This document shows positions 1 through 64,000 of a stretch of DNA of 64,000 nt, one piece after another. The stretch comes from Porphyra umbilicalis (lineage: Eukaryota; Rhodophyta; Bangiophyceae; Bangiales; Bangiaceae). The notes under the pieces were generated by a model, which worked only from the letters and a program-made list of their open reading frames with translations, was not told where the DNA came from and searched no databases. Position 1 is the first letter of the stretch. Every line of letters starts with the position of its first letter. Location of the stretch: NCBI GenBank assembly GCA_002049455.2, contig KV918815.1:124001-188000 (forward strand), in the 5' to 3' direction. Both the position numbers and the translations under genes were made by a program.

Positions 1-387
1 AATATGCCTCGGTGGCGCCCGAGGTTCATAAGGTCGGGCGTCGAGCACGCGGTGCAGATTGCACCTGTCGCACAAGCGCAGCTCGAAGAGGCTAAAGTGC
101 ATGACGCTCGAGCTCCTGGTGGGGACGATGCCGTTGATGAGCGGAATCCTGTTGATGGCGGCGACGAGATTGTGGACGTGGCGGGAGGCGGAGGCGACGA
201 CACTAACATGGAAGAAGATGAGGCGGCTCACGTCGCAGGTGACGGGGAGAGGGACATTGGATTGGATGAAGATATGGCAGACGTGGGCAGTAGCGGTGAG
301 GTCGGGTCGGACGTTGTGCGTGGGTCGAGTGCGGGGAGTGTCGCTGCTGACGACGACACGGTCAGTGGCGGCAGCTCTGAGGGCTAA
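1..387 (+). CDS. Acidic low-complexity protein, probably the 3' part of a gene entering from the left
   Basis: The frame is open from the window edge to a TAA at 385-387, with an ATG at 4. The 127 residues seen are strongly acidic and Gly/Ser/Asp-rich in the second half (Gly-Gly-Asp and Glu/Asp runs), with no recognisable domain. The same frame stays open after the stop to about 615 and still reads as acidic and Gly/Pro-rich. The stop may therefore be a recent mutation, or an intron may join this part to the gene that follows at 617. No function can be assigned. Confidence 0.35.
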   Translation, partial: NMPRWRPRFIRSGVEHAVQIAPVAQAQLEEAKVHDARAPGGDDAVDERNPVDGGDEIVDVAGGGGDDTNMEEDEAAHVAGDGERDIGLDEDMADVGSSGEVGSDVVRGSSAGSVAADDDTVSGGSSEG

Positions 388-616
388 GACTACTTCGGCG
401 AGGGCGTGCTTGATGAACTAGACGTGGCGGGGCGCATGGGGGGGGAGGTGGTGCTGCCACCTGAAGGACATCCCCCCGGTGGAGGCCAACCGCCCGACGG
501 GGTTGCTGACGCTGACGCCACAGGACGTCGCAATCTTCCAAACGCGTTTGACAGTTTTGCTGAGTTCTTCGCTTTCTTCTTTCTGCGTGGGCAAAAGGGT
601 GTTTCGATTGTATGAG

Positions 617-1558
617 ATGGATGTGCACCCTTTTTCACCTCGACCGCCATCCCTCAGTTATTTACGTAACACAATCATGCCTCGGGTGCGACAGAGGTGG
701 GGTCTTCCATTGCGCTCAGTTACGGCCGAGGACGACGCGGGGGTGCCCGTCGCTGATCTGTGGGTCATCACACCTCGTGACCATGTCACCCGGGACTTTC
801 TATTCCGCGAGACATTTGATCTGTTCCACGAGTTGGACACGCGCTCGGGAGAGGAGCGTGACCTGCATCCAGAGTACGTGGACTCTCGCTTTTTTCAAGA
901 CCGCCCCTCAGTGTTGCGCTCGTGCTCAGCCGCATCTGGGTTTTCATTGACAGGGAGAGACCTCTTTGTGGGTGACCGGGTTGACGTGTCACTCTTCGAT
1001 GGGGGTTGCCTCCACCAGCTGGAGATAATCGATGCCTTCTTTGCAGGGTACGAGTACGGCGTGGACCCACGACCTGCTATCCATGCGGGGGACTTTGTGG
1101 TGGCGCTCTCTTCTGGTGGTACTCCGACTGGCCTGCTGGTTTCCCGTTTTTGGCGAGCGCATGAACATGGCAGCCTGCTTTTCTGGCACACTCCTCTTTT
1201 GGGAGGGTTTGAGGTAGACAATATCCATCCGAGTGCGTATGCGGGATTGTGTACGGGAGTCAACGGGGGTGTGGAAGGTGGGGCGTTACCTGTCGGCTGC
1301 GCGTTGCGTACCTCCAGTGCCGGGAGTACGGATGCATTCACTGTGTCTCTCGCATTCTTTTCGGATGACTTTTGCTCTCGGCATGGATCCTCCACGGGCG
1401 GGGTGTATATGTCCTACATGACGTGGCCATATGCATCCCGCGTCAGTCGGGGCGCCACCCGTACGATATCTCTGTCGGCGCCTGGTGTGAACTCAGACCA
1501 TAGCTTGGACTGCGGTGCCGTCAACCCCTGGCTGTTTAAGCTTTCTAAAGTAGTGTAA
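617..1558 (+). CDS. Hypothetical protein, 313 aa
   Basis: The frame is open from about 422, but the first ATG is at 617 (GAGATGG context), which I take as the start. An upstream GTG at 479 would add 46 low-complexity residues. The protein is globular in composition: mixed hydrophobic and charged residues, little low complexity, many aromatic residues (FFAGYEYG, FWRAHEH, YMTWPYA). It has scattered Cys and His but no zinc-finger spacing, no signal peptide and no clear membrane segment. I do not recognise the family. It lies 230 bases after an acidic ORF on the same strand and is followed by a convergent gene at 2480-4264. The left end may be one multi-gene unit, possibly a mobile element, but no transposase motif or terminal repeat was found to support that. 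Confidence 0.55.
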   Translation: MDVHPFSPRPPSLSYLRNTIMPRVRQRWGLPLRSVTAEDDAGVPVADLWVITPRDHVTRDFLFRETFDLFHELDTRSGEERDLHPEYVDSRFFQDRPSVLRSCSAASGFSLTGRDLFVGDRVDVSLFDGGCLHQLEIIDAFFAGYEYGVDPRPAIHAGDFVVALSSGGTPTGLLVSRFWRAHEHGSLLFWHTPLLGGFEVDNIHPSAYAGLCTGVNGGVEGGALPVGCALRTSSAGSTDAFTVSLAFFSDDFCSRHGSSTGGVYMSYMTWPYASRVSRGATRTISLSAPGVNSDHSLDCGAVNPWLFKLSKVV

Positions 1559-2479
1559 ACCTCGCATAGTAAGTTGTATACTGCTCTCATGGATTTGCGA
1601 ACCATACACAGTAGCGACGTGCCTGCTGGGAGCGTTGCCAGCCTCCTCGTACCTCCATGGCTTTGCTCAGTTCACATAGGTAACTCAGGGTCGTGCTCTG
1701 AATCCACCAGGGCACCTCTTTGAACGGTTCTTCGGCGGTGGTACCTTTCTCGTTGAGTCATCGAGAGCGGATGCCTGTAGAGTCTCTATGCCGGTGTGGG
1801 GCCGACTCGATACGCCACCGCCTCCCCCCCGCCTCCACGCCCCGCGCCATTGGCACATCGGATCCCGCTCGGAGCGTACATCTCAGGCCGCTTCATATTT
1901 TCTTCACCCGGAGCGATGCTCCATCCGCCGAGCAGTACGGCGGATGCTGCCGACCTCCGCCATTCGCCAGTCGCTGACTTCGCAATGCTCTCCTTGCTCG
2001 CGTCCCTCGGCGACGAAAAGATGAAAATGGTCACCGCCACCGTCGTCAGAGTTGGTGTCGCGGGAGGCCTCCTCTGCGCCTGCGCCCACACCAGGATGAT
2101 GATTGTACCCCTCCCTCCTGCACAATGTGACCGTGGCGTGGTGCCAGCGCCTTGCTGATGGGAAAGGGAACCCTCCACCGCTCGTCCTCCTTGACTGGCT
2201 GGCGAGCTCAAGAGGTAGCGGCCAAACGACGGAGATAACGGGTTTCACTTTATCGGCCAGAGGATTCTTCATTGCACCTGCATCGCATCAGGAAAGGACG
2301 TCTGAGATGGAGAAAAAAAGCAGCGCAGCCACAAGAAAGGACCCGTCTAGGCACCGGCTCACATGAAAGAGACAGGCCCAGGCAACAAAAGAACAGACAC
2401 CAGCGTCCCGCTTCTCTATTACAAAGTATACACAGAGTAATGTGCACCGCTCATTTATCTGTCAAATTCCAGTCCACAA
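1559..2479. other. Intergenic, no gene seen
   Basis: This is the space between two convergent genes. Short open frames occur on both strands, but none looks coding. Nothing else was identified. Confidence 0.4.
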
Positions 2480-4264
2480 TTATTCTCCGTCGCTCTCTGC
2501 CGGGACAGGCCCCAAGCCAGCCTCTTCTTCGTCCTCCGAATCGGCCGCGGCTATTGCGTCCGCCGCCAACTGCGCCACCGCGGCGGCCTCGATCACGTTG
2601 ATGGCCGATTGGTCGAGCGTCTTAATGACCTTGCTCATCCTGGACATTAGCCCCAATGACGGAAACAACAGCCACCATTGGCAATGGCTGTTCTTGTCGA
2701 CCAGCGTCAAGCTCCTCAACCCGTCCTCGGTTGTCCAGCGCCAGCGCTCCTCAACCACCATCTTGCGGAAGGACACCGCCACATGAAAAGTCACGGAGGG
2801 GCGGTGCTTGGCCTTCTTGTCGTCGGACAGGGCCATCAGCCACTGCTCAGCAATATCGTACAGGCATGCGTCGCGCAGCACCTGCTGCTGCCCCAGCTCC
2901 CCCGCCCCGCCTGGTAGGTCCCCGCCGGCAGCTTTCACAGGCCCGACCCCGTTGCCACCACCACCGCCGATGTGTACTGGTCCAGCCCCACTCCCACCAC
3001 CACCGCCGGCTTGCCCAGCAACACCAACAGCAGCGGCCACTTCGTCGACGTCGTGGGCGCCCAAAGCAGCCGCCCTCGCCATGGTTTTAAGGGCTGGGGG
3101 GAACGACGGCGGAGCCGACGTGGTGCCCGAGTACGTCGCCAGCCGGCTCGCTTCGACAGCAAAGTAGGGTGAGCCCGCGCCGGCACGTTTGTCGGGGCGC
3201 GGCTCGTTGGGCTCCTTGGCCCGGATGTACACCAGAGGGGACGGGCAGAGCACGAAGAAGCCCACTTCCCGAAAGGCCACTTTTCTGCTCAGGAACCGGC
3301 CCTGGTTCATAAAGGTCGCCACGTGGGAGACGATAACGTCTCCGCCGCGGCATGGACTCGAGGCCCTGAAGTCCACAAGGCCGGCAAATACCGGCGCCGG
3401 CTCGGTCTGGGCCAGCTCTTTGGCGACGAGCGCGTCGGCGACCATGTGGACAACCACTTTGCCCCACTTGACGCAGTGCGACTTGTTGCCCTGCCGCTTG
3501 GACATGGCGGGCGTGAAGGCCGTCAAGACGTCCTCTTGCGTGTCCGCAGTGCGCGCCATCATGGAGATTGCGATATTGATGGAGCGGTTGACCTGGGGCT
3601 GCATCTTCTCAACCGTGAGCGACGCTTCCACGGCCGTGGCGATGGCTCTGAAGGACTTCTCGGCCCACGGCGTGTCGGGAGGCACTGCCTGGGCCGGGGG
3701 CGGTGCTGCAGCGGCCGCATTCGCATACACAGCCGCCGCCCGTACCTCTAGTGGCCCACCAGGGGCGCAAAGTACGGCATTGTTGGCGGCAATTGCGGTG
3801 TTGACGACGGCGAGCATCGCGGACGACATCTCGTTGGCCACAGAGGCGGCGATCTGGCGCACGACTACTGTCGACACACCAATGGATTCGCCGCCCTCCA
3901 GGCGCTGGCCACCACCAAGGGGCCCGGCGACACCCCAAGGCGGGGCTGCGGCTACGACGGGGGGTACAGGTAGGGCGGAGGGGGCCAAAACCGGGGCGGC
4001 ACCTGGTAGACCACACGGCAGAGTGCCGTCCACTGCGGCACCAACAGCACCGGCCCCGTCCGCCCCAGTCGCTCGCCGCCTCAGTGCATGGCGCTCCGAA
4101 GATGTCAGCTGCGCCGTGTGTCCCGCGTGGCGGGTGCCCTCCACGTCGTCACGGCCGCCAGAGGCACTTCCCCTCGCCGTTGCGTCCTGCTCCGCCGCCG
4201 CGGTGATCCGGCGCTTGCGACCTCCCGCTCGACCGACTGTAGTAGAGCCGAATGGGGGTGCCAT
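2480..4264 (-). CDS. Hypothetical protein, 594 aa, Ala/Gly-rich linkers
   Basis: I take the ATG at 4264 as the start (reading Met-Ala-Pro-Pro-Phe-Gly). The frame stays open a further 48 bases upstream, but only to a GTG. A basic stretch near the N-terminus (GRAGGRKRR) could be a nuclear signal. An Ala/Pro-rich linker follows. The middle (about residues 190-380) is a globular region of normal composition, including RSINIAISMMARTADTQEDV, a VKWGKVVVHMVADALVAKEL helix and VGFFVLCPSPLVYIRAKEP. A Gly-rich linker comes next, then a second globular part (about 480-570, with CLYDIAEQWLMALSDDKKAK and RWRWTTEDGLRSLTLVD). The tail is acidic (SEDEEEAG). The family was not recognised. It is convergent with the gene at 617 and divergent from the gene at 5369. 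Confidence 0.6.
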   Translation of the reverse strand: MAPPFGSTTVGRAGGRKRRITAAAEQDATARGSASGGRDDVEGTRHAGHTAQLTSSERHALRRRATGADGAGAVGAAVDGTLPCGLPGAAPVLAPSALPVPPVVAAAPPWGVAGPLGGGQRLEGGESIGVSTVVVRQIAASVANEMSSAMLAVVNTAIAANNAVLCAPGGPLEVRAAAVYANAAAAAPPPAQAVPPDTPWAEKSFRAIATAVEASLTVEKMQPQVNRSINIAISMMARTADTQEDVLTAFTPAMSKRQGNKSHCVKWGKVVVHMVADALVAKELAQTEPAPVFAGLVDFRASSPCRGGDVIVSHVATFMNQGRFLSRKVAFREVGFFVLCPSPLVYIRAKEPNEPRPDKRAGAGSPYFAVEASRLATYSGTTSAPPSFPPALKTMARAAALGAHDVDEVAAAVGVAGQAGGGGGSGAGPVHIGGGGGNGVGPVKAAGGDLPGGAGELGQQQVLRDACLYDIAEQWLMALSDDKKAKHRPSVTFHVAVSFRKMVVEERWRWTTEDGLRSLTLVDKNSHCQWWLLFPSLGLMSRMSKVIKTLDQSAINVIEAAAVAQLAADAIAAADSEDEEEAGLGPVPAESDGE

Positions 4265-5368
4265 GTCGCCGAAGCTAGTGACAGAGTCAGGAAACGTCAA
4301 CGGGACGCGCACGCACGCGATGGGGCGGCGAGGAAGCGGATGGATTGGGAGGGGTGCTCAAAACAGTGAGGGAGCGGGGGGTAGCGAAGGTGCAGGCGGG
4401 GGGGCAGCGGTAGTGGAAACGGCAAGCGGGCCGACCGGCTGTCTCTACCGGACAGAAACCTTTAGCTAAGCACCACCAACAGTCGCTGGCCGCGTGCGCA
4501 GGCCAACGCTTCCCGCCCGCGCGCGTGACGCGCCGCGTGTGGCGGCCCCCGCCTCCGCCTGCTGGGACTGGCCTGGAACCTGTCCTCCGCGAGCCAGCAC
4601 GCGGCAGCCAGAATTGTTCCGCACAGCGGCACGGCTTTCCGCGCGGTCAAACTGGGTGTGTCGTCCGGTCCAGCCAATGTCAAGTCAGCGCGCGCACAGC
4701 GGAGGTGATTGCGTGTGCCCACGCCCTGGGGGAGAGGCGTGCGGAAGCACCGTCTGTGGGAACCGTGCGGGCAAGCAGCGCGTGCTTCTGTCAGCTCGTA
4801 CGCAACCACCCGCGCGTTTCGCCCCACGGCGCCACGCTGTCACGCACGCCTGAGGCTGTGACGGTGCGTAGCCACGACTGCTGACTGATGGGTCCGATAT
4901 CAAGTCCAGCACTTTTCTTTACAGAATTCTTGGGCGCTGCGGCACCAGAGGTCCTTGCGGCGGCAGCAACTGCGGGAGCCAGGGCCTCTCTGACAATTCG
5001 GCGCTTCTGCCGCTGCGTGCTGCAGTCTCTGCGTTCGCTGCCCTGGGCTGGCTGCCTTCTGCCCCTCCCCCCTCGTCTGCTGCCTTTTCCCTGGCTGTCT
5101 GCATCGCTTTCTGTTTGGCCCGCGCTCTCTGCATTTTTTGTGACCTGTGTCGTCCTCGACGTCACGCCGACCACCCCCTCCTAGATTCGAGCTTGACCTG
5201 TTTTTTCGGCTGCTCGCTGCCCCACGGCTTTCCCCGTAGTCCCCTCTCCCCCCCCCTCCTGACCGCACCGAAGGCCGGGCGCCCTCGCAGCCGGCAGCTG
5301 ACCGCTCCACCTGCAGCTGGAGAGGACAACGGCAGCCCCGCCTGCTTGGTGGACTCGACAATACGGCC
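4265..5368. promoter_or_regulatory. Divergent intergenic region between two hypothetical genes
   Basis: About 1.1 kb separate the oppositely oriented genes starting at 4264 (minus) and 5369 (plus), so both promoters should lie here. It is GC-rich with pyrimidine tracts between 5160 and 5260. No TATA box or other named motif could be assigned. Open frames here look like by-products of base composition. Confidence 0.35.
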
Positions 5369-6289
5369 ATGGCGTCGCGGCCTACCGGGAGAGCTGCTGC
5401 TGGTGCTGATCTTCATGGTGGTGACGGAGCGGATGCCAACCTCGCAGACCAAGTTGAGCAGCTAGAGCTGGTTAAGACACGGGTCGAAGCCGCTGGCGCG
5501 ATTGTGCGATCGGTGATGCGCGCGTGCTCGCAGCTGTGCATCTTTTGGCGGGAGCTCGTGGCCCAAGGCCCCATGCCCTCCAGGTTGCGGGTCCTTGCTG
5601 CTGTGTTTGGCTACGATGAGCTGAGCCAGGGCCGAGCTGCTCAAGCTACACTTCGCGATAAGGTGCTGCAGCGGCTGCACGCGCGTCCGCCGACGTTTTC
5701 CTCCCGCAACTGCCGTGCCTACCGCGCCATCCGGGCCGAGGTTGAGTGGACGCGTGGGGCTTTTGATCAGCTCGTCGCGCTGACCAACATTACGGTCGAC
5801 GAAGACCTCGCCTCTCGCTCCCGGCGGGTCTTGTTCTCCGTTTTTTTTGATAATGCGAGCTCCGCCTTGGCTGTTTGTGGTGTCTCTGCTAGCCTGCGTT
5901 CGTCATTCCTCTCTCGTAGTTTCAAGCGTCGTAGCAGTGAGCTGGTGACGCGCTTCCTGGTCGAGCACTACGAGTGCCCCTCCGGTCTTGTGTTCTATGT
6001 GCTAGACCGCCACCCTCAGCGGCGCAAGGTGTTGGTCGCCGTCCGCGCCAACGAGGACTATGACCTCGCCGGCCTGAGGCCGAGATACCCGCTGGAGCGG
6101 TTGTTCGTTGACAAGTCGACTCTGCCTGGCTTACCTGTTCGATTTGAGGCTTTGCTTTCGTGGCGCGACTCAGCCACGAGCTCACGGAGTGAGGTGGATC
6201 CGCTGCTGGTATCTGGAAAGCTTTCTTTTTGCGTTCCCATATCTGTTGTTGAGGGTGCTGGACGTGACGTCGCCGCTTTGGTTTCGTAA
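5369..6289 (+). CDS. Hypothetical protein, 306 aa
   Basis: The ATG sits in a strong GCCATGG context. Residues 1-30 are low-complexity. From about residue 30 there is a helical, globular sequence (EQLELVKTRVEAAGAIVRSVM, then LRVLAAVFGYDELSQ), followed by a basic Ser/Arg-rich middle (SSFLSRSFKRRSSELV) and a C-terminal half of beta-type composition (GLVFYVLDRHPQRRKVLVAVR). No signal peptide, membrane segment or catalytic motif is apparent. The TAA is followed by an A/T-rich stretch that could hold a polyadenylation signal. The family was not recognised. Its neighbours to the left are also unrecognised. Confidence 0.6.
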   Translation: MASRPTGRAAAGADLHGGDGADANLADQVEQLELVKTRVEAAGAIVRSVMRACSQLCIFWRELVAQGPMPSRLRVLAAVFGYDELSQGRAAQATLRDKVLQRLHARPPTFSSRNCRAYRAIRAEVEWTRGAFDQLVALTNITVDEDLASRSRRVLFSVFFDNASSALAVCGVSASLRSSFLSRSFKRRSSELVTRFLVEHYECPSGLVFYVLDRHPQRRKVLVAVRANEDYDLAGLRPRYPLERLFVDKSTLPGLPVRFEALLSWRDSATSSRSEVDPLLVSGKLSFCVPISVVEGAGRDVAALVS

Positions 6290-8704
6290 AAACATTTTTT
6301 GTGCAACTGGCCAATGCCGAGCTTTACCTCACCATCACACCTGGCTACAACCAACTGAAAGACAACCGGCGTCCCCACTTGCGCCACCAGGGTGCCAGTC
6401 GAGCACCTCCGCACACGTTCCCTACCCCACCGCCGCCACATCGTCACCAACCCGTTTCGCACGGAGGGGTCACCCCCTCCCTCGCATTACCCCTTCACCG
6501 GCACCCCCTCCACCGTTGCAACCTGCTTTGGCGACAACGCTCTGGCGTCGACACCATCGGAGCCGTCTCCCAGCTGCCAGGCCCCTTCCACCGGGGTGTG
6601 CACTACACATGGCGCCGCGTCGAATTCCGACGCTCTCGCCGAGAGACAACAAACTGGAAGGGCTTTTTTCAGGCGACCGAGGCCGGCACGAGCGTGCCTC
6701 CAGGCCGCACCGAGCCGCGGCCGCCGAGGGTAGGCGTGGCAGGACTTCAAACCAGCTGCACCGACCATGCTGTATGATGGGTGCGAGGCGAGGCAGTGGC
6801 GTACTGCGGCCGCACCCGGGCGGCAGGGGGGCGGTGCCGGCCGTGGGGGCCAGTCGTCGGCATTGTCGCAATTGGGAGGCAGGTCGCAGCTCCAGATGGA
6901 GCGATGCTGCCTTTGTCGACAGAGCGACGACGCCCGCCACCCCCATGATTCCCCCCTCCACGTGAAGGCACATCAACGCCGCCGCTGCCACGTCCAGGTC
7001 GACGGGTAAGGTGAGGAGCCATGGTATGCTTCCTGCCAGCGCCAGCACCCCCCCCCCCCACTGGCTGCTCTCTCCAACGCGATTGGAAGGAGGAAAATTG
7101 TGCGCCCGCGCCGTCTGGGTGAGCATCGCACCCACCACAGCCGACAGCCGCCCGGCCGCCGCGCACACAACCGACCGCAGCCTCGCACACCCGCCGCCGC
7201 TGCGAGCACGACACCCCCCCCCCACAAACGATGGGGACCGTTCCGTGAACCGCCGGGCGAGCGACCAGTCCCGGAAGTTAACCCTGAATGAAACATTGGG
7301 AGAAGGGAAGGCGGAGGTAGCAAGGTTTTTGCAGGGCGGACGCGGTTGTCGCACGTTGCCGGCTCGGCCGACTCGACCATCGACACAGCCCATCCCGAAA
7401 TTCCGAACGACGAGCTTCCGCGGCCGTCGCGTGGCAGGCACCACGTGTAGCTGGAAGACGTGCAAGCAGGTAAGGAGAGCGAGGGCGGATGCCACCGGGG
7501 TCGCGGCGCAGCGCAGCGACCGAGTTGACGCGGGGGGGGGACTCAGAGAGATCCCTTAACAGAGCTGTCATTAAGAGTACTTGGGGAGGGCGCCAGGTGG
7601 TTGGGGGGCACCAGGGGGAGGGCGAGACGCTGGGGTTGGACGCGAGGGCGCCAGAGGTGTGCCGCCGGAAAAGCGCCGGCAGCGATAAGGGAAACTGGTC
7701 GCGAGGAGGCCCAGCGTCAGGTCGCGCAAGTGTGTCGAGGGACGGGTGAAGTACTTGAGTGCGGTCGACAGAATTCCCGCTTCTTTTTTAACGGTTTGAA
7801 TGGTCTGGTGGCCGCTTCCAGCCGGGCACTCAGCTCTTTTGAATGGGCGCCTGTCACTCGACTCTCGACAAACAGCACTGTCGACTAGACCGGCGCCGCC
7901 AGCCCGTGGGGTTGCCCAAGTCTTGACACCACTGGGGGGGGTGTTGATGGCTCTGCACAGCGAGCCGCACCATTGACTTTGTGAGTCCACGTGGGAGAGA
8001 CACTGCCCTCTGCGGACACCAATGGTGAGTTCTCCCCAAGCCCGCGGGGACTGTGGCGCGTCAGCAGTGGGGTGCATCAGACATGGGCGGGCTTGGTTGC
8101 GTCGCGGATGGCTATGTTGCTGGTACTGACCTGTCTGTCGTTTTCTGTGTTGATATCATGTTGCCAATGGCTGCGTGTCGAGCACTAAATGGACCTTCTT
8201 CCTTCCACACAGGCTTGAGCAGAACGTGACACCTGTGTGTCCTCGGACCGGCGCAGATAACAAGCGCTCAAGGTGGTGGGGTGGCGGAAGCAAGACATGG
8301 GCCTGAGAGAGAAGGCATACAAGCAGCAATTGTATGGCGCCGTCTGCTGGCATGCTGGCCATTCCAAGAAGTGTGACTGGTTTTTGGTCATCCCTGGCCA
8401 CGGAGTGGGTGTGCCCGTCGTTTTTTTTCCTCGGTCTATCACTGATGTCAGTGCACTTGGTGGTGGACCGTTTGTTGTATGTTTTGGTTGCGTGATCGAT
8501 TACTCGCCTCTGACACTGTGTACCCCCTTCTCCACCTCACATGCAGGACGTGCACCCGCCAGATGAAAGCAGGATACGTCCACAACACAGATGCATGAGA
8601 GCTGTCCCATAGGGCCGAGAGGAGCATGGCGGTCACCTGCTTGGGGAACACCTCCAGTTCATTAGCAAAGGGTCTTGGAGAAAAGGTCTGATGAGATGTG
8701 TTTA
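6290..8704. other. Long intergenic stretch, no gene supported
   Basis: Both strands carry open frames of up to about 340 codons, but their composition is that of random GC-rich DNA (Arg/Pro/Gly runs) and none has a coherent domain. Runs of C at 7050-7060 and G at 7525-7540 are the only notable tracts. From about 7,750 the GC content falls and no frame is convincing. Confidence 0.4.
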
Positions 8705-8878
8705 GAGCAAACCTAGCAATGATGGATTAACAAAACGTGTCTCTTTTATTGGTGCAACATGTCTATATTCGCTTATTGGTCCACGATCCACGCTCTCGTC
8801 AATGTAACGGTGACCTAAGGAACGAGATTCACCACAATGAATTTAGATAACTACATCTCGGTCCGATAGTCCGGGTGA

Positions 8879-9272
8879 TAGGGCTGTTAAAGCGGACAGG
8901 ACAATTGCGACGGTCGCGGACACGGACTGTCCGAGACGGTCAGTTTCGTCCGGTTCGTCTCATTGGGTGCATCTGAGATCCGCAACAGTCGTCCTTTGCC
9001 GTTTGATTGGTCCCTTACCCGCCCTCAGCCGTTGCTGTCAGCTTCGCGGACGATTTTTGTAATGGCTTGTGATCCGGGACTGAGCTGCTCTGTCAGCCAA
9101 CCCCTCCCACGGGCGTGCCGAGCGCTACGTAACGTGACGCCCGGAGGGTGGCCTACTGTTTCAGTATTACGGACAGTCCGGAATTGTCCGAATGGGAAAC
9201 GGACAGCCGTGAGGCCATAAAGACATTCTGGACAGTCTTTTTTTGTCCGTAATGTCCGATATAACAGCACTA
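8879..9272. mobile_element. hAT-type MITE, 394 bp, with 8-bp target duplication
   Basis: It is inserted in the Harbinger derivative. The target CCGGGTGA is present on both sides (8871-8878 and 9273-9280). The empty site is seen in the related element at 44,230-44,245, where the same sequence runs without interruption. The ends are TAGGGCTGTTAAAGCGGAC and, in reverse complement, TAGTGCTGTTATATCGGAC: a 19-bp imperfect inverted repeat starting TAG.G as in many hAT elements. Repeated GTCCG/CGGAC motifs near both ends look like transposase-binding subterminal repeats. There is no coding capacity. Confidence 0.88.
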
Positions 9273-10220
9273 CCGGGTGACACAATAGAGGGCGCATGTT
9301 CTATTCGAAGACAAAATACGGCACGCCCTCCCTATTCTGGAGAAGGACTATCCTGGACGTCCGCTCATTGGCTAGACGTCGAAATGACATGGGTCGAACA
9401 CGTGTCCCACGACGACCAAACTCGTTGACCAACGACCGCGAACCGATCGCGGGCCACTCCGACGAGGCCCGACATCCGGATCGCCGATTCCATCCTGTCT
9501 GAGGGGGGCGCCGGTGCAACTGCATCTACGACGTCTCTCAGAGCCCTACAAAACCGACTGGGTAGCGTAAACCGCTGTAGCAGAGACGCTGTGCTTCTCA
9601 AGACCAGAGGGGGCGACCCTCAGCTTGTCTCGTGCAAAGTTGCAGGTAGATCGCACAATGTACGCGAGAGTAGTAGACGGGTCAACATGGAAGAAAAAAC
9701 GGCCTCCACGGCAGTTTCCAGCCATGAAGTGCCCAGCCTTCTGCCAGCCCTCACCACCCGTGCAACACGTTTGGATGCACACAATCCCGTCCGTGATTCT
9801 TACATGTGTGATTGGCTGACAGGTCGTCATGGCCCTGCACGGTGGCAGCCTGTGGAGCTGCCATGTACCACTCAATCGGCTTTTACGACGACGATCTCCT
9901 ACTTTTTGCCATACTTGTCCTTCGTGTCTGCTTTGAGTCAGTCGATCGCTGCCTTTCGTCGGCCTTTCGAACGCAATCTGCAGCGGATCTCGTGGATCAC
10001 GCGTCGCGGGAGGCTCCGAGATTCTCTGGACTCTTTACTCCAAGGGATGGGCCACGAACCGCCCACCCACAAAGAGGACTATCGATGGAAAAGTAGCCCT
10101 GTCAGGAGTAACTCTATTGCGCATATCGCCCATTTTAGGAGCCTACAATAGGCGGCCTGTGAGGGGGCGCCACGTCGCAAGCCCAATTGAGATTTTAAGG
10201 ATAGTCCTTTGACATTGCTA

Positions 10221-10848
10221 TGGTGCGTGTCCCAAAAATGAGACATCGCGGTTTTTTCTTTTTTTCTCGGCCCACTGGCCTTCTGCAACGGTCCGATAAT
10301 GTAATGGGACCCACTCGGTCCCACTGTGCTTCCAGAACAGCCCCTGACAGTGTTAGCAGAGGCGGCACATCCTGACGTGTCATGGGGGAAAGTGTCATTC
10401 CTTGTAACTTCGACAGGTGACAATCACGCGGCCCAATCAAATGCACAGATACTAGAGCAGGCATGTGCTGACAATTTGTGCACGAAGAAAAGGGCAGCAC
10501 CTTACCAATAAAAACGTGAAAAAGACCCCCATGTAGCCCCCTGTGAGGAAAACACGATTTGGGACAGCCCTCATCGAAGCTCCAGTTAGCACATGAGCTT
10601 TGGCGTTGCAAACCTTTAACCCCAAGAACCTGAAAAAGACTGGCTCCAAGATCGGGGCTATCTGAGAGGTCCACAGAACAGGGCCCACAGGCGGGTATTA
10701 AGGAGTTGTCAGCCAAGCACGCGTCGGGAGAGGCTCTTTCCATGGAGGCCAGTCGAGAATTTTCTCGTACCCCACGCCGCCTGCGCCCGTGCAGTGATGT
10801 GTCAGTCCTTCGGAAAACGCGCATGTCTCATTTTTGGGACACGCACCA
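10221..10848. mobile_element. Tc1/mariner-type MITE, 628 bp, TA target
   Basis: A 26-bp perfect terminal inverted repeat (starting TGGTGCGTGTCCCAAAAATG) is flanked on both sides by TA (10219-10220 and 10849-10850). The insertion interrupts the right terminal repeat of the Harbinger derivative: joining CATTGCTA to GGTTTGCTC restores that repeat exactly. It is therefore younger than its host element. The interior has a 209-codon open frame on the minus strand with no transposase motifs, which I regard as chance. Confidence 0.87.
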
Positions 10849-10859
10849 TAGGTTTGCTC

Positions 10860-11821
10860 TTGAATCCTCTCGATGAGACACTCTAATGTACAAGGAAGAC
10901 AAACATCCCGGTCATAATTCCAGGCACGTGCGTGCAACACCCTGGCCTTCAGGGCATTGGCGCGCTGGGCGACGCATCGACACTGTGTACGCCGGCCGGC
11001 TCCATAGCCGCGAGCACGCACGGGGGTACGTAAAGCCACGTTGCCGTGGTGGGGGGGGCGTGGGGCGGGGAAAGGGGTGCCGCCGCCGCCACCGCCACGG
11101 CGGCGGCCCGCCGGCGTGGCGCAACGCCCACGGGCGGGGCAGTCACCCCGCCGCGTCGCGCCCCTGCTCGCGGCGGGTGGGGCGGCCGACACGGCGCACG
11201 GGCGGGCGGGTGGGGTCGACCGCCGCGCGACGGGGCGCCTCTACCCGCACCAGTAGATGGCGTCAGCAACCGCCAACTCGCCGCCGCAGAAGACGCCGGC
11301 GCGCAGGCATGATCACCCGCAGGTCATCGTGGACGCTTTGAACCCCAGAAGTCGCTGCGCGCGCGCGGTTGCCGCGCGCAACTCGGGGCGGTGGGGGGGG
11401 GCAGGGGGGCAGGCGCCCTGTGACCCCTGCGGCAGGACAGTCCTTCTCAGCCACTTAACTCTATTCGCTTTTAGCGTCATCGCGTCCCTTCCAACGCTGA
11501 CACACTCTCAGATCCCTGAGGACACAACAGCAGACTGCCACCTCTGAAACGGAGAGCAAAGTCCTGTGATCTAAGTATATGTGTGCATCACTACACTTTG
11601 AGAGCACCCTGTCCTAAAGGCCAGGGAACTGGTGAAAAGCTTCACGACCATTGAACGTTGCTGTCTCAACTGGTTGAGAGATTGGTCAAAAACTCGCTGT
11701 GTGAAACCAAATCTGACTCAACCAGTGTTGCCTCACTGACAGAGGGGCTACCGGGTCTGGACCCACTCAAAGATGGTCGCAAAGACCATCTTCGAGGGCG
11801 CCCAGCTTCGGGGCCGTACTG
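10860..11821. repeat. Dispersed repeat: first copy of a GC-rich module plus an AT-richer tail
   Basis: From about 10,918 (ATTCCAGGCACGTGCGTGCA) to 11,628 this region matches 17,093-17,790. A partial copy lies at 32,750-33,240, and an inverted partial copy at 26,742-27,170. The tail (11,424-11,628, starting near CAGGACAGTCCTTCTCAGCC) recurs at 17,600-17,790 and 35,570-35,770. No terminal inverted repeat was found and no frame looks coding. The remaining bases to 11,821 contain a small hairpin (AGATGGTC and GACCATCT, near 11,773-11,793) and nothing else. Confidence 0.7.
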
Positions 11822-12470
11822 TATTGGGTTGAATCAAGCAGCCGACGACAACAGGCGTTTGCGGGCACTGCGCAGGGGGAAAGGGGGGGGGGGGACCAAC
11901 CCGCCGCGCCGACACTGTCAGCATGGGCGTGCGCGGGGACGGGCGAAAGACACCGGCCAATATGAGTGCGTGAGAAGGAGGTACCCCAGACGGGCGGTGA
12001 GAGCGGGTCGACACGGCGGTGATAGAGACGGGGCGCGGCGCGCAGTGCCACGCCGGAAGAAGACCGGGTACCCAGGACCGCCGCATCCACGAGGGCCCCC
12101 CTTCCCACCGCCATCCGCGTGCCTTGACTTGGTCGCGGCTGCGGCGGCCCGACGCGGCAGCCGAGAGGTTTCCACGCCGCCGATGGGGGGGGGGTCGCCG
12201 CCGCCGACGGGCAGGCGTCGCCAGCGGGAAGGAGGACGGCGCAAACAGTCGCGTCATACCGCCAACGACGACGAGGCGGGGGGCCGCCATCACGACGGCG
12301 ACGCCCACCACGGCGGCAACATGCCGCCGTCGTGAGGGGGAGATGGTGGGGGGGGGGGGGGGAGGAGGGCGGCCGTAGGGGGGAGGTGCTGGCCCCTACG
12401 GCGACAGCGGTCGGGGGTTCTGCGCCGGGGGGGCGCACCCCCCCTCTGTTTTCCTCCTTTTAATCGTCAG

Positions 12471-13850
12471 CCCTATGGGAACAGAACCAGGATAAAACCG
12501 GGATATTGCCAGGATGTGGCAGGATCTGAGGACTTCGCCATGAGAAGGGAGGCCTCTCCCACTGAGGCTTGTGCTTACAGATACACTATGCTTGCCAGAA
12601 GGGCTCCACGCCACCTTCCGGAATTGCATGACAGCAACGAAGAGTTTCCGACCACTTGATTGGTCACATGAACCGACTCGGGTGCTCCTGACCAGCAGCC
12701 CAAGGACTTGGCATGTCGGGGTCTTCGTCGCAACGGCTCGTCGACCACTCGCCATCGTCGTCGCCGTGCTGTCGTCGTATGTGCACGGTACTGCTTGACT
12801 CACCTATCCGCTCTGTGTTCCTTAGCAGGTATGGCCTCATGTCTCTTTTTTCGAAGGTGACAACGAGGGTTTGCAGTGGTCCGCCCCGGTGTCCTGCTTC
12901 TCGGGTTGGTCTGGAGGTGCGTGACATATCTCTCCCCCCTCCATGCCCGTCGATTCTCTGCTCCCTCTCTTCCTGTGTGCTTTCCCTTTGTTATCACTCA
13001 TCCTGTGTGCTTTCTCTGTGTTATCTCTCTTCCTGTTTGCTTTCTTTTTGTTTTGCTAGCGAGCCACCAACCTTCTCACACGTTTGGCCGCGCGTGGAGC
13101 TAAGTCCCTGTTTGCGGAAGCGGGGAGGGGGGTTGTGTTATTGGGGCTTTTTGCACGATGGGGATGGATGGAATTCGTCTGTGTTCTTGCGTTGCAATAG
13201 TGGCGCTCGGATCGTGGTGTGATGCCCATTTTTCCGGCGAGCTGTATGTTCTCTCGTGACCTTCGTGACTGCGTTGCTCTGCTCCTGTCTGCCGCGTTGC
13301 TCAGCTCGTCTCTGCTCCTCTGCTTGCTTATCTGGCTGCCTTATGTCGTGCGCCTCCTTTTGCTTGTATTGTACAAGTTGGAGGGGTGAGGAGTGAGAGA
13401 GGGGGTGTGTTGGCCGCGGTTTGTGGGAGGCGAGTGGACGGTGTCATGTCGTGTGCGGCTCTTTTGCGGGGCCATACGTTGGCGCTGAGTGGTGCTGGGT
13501 GAGTGCCTTAACCTCCTGGACTTGGGCGACGTCATCGCGCATGGGTTCGCCGAGATGGCGGTCGTCATGGCGGCCGTCTTTTTCCCACTTCTTTTTTCCC
13601 GTAGGGAAGAAGACGGCCACGAGCGTCTGTAGTGTCAAATCAGTATTACTACAATTCACATGCTGGCATGAAATTGCTGTAATGTAGCCGGCCGCGCTCA
13701 GGCACCCGGCTGCTGTCGACGGCCCGTGAGGGCGATTCTGAGCCAATCAAAGTTCAGCCGATCCCGGTTTTATCCTGGTCTTGCCCCTGCCCAAGGCCGA
13801 TGAGCCTGCGATGGCGATCCCGGTTTTATCCCGGTTCTGTTCCCATAGGG
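12471..13850. mobile_element. DNA transposon, 1,380 bp, non-autonomous, CAG target duplication
   Basis: The terminal inverted repeats start CCCTATGGGAACAGAACC and extend 34 bases with one mismatch. The target triplet CAG flanks both sides (12468-12470 and 13851-13853). The empty site is preserved in the second duplication copy at about 29,580, where CGTCAG runs straight into GCAACC. A 3-bp target duplication fits PIF/Harbinger or CACTA groups, but the terminal sequence matches neither canonical start, so the superfamily is left open. The interior has lower GC content and no recognisable transposase. Confidence 0.85.
12971..13060. repeat. Three tandem 30-bp units
   Basis: Three adjacent units begin TCCTGTGTGCTTTC or TCCTGTTTGCTTTC, at 12971, 13001 and 13031. 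They lie inside the 1,380-bp transposon. The third unit is the most diverged. Confidence 0.8.
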
Positions 13851-14004
13851 CAGGCAACCGTGTACCACCTTGCTCCCCAGAACAACTGCAATCTTCCCAA
13901 CCGGCCCCCGGCCATCCCCCCCCGCCCCCGCCCCGGCGGGGGGGATGGCTAGCTCAGCCGGTGCACCCCTCCTTCGCTCCCCCCCGCCCCCCCCCCGGAC
14001 GTGT

Positions 14005-15303
14005 TCAGTCGACGAACGCGCAACCAGAGAGTTGGTCGAGCGCCCAAATAATCTCGCCTGCTACGGGGGTAGGCCGAAGGATAGCGGGGGCAATGTCGTC
14101 TGTCCGCACACACCCGACTGTGTTGCATACCTCTGCCACCAGCTCCATGCGAGTGTCATCGCATCTACGTCTGTTCGGCTGAGAACAGTACTGTGCAAAA
14201 CAAGAGGGGCGCGCCGATGGGAGGTACAGCGACGGCTGCGTGGTCTCAGCCACCAGCTCGAGGGGGCCTCGCGGCCTGGTGTACCACCTGTACGTCATAC
14301 CGGTGGGGCGGGTGCCATTGCCCACCCGCCGCCGCCCGCCGCCGCGGTTGTTGGCTGAGACGGTGACGGTGACGGGTGACCCCATGACGGTGGGCGGGTA
14401 CACGCCGCGCACCATATTGGGGGGCTCCGTGTCCTGGTTGACCAGCGAGGGGTTGGCCGCCGACACGGAGAGGGTGGTGGCGCCGCCCACCCTGTCCTCC
14501 GTGCTACTCACCAGCCCGCTGGTCTCGGTACACGCTGTGCGGCTTACCTCCACGTACGCCACCGCCCCGTCATCAGCGGCCGTCACGCCCCCAGACAGAA
14601 TCCGATTCTCAATCGTTGTGACGTTGAAAACGGGGGCGGAGCGGCGGGTCGTCTTGTCTGCCCGCCGCACGACGGCCACCAGCCGAAAGCCCGGGAGGGG
14701 GTCTCGAGGGTTTGGCGACACGTCCTTCGAAAGAGACACGGTGGTGTAGAGGGTGACCCCATCGCCGGGTGCCAGCGCCAGGCGCTGCGGGGGCAGCGGG
14801 TTCGCCATTTCCATCCGCAGCGGGGACCTCCCCAGGAACACACTTGCCTCCGAGCGGGTGCAAACGGGTACGCCCGTGGAGGAGGGGACCACGCACAGCT
14901 CTGCGAAAAAGGAGCGGGGCCCGCACGACGGGGGGGACCCTTCCGCGTTGCCCCTCATAATCGGCGGTCCCTCCCAGATCTTGACGACGCCCTCGTACTC
15001 GAGGCGGGGCGCCCCCGCCGCCGGGACAAGGGTAGAGTAGACCTGCAAGCGGGCCTCGACAAACTTCAGTGGGCCGCCGGGGGGCCCGACCGGAGGACAG
15101 AGCCGGGCGGAGACGATCCACAACCAGGTGTACGCTCGGAAGATCCCCTCCGGGTTGGGTGCGTACATGGTGAGTGTCGGCGCAGGAACCCCGCAGCCGC
15201 CGGGCGCCGCGGTGGGGATGGGCAGCCCCGGCGGGGGGGGGGGGACGCCGCCGTCGGCGGCAGCAGCGTCGGCGACGGGGGGGGGTCGGTGCCCGCGCCC
15301 GCG

Positions 15304-15334
<31 letters not shown>

Positions 15335-15347
15335 CGGTGGCGGCAGC

Positions 15348-15433
<86 letters not shown>

Positions 15434-15582
15434 GGCTGCCGCTGCGGCCGCCCCCCCCCCCCGCCCGTGGCGGCGGCCAGGGCCGCCGCCGCCACCCCTA
15501 CGGCCAAAGCAGCAACGGCGACGGCCCGGTGGTGACGGGAGCGGCGGCGGCGGCGGGCGGCCACCTGCCCGGCGGGGGCCAT
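14005..15582 (-). CDS. Secreted protein with Ig-like C-terminal region, copy 1
   Basis: The start is the ATG at 15582. It gives a basic n-region (Arg/His-rich, about residues 9-18) and a hydrophobic Ala/Val/Leu core (about 19-38), a classic signal peptide. A low-complexity linker follows, encoded by a CGG/CCG run and read here as poly-Arg. A cysteine-containing ectodomain runs from about residue 130 to 525. Near residue 426, MTYRWYT followed by LVAETTQPSLYL and LVAEVCNTVGCV gives the Tyr-x-Trp and Val-x-Cys pattern of an Ig-like beta-sandwich. There is no membrane segment or GPI signal at the C-terminus (CAFVD), so the product is probably extracellular. The poly-Arg linker is suspicious: a one-base shift in the flanking C and G runs would make it poly-Pro, as in algal wall glycoproteins. 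A second copy lies at 29736-31227. The family was not named. Confidence 0.7.
15301..15433. repeat. CGG trinucleotide array, copy 1
   Basis: A nearly pure CGG array of about 130 bases lies within the linker of the secreted protein. The matching array in copy 2 (31,015-31,078) is about half as long, so the tract has expanded or contracted since duplication. Confidence 0.85.
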
Positions 15583-15599
15583 GGCCACCGCCCCCGCTG

Positions 15600-17092
15600 C
15601 CAAAAGTCGGAGTGGGGGGGGGGGGGGTGTGCGGGGAATGAAGGGACGACAGCGGGTGGGGTCGGGGTGGGGGGGTGTGGCGGGGAGTGGGGGGCTGCTC
15701 ATGGGGGGGGGGGGTGGGGAGGAGGGGCGGGGGGAGGAACCGTCGGTGGTTGATAACTCCGGGGCGGGGGGGTGTGGGGCGCTCTGGGCGAGTCGCGGGC
15801 GGCAGCGCGGGCGGCTGGCACAGGCCCTGGGTGGTGGGGCGGGCACGGGCGGGTGGGGCGGGCACGGGGGGGTGGCCCTGGCGCTGGCGGGTGGCGGGGG
15901 AGTGGGGCGCGGGAGGAGGGGGCGCCTTGGGGTCCCCCCCAACCGCCCATTCCCCCCCTGCCCGCTGCCCCCGGGGGGGTGCTCGGGGGGCAGCGGCGGG
16001 ACACCCCCCCCGCCCCCGCCCCCCTGCCAAGGACGGACAGTATCGCGAGGGTGGGAGGGGGGGGCGGGGGGACGGGGGTCCCCCGCCAACGCGGCGGCGG
16101 GGGCGGGCGGTGAGGGCCGGGGCGCATTGGGCTCGCAACTGGTCGGCGGTGCCCCGAGGCGGGGGGGGGGGGGCACGGCGGGAGGAGCAGCGCTCAAGCC
16201 AGGGGGGATAGGGCGCCGCGCAGTGGTGCTTATCGTGTGTTCACGCGCAAACGTGTTTTTCATGTCAAAAGCTCCGAAACCCCTTCCGCCAGGCCCTCCG
16301 CAAGGAAGTAGATTTGTGGAAGAACTGTAGAGGAACTCCGAGAGAGGCCACAAGAGTTGGTGGCTTACATTTCACGGGGCGACCCACAGGTTGGTGCAGA
16401 TGAAATTTCCAGCTGCCAACAGCGACACGCAGCCAATCGCCATGACGGCTAAGGGTCACAATGATCCAATCGTCAAACAAAATCGACCGCGTCACCGCAT
16501 GTGTGGCTGTTGTTGGCCAGCTGCACAGGCTGCTGACTGCTGGGAGATTGTCAATGCCTACGGCGAAAGCGACATGGTCGTTCTATAGCTAGGCCTCCTC
16601 CGTAAGATGCTGACGTCTCAACTATTTGCGACGTGCATGGAAGCGGCGACCGGGCTGAGGGAAGGCTATGGCCGTGCTCAGCGCCTCGAGACGGTTCGGA
16701 TGGTGTAAAGTTGACAAACCGGACAACGCGCTCTTCCGCTGCGCAAGTTGTTGTGGGCGAATTCGCCCTTTCCGGCGCCATCCAGGAGGGTCCGCAAGCT
16801 TTTTATGGAGCTTTTTACAATAGTTGCGCGTTTGCGCGTGAACACACGATGAGCACCACTGCGCCGCTAGGCCCGGTGGGGCCGTCGCGCCAGCGCGGCC
16901 AGTGTGTCAGCGGGTAGAGTGGCCGCGGGGACGCCACGGGGTAGATAGCCGCGGCGTCACAGTGGGGGGCGGGCGCTGCCACGGAAGTCGCGCTGCCGGG
17001 GGGGCGAGGCGGATGGGCAGTGTGTCAAGCGGGCGGGGGGCAGCCAGACGGACGCGGGGCTGACGCGCGACGAGCAAAAGGCCCTGTTGTCG
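15600..17092. other. 5' flank of the secreted protein gene and duplicated non-coding DNA
   Basis: It starts with G-rich DNA (15,610-16,170) having runs of 8-11 G, then drops in GC content at 16,220-16,850. The latter holds two occurrences of GCGCAAACG or its close relative next to GTGTTCACGCG (about 16,235-16,255) and its inverse (about 16,825-16,845), so this 600-bp stretch is bounded by short inverted repeats and may be an old element. Everything here is also present in copy 2 (31,250-32,750). The long open frames on both strands are composition artefacts. Confidence 0.4.
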
Positions 17093-18216
17093 ATTCCAGG
17101 CACGTGCGTGCAATACCCTGTGGCGTTCAGGGCGGTGGCGCGCTCGGCGACGCATCGACACGGGGCACGCCGGCCCGCCCCATGGCCGCGAGCGCGCACG
17201 GGGGCACGCACAGCCACGTTGCCTTGGCGGGGAGCGCGCGGGGCGGGGAAAGGGGTGCCGCCGCCGCCACGACAGCGGCGGCGGCCCGCCGGCGTCGCGC
17301 GACGCCCACCAGAGAGGCCGTCACTCAGCCGCGCAGCGCACCTGCGCACGGCGGGCGGGGCGGCCGACACAGCGCACGGGCCGGCGGGTGGGATCGACCG
17401 CTGCGCGAGGGGGCGCCTCCAACGGCGCTGCTCGATGGCGTCAGAAAATGCAGACGAGCCGCCGCTACAGAAGCTGGCGCGCAGGCACGATCACCCGCGG
17501 GTCATCGTGGGCGGGTCGAACCCCGGAATTCGCCGCGCGCGGTCGCCGCGCGCAACTCGGGGGGGGCAGGGGGGCAGGCGCCCTGTGACCCCTGTGGCAG
17601 GACAGTCCTTCTCAGCCACTTATCTCTATTCGCTTTTAGCGTCATTGCGACCCTTCCAACGCTGACACACTCTCAGATCCCTGAGGACACAACAGCAGAC
17701 TGCCACCTCTGAAACGGAGAGCAAGTCCCGTGATCTAAGTACATTTGTGCATCACTACACTTTGAAAGCACCCTGTTCTAAAGGCCAGGGAATACAGTGC
17801 GTTCTCGCTACAAGAGACAGCTGATTCGGCTCAATATGAATAAAAGTGGCCTACGCGAACTGGAATGAAAGACACGCGACCCATATTCCCTGGAGACGAT
17901 TCTCTTGTATTGCTGTATTCCGAGTTTTGGCCGATGTGGTCGAAGTCAAGGCAGGGTCTCGGTCAACTACCCATTGGTCAAATGACTTTATCCGGCTGAA
18001 TGGATGGCTGAGAAACTGTTTCGCACAGCTGATCACCCCTCTTGACATCGACGGCGTCAGCCAAAATTGTAGACAGCAATAACGAGATCTCACTGTACAT
18101 TGCGTATGCGATTATATCCGGCTCGATTATATCCAGTGGTGGACATAATCGAGCCGATCTCGCGCGAGGGCGGCGGACTGGAACTGTCCCAGAACCACCT
18201 CAGACGTTCTTCAAAC
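17093..18216. repeat. Dispersed module with tail, second copy, plus start of AT-richer block
   Basis: 17,093-17,790 repeats the module at 10,918-11,628. From 17,790 the sequence continues into a block shared only with 35,770-36,645. At 17,910-17,930 it preserves the empty site (TATTGCTGTATTCC) of the TA-flanked element found in the other copy at 35,894. A short inverted repeat, GGCTCGATTATATCC and its near complement, lies at 18,119-18,155. No gene was seen. Confidence 0.65.
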
Positions 18217-19073
18217 GCAGGGCTGTCAGCGTTTGGTTTGGTTTGCCAAACATGAACGGAATTCAACCTGATTCACTTGAATGCTGGAGCGTTCAGGTTG
18301 AACGCAACATGTCAAAGGACGTACTTGTTCCGCGTAATACTTAGTGTGCCACGTTTCATGTCGTGGAGATCGTGCTTGGGGAAGTCGGTTTGTCTGACTC
18401 GACCTCCATCGAGCTTGAGTCGCCAAGCCGATGTAGCGTGTGCATAGCAGGCCTGCTACAGTCCCGGCGACAGAACCCTGCTTGCCTGCCCCACCACCGC
18501 GACACAATCCAAACGACTGGTACGAGCCGACGGCGGGGCGACGACGTTGACAACCGCCTGGGCCTCCGCGCAGTAACGGAGACGGGGGGACCAAACAGAA
18601 GGGACCAAACACCGATACGTGTAGACGGGGCGTTGAGGGCAAGTGGATGCCCCGTTGTTCGAGAAGCAGCTTGCTGCACTCCACGCAATCCTGGGTGCGA
18701 CTACGACCCATCCATCTTCCAGCCAAAAAGGCTATGATTCACGCACACGTTGACAGCAGATGAATCGATCTACGTACTCAGCGCCTAGGGTGCTACACAG
18801 CCGATTGGCAACAGTTGACATGAAGGAGGGTCTGGGAGCAGAACTCTCAGCGCGACTGATCTGCAAGGGGTATGGCAACGATGCAGTCAGAGCGGCCGCA
18901 CAGCGCCGAGCCACCTCGCTGATCAATTTGAAGTGGTCAACGAAAGCTCCCGTCTGCCCGGGCAATCAATCATAAATATATCCAAGTCGTTTATCGTTTG
19001 GTTTGGTTCGTTTCTTGATATCAACCTGATTCATCGAACCATCTGTATATTCAACATGAACTTACAACCCTGC
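18217..19073. mobile_element. hAT-like element, about 857 bp, present only in copy 1
   Basis: The ends are GCAGGGCTGTCAG and, in reverse complement, GCAGGGTTGTAAG. The CAGGG start is typical of hAT elements. The other duplication copy (36,640-36,650) lacks it, with CTTCATTTAC uninterrupted. The flanks share CTTCA, the first five bases of a possible 8-bp target duplication whose remainder has diverged. Subterminal TTTGGTTTGG and CAACATGAAC-type motifs recur near both ends. No transposase is encoded. Confidence 0.7.
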
Positions 19074-20369
19074 TTCATTTACACCTTGCATTCATGCAGA
19101 TGGGGTTTTTCTCAGGGAGTCGAACATCAAATCCAGTGGCGTTGGCGCACGGCGAGACCCCATTCATCACCCCGCCCCTGCGCAGTGCTCACTAACGCCA
19201 GGCTCGTGACAAGCCGGAAATTCTTGTCACGCACCACCGGATTCTCGCACAGTAGCCTGCTTGACACGTCCCCCTGGGTCAAAAAAGAGGGTCGTCTGTC
19301 AAAATACAGAAAAAGATTGACAACCCCACTGCCATGGGCGTTGCTTTCACGCGCGTCGCGCCTATCGTGGTCGTACTGACGTCCTCTATCAGAAGAGGTA
19401 AGAAAACGTGGCCGTAGAGGCCAGTAACATGGTTCGGGCAAGGGTGCGCATCGTCGGAAGCCTGGTGCCGCCTGACGAAACCCAAACGGCACAGGACGAA
19501 CCCAAACTGCACGAAGTCGTTCGGCTTTTGCTCGAGTGTTCGTCCGGCGAACGAACACCGGATGTTCCCCGGTTTTCGTCCGACAGAGTGACTATCCGCC
19601 CACAGCGACCTGTCAGTGAGGTGCTTGTCCAGGCTTCTGTGAGAGGCATACACACGGCCAGCCCGGCTCGAAGTCGATTTCCATGACAGTCCCAGATCTT
19701 GACAAAAACAAACATGGCCAATCAGAGTCCCTCTGGCGGCAAGGTCACCAAGTCTATGAGACAAGTCAAGCCTCGAGTGCTGGTGCAACTCCAAGTCCGA
19801 ATGAGAAGGCGCTCCTGGAGCATCATGAGAGCGTCCTGCAATCGACCGCAGACAAACTATTTAATATCGTATTGATGAAGACGTAAGGTGTTTGATTTTA
19901 AACATGGGCACCCAATTGTGCCTGTCGTACGGTCTTGCCGGGGCAAGGAGAGGTGTGCCGGTCTGGAGTGGAAGCTACAGGGGAGGGGCGAGCTCTACGA
20001 GAGCAACCGACACATCTTACTGACAGGGCAGTCCTTGCCTTGGCTGACTCTTCTATGTCCGCCATCCTCCCCTGGTCGACACTCACGCACTCTGGTTGCC
20101 ATGCTGCCGAAAGAGCCTTCCTGCATCTGGGGCGGCAGCAGCGGACAAGAGATGGAGGATACTGTGGAGGCGCAAGTTTTACGACGCGGGGGAGCGGACG
20201 TTGACAGCGGTGGACGTGGAGGAGGACAGCGGCGTCGGTAGGGGGGGGGGCAGCGGTGGGCGGGGGACAAGAGGTCGGAAGGGACAAGGTCTGGACGTGA
20301 GCAAGAAGGGTGCAGGGAAGTGTGGACAGTTGCGGCGTGGGGAGGGAGGAGCAAGGTGGGGTGGGGGAC
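19074..20369. other. Duplicated AT-richer DNA, no gene supported
   Basis: This stretch matches 36,791-38,060 nearly throughout. Open frames of 90-170 codons occur on both strands in both copies, but they are kept because the DNA itself is nearly identical, and none has a recognisable domain. A motif like GTTCGTCCGGCGAACGAAC (about 19,538-19,556) is near-palindromic. Nothing else was seen. Confidence 0.45.
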
Positions 20370-20515
20370 GGCGAGGAGGAAGACGGCGGGGAGGGGGACG
20401 GCGGGGAGGGGGACGGCGGGGAGGGGGACGGCGGGGAGGGAGACGGCGGGGAGGGGGACGGCGGGGAGGGGGACGGCGGGGAGGGGGACGGCGGGGAGCG
20501 GGACGGCGGGGAGGC
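20370..20515. repeat. G-rich 15-bp minisatellite, copy 1
   Basis: About ten units close to GACGGCGGGGAGGGG lie head to tail. The counterpart in copy 2 (about 38,065-38,152) has about six, more degenerate units with GGCGAAGAGGGGG variants. Runs of GGGG at short spacing on one strand could form G-quadruplexes. Confidence 0.85.
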
Positions 20516-20658
20516 AGAGGACCGGTGTCCTTAGCTTAGCAGTCTTAGTCGTCATCATTAATGGAGAAATTGTAGCACCGGAAGAAGTACTGTCAGGAGG
20601 ATGCCGAGCTGTGTTTTGGGCGCCAACGTTTGTCTGGACGAAAGGCCTTTCGTTTGGC

Positions 20659-21403
20659 CGAACCCCGGATGGCCCGCAGAGAAGCCGAACCCCGGATCGC
20701 CCGCAAAGAAGCCAGGCGCTATCAGGGCGTGCGGCTATCAGGGCCGTGGCGCTCCACGCCTACGCTCGGGCCCCGAGGGTGCCTCGCTGACACTGAGTTT
20801 TTCGCCGCAGTGCTCGCTACCAAATTTATATAGAAAGATGACCCGTGCATTCCGGGACATGTGATTGATGCAGCGGCGTGCTGCGATTGGACACGAAGCC
20901 TTGGATCGATATTCATCGCATCAAACCCCCCTTTCCAAGGCTGGCATTATCTGAGTTGGAACGATCGCTCTTTTTCGTCCGTCTCTCGTTCGGATAGCAT
21001 CCACCGGACGAATCGACATTCGTCTGCCTTAGCGTTCGGCAGTCGTCCGGTGAGACGAGTGGCCGAATGAAAGGCCTTTCGTCCAGTGAGACGAGCGGCC
21101 GAACAACTCAGATAATGCCAGCCGTGAAAAGGGGGGTTTGATGCGATGAATATCGATTCAAGGCTTCGTGTGCAATCACAGCACGCCGCTGAATCAATCA
21201 CATGTCCCGGAATGCACAGGTCATCTTTCTATATAAATTTGGTAGCGAGCACTGCGGCGAAAAACTCAGTGTCAACGAGGCACCCTCGGGGCCCGAGCGT
21301 AGGCGTGGAGCGCCGGAGCCCTGATAGCCGCACGCCCTGATAGCGCCTGGCTTCTTTGCGGGCGATCCGGGGTTCGGCTTCTCTGCGGGCAATCCGGGGT
21401 TCG
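20659..21403. repeat. Foldback repeat: two 299-bp inverted arms with 147-bp spacer
   Basis: Left arm 20659-20957 and right arm 21105-21403 are near-perfect reverse complements. Each holds an outer pair of 27-bp units (containing CGAACCCCGGATCGCCCG), an A/T-rich centre (CTACCAAATTTATATAG) and an inner end GGCTGGCATTATCTGAGTT. The spacer has GTCCGGTGAGACGAG-type motifs that recur at 41,040-41,100 and 60,620-60,700. A third, single arm interrupted by other DNA is at about 40,535-41,037. The form is that of a foldback transposon, but no target duplication was found and no protein is encoded. Confidence 0.8.
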
Positions 21404-22142
21404 AACCCGCGGATTTTTTGCCACACGCTCTCTTAGCACACCATTAGTGGTACCTAATACACGATCCAACCCCAACTACACGATCCAACCCTACTAATCC
21501 ACAATCCAACCCTGGCATTACCGGTACTCATCGTTTGAGGGTACCCGATGTCCGACGATGGCAGGTCCAGGCTGGATTTTGCGGTGCCGCTGGAGGCGCT
21601 GCGCTGGTGCCGAGCGCCCCCTTCTCCCTCCCCCCAGATGGCTGCGGTGGAGGGGCGCTGCCAGGGGCGGTGCTTCTGCTGGTTGGCCGAAGGGCGCGCC
21701 GGCGCGTGCCGGCATTCATACCCCGGTCCTTCGACTATCAGGGTATAGATGAAGGGGGGGGGGGTCGGCATGACAAGAAGGTGCCGTCCGCCCCGTACAC
21801 CGCCCCACCCTGACCAGCGCAGCCCGGTGGCCGGCGCGGACGTACCTCCCTTTGTCCCGCGCTGGTCGGAGCTTCCCCGGAGCGGCGCGTCGGCGGGCCT
21901 GCCTGCACCACCGCCCCCCCCCCTCCTCGCCCCCGCTTTCCGCCAGCCCTCGCTGCCGTTGGCGACGCCGCCGACTGCTGTGGCTGTCGGCATGGGCGCC
22001 TATGGTCTATATCCTTCCCCCTCGCGCCCCCCCACCCCCGCTCTTGCAACCCGGGGAGCTGCCTGGCCGGCGGGCCTGGCGCGGGCGAGGGCCCGTCGCC
22101 ATGGCCACACCCGCCGCTCAATGACGACCGCGGCAGCGGCCC
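21404..22142. other. Junction DNA and 3' flank of TTC27-like copy A
   Basis: 21,404-21,525 is the reverse complement of 38,298-38,425 (shared string TAGTGGTACCTAATAC). From 21,537 (GAGGGTACCCGATG) the sequence matches 60,701 onward, the start of the distal duplicated block. It is very GC-rich with C runs. The TTC27-like reading ends near 22,143 and I could not extend it into this stretch. Confidence 0.55.
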
Positions 22143-23450
22143 CTAGCCGCCGGCCGGCCGATGGCCCACCTGGCGGTGGCTGTTGTAATAGCCGCGGCCG
22201 TCTCCGCCGCCAACTGCCCCCCCCACGGGCCCACACTCGACGAGGGCGCGCCCCAGGTTGTTCCACGCCTGCCCATTCTCGGGCTGCTGCTGGACGACGC
22301 GGGTGAAGGCGCGGGCGGCGGCGAGCGCCCCCCCCCCCCCAGCGACAGGTGGGCGACCCCCAGGGCAAACCACGCATCGGGCTGGAAGGCATTGACGCCG
22401 AGCGCGGCGGCCCAGTGGCCCGCCGCGTCGCCGTGCCGCCCGTCTACGGCGGCGGCGGCGTCGAGCGCCCGCTGCGCCCGCGCGGACCGGCCGCGGCTCT
22501 CCCGCCAGGCCAGCTGGTAGCACAGCGCCGACCGCGTCACGTCGCCCAGCACACACAGCAGCCGCGGGCGGCCGGCAGTCACCCGCGGATCCCCCCCGTC
22601 GGCGGCCGCCAGGCGGGTGCGAACGAGCGCCTCGGCGACGTCCGCATTGCCCAGCAGCGTTTCGCAGTCGATAAGCTCGTCCACAAAGTCCAGCCCTTCG
22701 AAGATCTCCATGACGCAGCGGACGAGCCCCAGCCGGCCGAGGACGCCCGTGGAGGTGAGCCGCACCGCCCACGCGGGCGGCATCCCCGACGCCCACGCCA
22801 GCCGCCGCCGCTCATCTGCCGCCGCCGCCCGCGACGCTGCCGGAGCGGCGGCCATGGGGTCGGCCACAAAATCCACAACCGCCGCCGTCAGGGCGAGGAT
22901 GCGCTCCTGAAAGCGGCCCCGGTCGGCCTCGCCGCCGCAGCGGAGGAGGAGCGCCTGGGCGAAGACCATGGAGCTGGCGCCCTCGCCGGGGGTGGCGGCG
23001 ACGGCCGCCACCCGGGCGGCATAGGCCGCCCGCTCCCCGTCGGCCAGTGGGTCGGCGCCAATGGAGCTGATCCCATGGACAGCACAACCGCCTGCTCGGG
23101 GACGGAGAGGGCGCCGCCAGCGACCCAGGGGGGGGGGGGGGGGGACCCGTCGGCCGCCGCGTCGGCGGCGGCGCGCTCTTTTTCCGCCCCCGCCTGTGCC
23201 GTCTCGAGCGCCGCCGCCGCGTCGTCGCCGTCGGGGGTGTCGGGGGGGGGGGGGGGGCGGCGCCGGCGGCGGCGCCTGCAGAGGAAGTGGCGGGGGTGCC
23301 GCCGCCGAGGCGCGCATAGCCGAGCACGTCCGAGTAGTCCAGCGGCACGTCTGACGGCAGCGGCCAGTCGCCACTGAGGGGGGCGGCCGCCGCCGCGGGC
23401 GGCGGCTCGGCAGTGCCGCCCACCCCAGCATCGTCACTGCCGTCGCTGCC

Positions 23451-23481
<31 letters not shown>

Positions 23482-25305
23482 CCGCACCCAGCCTTGCCCA
23501 CTAGCCGGGCCGTGGCCGAGCGGACGTCAGTACTGCCGTCACCGCCACTCCCCCCACCCCCCCCCAGCGCCATCACTGCCCCCCCCCGCCTCCCCCGGAC
23601 CCCGCCGCAACACGACGGCAGTCCGCTGCGCCAGTGGCCGCACCTGGTACTTGGTTCGCACGCCAACGGCGCCCGACAGGTTCACCCGCACGGCGAGCGC
23701 GGCGGCCGCCGCCTCCATCGTCGCCGCCGCCCCCTTCCCGTCGCACAGCTCCCGCAGCGTGTGGGCGGCCTCCACCCACAGGAGGGCGAGCATGTCGGGG
23801 GCGGCAGCCGCCAGCCACTCGAGCGTCGATGCCGGGGCGGCGTCGCTGCCGTCACTGCCATCGTCGCTGTCGCTGCCGTCGCCGCCGTCGCAGCCGCCAC
23901 CCTCACTCCCGTCACTGTCTGAAAAGGCCACGTCTGGCAGCAGCGCGTCGTCGGCGCCGTCAGCGGCGCCCTCCTCCCCCCCGTAGGCGGTACCAGCCGG
24001 CACCCCCTCCCCATACACCCCCCCCCCCCCGTGTCGGCCAGCGGCCCCACCCGTGCCGGCCGCAGCACCGCCCCCCACCCCAGCAGATCCTCTAGGCCCC
24101 CCATTACCGCCCGCAAGAGGGACGGGACGGGGCCGCGCAGGAGGGCACCGTGCAGCCCCGCCGCCCGTGCCGTCCACAGGGGGCGAGAGGAATGGCGGGG
24201 GGAGGGGGCGACGGCGCCCCAGCTGCCGCCGCCGCCCACCCCTCCCCGCCGCCGCCGCCGTCGTCGCGGCCGCCGCCGCCCCCAGCCACCAGCCAGTCCA
24301 GGGCGGCGCGGGCGACAGCGAGGGCGCCGGCGCGGACAACCCCCCGCACCACATCCTCCCCGTCTTCCGATCGGTCCACCCACGGGGCCGGCGGCGGCGC
24401 CCTCCCCCCCCCCTCCCCCCCCTCCCTCTCCCTGGCGGCGGGACCCGGTGCGGGTGCGGGGGGCGCTCCAGCCGCCGCCGCCGCCGCCGCCGCCGGACTG
24501 GGCCCGCCCCCCCCCCCTAGCGCGGCCGAAACCACCGCCTCTGCCGCCGCCGCCGCCGCGGCGTCGGCGGGGACGGCGTCGTCCAGCGGCGGCCTCATCC
24601 AATTGTCCCGCACATAGGTGGCCAAGAGGGCGAGGGCGCCCGCATAGGCCGGCAGCTGCGCCGCCCAAAATCCGGTGGGCGGCGGCGGGGTGGGGGGGGG
24701 AGGCGGCGGCGGCGGTGGCAGGGGCGGCGGGGAGGACACCCCTGGCGGCGGCGGCGGCGGCGGCGGCGGTTGCGCCGGGCGCGCCGTCGGGCCCGCCGGC
24801 GGCGCCCCTGCCGGCGGCGACGACCCCCGAGTCCCCCGCCGCGGCGACGGCGTTGCAAAGGGCAGAGGCCACGGCCGGGAGGCCGAGCACCGGCGCCGGG
24901 TCCCCCGCCGCCAGCTCCACCACTGCTGCCAGCAGCCGCCCGTGGTCGGTGGTGACGGCGGGGATGCCGCGCGCGAGGCCGTCTACGGCGGCGGGCGTTG
25001 GCGGCGCGGGGGTGGCGAGGAGGAGGTCCAGCCGCCGCCCGAGGCGGGCGGCCAACATCGCTTCGAGCTCCGCGCTAGCGGCGGCAGCGGCGACGGTGGG
25101 GCCATCGACGACAGCCCGCCGCCGCCGCCGCCGCCGTCGCAGCCACCACCCGTCGCAGTCGCGGCGATGGCGGTCGCGACAGCGGCGGCAGCCGCGGCAG
25201 GGGGGGCGGCGGTGGCGCTGCCGGCGCCCTTCCCTGCTCCCAACGGCGGCGGAGCTCGTCCACCGTCAGACCGTGGTGGGCGCGAGGAGTGAGGAGGCCC
25301 CGCAA
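22143..25305 (-). CDS. TTC27: TTC27-like tetratricopeptide protein, copy A, frame changes at homopolymers, C-terminus missing
   Basis: Read piecewise, this strand follows the TTC27/Emw1 family. LATYVRDNWMRP matches the N-terminal Leu-x-x-Phe-Val-x-x-Asn-Trp motif. An LRELCDG stretch followed by GVRTKYQVRPLAQ matches the central region before the repeats, and SDVPLDYSDVLGYARL matches the conserved Leu-x-Asp-Asp region. Then come GMPPAWAVRLTSTGVLGRLG, the repeats with LLCVLGDVTRSAL and AWRESRGRSARAQRALD, FQPDAWFALGVAHLSLG and AWNNLGRALVECG. These are among the best conserved motifs of the family, thought to act in RNA or chromatin-linked assembly. The frame changes several times, always at runs of G or C. 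Recognisable homology stops near 22,143, so roughly the last third of the usual 800-plus residues is absent. Long Gly, Pro and Ala inserts are lineage-specific. A second copy is at 61,300-64,000. Confidence 0.85.
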
Positions 25306-26732
25306 CGGGCTGGGCCGCCGTCAACGCTGCCGCCGCGTCCACCCGGGGGCGGCGCCGCCTTGGACCATGCGATATCGCGCGTGACGGGCGGTGCGGCCGC
25401 CGGCGGGGGCACCCACACGCGCGCGCAGGCGAGTGCGTGCGGCTGGTCGCCTCGTCGGTGCGGCGGCCGACCGCGCCCCGGCCGTGTTGGTCGCGGGCGG
25501 TCGCGCACGGACGCGTGCGCGGGGGGGGTGTCGGGCGTGTGCGGCCACCGCGGTGGTGACCTTGACGACAGCGGTGGTGCGGCCGTCGGCAGCTCCCGCG
25601 GGCCGTCCGGAAGCTCTCTCCTCCAGGACGATGGGTCGCGAGCGTCTGCTTGAAAATTCAAACAGAATGTGCCTTGGTTGTCATGTGGAGCGCCATCGCC
25701 GGACTTCACCACAAATGCAGTCCACGAGTCTGACCAGATCAACGCTTCCGGGGGTCTGAATGCACCTCCGTCATTCTGAGGCAACTGACCCAGACATCCT
25801 ACGATAAGCGACGTACGGCGTCCGTATGACCGCGGCTGACATGCTACAAACAAGAAAAGCTACAGAAAGTGCTGGACGTGAGTTGCGCACCGAACCATGC
25901 CCAAAGGATCCGCAGCAGTGATCGATACACTGCGTACCGCCCGGAAAGGTGTGCACACGGGGCCAACGTGCACTGGAGAAAAAAGAAAGTTATGTGAGTG
26001 ACCCCATGCGCGTGTTGAAAAGTACCCTAGACTAAAGTCTTGGAAAGAAAACATAGCATTTACTGCCTCCACGTCCTCAGTTTTTCCTGCGGAAGTGGAT
26101 GTGGGCCAATCAGCGCATGACACCTACCCAACAGGCGAGATGCCCTTGAGTCCACTCCCAGTGTGAAGGCAAGTCTCTGATCTGTCTTTGGCACTCATGC
26201 GCATGAGATGACATCTGAAAAGCCCAGTTCGAAGAAGATGCGGTTTACTGCCCGTGCCGATAGCGGTCGGATGGGTTCTCTTCATATCATTGGGTTCAAA
26301 TCAGAGCGCTGATCACGATGATGTCGAAAACATACGGTCCACCCAAGACTATCAACAAACGAACCCATATTAATTGGGTTGCCATCGTGGACGGCAGAGC
26401 TCGTGCTGTCCGGTCCTGCAGACCGTACATCATGGTTGTATGCAGAACCTCCTTTACAATATAGTTGTTGACGTCCAGGGCCGGCCCTCAAGGTGCTTGG
26501 AAACATGAGGGGCGAAAGGACAGGCGGCAGGATGGCGGCACAGCGATCAAGAGCACCGTGCGGGATGATCCGGCGACGGGCGGACGTGGCGGCGAGGAAG
26601 GCGGGCTCCCAAATCGCCGCTCCGACAAGTGAGTGTTGACCAGAGCCACCGGAGGCCACACCAGAATCGCGGCGCTTTCAGGCAACTTCTGTAATGGCAT
26701 CTTGCTTGCAAATCCAAAAGAGCCACATTGAC
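25306..26732. other. Upstream of TTC27-like copy A, no gene supported
   Basis: GC content is high to about 25,620 and then falls. The promoter of the minus-strand TTC27-like gene would lie at the left. No coherent frame was seen. At 26,733-26,740 is TAGGCGTG, one end of a CACGCCTA-type element whose other end I could not find. Confidence 0.4.
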
Positions 26733-27170
26733 TAGGCGTGGGGCCCGGACGGTGCCTGCCCCCTTACCTCCCCCCACCGCCCCTAGTTGGGCGCGGTGAC
26801 CGCGCGCGGCGACTACGGGGGTTGAACACGCCCGCAATGACCCGTAAGTGATAGTGCCTGAGCGCCGGCTTCTGTTGCGGCGGCCCGTCGGCCTGCCATC
26901 TACAGGGGCGGTTAGAGGTGCGCTGCGCGGCGGAGTGAAGGCCCCTCCCGTCGGCGTCGCGCGACGCCGGCGAGCCTCCGCCGCTGCGGTGCCGGCGGCG
27001 GCACCCTTTTTTTCCCCGCCCCACGTTTCCCCCGCGTCGGCAACATGGCTGTACGTGCCCCTGTGCGCGCTCGCGGCTATAGAGTCGGCCGGCGTGCCCG
27101 GTGTCGATGCGTCGCCAAGCACGCCACCGCCCTGAAGGCCAGGGTATTGCAAGCACGTGCCTGGAATTGA
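26733..27170 (-). repeat. Inverted partial copy of the dispersed GC-rich module
   Basis: 26,742-27,170 is the reverse complement of the module seen at 10,918 and 17,093, ending at AGGCACGTGC. On its distal side it abuts the terminus TAGGCGTG, as the copy at 33,240 abuts CACGCCTA. The same module therefore has a CACGCCTA end joined to it twice, at slightly different points. Confidence 0.7.
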
Positions 27171-28217
27171 TCCCATGTGGAAATCGCCGATCCCAGCGTT
27201 CCTTCATATGAAACCGGTTGATTTGGTGCCTACAAACTCGGGCTGTCGCGCTTCCCCTCCAGACCATGCAGAATGGGAACATCGGCGCAAGCTCTGCTAG
27301 GGGACAACGCCCTTCGCATGGTTGCTACAGAAAGACCGTGAAAGAAGTGAACAAGGAAAGCCTATTCTGGTAGGCCCAACGTCGGTCCCCCCCTCCCCCC
27401 CCCCCCCAGAAAGCCAGCCAGCGGCGATTTCTTTTTGCATTGACTGGACAAAGGCGCCCTGTTGGCACCACCGTGGTCCTTCTCTGCCGCTCTCAACATG
27501 AGATAATGACCGCGAGGATCAAGGGAGTCCATGTACACTCCCTAATTAGGCTCTTGGCGCACTGGGGGCTGCCGGAGTTTCAACCAGCAGTTACTCCGAC
27601 TGGGCCAAAAAAAGGTGGTGGGGGATGTTACGAGTTGACCTTCGTCCAGCCTCCCCCCCCCTTCCCCTCCCTTTTTTTTCCCCTGATATCTTCGTACGCC
27701 TTTCCATCATCCATAAGGCCACCACCTCGTCGTTTTTGTGATTTCTTCTGCAACCTTTGACACCCCTGTGTGCCCGAGCGCTCACTGCCTCTGAAGGGGG
27801 ACTGTCCCACAAAAAAAACCCGGAAAGATGTCGGAGTGAGTCCCACATTGACGTGCCACCGTCTTCCCTACGTCTTCCCGTGTGCTTCGAGATACCTGGG
27901 CGCAGGCGGCGCGACTTTCCACGCCCAGGCAGCGGCCTCTTCCCAACCCTGTGGTAGTCCCCCTGGGCGCACAAAAGCTTGCCGTAATCACGCTCTTATG
28001 AAGTTTTGACCCAGAGTTGAAGCTCCATATGCTGCCCCACGACTAAACCGTCACCGCTGAGCTCATTTCTGAAGGCAGAATTGCTATCCGGCCAGCGATT
28101 TCCTCAGTGCACGGCAGTGAAAAGTGGGATCACTTGATCCCCTGGGGATCAATTGATCACAATGGTAGAATAGACACGAGCGGGGGGTATTCATGAATCG
28201 CGCGAGTCCGTGTCACG
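27171..28217. other. End of duplication unit 1, no gene supported
   Basis: It contains a C run at 27,390-27,407 and pyrimidine-rich DNA. At 28,126-28,160 there are two near-palindromes: GATCACTTGATC, and GGATCAATTGATC, which recurs at 35,290-35,520. No coherent reading frame was found. Confidence 0.4.
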
Positions 28218-28271
28218 ATATTGGGTTGATTTAAGCAGCCGACGACAACAGGCGCTTGCGGGCACTGCGCA

Positions 28272-28980
28272 GCGCAGTGGGGCTTAGACCGTGTACCTTA
28301 CGGATCTGCTGATTCCGTGTTGCAGGCTGTTGCAGGATCTTCACAGTCTGCCAAATGGCTGCAGGTCGGGCCATTTTGTGCTGGCAGCCTGCTGGTTGAA
28401 CAGATATCTGGCAGATCGGCACGCATGTTTTCTGCTCATTCTCTGCTTGTCTGGATCATCCAAATGCTGGGACGATGCTCAGCTCGTGCTGTTCTTCTGC
28501 TAAACGCTGGTCTAATTTCTTAGAGGCGTGGAGTTAACTCGTTTCTACCAATGGGAAGCCATCATGGTCATCCTGCAGCAGACTTGATGCTGAAGACCTG
28601 CGCTGCAAGTGCAGCCCAGTTGCAGGTTTCCACAGACCCGGCGCAGAAAATGTGCGCTGCAACAACCTGCAACATTTTACCAGCAGATTTCCTGCAGGTC
28701 AAAAACAATAAAGGTTTATCCTGGGCAGAAAAAAACGGGGGATCACGCTGGAACTTTTTGGCACAAGATCCTCGCACCGTCACAGTGCTTTCCATAAAAG
28801 AAAAGCACCGGTCCTCCGATTGTTTTGCAAAAGTGCACGACAATGAGCTGCTCAGCAGATCTCTGCTGCAGGAAATCATGCTGCTCGTGGCTCACGCGGC
28901 CACTTTTCCAGATCTGCAAGCCGTCTGCAACACGCCTTTGCAGGGGATTCGCAGATCTGTAAGGTACACGGTCTAAGCCC
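28272..28980. mobile_element. MITE-like DNA transposon, 709 bp, possible 9-bp target duplication
   Basis: The inverted ends share GGGCTTAGACCGTGTACC and continue to a GATCTGC motif. CACTGCGCA is present on both sides (28263-28271 and 28981-28989). The uninterrupted site is seen in copy 1 near 11,860. A 9-bp duplication would suggest a Mutator-like element. However, the flank is itself complementary to the terminus (GCGCAGTG), so the ends could be placed differently. The interior is dense in GCAG, CTGCA and AGATCTGC motifs, likely subterminal binding repeats. No transposase is encoded. Confidence 0.75.
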
Positions 28981-29735
28981 CACTGCGCAAAGGGAAAGGG
29001 GGGGGGGCGACCAACCCGCCGCGCCGACACTGTCAGCATGGGCGTGCGCGGGGACGGGCGAAAGACACCGGCCAATATGAGTGCGTGAGAAGGAGGTACC
29101 CCAGACGGGCGGTGAGAGCGGGTCGATACGGCGGTGATAGAGACGGGGCGCGGCGCGCAGTGCCGCGCCGGAAGATGACCAGGTATCCAGTACCGCCGCA
29201 TCCACGAGGGCCCCCCCCCCACAGACATCCGCGTGCCTTGACTTGGTCGCGGCTGCTGCGGCCCGACGCGGCAGCCGAGAGGTTTCCGCGCCGCCGATGG
29301 GGGGGAAGTCGCCGCCGCCGACGGGCAGGCGTCGCCAGCGGGAAGGAGGACGGCGCCAACAGTCGCGTCATACCGCCAACGATTACGAGGCGGGGGGCCG
29401 CCACCACGACGGCAGCGCCCACAACGGCGGCAACATGCCGCCGTCGTGAGGGGGAGATGTTGGGGGGGGGGGGGGGAGGAGGGCGGCCGTAGGGGGGAGG
29501 TGCTGGCCCCTACGGCGACAGCGGTCGGGGGTTCTGCGCCGGGGGGGCGCACCCCCCCTCGGTTTCCCTCCTTTTAATCGTCAGGCAACCGTGTACCACC
29601 TTGCTCCCCAGAACTACTGCATTCTCCCCAACCGGCCACCGGCCATCCCCCCCCGCCCCCGCCCCGGCGGGGGGGATGGCTAGCTCAGCCGGTGCACCCC
29701 TCCTTCGCTCCCCCCCTCCCCCCTTCCGGACGCGT

Positions 29736-31014
29736 TCAGTCGACGAACGCGCACGTGGAGAGCCTGCCCATCAGCTCCCAATTAGGCCGAAGGATAGCGG
29801 GGGCAATGTTGTCTGTCCGCACACACCCGGCTGTGTTGCATACCTCTGCCACCAGTACCCTGCGAATGTCACCGCACTTATTTCTGTTCTCCCGAGAACA
29901 GTGGCGTGCAAAACAAGAGGGGCGCGCCGATGGGAGGTACAGCGACGGCTGCGTGGTCTCAGCCACCAGCTCGAGGGGGCCTCGCGGCCTGGTGTACCAC
30001 CTGTACGTCATACCGGTGGGGCGGGTGCCATTGCCCACCCGCCGCCGCCCGCCGCCGCGGTTGTTGGCTGAGACGGTGACGGTGACGGGTAACCCCATGA
30101 CGGTGGGCGGGTACACGCCGCGCACCATATTGGGGGGCTCCGTGTCCTGGTTGACCAGCGAGAGGTTGGCCGCCGACACGGAGAGGGTGGTGGCGCCGCC
30201 CACCCTGTCCTCCGTGCTACTCACCAGCCCGCTGGTCTCGGTACACGCTGTGCGGCTTACCTCCACGTACGCCACCGCCCCGTCATCAGCGGCCGTCACG
30301 CCCCCAGACAGAATCCGATTCTCAATCGTTGTGACGTTGAAAACGGGGGCGGAGCGGCGGGTCGTCTTGTCTGCCCGCCGCACGACGGCCACCAGCCGAA
30401 AGCCCGGGAGGGGGTCTCGAGGGTTTGGCGACACGTCCTTCGAGAGGGACACGGTGGTGGAGAGGGTGACCCCATCGCCGGGTGCCAGCGCCAGGCGCTG
30501 CGGGGGCAGCGGGGTCGCCATTTTCATCCGCAGCGGGGACCTCCCCAGGAACACACTTGCCTCCGAGCGGGTGCAAACGGGTACACCCGTGGAGGAGGGG
30601 ACCACGCACAGCTCTGCGTAAAAGGAGCGGGGCCCGCACGACGGGGGGGACCCTTCCGCGTTGCCAGTCGCAATCGGCGGTCCCTCCCGGATCTTGACGA
30701 CGCCCTCGTACTCGAGGCGGGGCGCCCCCGCCGCCGGGACAAGGGTAGAGTAGACCTGCAAGCGGGCCTCGACAAACTTCAGTGGGCCGCCGGGGGGCCC
30801 GACCGTTGGACAGCGCCGGGCGGAGACGATCCACAACCAGGTGTACGATCGAAAGATCGACTTCGGGTTGGGTGCGAATATGGTGAGTCTCGGCGCAGGA
30901 ACCCCGCAGCCGCCGGGCGCCGCGGTGGGGATGGGCAGCCCAGGCGGGGGGGGGGGGACGCCGCCGTCGGCGGCAGCAGCGTCGGCGACGGGGGGGGGGT
31001 CGGTGCCCGCGCCC

Positions 31015-31064
<50 letters not shown>

Positions 31065-31227
31065 GGCGGCGGCGGCGGGGCTGCCGCTGCGGTCGCCCCC
31101 CCCCCCCGCCCGTGGCGGCGGCCAGGGCCGCCGCCGCCACCCCTACGGCCAAAGCAGCAACGGCGACGGCCCGGTGGTGACGGGAGCGGCTGCGGCGGCG
31201 GGCGGCCGCCCACCCGGCGGAGGCCAT
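29736..31227 (-). CDS. Secreted protein with Ig-like C-terminal region, copy 2, frame change in linker
   Basis: The ATG at 31227 gives the same signal peptide as copy 1 (basic n-region, AVAVAALAVGVAAAALAAAT core). The ectodomain is read from about 30,836 to the stop at 29,736 in another frame; the change lies in the CGG/G-run linker. The ectodomain is almost identical to copy 1 up to the Ig-like motif. The last 60 or so residues then differ strongly between conserved cysteines (SCFARHCSRENRNKC against SCFAQYCSQPNRRRC). It ends in the same CAFVD. It could be a pseudogene or an intact gene with a miscounted homopolymer. The function is unknown, probably extracellular. Confidence 0.6.
31015..31078. 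repeat. CGG trinucleotide array, copy 2
   Basis: It is the shorter counterpart of the array at 15,301-15,433, in the linker of the second secreted-protein gene. Confidence 0.85.
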
Positions 31228-31239
31228 GGCCACCGCCCC

Positions 31240-33240
31240 CGCTGCCAAAAGTCGAAGTCGGGGGGGGGGGGGTGTGTGCGGGGAATGAAGGGACGACAGC
31301 GGGTGGGGTGGGGGTGGGGGTTTGTGGCGGGGAGTGGGGGGCTGCTCATGGGGGGGGGGGGTGGGGAGGAGGGGCGGGGGGAGGAACCGTCGGTGGCTGA
31401 TAACTCCGGGGCGGGGGGGTGTGGGGGGGAGCTCTGGGCGAGTCGCGGGCGGCAGCGCAGGCGGCGGGCACAGGCCCTGGGGGGTGGGGCGGGCACGGGC
31501 GGGTGGGGCGGGCACGGGCGGGTGGGGCGGGCACGGGGGGGTGGCCCTGGCGCTGGCGGGTGTCGGGGGAGGGGGGCGCGGGAAGAGGGGGCGCCTTGGG
31601 GTCCCTTCCCACCGCCGCCCCCCCCCTGCCCGGGGGGTGCTCGGGGGGCAGCGGCGGGACACCCCCCCCGCCCCCGCCCCCCTGCCAAGGACGGACAGTA
31701 TCGCGAGGGTGGGGGGGGGGCGGGGGGACGGGGGTCCCCTGCCAACGCGGCGGCGTGGGCGGACAGGGGGGGACGGGGCGCGGCGGGCTCGCAACTGGTC
31801 GGCGGTGCCTCGAGGCGGGGGGGGGGGGGCACGACGGGAGGAGCAGTGCTCAAGCCAAGGGGGGGGGGGCGCCGCGCAGTGGTGCTTATCGTGTGTTCAC
31901 GCGCAAACGCGTTTTTCTGGTGAAAAGCTCCGAAACCCCCTCCGCAAGGCCCTCCGCAAGGACGTCGATTTGTGGAAGAACTGTAGAGGAACTCCGAGAG
32001 AGGCCGCAAGAGTTGGTGGCTTACATTTCACGGGGCGACCCACAGGTTCGTGCAGATAAAATCTCCAGCTGCCAACGGCGACACGCAGCCAATCGCCATG
32101 ACGGCTAAGGGTCACCATGATCCAATCGTCAAACAAAATCGACCGCGTCACCGCATGTGTGGCTGTTGTTGGCCAGCTGCACGGGCTGCTGACTGCTGGG
32201 AGATTGTCAATGCCTACGGCGTCAGCGACATGGTCGTTCTATAGCTAGGCCTCCTCCGTAAGATGCTGACGTCTCAACTATTTGCGACGTGCAGGGAAGC
32301 GGCGACCTGGCTGAGGGAAGGCTATGGCCGTGCTCAGCGCCTCGAGACGGTTCGGATGGTGTAAAGTTGACAAACCGGACAACGCGCTCTTCCGCTGCGC
32401 AAGTTGTTGTGGGCGAATTCGCCCTTTCCGGCGCCATCCAGGCGGGTCCGCAAGCTTTCTATGGAGCTTTTTACAATAATTGCGCGTTTGCGCGTGAACA
32501 CACGATGAGCACCACTGCGCCGCTAGGCCCGGTGGGGCCGTCGCGCCAGCGGGGCCAGTGTGTCAGCGGGTAGAGCGGCCGCGGGGATGCCACGGGGTAG
32601 ATAGCCGCGGCGTCACAGTGGGGGGCGGGCGCTGCCACGGAAGTCGCGCTGCCGGGGGGGCGAGGCGGGTGGGCAGTGTGTCAAGCGGGCGGGGGGCAGC
32701 CAGACGGACGCGGGGCTGACGCGCGTCGAGCAAAAGGCCCTGTTGTCGATTCCAGGCACGTGCGTGCAATACCCTGTGGCGTTCAGGGCGGTGGCGCGCT
32801 CGGCGACGCATCGACACGGGGCACGCCGGCCCGCCCCATGGCCGCGAGCGCGCACGGGGGCACGTACAGCCACGTTGCCGTGGCGGGGAGCGCGCGGGGC
32901 GGGGAAAGGGGTGCCGCCGCCGCCACGACAGCGGCGGCGGCCCGCCGGCGTCGCGCGACGCCCACCAGAGGGGCCGTCACTCTGCCGCGCAGCGCACCTG
33001 CGCACGGCGGGCGGGGCGGCCGACACTGCGCACGGGCGGGCGGGTGGGATCGACCGCTGCGCGACGGGGCGCCTTCAACGGCGCCGCTCGATGGCGTCAG
33101 TAAATGCCGACGAGCCGCCGCTACAGACGCTGGCGCGCAGGCACGATCACCCGCGGGTCATCGTGGGCGGGTCGAACCCCGGAAGTCGCCGCGCGCGGTC
33201 GCCGCGCGCAACTCGGGGCGGTCGGGGGGGGCAGGGGGGC
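31240..33240. repeat. Duplicated 5' flank and dispersed module, third copy
   Basis: It corresponds to 15,600-17,560 and includes the 600-bp stretch with short inverted GTGTTCACGCGC-type ends (31,890-32,500). The module stops at 33,240, where the CACGCCTA element begins. Its tail resumes at 35,565. No coding region is supported. Confidence 0.65.
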
Positions 33241-35544
33241 CACGCCTAAAGGTATATCTCATGCACTAAAACCTGTCCCAAAAAAAATGTGGGAGCGTCG
33301 GAACTGGTCCTCCAGGAGCCAAAGTCCCTCTGATGACAGATATGGGAGTTCCGGCGGTACTCCGAAAAAAAGGGGCTGTGAGTGCGAGAAGGGCCGGAAT
33401 GCGAGTGGGTCGCGCGACACTGGTGAAGCGCTGCGTCCGGTTTCCAGCTCAGCAATAGCCGTTGCAACAATGATCCAGCTGATAAATACAGTCCACTCAA
33501 ACTGATAGGGCGGATCAAGCCGACTGGCTTGCATGAGACGAAAAAAAAAACATGCATTCAAACGGTAGCCCCCGCTTCATAATCTGTGCGACCAGATATG
33601 GCCGAGTCCAAGGGCCGGCGCTTCACTTTCGGTCCCGACCGCCAGCGTTTCCGCAATGCTCAGTTTCGACTTCTGATAGGCTGTAAGGCTCGTCATGTAC
33701 ATGCTTACAACTTTCCCTGGTCGAGCACGCCTCACATGCCCGTCATGGAAGCATGGCGTCAACGAGAGCGCAAAAAGTACCGCAAAACCGGCACCCTACT
33801 GTTTCTGCACGGACGACAAATCTCCAGAATACAGTCCACACATCGGAACGGCGCGCATTGACTGAAAGCTTGCGAGTTGGTGGTTCTTTCTATAGTGAAA
33901 CATTCGGCATTGGGTGCGATGATGTCCGTCTCTGGCGGGCTTGAACATCCGTCGCCGCCAGAGGTTTTAATGCGTGAGATCCACCTTAGTTAAGGTGGCT
34001 CTTCTGGGTCTGAGCATTACACTGCAACGTGGTAAAATATCAGTGGCCGAGATCCATTTGGGACGCGTCCCAATTTTATAGGCCTTAACGGCCCCTGTGA
34101 GAGGGGTGGCTGACCGCAGAGGATGAGCCGTGGACTGAGCCGTGATCCGTCGGATCACGTCTTGCCCGCCTTTTCTGTCCGCACAGTTCTGGTCGCCTGC
34201 AGGCGTTCTAGCGGCGCGCGCGCCGTCGCGATCGCCAAGTGGTTGTCTTCTTGCTGTGGAGGGGAGAAATATGGCGGACGACGTTGGAAACCGAACGTAA
34301 GTGCGGCCGCTTTGTGAGGAAATCAGAGGAACCGAAGCAGGCAACAGGGAGTGGACGGGGGGGGGGGGGGGAGCAGCCGGGAGTTGCAGAGCAACACAGA
34401 GGCACTCACCTTTCCCGTGACGCACCTGCGTATTCCCCCCCCCTTTTCTGCGCTCTTTCATGTGAATGGCTACACAGGGCAACCACAGCAGACGTCGTGC
34501 AGTCCTTCAGTGGCACGCTATCTTTTTTTTTCTCACTCTTTCTCAGAAGTGGTGCACAGAAACTGCATACAGACAGGCAGCCGAGGACGGCGAGCTATCG
34601 AAACCCATGAATGGACCAGCAGAGCCGGAGTTACGGCCTGCCGACCGGCTCTACGGCCCGTCAAATGCGCCACGGGGGGGGGGGGGGGTCTTTATGCACA
34701 CCCCCCGATGTTTGGGGACCTCCCCCTATGTTCTTCCGGGCAAAGGACATGCGCTGAGCTCGAATACGCTCTCAGAAAGTGTTTCTCATCAGATCCCCCT
34801 CTTTCCCGACCCCATCTCGCTCGACACAGGCGCGCCTGGGGCGCCCCAGCTATCTTTTCTGCTGATACCTTTTTCAGACGTTTTTCACACGTCTGGCAAG
34901 GTGGAGCATAGCCCGGCAAAATGAGCTAAACAGAAGCGTAAACGGTTGAGCAAGGGCGGAGATGCCGCGTTGGCCGCACGGCCGAGAGGTACACAGTGAA
35001 GCGACCTCAATTGCGGTGTTGCTGTACCCGTCGCGCCCGGTTCAGGATTCGCGCAACGACCGAAAGTGATTTGTTCGCCACCGTCCCATGTTGGCCCTTG
35101 AGCGCAGATGCCTGTCGCCACGTTGCGATCTGGAGAGACAAAGAGGCGCATTTCCGATAGATGGCGGAACCGAGCTGACATCAGGGCCTTCTGCCAATGA
35201 GGGGTCGCATTTGGATGTGAGAGCCAACCATGTGCAGCGATTCCTCAAAAAACTCAGAAGAGCCGGAACACTGGGCCTTAACTAGTGTCTGTTCCCCTGA
35301 GGGGATCATTTGATCCTCTGAGGATCAATTGATCCTCATATGAGGCACCTGAAAAAAGAACCTTCCAGACGTCCGTTCTGTTTTTTTTCGATACAGGCGA
35401 ACGCAGCGTGGCCGTCGTACCCGTCGGACTGTTCAAGGGCACCTGAGGGCACAAAAACGCGCACGGCAAGGAAGAAAGATTCCTTTTTTTCGCATAAGTA
35501 GGATCAATTGATCCTCAAGATCAGGGGGATAGACACTAGGCGTG
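33241..35544. mobile_element. DNA transposon of about 2.3 kb with CACGCCTA ends
   Basis: It begins CACGCCTAAAGG and ends in the reverse complement of CACGCCTAGTG, with weaker similarity continuing inwards (TATATC and TCTATC). It separates the module (ending 33,240) from its tail (35,565 on), which are contiguous at 17,560-17,600. The interior has GC content below its surroundings, no transposase, an 18-bp perfect palindrome CCACCTTAGTTAAGGTGG (33,981-33,998) and several GATCAATTGATC palindromes near the right end. A clear target duplication was not found, so the superfamily is unresolved. Confidence 0.65.
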
Positions 35545-35893
35545 CCTGGGCAGGCTCCCGGTGACCCCTGTGGCAGGACAGTCCTTCTCAGCCACTTAAC
35601 TCTATTCGCTTTTAGCGTCATTGCGACCCTTCCAACGCTGACACACTTTCAGATCCCTGAGGACACGAATGCAGACTGCCACCTCTGAAACGGAGAGCTA
35701 GTCCCGTAATCTGAGTATATGTGTGTATCAGTACACTTTGAGAGCACCCTGTTCTAAAGGCCAGGGAATACAGTGCGTTCTCGTTACAAGAGACAGCTGA
35801 TTCAGCTCAAGATGAATAAAAGTGGCCTACGAGGACTGGAATGGAAGACTCGCCACCCATATTCCCTTGTACACTGTAGACGATTCTCTTGTA
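35545..35893. repeat. Module tail, third copy, and start of AT-richer block
   Basis: It matches 17,575-17,920 (and, for the first 200 bases, 11,424-11,628). No gene was seen. Confidence 0.7.
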
Positions 35894-36334
35894 TTGCTGA
35901 TCCCCCAATTCTGTCCTCATCGCCCCGGAACGGTAGTGGAACGGCAATGAATGCAGATCTCTCATTGGTCGAGCAGTCCGACAGCAGTGCATGCCCGGCC
36001 CGACCTTTACAGAATGTGCCCGTACGGCCTCCAATCGCACAATCGACGCCTTCGTTTTTCTGCACTTTTCTGCGTATCTCCCAGAAAATCTCGATATCAC
36101 AACGATTGCGGGCCGGTTGCTCCCTTGATACGGAAGGGATCGGAGGAAAATCTCAAGAAAAAGAAGGATCTCGGCTCTGCACGGAAGTGGCGGAGGGAGA
36201 GCCAATAGGACGCCTCAGATTCGTGCTGAGCAGCTGTTTACGGCTGCGTTTAACCAATAGATGGCCAGTTGCACGAGAACCGTACCGCCAGGAACCGTTC
36301 CTGGTCGACGAGCACAGAATTGGGGGATCGGCAA
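35894..36334. mobile_element. Tc1/mariner-type MITE, 441 bp, TA target
   Basis: The inverted ends TTGCTGATCCCCCAATTCTG and TTGCCGATCCCCCAATTCTG are flanked by TA (35892-35893 and 36335-36336). Copy 1 keeps the empty site at about 17,910. It is non-coding; the 217-codon open frame across it is not conserved or recognisable. Confidence 0.85.
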
Positions 36335-36661
36335 TATTGCTATATTCCCAATTTTGGCCGATGTGGTCGAAGTCAAGACAGGGTCTCAGTCAACTGCCCA
36401 TTGGTCGAACGACTTTATCCGGCTAAATGGATGGCTGAGAAACTGTTTCGCACAGTTGATCACCCCTCTTGACATCGACGGCGTCGGCCAAAATTGGGGA
36501 CAGCAATAACGAGAACACTCTGTACAGTGCATATGCGATTATATCCGGCTCGAATTTATCCAGTGGTGGACAGAATTGAGCCGATCTTGCGCAAGGGCGG
36601 CGGACTGGAACTGTCCCACAACCACCTCAGACGTTCTTCATTTACAACTTGCATTCATGTA

Positions 36662-36790
36662 TTGGGCTTCTCACAAAAACTGGACCTCGGTGCATCAGCT
36701 TCCGTTGCAAAATCACTGTTTCATTGGCTCAGGGGGCGGTTCATGATGCTGAAGCGGATGTTGCGGATCCAGTTTTTGTGAGAAGCACAA
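36662..36790. mobile_element. Tc1/mariner-type MITE, 129 bp, TA target
   Basis: The inverted ends start TTGGGCTTCTCACAAAAACT and TTGTGCTTCTCACAAAAACT (one mismatch in 23 bases). TA flanks both sides (36660-36661 and 36791-36792). Copy 1 has the site without the insertion at about 19,096. The element is too small to encode anything. Confidence 0.88.
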
Positions 36791-38064
36791 TAGATGGGGG
36801 TTTTCTCAGAGAGTCGGACATCAAATCCAGTGGCGTTGGCGCACGGCGAGACCCCATTCATCACCCCGCCCCTGCGCAGTGCTCCCTAACGCCAAACTCG
36901 TGACAAGCCGGAAGTTCTTGTCACGCACCACCGGATTCTCGCACAGTAGCCTGCTTGACACGTCCCCCTGAGTCAAAAACGAGGGTCGTCTGTCAAAAAA
37001 CAGAAAAAGCTTGACAGCCCCACTGCCATGGGCGTTGCGTTTACGCGTGTCGCGCCTACCGTGGTCGTACTGACGTCCTCTATCAGAAGAGGTAAGAAAA
37101 AGTAGCCGTAGAGGCTAGTAACATGGTTCGGGCAAGAGTGCGCATCGTCGAAAACCCGGTGCCGCCTGATGAAACCCAAACGGCACAGGACGAACCCAAA
37201 CTGCACGAAGTCGTTCGGCTTTTGCTCGAGTGTTCGTCCGGCGAACGAACGCCGGATGTTCCCCGGTTTTCGTCCGACAGAGTGACTATCCGCCCACAGC
37301 GACCTGTCAGAGAGGTGCTTGTCCAGGCTTCTGTGAGAGGCATACACACAGCCAGCCCGGCTCGAAGTCGATTTCCATGACAGTCCCAGATCTTGATAAA
37401 AACAAACATGGGCCAATCAGAGTCCCTCTGGCGGCAAGGTCACCAAGTCTATGAGACAAGTCAAGCCTCGAGTGCTGGTGCAACTCCAAGTCCGAGTGAG
37501 ACGGCGCTCCTGGAGCATCATGAGAGCGTCCTGCAATCGACCGCAGACAACTATTTAATATCGTATTGATGAAGACGTTAGGTGTTTGATTTCAAACATG
37601 GGCACCAACCGTGCCTGTCGTACGGTCTTGCCGGGGCAAGGAGAGGTGGGCCGGTCTAGAGTGGAAGCTACAGGAGAGGGGCGGGCTCTACGAGAGCAAC
37701 CGACACATCTTACTGACAGGGCAGTCCTTGCCTTGGCTGACTCTTCCATGTCCGCCATCCTCCCCTGGTCGACACTCACGCACTCTGGTTGCCATGCTGC
37801 CAAAAGAGCCTTCCTGCATCTGGGGCGGCAGCAGCGGACAAGAGATGGAGGATACTGTGGAGGCGCAAGTTTTACGACGCGGGGGAGCGGACGTTGACAG
37901 CGGTGGACGTGGAGGAGGACAGCGGCGTCGGTAGGGGGGGGGGCAGCGGTGGGCGGGGGACAAGAGGTCGGAAGGGACAAGGTCTGGACGTGAGCGAGAA
38001 GGGGCAGGTGCAGGGAAGTGTGGACAGTTGCGGCGTGGGGACGGAGAAGCAAGGTGGGGTGGGG

Positions 38065-38152
38065 GACGGCGGGGAGGAAGACGGCCGGGAGGGGGACGGC
38101 GGGGAGGGGGACGGCGAAGAGGGGGACGGCGAAGAGGGGGACGGCGGGGAAG
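38065..38152. repeat. G-rich 15-bp minisatellite, copy 2
   Basis: About six units related to GACGGCGGGGAGGGG, shorter and more variable than the array at 20,370-20,515. Confidence 0.8.
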
Positions 38153-38424
38153 CAGAGGACCGGTGTCCTTAGCTTAGCAGTCTTAGTCGTCATCATCAAT
38201 AGAGAAATTGTAACACCGGAAGAAGTACTGTCAGGAGGATGCCGAGCTGTGTTTTGGGCGCCAACGTTTCTTCGGACGAAAGGCCTTTCGTTCGGCCGAG
38301 TACCGGTAATGCCATGGTTGGATTATGGATTAGTAGGGTTGGATCGTGTAGTTGGGGTCGGATCGTGCATTAGGTACCACTAATGGTGTGCTAAGAGAGC
38401 GTGTGGCAAAAAAGCCGCACGTTC

Positions 38425-38594
38425 GAACCCCGGATCGCCCGCAGAGAAGCCGAACCCCGGATCGCCCGCAGAGAAGCCGAACCCCGGATCGCCCGCAGAG
38501 AAGCCGAACCACGGATCGCCCGCAGAGAAGCCAAACCCCCGATCGCCCGCAGAGAAGCCGAACCCCGGATTGCCCGCAGAGAAGCCGAACGAGG
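38425..38594. repeat. Tandem 27-bp repeat, about six units
   Basis: Units of about 27 bases, each containing AACCCCGGATCGCCCGCAGA followed by GAAGCCG, lie head to tail. The same unit occurs twice in each arm of the foldback repeat (20,659 and 21,403) and twice at 40,538-40,590. This array is therefore probably an amplified outer end of that repeat. The first unit is preceded by GTTCG, giving a string like the tRNA B box (GTTCGAACCCC), but no tRNA fold is present. Confidence 0.85.
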
Positions 38595-38775
38595 GTGAAA
38601 AAACCAGTTCCCGTTCGAGCCCCCAGATGTAGTGCACTCATCGATTTTGGACCACCGTTTCCAGCCTCTGGGCTGCTATGTGTTCAAGTCTTTGTCAAAC
38701 GTCAGGTGCCCCCATCGACGACGATTCTCCAACCACGGTTTCCAGCCTCCAGACCGCGAAGTGTTCGAGTCTATG

Positions 38776-39162
38776 TCACTTGTCAAGCACTGGCAAACAC
38801 TCTGAAGCCACGGTTCGGGAGCACGTCATGTACTGGCGCAGTCTGGAGGGAGTTTGTGCGATACTCTCAATTTCTTCCTTTCGATGACTACCCATACTCA
38901 TCACCTCTTTAGGTAGCCAGTCCAGATGACACGGTGGCAATGACAGCCGTCGGGACTGGAGGCGGCTGTCGTCCGCCCCCAAGGCTGGTGCCCGCCTAGC
39001 GGGCGATAGCACTAAAAGAGGGCGCAGAACGAATCTGAAAAGGCATGTGAATAGGTAAAGAGCCCCAACGGCGATGAGGGTGACGGCGGCGGGTGCCGCA
39101 GGGGCCGGCTGCGATAGGCGGGAGCCGCCGGGTGACTGATGGTAGTTGCCTCCCCTGGCCAT
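38776..39162 (-). CDS. Possible small single-pass membrane protein, 128 aa
   Basis: The ATG at 39162 follows directly on a good splice-acceptor-like string: a long pyrimidine tract, then TTCCACTCAG. The coding part therefore probably starts at, or just before, an exon boundary, with a leader exon upstream. The N-terminus is short and Ser/Pro-rich. Residues of about 26-52 form a hydrophobic segment (AVTLIAVGALYLFTCLFRFV and on), followed by an Arg/Ser-rich tail. The frame continues upstream through the supposed intron without a stop. The family was not recognised, and the call rests on the splice-like signal and the single hydrophobic segment. Confidence 0.35.
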   Translation of the reverse strand: MARGGNYHQSPGGSRLSQPAPAAPAAVTLIAVGALYLFTCLFRFVLRPLLVLSPARRAPALGADDSRLQSRRLSLPPCHLDWLPKEVMSMGSHRKEEIESIAQTPSRLRQYMTCSRTVASECLPVLDK

Positions 39163-39529
39163 CTGAGTGGAACACAAGAGAAACAGTGAGCAAAAGCAAT
39201 GAAGGGGGGGGCATGAGGGGCTGAGGAAGGAAGGGGGAGAGGGAGGAATGGGGAGGGGGGGTAATGAAGAGGGGAGGGGGGGGGGAGGAAGGGGGCAAGG
39301 TGCGGTAGCTCGACGACCAGAACGGCGGTGCTTGGGCAGAATGAGGCAAGACGAAGACGACGGGGTCGGACAGCGGCTCGGGGTGGGGGAACAGCGGGGC
39401 GCTCGAGGATATCGCATGCAAAGGAAGGGGGGGGTGACGGCGGTAGGCGAGGGACAAAGTCGGGGAGGGGATAGGTCACTGACGCGGCGAGTGCCACACA
39501 GGACGCCGCAGACGGCTTCGTTGGACAAC

Positions 39530-39730
39530 ATTTTGCGCGCTCGCAGTCGAAGTGGCGCCCTTCGAGTCAATCATCATCGCAGATCGTTGGCCAATCATGT
39601 CCTCGATCATCGTACAAAGGGACAGATCAAGCGTTTCAGCCAATCACAGCTCGGATTGAGCAGACGTTGGTTCGCTTAAGATGCCCGCCCAAGCTGCTCC
39701 GAATCCTGAGGAAGGCCCAAGCAGGGGCTC
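39530..39730. promoter_or_regulatory. Possible bidirectional promoter with CCAAT boxes
   Basis: Two CCAATCA motifs in similar context (TTGGCCAATCATG near 39,586 and CAGCCAATCACAG near 39,640) lie between a minus-strand candidate gene (38,776-39,162) and a plus-strand candidate (ending 40,286). CCAAT is the NF-Y site in eukaryotes. No TATA box was seen. The assignment depends on both flanking genes being real. Confidence 0.3.
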
Positions 39731-40155
39731 TGAGCTGGTCCAAACGGCACGCCGTGGCGCCCTCGTCCTGCCGTTGTGAGGACGTCCGCTGCATTCGCCA
39801 GTGTCTCTCAAGCGCCACCATGGCCCTCTCCCCTGCCTCTGCCACCACCCCCCCGACTGCCAGCCCCCCCCCTCCCCATTCTTTGGCGAGCCGCACCTTC
39901 CCTTCTCCTCTGATGTCTTTTCCCGTCCTCCCCCACCCCTCCCCCCCCCGGTCATGTTCAGCTGTTCTTTTCCTTTGTTTCTGTTTCTGTATGCATCCGA
40001 TGGCTCCAGCGCAGACCTGACCACCGCACAGTTGATGTGTCCCCGCACTTCGACCCTCACCGCACCACCGCTTGGCCAATATTACATGCTCTGGTTGCTC
40101 ACCCGTCCTTGTTAATATACCAGCACTTTCCCTTTCGTTCTGCTCAGTCCACTAG

Positions 40156-40286
40156 CGGGCATCAAAGCGGACGGCTACCCGGTCGTCGCCGCCCACGAGC
40201 AGCCCAGGGCCGTCTCAGCCGGCATCGGCGTCGACAGGTTTACCTATAGCGATGCGACTTTCTTGACCTTACAAGCAAGCAGTTGA
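40156..40286 (+). CDS. Possible last exon of a small plus-strand gene
   Basis: After an acceptor-like CTCAGTCCACTAG, the frame reads GIKADGYPVVAAHEQPRAVS and continues to a TGA at 40284-40286. The composition is normal for protein and unlike the Pro/Arg shadows around it. Upstream exons could not be fixed. A pyrimidine-rich, intron-like stretch with several CAG acceptors lies at 39,850-40,155. The family was not recognised. Confidence 0.3.
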
Positions 40287-41121
40287 GTGTTAGAGCTGGA
40301 GTATTGAGATGCAGTCAACTACTCCGACAGGACGCGGCTACGTATCGAAAAAAGACCCCCACCACGCTCGTGCGCTGACACCCCTCCCCATATGCTTGAA
40401 ACAGGCTCGAACAGATGTGCCCTCAGACACAGGAAATGCCGATTTTGGGGACGCAGGCCTCGCCCGGAGCGGAGACTCGAACGGCGATTCATTGACAGAA
40501 GCAGGATCGAACGGGAACTGGTTTTAGCATGTACAGCCGAACCCCGGATCGCCCGCAGAGAAGCCGAACCCCGGATCGCCCGCAGAGAAGCCAGGCGCTA
40601 TCAGGGCGTGCGGCTATCCGGGCGTGCGCGCCCCCCACCTCCGCTACGCCCCCACCGCCTCCATATAGGGCGCTGCGCGCCTGATGTAGCGCGCACTTTT
40701 TGGGCGCCCCGCACGCTCTATGGGGGCGCCTGTGCAGTGTTTCCCGGGGCAAATCCTAGAGGCAGCCATGCTCCGCTCTGCGCGAAAAACGCAGTGTCAT
40801 CTCGGCACCCTCGGGGCCCAGCTCCGGCGCTTCGCGCCTACGCTCGGGCCCCGAGGGTGCCTCGCTGACACTGCGTTTTTCGCCGCAGTGCTCGCTACCA
40901 AATTTATATAGAAAGATGACCCGTGCATTCCGGGACATGTAGTTGATTTGGCGGCGTGCTGTGATTGGACACGAAGCCTTGGATCGATATTCATCGCATC
41001 AAACCCCCCTTTCCAAGGCTGGCATTATCTGAGTTGTTCGGCCGCTCGTCTCACTGGACGGAAGGCCTTTCATTCGGCCACTCGTCTCACCGGACGACTG
41101 CCGAGCGCTATTGTCGATGCG
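40287..41121. repeat. Single foldback arm interrupted by other DNA, with a 40-bp hairpin
   Basis: 40,538-40,620 and 40,845-41,037 match the arms of the foldback repeat at 20,659-21,403. Between them lies unrelated GC-rich DNA. At 40,778-40,890 two arms of about 40 bases, each holding CACCCTCGGGGCCC or its complement and an AAAAACGCAGTGTCA end, form an inverted repeat with a short loop. No gene was seen. Confidence 0.7.
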
Positions 41122-41736
41122 TCAAAAAGTGGACATGACATGATCAGGTGTGAGAACAGGAAGAGTAGAGGAGGGGCTCTTCAGTCCCTGTTGAGGTCGA
41201 TTCAGTCTCTTCTGCAACGATTTGTCGTGTGACGGCGACATATAACTACATGTGAACATATCCTGGTACTGCGTGATTGGCCCACACGATTCGATCTCCA
41301 GATAGGATGCTTCGATTACAAGTCTTTCTTCAAACTTCTGATGACACGCACAAAGAGGAACCGACGCCGCCCATGTCAACAGCGTGTGGCCGGAGGCCCC
41401 CCCAGACAGGAAACTGATAGCAGCCTCATCGCGCTGCTCTTGGACAGTCCTCGAACTAGGGCCCATTTCTGTGGCTGTCGGCATCGCTCGACGAAGAAGG
41501 TGCAATCGTGACTGCGGTTGTCGTCCCGAGATCTGTGAAGTGAAGCCTGAGAGAAGCCTTCCATCGTGGCATGACTGGGACGCGAACTGGAAGAACCGCG
41601 CCCGAATGCATTCGGCGTCCGGCGCCTGACGGGGGGGACATGCTTCTTCGAACCCTGCTGACGAGAGGGGCGAGTGGTTGCAAATCTCCTCCTCTGAGTT
41701 AGCACCTGATGCGAGCAGCGAGTCTGCTAAGAACAT
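41122..41736 (-). CDS. Hypothetical protein, 204 aa
   Basis: The frame has an ATG (41734-41736) and stays open for 204 codons in a region of only moderate GC content, where such a length is less likely by chance. It is Ser/Cys-containing with mixed composition (GFEEACPPRQAPDAEC, CACHQKFEERLVIEASYLEI). There is no recognised domain, signal peptide or membrane segment. It may be a fragment of an unknown element. Confidence 0.3.
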   Translation of the reverse strand: MFLADSLLASGANSEEEICNHSPLSSAGFEEACPPRQAPDAECIRARFFQFASQSCHDGRLLSGFTSQISGRQPQSRLHLLRRAMPTATEMGPSSRTVQEQRDEAAISFLSGGASGHTLLTWAASVPLCACHQKFEERLVIEASYLEIESCGPITQYQDMFTCSYMSPSHDKSLQKRLNRPQQGLKSPSSTLPVLTPDHVMSTF

Positions 41737-44068
41737 TTAGCCAACCCACATCACGTGCCAGGCCAGGCACGCAAGACATATCACATGAACGCCTTCAGAA
41801 AGTCCCGTGATTGCTCCCGTCTAATTGGTTAGTCGTGAATGAAATATGCCATGAGCTCACACGTATGACTGCAAGGAAACTTTAGTCATAAAACAGTCCA
41901 GATAGTAACGATGACAGACATTCTCATACATCGATTGTGGCATTTGTTAGATCCGAACACCCGTGTGAAAGGCTGAAATCGTCCCCTTCTCATCTGGAGG
42001 ACGGCGCAGGCCAAAACGCTGGCTCCAGAGGCTGCGTTCGTGACTGCCGTCACCGACCCACACGTGGCCGCCGCCGCGCAAATTCCATCCAGACAACTGG
42101 TCTGGCTCAATGCACTGCCATCGAGGGCTTCGGACTGCAGACCCCCCACCCCCACAGGAGGTCATCGCCAGTTGATTTCCCTCTCGCCAGCCCACCTGGC
42201 TCCAGTGGCTGCGATCGCAGATTTTAGACTGCTGGCCCCACCCGCTCATGGGTATTGCACACGCCGCTATTCCCGTCCCCCACCCACCTGGCTCAAATCG
42301 CTGCAATCGAAGGGTTTGTCAGCCATCCCCACCCCCCCGGGAGTGCCAGCTGGCGTGCATGTTTTGGCCGGCCCGTCCGTCTGGTCCCAGAAGCTGCGTT
42401 TGGCGGTTCGTGCCTCGGGCCCCTCACCGTCAGCAACGCGCCAAGCGCGTATGTCGCAATGGAAACATCGTCACGGATGGCAGAATCCCCATCCAAACGG
42501 GTTTGAGATGGGCCTTGGATGTTGTCTCGTCACTCTTTGGTTGTTGACGGATGGGCTTCTCCTGCTCATCCAAGCCCATCCATCAGAGTTTTCGATGGGA
42601 TACCGCTGGGCTTTCGATGGGCTTCGGATGCGCGTTTCCAGCCGATGGCGTGGTCCCCAGTTCCGCCCGGGAGTCCTTCGTGTCGAGGTGGCCCGCTCGA
42701 GAGACACCGTGTGATCCTCGGCAGGCTCGGCCGTTTCGTATTCAGAAACCCGATGTGAAACCGAAAGGCCATGTGATTGGCTTCCAGTCGCACGCGGTTT
42801 GGCCACACCCGCGCAGCAGTTTGGGCCAATCCAATTGGTCTGCTGGAAGTATAAGTATGCTGTTCCAAAGCATGCAAATTGCACGGGCATCGGTTGCAGC
42901 CGGCCGTCCTCACGACCGACTCCGAATCCGACGAGGTGAAGTCGCGACGGAAGCAGAGCTACAGCGATTGTGAATCGAGTGCTGTGCTGCTGGGGCGGTC
43001 GTCCTCGCGGGGGTCTGAGGCATGGGGCAGTATCACAACACACTGTGCAAGTGACGGAATTTTTGCACTCTCAAAGCGAATAGCGGAGCGCAGCGTGGAG
43101 CACGGCGTTTCGCGATGTCACCGACTCATCGCGATTTTCAAGGCCAATTCATTTTCTGTCGCTGACTGTCGGCGTGAACAAGACGACCGTCGGTCTGGTC
43201 GTGACGTCGACGGGGTGGACACAATGTACAAGATTTGAATCTCAAGTACTGAGAAATATGGGAGCTGTATCGCAAAAAAGAAAGGGTTGACCTCGTGCCG
43301 CGGACGCCGCTGAGCAGACGGACCAGATTGGAGCAGTACGGGGGCTACAGTTAGCAAGGGCCCGGCTCAAGAGTAGAAATGATGCTGGCCCAATGAGATG
43401 GCGTGCTTTTTCCGCGGAAGTGACGAGGGCCGGAAAGAAACGGCTGTGCTGCACAAGAGTGCGGTGACTTTTGACTGGCCTCGGTCGAGGAAGCCCATCC
43501 CAGTAACTCTTTGGATTGGGAATCGGGGGGCGCTCACAGACGTCAAAAATGCCCGTCCATCAGAGTTTTGGATACGGATAGGCTTTGTATGGGGGCGGAT
43601 GGGGATTCTGCCGGCCGTGACGATGCCGGGGTCCACGGCTGGCCCCACACCCTCTGAAACATGAGGGACCACGCTTTTTGCCACTTACCCACCTGGCGCA
43701 CTGGGTTGCGATTGAGGGTTCTTGACAGCTAAACACGCCTCCTCAATTGGGAGTTTGCTGGTATTGTCGTGCGACACAGGTAACTTTCGTGTGCTGCGTC
43801 CTTCATGTCCTCAACGAAATCCTAACGTAGCACTCCATAGAAGAGCGACGACATGTCCAGATCTGATTGGTGGATGCTGCACCTTTTCCCGGTTTCCTCT
43901 TCTGAGGCCTCTTCTGTTCGGAATACAGTTATTGAACCGGGAGCGTATTCAAAAATGAGGAGTCTAGCCTTTTGTCAGTGGCAGGCCTCGTCGTTCGGTG
44001 GGGCTTGCCGGCCACGCTCCCACTACAGCGCAGGTGCTGAGTGTCTGACAGCCGTCCCCGCCCCATGA
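41737..44068. other. Repeat-rich intergenic DNA with a candidate element at 42,466-43,625
   Basis: Inverted, imperfect sequences starting CATCGTCACGG and containing GGCAGAATCCCCATCC mark 42,466 and 43,625. Each is followed inwards by CCATCAGAGTTTT, so a non-autonomous element of about 1.16 kb is likely. A second motif family (CCACCTGGCTCCAG followed by GCTGCGAT) recurs at 42,190, 42,290 and 43,690 and again at 56,272. At 42,820-42,860 the pair CCAATCCAATTGG and TATAAGTATG resembles a promoter, but no gene follows clearly. Confidence 0.45.
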
Positions 44069-44947
44069 GAGCAAACCTAACAATGAAGGACTAACGAAAC
44101 GTGTCTCCATTATTGCGGCCACGTGTCTATATTCGCTTATTGGTCCACAAACCACGGTCTTGTCAATGTAACGGTGCCCTAACGAATATCAAACACGACA
44201 ATTAATTTATGTAAGTCCATCTCGCTCCGATAGTCCGGGCGACACAATAGGGGACGCATGTTCTAATCGAAGGCAAAATAGGCCACGCCCTCCCTATTCA
44301 GGACACAAGCACTATGCTAGACGCCCTCCCATTGGCTGATCGGGAGATGAAAAGGATCCAACACGTGTCCCAGTAACTGTGACTACGGCAAAAGTCGACC
44401 GTGAAAGAAACGCGCCCGCGACCCAGTGCCTGATGCGACACTTGACCGGACGTTTGACGGAACGCTGGACGGTCCGACAGAGACAGACCGGGCGCGAGTG
44501 GACACAACGTATGGGAGAGAAACAGACACTGGAGGGGGGGTCACATCAGCAGCCTTAGTCAGTAGGCCCGACACATGACACGCGATGCAAAGGAGCCGTC
44601 AGACGTGAAGTGGACTGGAAGACGCGTGCGCCTGTGACGTCGACAATATCTGTGACAGTCGGACGACTGGCACTCCCTCGCAACTGGAACTTGTGGTCCT
44701 AAATTTAGGATCAGTGGATGTCGGCGCGTGAATCGTCGTACGTTGAGCGAGTTGGACGAACAGACGACTTAGACAGCCGGATCCGCACTGTCAATCACCA
44801 CCCGTACAAAAAGCATGGTGCCTCGTGACTGACGGTCAAATGTCAATTCCATGTTCGTTGGTCAAATGTCCTTCCAATGTGACAGCCTCTGGTACGTACG
44901 GCATGTGGCGGAGGGTGGGCCATCGCGCCCGATCCTGACGGCAGAGG
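44069..44947. other. Left subterminal region of the Harbinger element
   Basis: The first 400 bases match the derivative at 8,705-9,470. It contains ATTGGTCCAC and CCATTGGCTGATCG, both with CCAAT-type cores, and is presumably where the transposase and its Myb partner bind and where the transposase promoter lies. No gene was seen. Confidence 0.5.
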
Positions 44948-47230
44948 ATGGTGCACCCAGATATCGCCCCGCCCCATCGGGTCCATGCGAGGGGTGGCGC
45001 CAGGCCCTGTTCGTTGCATGGCCAAACTGACGTATTGGGAGGGGTGCGCGTAGAAACGTCGCTCGACCCCAGCCCCAGCGCATTCTGGCGGGGGGGGGGG
45101 GGGACAACGTACCATCCTGCACAATCAGCCCCCGGCCATCGCTCGGTGGGTGGCGACACCGAATTGACAACGACGGTCGGCGCTATGCGCGGATCGCGAC
45201 CACCGTGCTCGCGACCACCGTGCTCGCGACCACCGTCTCCGAGACTGCCATCTCCGAGACCGCCGTGCACGCGACGGCCCTGGTTGCGCCTCGCACGAGC
45301 GCAGCGCTTTCGTGCAGCGGAGGGTGGTCCCATGGAGGGTGGATTCATGAGCATGAGCGGGTGGGAGGGGGACGAGGGTGGGAACGACGATGTCACCACA
45401 GCGGCAGTCGTCGCAGCTCACGTTGCTACCCTCCTGGAGTGGCGCCGCCGAGCGAGGTTGGCGGTGCGCGTGCAGCGTCCGCGGTATCGTGGCTCGACGC
45501 CCGGCCGAGTGCCCAACAAGCCACGCAACTTTGACCTCGGCCTGCACTGCATTCTGCGTAATTATTTTGGCGTGGATGGGCTGCCCCCGGTGTATAACAT
45601 GTTGGACTTTGAGCGTCGCTTTCGAGTTCCCATGGCCGTGTTCCAGAGAATCTATCATGCGATTAAGGACCGACCGTTTTGGGTACAGCGCGTGAACGCG
45701 ACGGGGCGGCCGCAAGCGCATCCTTTGCAAAAGCTTGTGGCTGTGTTCCGCGTCCTGGGGTATGGCGAGTCCTGTGATCGCGCGGACGAGTATGTGCGGC
45801 TGTCTAGTTTAACCATATCGCGCGCGGTGACGCTCTTCACGGAGTTCATGGTGGACGAGTTTAGCTCTCGCTACCTGCGACCGCCCACAAGGGCGGAAAT
45901 CGGTAACATCCTCGGCCGCAATGCTGAGCGCGGGTTACCGGGGTGTCTCGGGTCGCTTGACTGTTCTCACTGGCAGTGGTCCGCTTGCCCGAAGGGGCGC
46001 GCGGGTACCTACCAGGGCCGCAATGGGCAGCGGTCCATCGTGATTGAGGCGATCTGTGACGAGGACACCTGGATATACCACATTTTTGCGGGGAGTCCCG
46101 GGAGCCTGAATGACATTAACGTCCTGTACCAATCTCCCTTGTACATGGATGTTATCACTGGCAAATGGCCCCCGCGTGACTTTCCGTTCACTGTGAATGG
46201 TAATACTCGTACCTTGCTTTATTACCTAGTGGACGGCATCTATCCTCGCTTCGCGTTCTTCGTCGCCCCCTATCCCAACCCCCAAACTCGAGAGCAACGG
46301 ACTTTTAACCGCTTGCAAGAGGCGCTGCGCAAGGACGTGGAGCGCCTATTCGGGATCCTAACGGCCCGTTTCCACATTAAGCTGCACCTGTGCCGTTACT
46401 GGTCAGTACCGCGCATGGTTCTGACCACGCAGACAGTTGCCATCTTACACAACATGGTTGTGGAGGCACGCCGCGACGGGTTTGTGTCGCGGTCGCGTTC
46501 GTCGTGGTACGGGGGAGGCGGCGATGGGCCGGGGGCCGCCGGACCGGCGGGCAACGTCGGTCCGGCGGTGGGGACTGCGGCGGGGGGTGCGGGCGCCGGT
46601 GTTGGAGTGGGCGCTGGCGCAGGCGCGGGCGCGGGCGCCGCCGGTGCCGCCGCTGGAGAGGCGGCCGAACACGGCGCGGGAGGTGTCGCGCCCGGTGCCG
46701 GTGCTCCAGCGGCTGCCGGCGCAGGCGGGGACGCCCCCGGTGCCGGTGATGGAGCAGAGGCCGGCGCCGGCGCGGGCGCCGGCAGTGACGGAGTTGCTGG
46801 TGCCGGAGCCAGCGCGGGTGATGGGGCCGACGGCGCGGGCGATGCCGCGGCTGGAGACGGCGGTGGTGGTACGGGGGCCGGCGGCGGCGGGGGGGGGACC
46901 GGCGCGGCCGCGGGCGCGGCCGGTAGCGGCGGAGCTGGTCTGGGGGCGGGCAACGGTGGAGGGGCGGACGGCGCGGCAGCGGGCGACGGCGTTGAGGACG
47001 GTGGGGCCGACGGGGATGGTGCCCAAGGGTTGGATGATCTTGAGCATACCCCGGGCGTCCCACCCCCCCAGGTCGGAGCCGCTGCCGTGGCGCCAATGAG
47101 CGAGTTTATGCGCATCCTGATGGCGACGGGCGAGGCCAAGTCCCTGGCGGAGCACCAGGCGCTCCGCGATGACCTGTGCGCGCATGTTTTTGCGCAGCGA
47201 GGCGAGCTGCTGGAGCCGTACGTTGATTGA
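44948..47230 (+). CDS. PIF/Harbinger DDE transposase
   Basis: The core follows the plant-type Harbinger transposase family (DDE_Tnp_4/Plant_tran). A helical region (RRFRVPMAVFQRIYHAIKD, then LQKLVAVFRVLGYGESCDRA) precedes the catalytic domain. Asp338 lies in GSLDCSHW, the conserved GSLND motif has Asp389, Asp429 is in LVDGIYP, and Glu465 is in KDVERLFG. Asp429 and Glu465 are separated by 35 residues, the DD35E spacing. The enzyme should cut and rejoin the element ends in the nucleus. I show the first ATG, but residues 1-128 come from short CCACCGTGCTCGCGA-type repeats, so the ATG at 45332 (MEGGFMS) may be the true start. After the catalytic domain, about residues 515-700 are a Gly/Ala-rich linker, then a short helical tail ending LEPYVD. 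It is convergent with the Myb-like gene. Confidence 0.93.
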   Translation: MVHPDIAPPHRVHARGGARPCSLHGQTDVLGGVRVETSLDPSPSAFWRGGGGTTYHPAQSAPGHRSVGGDTELTTTVGAMRGSRPPCSRPPCSRPPSPRLPSPRPPCTRRPWLRLARAQRFRAAEGGPMEGGFMSMSGWEGDEGGNDDVTTAAVVAAHVATLLEWRRRARLAVRVQRPRYRGSTPGRVPNKPRNFDLGLHCILRNYFGVDGLPPVYNMLDFERRFRVPMAVFQRIYHAIKDRPFWVQRVNATGRPQAHPLQKLVAVFRVLGYGESCDRADEYVRLSSLTISRAVTLFTEFMVDEFSSRYLRPPTRAEIGNILGRNAERGLPGCLGSLDCSHWQWSACPKGRAGTYQGRNGQRSIVIEAICDEDTWIYHIFAGSPGSLNDINVLYQSPLYMDVITGKWPPRDFPFTVNGNTRTLLYYLVDGIYPRFAFFVAPYPNPQTREQRTFNRLQEALRKDVERLFGILTARFHIKLHLCRYWSVPRMVLTTQTVAILHNMVVEARRDGFVSRSRSSWYGGGGDGPGAAGPAGNVGPAVGTAAGGAGAGVGVGAGAGAGAGAAGAAAGEAAEHGAGGVAPGAGAPAAAGAGGDAPGAGDGAEAGAGAGAGSDGVAGAGASAGDGADGAGDAAAGDGGGGTGAGGGGGGTGAAAGAAGSGGAGLGAGNGGGADGAAAGDGVEDGGADGDGAQGLDDLEHTPGVPPPQVGAAAVAPMSEFMRILMATGEAKSLAEHQALRDDLCAHVFAQRGELLEPYVD

Positions 47231-47699
47231 GCGTTGCTCTTGAGGGTCGTTATTGCGTTTGTTGCATGACATGTTTCTTTCCGGGCATCACTTTTTTGAT
47301 GGTGCGATGACGTCTTGCTTTTTTGCGGTTGTGCTTTTGAGTCTTCTACAGTTTTACGGTATGTGTGCGGGTGGGCGCATTTTCAGTGGTATTGTTTTTA
47401 CGGGCGTCCCGGAAACCGTTGAGAATGCGTGTGTTCCCCTGCTCTTTTCTTGCGGTACTCGCGCGAGGCCCCAGGTCGCGGCCACAGTGGCCATCGTCAG
47501 GTGGCGGCCGCCGCCGACGTCTGGCTCATGTCGAGGGGCGGCCGCCAAGCTTGTTCTTGCGACCTTCCGGGGCGCGGCGGCCACGGTTGCCTGTGACGCG
47601 TGACCAGAGCGGCCGCCGCGCTTGTCGAGACGGGTGCGGCCGCCGCGCATGCGTTGCGCGGCAGCTGCGTTGGTGTGACACGGCAGCCGGCGCCATTGC
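47231..47699. other. 3' flank of the transposase gene
   Basis: A T-rich stretch (47,231-47,440), probably the 3' untranslated region, is followed by GC-rich DNA in which GCGGCCGCC motifs begin. No gene was seen. Confidence 0.4.
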
Positions 47700-48560
47700 T
47701 CGTGTTGGCGGCGGCCGCCGCGGTCCTCAAGGATGCTAGGTGGGGGCGGCTGGCGCCCGTGTCTTGCGTGTGGGACGCGCGCGGCGGCCGCCCGTGCGCT
47801 GGCGTGCATGGTGGCACGTTTGGGGCGGCGGCCGCCGCCGTCGTCAACATGACCAGGTGGGGGCAGCGGCGGCGGCCGCACGTGCCGCGTTGGCATGCGA
47901 CGGCAGCCGACAAATTTGGTGGTGTTGGCGGCGGCCGCCGCTGCAACATGGTGGCAAGACGTGGGCGGCGGCTGCCGCCGTCGTCAATATGACAAGGTGG
48001 GGGCAGCGGCGGCGGCCGCACGTGCCGCGCTGCCGTGCAAGGGCAGCCGCCACATTTGGTGGTGTTGGCGGCGGCCGCCGCTGCAACAAGGTGGCAACAC
48101 GTGGGAGGCGGCCGCCGCCGTCGTCCACATCACAAGGTGGGGGCATCGGCGGCGGCCGCACGTGCCGCGCTGCCGTGCAACAGCAGCCGCCACATTTGGT
48201 GGTGTTCGCGGCGGCCGCCGCTGCAACAAGGTGGCAACACGTGGGCGGCGGCCGCCGCCGTCGTCAACATCACAAGGTTGGGGCAGCGGCGGCGGCCGCA
48301 CGTGCCGCGCTGCCGCGCGACCGCAGCCGCCGCGGTTACTTGTCATTGCAGCGGCCGCCGCGGACCGCATGGTGGCACGTTTGGGGCGGCGGCCGCCGCC
48401 GTCGTCAACCTGCAAGGTTGGGGCAGCGGCGGCGGCCGCACGTGCCGCGCAGACGTGCGACAGCTGCCGCCGCGGTTGCTTGTCTTGGCGGCGGCCGCCG
48501 CGGACCGCATGGTGGCAAGCTTGGGGCGGCCGCCGCACATGTAATGGGTGGCACGGGTGC
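47700..48560. repeat. Tandem 140-bp repeat, about six units, NotI-palindrome rich
   Basis: The marker GGGGCAGCGGCGGCGGCCGC (with small changes) recurs at an exact 140-base step: 47,861, 48,001, 48,141, 48,281 and 48,421. A more diverged unit lies on either side. Each unit contains three or four GCGGCCGC or GGCGGCCGCC palindromes. The array lies between the two convergent genes of the Harbinger element and has no stop-free conserved frame that looks like protein. Confidence 0.9.
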
Positions 48561-49069
48561 GGCGGCCGCGTGTGCGCTGCGCGGCCACCGTGATTGCGAG
48601 GCGCGGCAGCCGCCACGCTGAGGGTGGCTGAGGGCGCTGTGTCCTCCCCCGTGGCACGGGTGCCCGACTTTGGCGGCTTGGCGCCTGCATGTGGGGCATC
48701 GGCACCGGCCAAGACTACGGTTGAGCGCTACTGACGGCATCTTGCCCACTTGCCGCACAAGAGCTGCGTCCTCCTCGCGGCGGTCGTTCACACTGGCCTC
48801 TTCGTGAGTGCACATCTGATAGGAAAAAAAAAACCCTGCCCAACGGGGAAAAAAAACCATCTACTACTATGAGAACACGGCTAGCGCAACTACGACGCCA
48901 ATCGCACTGACACACAAACGAAACATGCGAGACCAACACAGCAACAAAGCGCATACAAAGCATTCCCGTACAAGCATGCACCGCGAACGACACAGAAGTG
49001 ACGTCTCGCGGACCGAGAAAGAAAAAGAACAGAAGAAACAGACAAAGCAATAGGCAGTCAACCAGTGGC
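48561..49069. other. 3' flank of the Myb-like gene
   Basis: GC content falls at 48,820-49,060, with A-rich runs (AAAAAAAAACCC, GGGAAAAAAAACC). On the minus strand these are T-rich and are the likely 3' untranslated region of the Myb-like gene. No gene was seen. Confidence 0.4.
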
Positions 49070-51106
49070 TTACGAGCTCTTGTCCGCGTCGCTGATGCTC
49101 TCGTCCGAAGCACTGGAGTCGGACGAGGAGCGGCCTCCATACCGTGCAAACTTCTCGATGATGTCGGAATCAAACCCATCGAAGCCGCCGCCGTCAGACA
49201 GTGAGTCGTCAGACGAAGAAGCCGACGGCGGCGTCCTCTTGCGACGCTGCTGCGGGCGCCCAGACGGCGGGGGGGTCCGCGCGGGTCCGGTAGTAGAGGC
49301 GGCGGCAGCCGCCGGTACTGATAAGGCGGCCGCCGCCGCAGAGAGTACCGCGGAAGACGTAGAGGGACCCGCCGCGGCCGACCGTGCTGTCGCTTCCGTC
49401 AGGTCGACGGTCGTGGACAGCGGCGACGCCATGGTGGCCGTGGCGTTCTTCTTCTTGGTAGCCATTGCGCGGCGGCCGCGCAAAGTCAACGGCGTCTGCC
49501 TCGCGGCCGCCGACTTGCGAGAAGGGGCGGCGGCTGTCCGCGGCGGCCGAGCAGGAGTTGTGGCCGCGCCGGATGGCGCCGTCGGCCGCCGACCGCGCGA
49601 CGCAGCCGCGGAGGCGGCCGATGCGCCCGTGGCGCTCGTCGGCGGTTGTCCTGCCGAGCGACTAGCGGCAGCCGCTGGGGGAGCGGCCGTCCGCACTGAG
49701 GACGCAGGCGCGGCGGCCGCCGACGGAGCAGCGGCAGCCGCCGACACAACGGAAGCGGGCCTTGCCGATGATGCCGGCACCTTCCCTGCCTCGGCCGGAC
49801 CTGACCCGCCCGCCGATGAAGAGGTGGCGGCCGCCGGTGCCGTCCGTGATGCGGAGGCGGCCGCCGACGATGCATGCTCCGCGCTGTCCGAGCCGGGCGC
49901 CGTGGACGGCGGGGATGCCCCATCGGCGGCCGCCGGCGGCACGTCTCCGGACGTGCCGCGAGGCGGCCGCTTGGCTCGCACGAGAAAGATGTCGGCGTCT
50001 GTGTCGACAGCGATGACCTTCAGCTTGTCCTCCGTCGCTGCCTCCCCCGACGCCGAGACGTCGTCAACGGGAGACCCACCGGCCGCAGCACCCTCAGGGG
50101 GCGGAGGCGTACCGGCACTGCCGTCGGCGGCCGCCCCCGACGCCCCACCGGTGGCGGCCGACACCTCCGTTGACACCTTGATACCCTCTCGCTCCATCAT
50201 CTTCTTCGCCTGGTGTGCCCAGTACGCCGCCCCCATCGCCGTCTCCCGCATAAATGGCTGGCTAAAGGCCATCATCATTGTCCGCTGCTCGGTGGGGTCG
50301 CCGAGCTTCTCCACCGCGCTTGCTACTCGGCCGATGGTGCGGTCATCCGCGACGGCGTCGACGCGGGCACGCCTGGCCGCCTTGTTCCCAATGGGGCGTC
50401 CACCCCACGGCTCGTCATCGCTATGGTTGACGTCCACGACCGTCTGTCGGCCGCCCCCTTCGTCGCCGGCGGCCGCATTGGCCGCGGCCGCCGTCGCCGG
50501 GTCGCGGTCCGCTGCCTGCTGCTCGGCAGCCTCCCCACCGCCATCCGCGCCGGCGGCGGCCGCCGCCCTTGCCGCTGCTCGCACCTGCTTGTCCGCGGCC
50601 TTCTTCTGCAGGGACGCGAAGGAGGCGGCCGCCGACTTGAAGCGGTCCTGGTCCTTTAACTGCTCCCAATAGTGAGCCCAGGGGCACGACACTTGTTTCT
50701 TGCGTCGCTTAGTTGTCTTTCCCTTGGCGACATCGTCGGCGTGATCGCCGCGGATGCGGCCATAAATGTTCGTGCTGCAGTAGAGCCCCTCGGCACAGTT
50801 GACGAGGTCGGCGTGGGTCGCGATGCCCGTCGGCTTCGATAGGCGCGCCTGCACCATGCAGCTGGAAAACTCCATCACACCGGCCACGATTTTGGCCCAC
50901 TGCTTCCGCATCGCGTCAAATCCGCGCTGCTCCCTCCCCGCGGCGCCCGGCTCCCCGCGCAGCAGGTCCAGCCAGCCCTTGAGCACCCGCCGCCAAAACT
51001 CCTTCCCGGACTGGTCGGTCCCTCGAATGGGGTTGTTGGCCTCAATCAGCCACGCCTTGATAAGTGCATCATTCTCAGCCACGGTCCTCGACGGTCCGCG
51101 GCCCAT
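49070..51106 (-). CDS. Harbinger Myb/SANT-like partner protein
   Basis: The ATG at 51106 opens a 678-residue protein. Residues of about 8-85 have the Myb/SANT (trihelix-type) pattern: an N-terminal helix with Lys-Ala-Trp (ENDALIKAWLIEANNP), then GTDQSGKEFWRRVLKGW and MRKQWAKIVAGVMEFSSCM. A basic KTTKRRKKQ near 130 is a likely nuclear signal. Near 236-248, RPIGNKAARRAR matches the conserved Arg-Pro-x-Gly-x-Lys-Ala-Ala motif of plant Myb-like/NAM-associated proteins. A helical region (TMMMAFSQPFMRETAMGAAY) follows. The rest is Ala/Pro/Ser-rich, ending in an acidic Ser/Asp tail. In this superfamily such proteins bind element ends and bring the transposase to DNA. The coding DNA is itself rich in GCGGCCGCC, read mainly as Ala-Ala-Ala and Ala-Ala-Ser. 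Confidence 0.85.
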   Translation of the reverse strand: MGRGPSRTVAENDALIKAWLIEANNPIRGTDQSGKEFWRRVLKGWLDLLRGEPGAAGREQRGFDAMRKQWAKIVAGVMEFSSCMVQARLSKPTGIATHADLVNCAEGLYCSTNIYGRIRGDHADDVAKGKTTKRRKKQVSCPWAHYWEQLKDQDRFKSAAASFASLQKKAADKQVRAAARAAAAAGADGGGEAAEQQAADRDPATAAAANAAAGDEGGGRQTVVDVNHSDDEPWGGRPIGNKAARRARVDAVADDRTIGRVASAVEKLGDPTEQRTMMMAFSQPFMRETAMGAAYWAHQAKKMMEREGIKVSTEVSAATGGASGAAADGSAGTPPPPEGAAAGGSPVDDVSASGEAATEDKLKVIAVDTDADIFLVRAKRPPRGTSGDVPPAAADGASPPSTAPGSDSAEHASSAAASASRTAPAAATSSSAGGSGPAEAGKVPASSARPASVVSAAAAAPSAAAAPASSVRTAAPPAAAASRSAGQPPTSATGASAASAAASRGRRPTAPSGAATTPARPPRTAAAPSRKSAAARQTPLTLRGRRAMATKKKNATATMASPLSTTVDLTEATARSAAAGPSTSSAVLSAAAAALSVPAAAAASTTGPARTPPPSGRPQQRRKRTPPSASSSDDSLSDGGGFDGFDSDIIEKFARYGGRSSSDSSASDESISDADKSS

Positions 51107-51821
51107 GGCAGCTACTGCGACGGCCCGCCGGAACGGCGACGGCTCGCTGGTGGAAGGGGGGGCCGACCGCCGGTACGGCGCTTGGCGGAGGTCCGACCGA
51201 TGACAGCGGCGCCAGCCCCAGAGTCGCCTGCCGCCTGGTCACCGGCACCGGTGGCAGCGACAAAGCCGGCGGGAGTACGACTGCCGACGCCGGCAGCAGC
51301 GACAGACTCGGCGGCCGGCCGATTGCCGGCGGAATTGACCGCCGGCTGCCGAGCCGACGCACCGACAGACTGGCACGCAACAGCAGCACTGTTCGCGGCG
51401 GCCAGGTAGCGTCCTTGGATGTACGCCAAGGCCGCCGCCGCTCTTGCCGACGCTTGTGCTGCTTTCTTGGCGGCAATGCTTGCGTTTGTTGCCTCTTCTT
51501 TCGCGCTTGCTGCAGTGGCGACCGCCGCGCGGTACTTGGCCGACGCGGTCGCCGACTCGGCCGCCGCTGCAGTGGCGATAGCGGCCGCCTCGGCAGAGGC
51601 AGCAGCCGCCGCAGAGGCGGCCGCGACAGAGGCGCGATGCACGGCGGCGCGGTCCTCGGGGCTTCGAATCAGCACGAACCGCCGCTTGCGGACGGCAGGT
51701 TGCGCCCACTGCTGGCGGGGCGGCCGCTCGCCAAAGAGGGAAGGCGAAGGGATGGACGGCGGGACGCCGGCTTCGACCGCGCCACCCGCCACCACCCCGA
51801 CAGCCACGGCGGATGCGGCCG

Positions 51822-53129
51822 TTACGACAAGTCCCCGCCCCACGGCCGCGGGCTCGGCTGCCGCTCGGGCGGCGGCGGGTCCGCCTCCAACCTTCTGGGC
51901 GGGCTTGGTGGTCTTTGACCCGGCTGCGGGCCGCCCGACGTCCACCGCGGCGGGCTCGCCGGCCGACCTTCGGGCGGCGCGCCGCCCGTCCACCTCGGCA
52001 GGCTTGCTGGCGGCGCGCCGCCCGTCCACCTCGGAGGACTTGGCTGCGGAAAGTCGGGCGGCGCGCCGCCCGTCCACCTTTGAGGACTCGGCTGCCGAAA
52101 TTCGTGCGGCGCGCCGCCCGTCCACCTTGGAGGACTTGGGTACCGACGGTCCGGCGGCGCGCCGCCCGTCCACCTGGGAGGGCTTGGTGGTCGTCGATCC
52201 GGCGGCGCGCCGCCTGTACACCTCGGAGGGCTTCGCGGCCGGCCGTTCGGCGGCGCGCCGCTCGTCCACCTCGGCGAGCTTGCTCGCGGCGCGCCGCCCG
52301 TCCACCTGGGAGGGCTTGGTGGTCGTCGGTCGGGCGGCACGCCGCCCGTCCACCTCGGAGGACTTGGCTGCCGACGGTCCGGCGGCGCGCCGCCCGTCCA
52401 CCTCGGAGGACTTGGCTGCCGACGGTCCGGCGGCGCGCCGCCCGTACACCTCGAAGGGCTTAGCGGCCGGCGGTCCGGCGGCGCGCCGCTCGTCCACCTC
52501 GGGGGACTTGGCTGCCGACGGTCCGGCGGCGCGCCTCCCGTCCACCTCGGAGGGCTTGGTGGTCGTCGGTCGGGCGGCGCGCCGCCCGTCCACCTTGAAG
52601 GACTTGGCTGCCGACGGTCTGGCGGCGCGCCGCGCGTCCACCTTGGAGGGCTTGGTGGTCGTCGGTCGGGCGGCGCGCCGCCCGTCCACCTTGGAGGGCT
52701 TGGTGGTCGTCGGTCGGGCGGCGCGCCGCCCGTCCACCTTGGAGGGCTTGGTGGTCGTCGGTCGGGCGGCACGCCGCCCGTCCACCTTGGAGGACTTGGC
52801 TGCCGACGGTCTGGCGGCGCGCCGCGCGTCCACCTCGGAGGACTTGGCTGCCGACGGTCGGGCGGCGCGCCGCGCGTCCACCTCGGAGGACTTGGCTGCC
52901 GACGGTCGGGCGGCGCGCCGCCTGTGCACGGCGGTAGGGCGCTGCCGCGCAACACAGGACGCGGGGGAGCCGGAGCGCAGCAGCACTGGCACTGACAGTG
53001 CGCCAGATGGGGCGCAACAGCGTCCGTCCAGTCCCGCAGGAGCCTCCTATCCTCGTTGTTACGCAAGCGCTGCTGCGTCCGCTGCGTTCTCCGCCGCCTG
53101 CTGTCGTTCGGCCTCTTCTCCCACCGCAT
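51822..53129 (-). CDS. Possible third Harbinger-element ORF, Pro/Arg-rich 16-residue repeats
   Basis: The ATG at 53129 lies about 20 bases after a TATAAA on the same strand. It opens 435 residues: a basic N-terminus (MRWEKRPNDSRRRRTQRTQQ), a Cys-rich patch (CQCQCCCAP), then about 20 repeats close to PPDRRQPSPPRWTGGA, ending in a Pro-rich tail. The same DNA is open in another minus frame (52,992-51,112), where the repeat reads RRAARPSAAKSSEVDG and the end becomes an Ala-rich helical region (SAKEEATNASIAAKKAAQAS). That frame has no ATG at its beginning, so splicing or a frame change would be needed. Which frame is used cannot be settled here. Confidence 0.35.
   Translation of the reverse strand: MRWEKRPNDSRRRRTQRTQQRLRNNEDRRLLRDWTDAVAPHLAHCQCQCCCAPAPPRPVLRGSALPPCTGGAPPDRRQPSPPRWTRGAPPDRRQPSPPRWTRGAPPDRRQPSPPRWTGGVPPDRRPPSPPRWTGGAPPDRRPPSPPRWTGGAPPDRRPPSPPRWTRGAPPDRRQPSPSRWTGGAPPDRRPPSPPRWTGGAPPDRRQPSPPRWTSGAPPDRRPLSPSRCTGGAPPDRRQPSPPRWTGGAPPDRRQPSPPRWTGGVPPDRRPPSPPRWTGGAPRASSPRWTSGAPPNGRPRSPPRCTGGAPPDRRPPSPPRWTGGAPPDRRYPSPPRWTGGAPHEFRQPSPQRWTGGAPPDFPQPSPPRWTGGAPPASLPRWTGGAPPEGRPASPPRWTSGGPQPGQRPPSPPRRLEADPPPPERQPSPRPWGGDLS
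51960..52925. repeat. Tandem 48-bp repeat, about 20 units
   Basis: Units carry GGCGGCGCGCCGC, then CGTCCACCT and a variable middle (GGAGGACTTGGCTGCCGACG or GGAGGGCTTGGTGGTCGTCG). The GGCGCGCC (AscI) palindrome recurs at exact 48-base steps, for example 52,814 and 52,862. The period is a multiple of three and the unit has no stop in at least three frames, which keeps long open frames on both strands. Two main unit types alternate irregularly, suggesting local unit shuffling. Confidence 0.9.
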
Positions 53130-53147
53130 GGCGCCGGAAGCCGCCCC

Positions 53148-53153
53148 TTTATA
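53148..53153 (-). promoter_or_regulatory. TATA box candidate
   Basis: TATAAA on the minus strand lies 19 bases before the ATG at 53129, in CCTATAAAGGGGCGG. It is a rare A/T-rich string in a very GC-rich stretch. It could drive the minus-strand transcript that includes the repeat ORF and perhaps the Myb-like gene downstream. Confidence 0.4.
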
Positions 53154-53219
53154 GGAGAGGAGCACCCGACGGGGTCACCGGATGGTCACACACGCCACGC
53201 CCGGCAGCCCGCCACGGCA

Positions 53220-53560
53220 GCTGTGCACGAGGCACAGCTCACAGCAGCGACGAGCGGCCGCCGCCCACAGACACCGGCGGGCGGCCGCCGCCCACAGACA
53301 CCGACGGGCGGCCGCCGGCCACTCACCGATGGGCGGCCGCCGCACACACCACCGACGGGCAGGCGCCGCCCACACCCTCGACGGGCGGCCGCCGCCCACA
53401 CCACAACGGGCGGCCGCCGCACACACCACCGACGGGCAGGCGCCGCCCACACCTTCGACGGGCGGCCGCCGCCCACACCACAACGGGCGGCCGCCTCGCA
53501 CACCACCGACAGGCGGTCGCGGCCCACACAAACGACGGGCGGCAGCCGCCCCCACACCAA
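53220..53560. repeat. Clustered GGCGGCCGCC repeats with CCGCCCACAC spacers
   Basis: About 12 copies of GACGGGCGGCCGCCGCCCAC or a close variant occur at about 26-30-base spacing, some with GGCAGGCGCC in place of GGCGGCCGCC. A longer two-unit period is visible at 53,336-53,440. This is the second NotI-palindrome array of the Harbinger element, upstream of the Myb-side genes. Confidence 0.85.
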
Positions 53561-56028
53561 CGACGGCCGGCAGTCGCCCGAAAAGCGCGCGCGCGCCACG
53601 CGCTTCGACCCGTGCGTGGCACGGGCGGCCGCCGCCCAGCGCTTACCGGCGCGGCAGCCGCGCCCACAAAAGGAGAGGCCGGGGTGCGGAGGGGAGCAGC
53701 GACGCGGGCAAGGGGACGGGGGGACGGGGTGGGAGGGGATTAACCACAGTTCCCACAAAGCGCGCAAAAGAAACCGCGCGCCCGAGAGCATACCCGACAA
53801 CGGCACCACCACGTACCGGCGGCCGTTGGGGCCAGGGCCACCGCGAAAAAAAGCGCGCGCAAAGAAAGTGCGCGCACGACAGAGAGCCGCGTCGCAGACG
53901 TCGGCGGTAGCACAGGTCTCACGGAACCGTCCACCAGAGGCACTCGCACGACGTCGCGGAAGCAGGACGCCACTGCGCACCCCGATAACAACTAGCGCGC
54001 GCGCATGGGCACGCTGCGCCACGAGGGCCACTTCACACACCCCCTCCGCGACACAGAGTAGGGGGTGGCCCGCGCGGGGCCGCACCCAATCCTGAGCGGA
54101 GAGTGCCTGCCAGGACGTCGCCGTTCGCTGTCTGTGGCGCACGAGATCGGAGAGGGAAAAATGTTGGAGGGCGCGTGCTGAGGGGGGGCGGCGCTAAACG
54201 AGTCGCCGTCTCACGGGCCGAACGCTCGCGCCAGGCCCCCAGAGGCAGCCACCCGCGCCCCGCGCTCCCCTCGCAGCTCTTCGCCGACGATGCGTGGCGC
54301 GACGGCTGCCGAGGGCGCGTCGGTCTGAACAGCTCAAGCCGACACGGCCAACAGAGGGCAAGAAGCACGTGGACGCGCGTCCCATCCCCCAACCATATCA
54401 TACGTTGCGTGCGTGCTCGCGTGCGGCCGACGAGCCGTGGATGCGGCCGACGACCCGTGGATGGAACGTGTGCCACCTGAAAGGTTCAAAGAACGGGTCA
54501 CAGTCCTGGCGCAGAGAGAGTGCTGCCAGTGTCGCCCTGAATAGCCAATCAAACGGTACTCCGCTGGATGAACGAGTTCTCCAGAAATCGGGTTGCTGAC
54601 AAAGGCTCGTCTGCACCAGTAAACTGTCGCCGTTCTGGTCACTGTGCGGTTACCACAGCCATGCAATTTGGGCCAAGCTACCTCACCCTGATCGTGTCCA
54701 CAGCTTCCGTCTGACCTGTGAATAGTGACTACCGCCATCTGTCACTGACGGTCACCGCCAGCGCGGCCGCCTGAAGTGGCGCGGGCACCTGGCGAGTACC
54801 CCACCACGGGGCTGTGTTCCGCTGCAGGGGGGGATGGTGCATGCACTCATCCTCGCCGCAGCGGCACGCGGCGGGCCTGCGGGCCGCGTCCGGCGCGACA
54901 CACGCCGCGGGCGCCTCGGCCACGACCCGGCGCGCTGGCCCAACGCGAGGCAGCCGCCTGGCAAGACGCCACGCGGTCGATTCCTGTCCGCAAACTGTGT
55001 GCCTCTGATTTGCCTCGTCAGGTCGATCCGTCCCTGACGAGGGAGTCTTTCGGGACAGGCCCTGCCGGAGAGGATCACACAACGGGGGTCACCACCAAGG
55101 TTGCACCCAACCAGGAGGGGTCGTGCCGGGGATGCACCACGCTCGCACGCTGCCCTGGAGGGGGGGTAGCGCGGGAGCACCGCCACGCTCGCACTAGTTG
55201 CCGGTGCGGCCTGCCCGGCGCGTGGGGCGCAACGCATTGCTTGGCGCCTGTGCGCTTGCCTCTGCGCTGTCCTCGGGCTGCCGCCAAAGTGGAAACTGGC
55301 GGTCCACCCACTTTCCTCATGGTCACTCCTCAGTCGTCAGTCTCGAGCTTTTTCGGATGACTGGTAATCTCACGTGCATGGCGGCGACCCGCGATCAGCG
55401 ATGCCACTCCGAAAACCGTGGTCTGAGTCCTCCTTTCATCATTCACCAGGCACACGACACTCGTCCAGCGAGGATCACACGAGTGTTGGTCGAACATCAC
55501 CGCGATCACTGTCGACGTGGGGCTCTCATGCGTCACGTCTGAGGCCGCAAGAGCATACGTTGAGAACTCCTGTGTGTATCTCACGCTTGCATGTCACACG
55601 ACAGCACGATAGGCTCAAAATACTCCATCTCTGTGCGCCGTGGCAACATGGCGCGCCGCCATGTGGCACATAAACTACGGTTTGGACGACGATCTCGTAC
55701 TTTGCGTCCTACATGTGCATCGTGTCAGCTTCGTGTCAAACAATTGCTGCTTTTCCTCGATTTCTCATCCGCAATCTGCCGTGCATCTCGCGCATCTCGC
55801 TTCCATGACGGCTGCGATAATCCGCGGAAGGCTTACTCCAACGAAATGGGCCACGGATAACCCACCAACGACAGGGACTATCAGACGGAAAGTAGCCCGG
55901 TCCCAGGTAACTCGATAGCAGATATTGCCCTTTCTAGGCCCCTGCAATAGGCGGCCTCTGAGGGGCCGCCACGTCGCATGTCCAATTGAGATTTTAAGGA
56001 TAGTCCTGTTACATTGTTAGGTTTGCTC
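53561..56028. other. Right non-coding part of the Harbinger element
   Basis: GC-rich DNA to about 55,250, then lower GC content to the right terminus. The last few hundred bases match the derivative at 9,860-10,220. Open frames on both strands are not conserved in the derivative and look like chance. No gene was supported. Confidence 0.5.
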
Positions 56029-56613
56029 TGAGAGGCCCCGGGCCCCGTCGTGGACAGCGCCCCTCTCTCGCCGGCGCGCATTTTCGGTCCGGCCAGCAAG
56101 TCTGAGCCTGGCCTCAGGCAGTCCGATCGAGGGTTCCGCAGTGTCGGGCCTATCCCATCCACAGACGTACTCGTCAGTTGACAGAGGGCGATGCTCCAGC
56201 AGCTCTGATGGTGGGTGTCCACTGACCCCACACCCGCAGGGAGCCCGAAACAATGAATGTCCTTCGCGCCAGCCCACCTGGCTCCAGCGGCTGCGATGGC
56301 AGGATTTGGATTCCTGACGTCTGACCCTCAGAGTTCTGACGTCACTTCGGCGTGCCTCACACCTGTCGTCGTGGCGTCCACCGGCCTCTCCACCTTCTTC
56401 GCGCCGCGAGGAATCCTGGGGGTCCGGCTGGACAGCTTCGGCGGCAGGGGGCGCCGAGCGGCGGGAAGCGTGGAGGGCATCGCGGAGGGGCGTTCCGCAT
56501 TGCCACGGTCCTAGATCGACGCTGGGGGTGCGCGGATTGCGTCGTTTTCTGGTGAGACTGTGGCGAGTATTGGTGCCTCGTGAGATTGACGACGCCGAGA
56601 GAGGACGGCGCTT
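56029..56613. other. Flank between the Harbinger element and a broken transposase
   Basis: Near 56,268-56,300 the string GCCAGCCCACCTGGCTCCAG and GGCTGCGATGGCAGGATTT matches 42,185-42,225. This motif family therefore flanks the Harbinger element on both sides. No gene was seen. Confidence 0.4.
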
Positions 56614-57737
56614 TAGCGAGAAGGTCTCCCAAAAAAATCTGATATGTTTCCTCTGGCTGGTCGCTGGCCGGTCATCCGTAATCGCCAACAAGGCCTTCCA
56701 TGGGACTCCATCGTGCTGCATGCGGGCTGCAGTTTGGCTGCGGCCCACAAGTGGTGGGCGAACTTTCAACGCCACGGGTCCCCTTGGGAAGACGATGCAA
56801 TCCAGAACAGGCACGCAGACGCTGCTCGCTTCAACGCTCCGTTTCTGCGTGCCTTGGACGGCCTTGTTCGAACGCATCCCGAGATCTTTTTACGGGATCT
56901 GTCGTCCATCCTCAAGCGGTTGGCTTTGCTTCCGGATTGGGACGCACGCTGGCCAACAAGTGTGTCATCCCTGGGAGAAATGTTACGTCTGATTGGCTTC
57001 TCGGTCAAGAAAGTGGAGCGACTGGCAAGCAAGCGCAGCCTGGCGCTCGTTATTGCCCACTGTCGGCTCGCGCGGTATATCCCGGACAGATGCATCGTTG
57101 TCGCCGACGAAACGCACATTCACGGGGCGAAGATGATCCGACCTCGGGGCCGATCCTTGGTCGGCCAGCCGCTCGAGGCCCTCGCCCCCGATCCCCGTCC
57201 CCGCCAACGCTTTTCTTCAATCGTCGCTATCTCCAACAACACCGGGATTTAAGAGCTGACTGTCAACGAGGTGCCGCCGGCGCAGTCCGGTGACGATGGG
57301 TCGCTTTTTGCACAAGCCTGGCCGGGCGGATGAACGGGTACGTGCCGGGGGCTTTGTGGGCAGACCAACCGCCGGATTGTGTGCTTCTGTACGACAACGC
57401 CTCGGTGCACAATCCTGTTGCAGACGAGATTCTGACGATGAACGGTGTGCTGCTGCTTCACCTGCCACCCTACTCTTCCAACTTGTCCTCCATTGAGCCT
57501 ACCTTTGCCCATTACAAGCGCAACGTGAGAGACCTGACGTACCACCACCCCGAATTGCCAGACCGGTTGACGCACGTGCTTGCATTTGCGTCCATTCCCC
57601 TCGCCACGATCCAGGGGCATTATCGGGAGGCTCGGCAAGAGCTGTGGCGGCACTTGCCGGAGTTGACGGGACCTGGGCGTCCCTTGCAAGGCGTTCTGCC
57701 CGCGCTCCCGATTGAGTTGGCTCCACCGCAGCCGTGA
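56614..57737 (+). pseudogene. IS630/Tc1-type DDE transposase, broken
   Basis: An N-terminal helix-turn-helix is readable (GLPWDSIVLHAGCSLAAAHK, then WWANF), followed by a helical region. The catalytic core has first Asp in VVADETHIHG (57,106), second Asp in LLYDNASVHN (57,393) and Glu in SIEPTFAHYK (57,495), with 33 residues between the last two. The typical LHLPPYSSNLSSIEPTF block of this family is present. The 5' part (from 56,614, first ATG 56,644) ends at a TAA at 57,250. The reading then continues for about 25 codons and the last part is in another frame from about 57,330, so the gene has one stop and at least one frame change. No terminal repeats were located. The protein would cut at TA targets if whole. 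Confidence 0.85.
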
Positions 57738-58299
57738 CGGTGAAGTCGAGTGGACTTGGGGGGGGGCGGGGACGGGAGGAGTTCTGTGTGATGTGTGTCT
57801 TTCCCCTATCAAACTGTGCCTCGTGTTTCTCTTCTTTTGTTTGCAGTTGCCAAGTCGATGCATATCTCAGGGGCTCGTAGCACGTCTGTCAAGCAAGTGT
57901 GTTGGTTTCCGACGCTTTGGGGATGGGAGGAACCAGGTGTTGATGCAGCGTGGTGGCTCAGAAAGACTGACGATGCGGCTTCCAACAGCTGTGAGACAGC
58001 GCAACTTGGCGCGGCGCACCGGCTCCCATCCTAGTCCACCCTCCTCTTTGCAATAGGAAAACAGTAGGGATGAGAATGGAGGGAACCGCACCCATCAACT
58101 TTGTCGTTGCTGGTCCTATTCGCTCCGTAGCGCGGTTGTTCAGAACGTACGCCTCATCTGTGACGCCCACTGGAGGTCGTCCGCTGCCATAACAAGGGAG
58201 CCCAAAAGAGCAAAGCAGTTTATTGTGAAGACGAGCAGAAACAGCCACAAGTAGATGACACACTCACACGGGTACAAACGAGCAACCAAGTCCCAGAGT
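57738..58299. other. Space between a transposase fragment and the next gene
   Basis: It has a G run at 57,761, then moderate GC content. The part near 58,200-58,299 is the likely 3' untranslated region of the minus-strand gene. No other gene was seen. Confidence 0.4.
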
Positions 58300-59948
58300 C
58301 TAGCGCACCGACTGCAGCCAGTCGCGGCAGCTCGCCTGATGCGAGGCCAAGGTCTTATCCTCCTTCGCAAAGGAGGAGAATAGGTGATCTACGAGCGTGT
58401 CAACATCAGCCGTCCCAGATACAGTAGTGCCACGAGCTCCATACGCCGTCGCGCCCTCCTCCACCTTGCTCAGAAAGTTCACTCTCTCCTCTCCAGTCTC
58501 ATCTCCGTATATGTGGTGGGTAAGCGCTGTCGCCACCTGCGTGGGGGTCATCTTTAAGGACCCAGCTCTCCGCGCAGGCGGGTCTACGGGACTAGGCGTG
58601 ACGTCAATAACGTCATCCTGGTCTGCGGCACCAGAGCCGGGCGCGCTCCAATCGCCGCTGTCACCAAGACAGTGGGGAAAATTTCAAGGGCACCAAGGAC
58701 AGACCGCTAGTCGCAAGGAAGCGTCGGGGCATTGCAAGTACATGTCAAGTCAATGTCGTGGTCGCAAGCTTGATCAAAAGGCACCGAAAGCGATAAAGAG
58801 CCACACACAGCTCCCCAGTGGACCATAGGAATGAGGAAGAAGTAAGTGAAGAGTACAAGAAAGCCGAAAGACAGGCTGAACGTACAGGCGAATGGATCCC
58901 GAGGGTGCCTGCAGCGCTCGCGCAGAATCGCGCAGTCGAGTAGCAACGTGCTTTTCCGCTGCGGCCCGATGACCGCTCAGAATCGCCAGAGCGTTCACTG
59001 GGGCATCGTCGGTGGTGACCCCACTGGGCCCGCCAAGAGTCGCCGTGAGGGCCCCAGCGAAAGCGCTGGCGGTCGCGCTCAGGCCTGCGTCGGCACACCT
59101 CGCCTGCTCACGCGTGGCGTCAACGTTGATTGGCGAAACCGCCGCTGCGTCGGAGCCGACTGCAACAAGGGTGTCCACAGCCGCCAAAACGGGATTGGAC
59201 GTCCCAACGAAGTTGGCCACAAGGGATTGCCGGCGTGCCGTGCGAGCCTGGCGGGCATCGTCCGCCCTCTGGTAGTTTTCCAGGGCTTGCCGCCGCTGCG
59301 ACTCAAACAGCGCCTGGCCCGACCGGCTGCAAACGTAAAACTGGGCTGACAGCTTCTTCTTGTTTCGCTTTTTGAAGATAACGCCGTTCTGCGTGATCTC
59401 GCGCTGGAAGAGAAGGGGGCTCAGCGCAATCGTCAGGGGCGTGTGCCCGGGATTCAGACACTTTGTGCACCTGGGAAGCGCAAACAGAAGCCGCAGCGAG
59501 TGGCAAGCGAGAAAAGCGATGGAACTGGTGTGGAGCGTGCGTGTCAGCTCGTGTCTGCATAAACAAGCAACACGCGTGATATACGGCAACCCAAAAGCAA
59601 GCAGCAGAATCTTGTCGTGGGCTGCTCACAGAAAGAGAAGCGCAGTACTTACGGATCTTTGCACGGGCACTTCAGAGCGCTACACTTGGCTCCCGTGTAG
59701 AACTCGTGCCCTTTCGGCAGAGCGGCAACGCACTGCACGTTGCCAACCACCATTGTGCAGTTGGGAAAGTAGTGGGTTTTGCCGTGCTCTGTCCTCTTTT
59801 TGTAGCCACAGGCCCCGCACGTCGCGTTGGCCCGTCCGGGGCGCTCAGCAACTGCCTCCTTGGGCGACAGATTCAGCGGGGCGCGGGTGAGATCGCGCTC
59901 CGCCGGGGATCCTACAAGTAGCTCAATCGTCCATGCCACGAACCCCAT
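58300..59948 (-). CDS. Three-exon gene for a cysteine-rich, probably zinc-binding protein, about 440 aa
   Basis: Exons are 59948-59653, 59554-58886 and 58657-58300. Intron 1 (59,652-59,555) has donor GTAAGT and acceptor TTTATGCAG; intron 2 (58,885-58,658) has donor GTACGT and acceptor GTGACAG. Both joins keep the frame and the exons sum to a whole number of codons. The ATG at 59948 is the first in frame, but the true start may be further upstream. Exon 1 has CGACGYKKRTEHGKTHYFPN, a downstream Cys, then KCSALKCPCKDP; exon 2 begins with CTKCLNPGHT. These CxxC and His groups suggest one or two zinc ribbons. KKRNKKKL is a likely nuclear or nucleic-acid-binding stretch, then a helical Arg/Ala-rich region. 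Exon 3 has an acidic linker (GAADQDDVIDVTPSPVDPP) and a helical C-terminus (DVDTLVDHLFSSFAKEDKTL). The family was not recognised. Confidence 0.65.
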
Positions 59949-60700
59949 TTCCAGCTCAACAATAGATCGGAGCTGTCCGTTAGAATCGTGTCGCCAAGGG
60001 CAGTTCGATGAGCGCAACGCGATGATTCCACCGAGAAGCGTTGACACACACACGCCCCGCCCAAATGGAAGCGATCATATCCAGCATACCTGCGCTTCCG
60101 TCACTAGATGTCCCGGAGGTGGCAGCCGGGGCTGTGGCCACCGCTGCTGCTGAGCCGCCGGCCATCGGACGTGGCCGGTGGGATATGCGCGCCCGTACTG
60201 TGAGGTGAGTGCTCGAAAGCGCGAAGAGGATGGGCGTCACGACGGTGGCAACGAACAGCAGCGGGCTGTCGTCAACGATGAGCGCCGTCCCAGCGCGGGG
60301 CGCCCTAAATTGGGACAGTTGACTGCCGTCCCAGCGCGGGGCACGTAAGGCTAGCGTTGAACTGAACCACCGGGGCGCGGCTTTTCGAAAGCAATCAACT
60401 CAATGTTTTTCGCCCACTCCGTCGCATCGCGGGCACCAAACGTGGTAGACATCTTTGAAACGTAAAGTGTATGATTCACTAAGACATGGTCACAACTACA
60501 TCTAACATTTGTGACGGGACGTAAGTACAGGTCGTTTTATGAGGCTGCACCCTGGATTGTCCAAGACAGGCATGCTTCAGGAAAGGTCGCCTCTTCTTGG
60601 ACTGTCCAGCTTTTGGCGCAAGGACAATAAGGCAGACGAATGTCAATTCGTCCGGTAGATGCTATCCGAACGAGAGACGGACGAAAAAGAGCGATCGTTC
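59949..60700. other. Upstream of the cysteine-rich gene, and junction with the distal duplicated block
   Basis: The minus strand at 60,060-60,170 reads MAGGSAAAVATAPAATSGTS, then GSAG and a donor-like GGTATGC. Near 59,990 there is a branch-like TTCTAAC and ACAG. An extra 5' exon is possible, but the phases I tried did not join. GCCGTCCCAGCGCGGGGC occurs twice (about 60,283 and 60,328). 60,620-60,700 matches the spacer of the foldback repeat in inverse orientation. Confidence 0.4.
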
Positions 60701-63700
60701 GAGGGTACCCGATGTCCGACGATGGCAGGTCCAGGCTGGATTTTGCGGTGCCGCTGGAGGCGCTGCGCTGGTGCCGAGCGCCCCCTTCTCCCTCCCCCCA
60801 GATGGCTGCGGTGGAGGGGGGCTCCCAGGGGCGGTGCTTCTGCTGGTTGGCCGGCGGGCGCGCCGGCGCGTGCCGGCATTCATACCCCAGTCCTTCGACG
60901 ATCAGGGTATAGATGGAGGGGGGGGGGTCGGCATGACAAGAAGGTGCCGTCCGCCCCGTACACCGCCCCACCCTGACCAGCGCAGCCCGGTGGCTGGCGC
61001 GGACGTACCTCCCCTTGTCCCGCGCTGGTCGGAGCTTCCCCGGAGCGGCGCGTCGGTGGGCCTGCCTGCACCACCGACCCCCCCCCTCCTCGCCTCCGCT
61101 TTCCGCCAGGCCTCGCTGCCGTTGGCGACGCCGCCGACTGCTGTGGCTGTCGGCATGGGCGCCTATGGTCTATTCCCTTCCCCCTCGCGCCCCCCCACCC
61201 CCCATCTTGCAACCCGGGGAGCTGCCTGGCCGGTGGGCCTGGCGCGGGCGAGGGCCCGTCGCCATGGCCACACCCGCCGCTCAACGACGACCGCGGCAGC
61301 GGCCCCTAGCCGCCGGCCGGCCGATGGCCCACCTGGCGGTGGCTGTTGTAATAGCCGCGGCCGTCTCCGCCGCCACCCTTCCCCCCCACGGGCCCACACT
61401 CGACGAGGGCGCGGCCCAGGTTGTTCCACGCCTGCCCATTCTCGGGCTGCTGCTGGACGACGCGGGTGAAGGCGCGGGCGGCGGCGAGCGCCCCCCCCCC
61501 CCCCAGCGACAGGTGGGATACCCCCAGGGCAAACCACGCATCGGGCTAGAAGGCATTGACGCCGAGCGTGGCCGCCCAGTGGCCCGACGCGTCGCCGTGC
61601 CGCCCGTCGACGGCGGCGGCGGCGTCAAGCGCCCGCTGCGCCCGCGCGGACCGGCCGCGGCTCTCCCGCCAGGCCAGCTGGGAGCACAGCGCCGACCGTG
61701 TCACGTCGCCCAGCACACACAGCAGCCGCGGGCGGCCGGCAGTCACCCGCGGATCCCTTCCGTCGGCGGCCGTCAGGCGGGTGCGAACGAGCGCCTCGGC
61801 GACGTCCGCATTGCCCAGCAGCGTGTGGCAGGCGATGAGCTCGTCCACAGAGTCCAGCCCTTCGAGGATCTCCATGGCGCAGCGGACGAGCCCCAGCCGG
61901 CCGAGGACGCCCGCGGAGGTGAGCCGCACCGCCCACGCGGGCGGCATCCCCGACGCCCACGCCAGCCGCCGCCGCTCTTCTGCCGCCGCCGCCCGCGACG
62001 CTGCCGGAGCGGCGGCCATGGGGTCGGCCACAAAATCCACAACCGCCGCCGTCAGGGCGAGGATGCGCTCCTGAAAGCGGCCCCGGTCGGCCTCGCCGCC
62101 GCAGCGGAGGAGGAGCGCCTGGGCGAAGACCATGGAGCTGGCGCCCTCGCCGGGGGTGGCGGCGACGGCCGCCACCCGGGCGGCATAGGCCGCCCGCTCC
62201 CCGTCGGCCAGCGGGTCGGCGCCAATGGAGCTGATCCCATGGACAGCACCACCGCCTGCTGGGGGACGGAGAGGGCGCCGCCAGCGACCCAGGGGGGGGG
62301 GGGGGGGACCCGTCGGCCGCCGCGTCGGCGGCGGCGTGCTCTTTTTCCGCCCCCGCCTCTGCCGCCTCGAGCGCCGCCGCCGCGTCGTCGCCGTCGGGGG
62401 TGTCGGGGGGGGGGGGGGGGCGGCGCCGGCGGTGGCGCCGGCAGAGGAAGTGGCGGGGGTGCCGCCGCCGAGGCGCGCATAGACGAGCACGTCCGAGTCG
62501 TCCAGAGGCACATCTGACGGCAGCGGCCAGTCGCCACTGAGGGGGGCGGCCGCCGCCGCGGGCGGCTGCTCGGCAGTGCCGCCCACCCCAGCATCGTCAC
62601 TGCCGTCGCTGCCGCCAACGCCGCCACCGCCGCCGCCGCCGCCGCCGCCCCCAGCCTTGCCCACTAGCCGGGCCGTGGCCGAGCGGACGTCGGTGCTGCC
62701 GTCACCGCCACTTCCCGCACCCCCCCCAGCGCCGTCACTGCCCCCCGCCGCCTCCCCCGGACCCCGCCGCAACACGACGGCAGTCCGCTGCGCCAGTGGC
62801 CGCACCTGGTTCTTGGTCCGCACGCCACGGGCGCCCGACTGGCTCACCCGCACGGCGAGCGCGGCGGCCGCCTCCTCCATCGACGCCGCCGCCCCCTCCC
62901 CGTCGCACAGCTGCCGCAGCGTGTGGGCGGCCTCCACCCACAGGAGGGCGAGCATGTCGGGGGTGGCAGCAGCCAGCCACTCGAGCGTCGATGCCGGGGC
63001 GGCGCCGCTGCCGTCACTGCCATCGTCGCTGTCGCTGCCGTCGCCGCCGTCGCAGCCGCCACCCTCACTCCCGTCACTGTCTGAAAAGGCCACGTCTGGC
63101 AGCAGCGCGTCGTCGGCGCCGTCAGCGGCGCCCTCCTCCCCCCCGGAGGCGGTACCAGCCGGCACCCCCTCCCCATACACCCCCCCCCCCCCGTGTCGGC
63201 CAGCAGCCCCGCCCGCGCCGGCCGCAGCACCGCCCCCCACCCCAGCAGACCCTCCAGGCCCCCCATTACCGCCCGCAAGAGGGACGGGAGGGGGCCGCGG
63301 AGGAGGGCACCCTGCAGCCCCGCCGCCCGTGCCGTCCACAGGGGGGCGAGAGGAATGGCGGGGGGAGGGGGGCGACGGCGCCCCCGCTGCCGCCGCCGCC
63401 CACCCCTCCCCGCCGCCGCCGCCGTCGTCGCCGCCGCCGCCGCCCCCAGCCACCAGCCAGTCCAGGGCGGCGCGGGCGACAGCGAGGGCGCCGGCGCGGA
63501 CAACCCCCCGCACCACATCCTCCCCGTCTTCCGATCGGTCCACCCAAGGGGCCGGCGGCGGCGCCCCCCCCCCCCCCTCCCCCCCCTCCCTCTCCCTGTC
63601 GGCGGGACCCGGTGCGGGTGCGGGGGGCGCCCCAGGCGCCGCCGCCGCCGCCGCCGCCGGCCTGGGGCTCGCCCCCCCCCCCCAGAGCGGCCGAAACCAC

Positions 63701-64000
63701 CGCCTCTGCCGCCGCCGCCGCTGCGGCGTCGGCGGGGACGGCGTCGTCCAGCGGCGGCCTCATCCAATTGTCCCGCACAAAGGTGGCCAAGAGGGCGAGG
63801 GCGCCCGCATAGGCCGGCAGCTGCGCCGCCCAAAAGCCGGTGGGCGGCGGCGGGGTGGGGGGGGGGGGCGGCGGCGGCGGTGGCAAGGGCGGCGGGGAGG
63901 ACACCCCTGGCGGCGGCGGCGGCGGCGGCGGCGGTTGCGCCGGGCGCGCCGTCGGGCCCGCCGGCGGCGCCCCTGCCGGCGGCGACGACCCCCGAGCCCC
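60701..64000 (+). repeat. Segmental duplication, copy 2, distal block (continues past the window)
   Basis: From GAGGGTACCCGATG the sequence follows 21,537 to about 24,836 base for base, apart from scattered substitutions and changes in G/C run length. It is direct in orientation relative to copy 1. This is the continuation of the block that broke off at 38,299. Confidence 0.88.
61300..64000 (-). pseudogene. TTC27: TTC27-like tetratricopeptide protein, copy B, partial at window edge
   Basis: It has the same family motifs as copy A: LATFVRDNWMRP, GVRTKNQVRPLAQ, SDVPLDDSDVLVYARL, GMPPAWAVRLTSAGVLGRLG, LLCVLGDVTRSALCSQLAWR and AWNNLGRALVECG. The longest uninterrupted frame runs 63543-61546 and ends at a TAG (61,546-61,548) where copy A has a Gln codon (FQPDAW). 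Further frame changes occur at the G/C runs. As in copy A, homology fades near 61,300, so the C-terminal third is absent. Either this copy has become a pseudogene, or part of the damage is homopolymer miscounting; the TAG is a substitution and cannot be explained that way. The 5' end lies beyond the window. Confidence 0.75.

Follow-up and report, generated by a model that had tools for sequence, protein, structure and literature searches.

A very probable complete PIF/Harbinger DNA transposon of 11.96 kb and a short relative in one stretch of Porphyra umbilicalis DNA

PIF/Harbinger transposons usually insert at TTA targets. According to the available sections of Han et al. (PMC4482050), the target of these elements is TWA, autonomous members have an average size of ~4124 bp and the first base of the terminal inverted repeat (TIR) is usually A or G, whereas the NuwaII group described there has the target C|TNA|G, a TIR starting with GG and a gene pair encoding a DDE transposase and a Myb/SANT protein. 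For rice Ping/Pong and zebrafish Harbinger3 the accessible parts of two papers report a requirement for both proteins, of which ORF1 binds to the ends while the transposase does the cutting (PMC2836001, PMC10288884). The part of a Medicago study available to us (PMC2213677) lists 22 complete elements with lengths from 2,180 to 25,288 bp, of which some long members are composite or carry nested insertions, and one PIF/Harbinger family with 60-bp tandem arrays. The end motif G(N)5GTT was a search criterion in this one plant study and does not occur in the superfamily description in the available sections of PMC4482050. Furthermore, rice mPing tolerates TGA flanks in yeast, as stated in the accessible text of PMC4561436.

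We analysed a window of 64,000 nucleotides of P. umbilicalis DNA (contig KV918815.1, positions 124,001 to 188,000). Its segment 44069-56028, 11,960 bp long, is very probably a complete DNA transposon of the PIF/Harbinger type (PHIS superfamily), which may be autonomous (Table 1). This assignment is based on the Plant_tran match and the DD35E arrangement of the transposase, the perfect ends with TGA outside them, a short copy flanked by TTA, the codon usage and the stop-free frames. Against it stand TGA instead of TWA, a TIR without the plant motif G(N)5GTT, the lost right tip of the short copy, an ORF1 without a Myb/SANT match, the second rank of the true frame by codon usage in both tails and the lack of any confirmed transposase relative in viral_contigs and genome_contigs. 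The original prediction of a complete element with both genes is well supported.

Table 1. Positions in the window of the features of the 11.96-kb element and of its short relative.
Feature	Position	Strand	Evidence or remark
Left target-site duplication TGA	44066..44068		direct sequence reading
Left terminal inverted repeat GAGCAAACCTAACAATG	44069..44085	+	17/17 vs right end; 16/17 in short copy
Left terminal region common to short copy	44069..44372	+	identity 83% in the first 174 bp, 79-81% in the following ~140 columns
Transposase, stop-to-stop frame, 763 aa	44939..47230	+	Plant_tran 1.2e-58, DDE_Tnp_4 4.2e-12
Array of 5.1 tandem 140-bp units, between 3' ends of both genes	47823..48536		
ORF1-like second gene, 678 aa from Met 51106	49070..51106	-	RPIGNKAA; PF14303 E=0.0012-0.079, below cut-off
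Array of 19.4 tandem 48-bp units	52009..52929		
Tandem array, 26/51/77-bp units	53240..53579		
Right terminal region	55634..56028	+	55634-56019 common to short copy, 74% over 387 columns
Right terminal inverted repeat	56012..56028	-	exact reverse complement of GAGCAAACCTAACAATG
Right target-site duplication TGA	56029..56031		direct sequence reading
Left flank of short copy, TTA	8702..8704		sequence reading
Second, short family copy	8705..10221 (right end approximate)	+	end regions in same order as full element
hAT-like insert in short copy, 394 bp	8879..9272		inverted ends TAGGGCTGTT.., 17/20 matching; 8-bp duplication CCGGGTGA

The predicted perfect inverted ends and the identical TGA triplets outside both of them were confirmed by reading the sequence. 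The TIR is 17 bp long and has G as its first base; the inverted match extends to 18 bp if the outer A, which is part of the TGA duplication, is counted. As a control for chance, the window was shuffled 100 times with dinucleotides preserved within 2-kb blocks, and pairs within 15 kb were counted. A chance inverted repeat flanking two unrelated genes draws some support from the mean of 0.35 perfect 17-bp inverted pairs per shuffled window and from the real window itself, which is full of GC-rich repeats and contains 1097 such pairs, 16 of them with equal flanks when no filter for complexity is applied. However, requiring identical 3-bp flanks lowers the shuffled number to 0.01 (one pair, in 1 of the 100 shuffles), and the short copy is another place where these two end regions occur together, ~1.5 kb apart. 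Because this short copy exists, the chance explanation is in effect refuted, and its probability is practically negligible. A separate scan for pairs of at least 14 bp with equal flanks and a sequence-complexity filter left three pairs in the window. One is the 11.96-kb element, another belongs to an unrelated insertion (12471-13850), and the third, at 27102-32816, lies within dispersed repeats.

The insertion at 12471-13850 is a separate transposon-like sequence of 1,380 bp whose inverted ends match perfectly over 18 bp (CCCTATGGGAACAGAACC) and which has a CAG duplication, and its empty site is found in a paralogous repeat copy near 29582, which is clean and has one CAG. The CAG fits the CWG target given for NuwaI in the available sections of PMC4482050; the ends start with CCC, not GGG. 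Large interrupted repeat blocks of 91-97% identity pair 11866-20661 with 28981-38299 and 21530-24835 with 60694-64000; they are partly very GC-rich, and their scanned frames reach no Pfam cut-off. One repeat block contains ~2.3 kb (~33240-35544) that its counterpart lacks at 17572-17578; this sequence has the ends CACGCCTA/TAGGCGTG, and no clean duplication was discerned. Tandem repeats of 27 bp (CGAACCCCGGATCGCCCGCAGAGAAGC) occur at 20657-21403, 38424-38590 and 40535-40592, and they are adjoined by a 300-bp inverted pair (20659-20958 / 21104-21403) with 96% complementarity and 145 bp in between.

The short copy shares the left 304 bp of the element, in two pieces, and the right 386 bp at 74-83% identity. 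In the self-comparison of the window, 8704-8878 matches 44068-44242 (82.9%) and 9836-10220 matches 55634-56019 (73.6%); the second left piece, 9273-9409, matches 44235-44372 with 80.6% over 139 columns. At its left end the flanking TTA is itself preceded by T, and at its right end the outermost 8-9 TIR bases are unrecognisable, so that a target triplet can be read on the left side only. Nothing in the full element significantly matches the centre at 9410-9835, and no traces of the transposase or of the second gene were found in the short copy. Between its two left pieces lies the 394-bp insert, a non-autonomous hAT-like element; at the corresponding site of the full element a similar octamer, CCGGGCGA, occurs once. 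Since the short copy pairs the same end regions ~1.5 kb apart, the two are parts of a single mobile family. The search for paired ends 1-2 kb apart that had been proposed at the outset has one positive case in the window, from 8705 to ~10221, with the right TIR tip lost. Scanning the window with profiles of the two ends gave no further copy, and no burst of short copies was seen there. Like Tourist-like MITEs (e.g., mPing), the short copy has the same end regions as the full element and no genes, whereas its length of ~1.5 kb including the insert, its unmatched centre and its lost right tip set it apart from them.

The expected DD35E transposase is borne out by the sequence of the plus-strand gene. 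The Plant_tran match (Pfam) covers residues 311-513 and positions 2-203 of the 205 of the model, DDE_Tnp_4 matches as well, and 35 residues lie between the acidic residues D432 and E468, which follow D341; the DDE catalytic region can therefore be aligned with that of the PIF/Harbinger family. A further acidic residue, D392, is located in an NDI motif, and we take D341, D392 (NDI), D432 and E468 to be the conserved motifs of this family. Met codons are present in the frame at 44948, 45185, 45332 and later positions, and the tail of the protein is Gly/Ala-rich. Protein pattern scans for relatives of the transposase, two in viral_contigs and one in genome_contigs, gave 5, 17 and 59 matches, none of which was confirmed by tblastn, and a 26-bp pattern of the 3' end that is exact in both copies had no match in either collection. 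A PHROGs search gave nothing, and Rfam had no match in the window at the gathering threshold.

The second gene, with a full open frame of 49070-51238 on the minus strand, is convergent to the transposase gene, its 3' end facing that of the transposase. The stretch RPIGNKAA, an instance of the RPxGxKAA stretch that we assume to be typical of the PIF/Harbinger second gene, lies inside a match to the NAM-associated model (PF14303). This sole relevant profile match of the gene is weak and always below the curated cut-off, the E value being 0.079 when the whole frame is queried, 0.0057 with 313 aa and 0.0012 with 178 aa. Myb/SANT models did not match the N-terminal 135 aa. Of the predicted convergent Myb/SANT-like gene, the convergent frame and RPIGNKAA thus hold, but the name Myb/SANT is matched by no profile and is to be understood as an inference from resemblance and the gene pairing. 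PDB sequence searches yielded nothing useful either for the transposase (best E 0.55) or for the N-terminus of ORF1 (best E 0.15), and structure models built from single sequences were too poor for use, with a pLDDT of 37.7 for the transposase core and 44.7 for ORF1. By analogy with rice Ping/Pong and zebrafish Harbinger3, the ORF1-like protein would bind the ends of the element and bring in the DDE transposase, which would excise the element and join it into a 3-bp TNA target, the triplet being duplicated.

Both frames are uninterrupted and the ends of the element are perfect. Codon usage learned from the conserved part of one gene gave the highest score of the six frames to the true frame of the other, in both directions; within the low-complexity tails, the true frame of each gene came only second of six. 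How long such frames stay open under neutrality was simulated with 2000 trials per setting, with substitutions but without indels, starting from Met 45332 for the transposase and Met 51106 for ORF1. Stop-free frames remained in 36.5% and 34.2% of the trials, respectively, at 2% divergence, in 8.7% and 7.4% at 5% divergence, and in 1.4% and 0.8% at 10% divergence. As about one third of the trials stay open at 2% divergence, intact frames alone are no proof of selection. The suggestion that the element is a recently active master copy is partly supported. It agrees with the uninterrupted frames and the perfect ends, but no near-identical copy was seen, and the only other copy found, the one in this window, differs by 17-26% over the shared ends.

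The element had also been called unusual in its TGA target and its large size, which is fair in comparison with TWA and the ~4.1-kb average in the available sections of PMC4482050, but both lie within the variation described in the accessible parts of PMC2213677 and PMC4561436. Given the Medicago sizes and the tolerance of mPing for TGA, neither TGA nor 12 kb needs a new class. The duplication of the full element is 3 bp long and reads TGA; the short copy has TTA on its left side. Membership in the NuwaII group, with its C|TNA|G target and the same gene pair, is very unlikely. TGA fits TNA, the base after the duplication is G, and NuwaII carries a DDE gene and a Myb/SANT gene (available sections of PMC4482050) where the element has its DDE gene and second gene. 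However, the element reads A|TGA|G, so that the base before the duplication is A and not C, its TIR starts with GA and not GG, and the left flank of the short copy is TTA preceded by T. Within PIF/Harbinger, the Plant_tran match would place the element closest to the Pong-like branch (rice Ping/Pong, Medicago MtMaster/MtPH). It resembles this branch in its Plant_tran-type DDE transposase, a separate RPxGxKAA gene, the 3-bp duplication and a short TIR starting with G. It differs in the long low-complexity tails on both proteins, in TGA, in the absence of G(N)5GTT from the TIR (GAGCAAACC has ACC at positions 7-9) and in 11.96 kb against the ~4.1-kb average (PMC4482050, available sections). Large size and internal tandem arrays are shared with Medicago members, as far as the accessible part of PMC2213677 describes them.

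It is possible, although we find it rather doubtful, that an older and smaller element was swollen by nested insertions and array growth and is no longer mobile, which would be compatible with PIF/Harbinger membership. The tandem arrays within the element, three of them long and several shorter, point in this direction, as does its length of 11.96 kb where the average is ~4.1 kb, and larger Ping/Pong constructs are less mobile in yeast according to the available part of PMC10288884. On the other hand, both frames are open with perfect ends, direct repeats of at least 150 bp within the element are tandem arrays only in the self-comparison, and a scan of the interior found no perfect inverted ends of at least 11 bp with a 4-10 bp duplication, a scan that is blind to imperfect ends of the hAT-like insert type and whose range does not include 2-bp duplications.

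That the extra length of the PIF/Harbinger element encodes a third, repeat-containing protein is improbable, and the 48-bp array is a weak lead for it. Its units are 48 or 36 bp long, both multiples of three, and among 20 units of 48 bp the variation is three-periodic, one phase accounting for 71 of 118 differences, or for 55 of 83 if the two diverged units at the edges are excluded. Of 55 distinct variants, 27 are silent in one plus frame, compared with 17.9 expected (p=0.004), and 18 of 32 compared with 10.9 without the edge units (p=0.005); one minus frame has a weaker excess, 23 of 55 compared with 15.9 (p=0.019) and 14 of 32 without the edge units (p=0.07), all p values being uncorrected for the six frames. 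The frames with this excess are not the longest open frames of the array, and codon scoring favours frames on both strands and thus does not discriminate. The window contains 122 stop-to-stop frames of at least 180 aa, 31 inside the element and 91 outside. Ten frames inside, one of them a 313-aa fragment of ORF1, were compared with Pfam for a third gene and none reached the cut-off; the same holds for 20 of the 91 outside, with weak matches to TPR_16 (0.012), UPF0731 (0.03) and Bcl-2 (0.052).

The analysis adds a PIF/Harbinger element that is well delimited and apparently intact, and that comes from a genome rich in GC. It is a known kind of element, and the full element and its short relative in one window represent the usual pairing of a coding with a non-coding element. 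The general view of PIF/Harbinger transposons is unchanged by it, and the element is useful for annotation as a reference copy.
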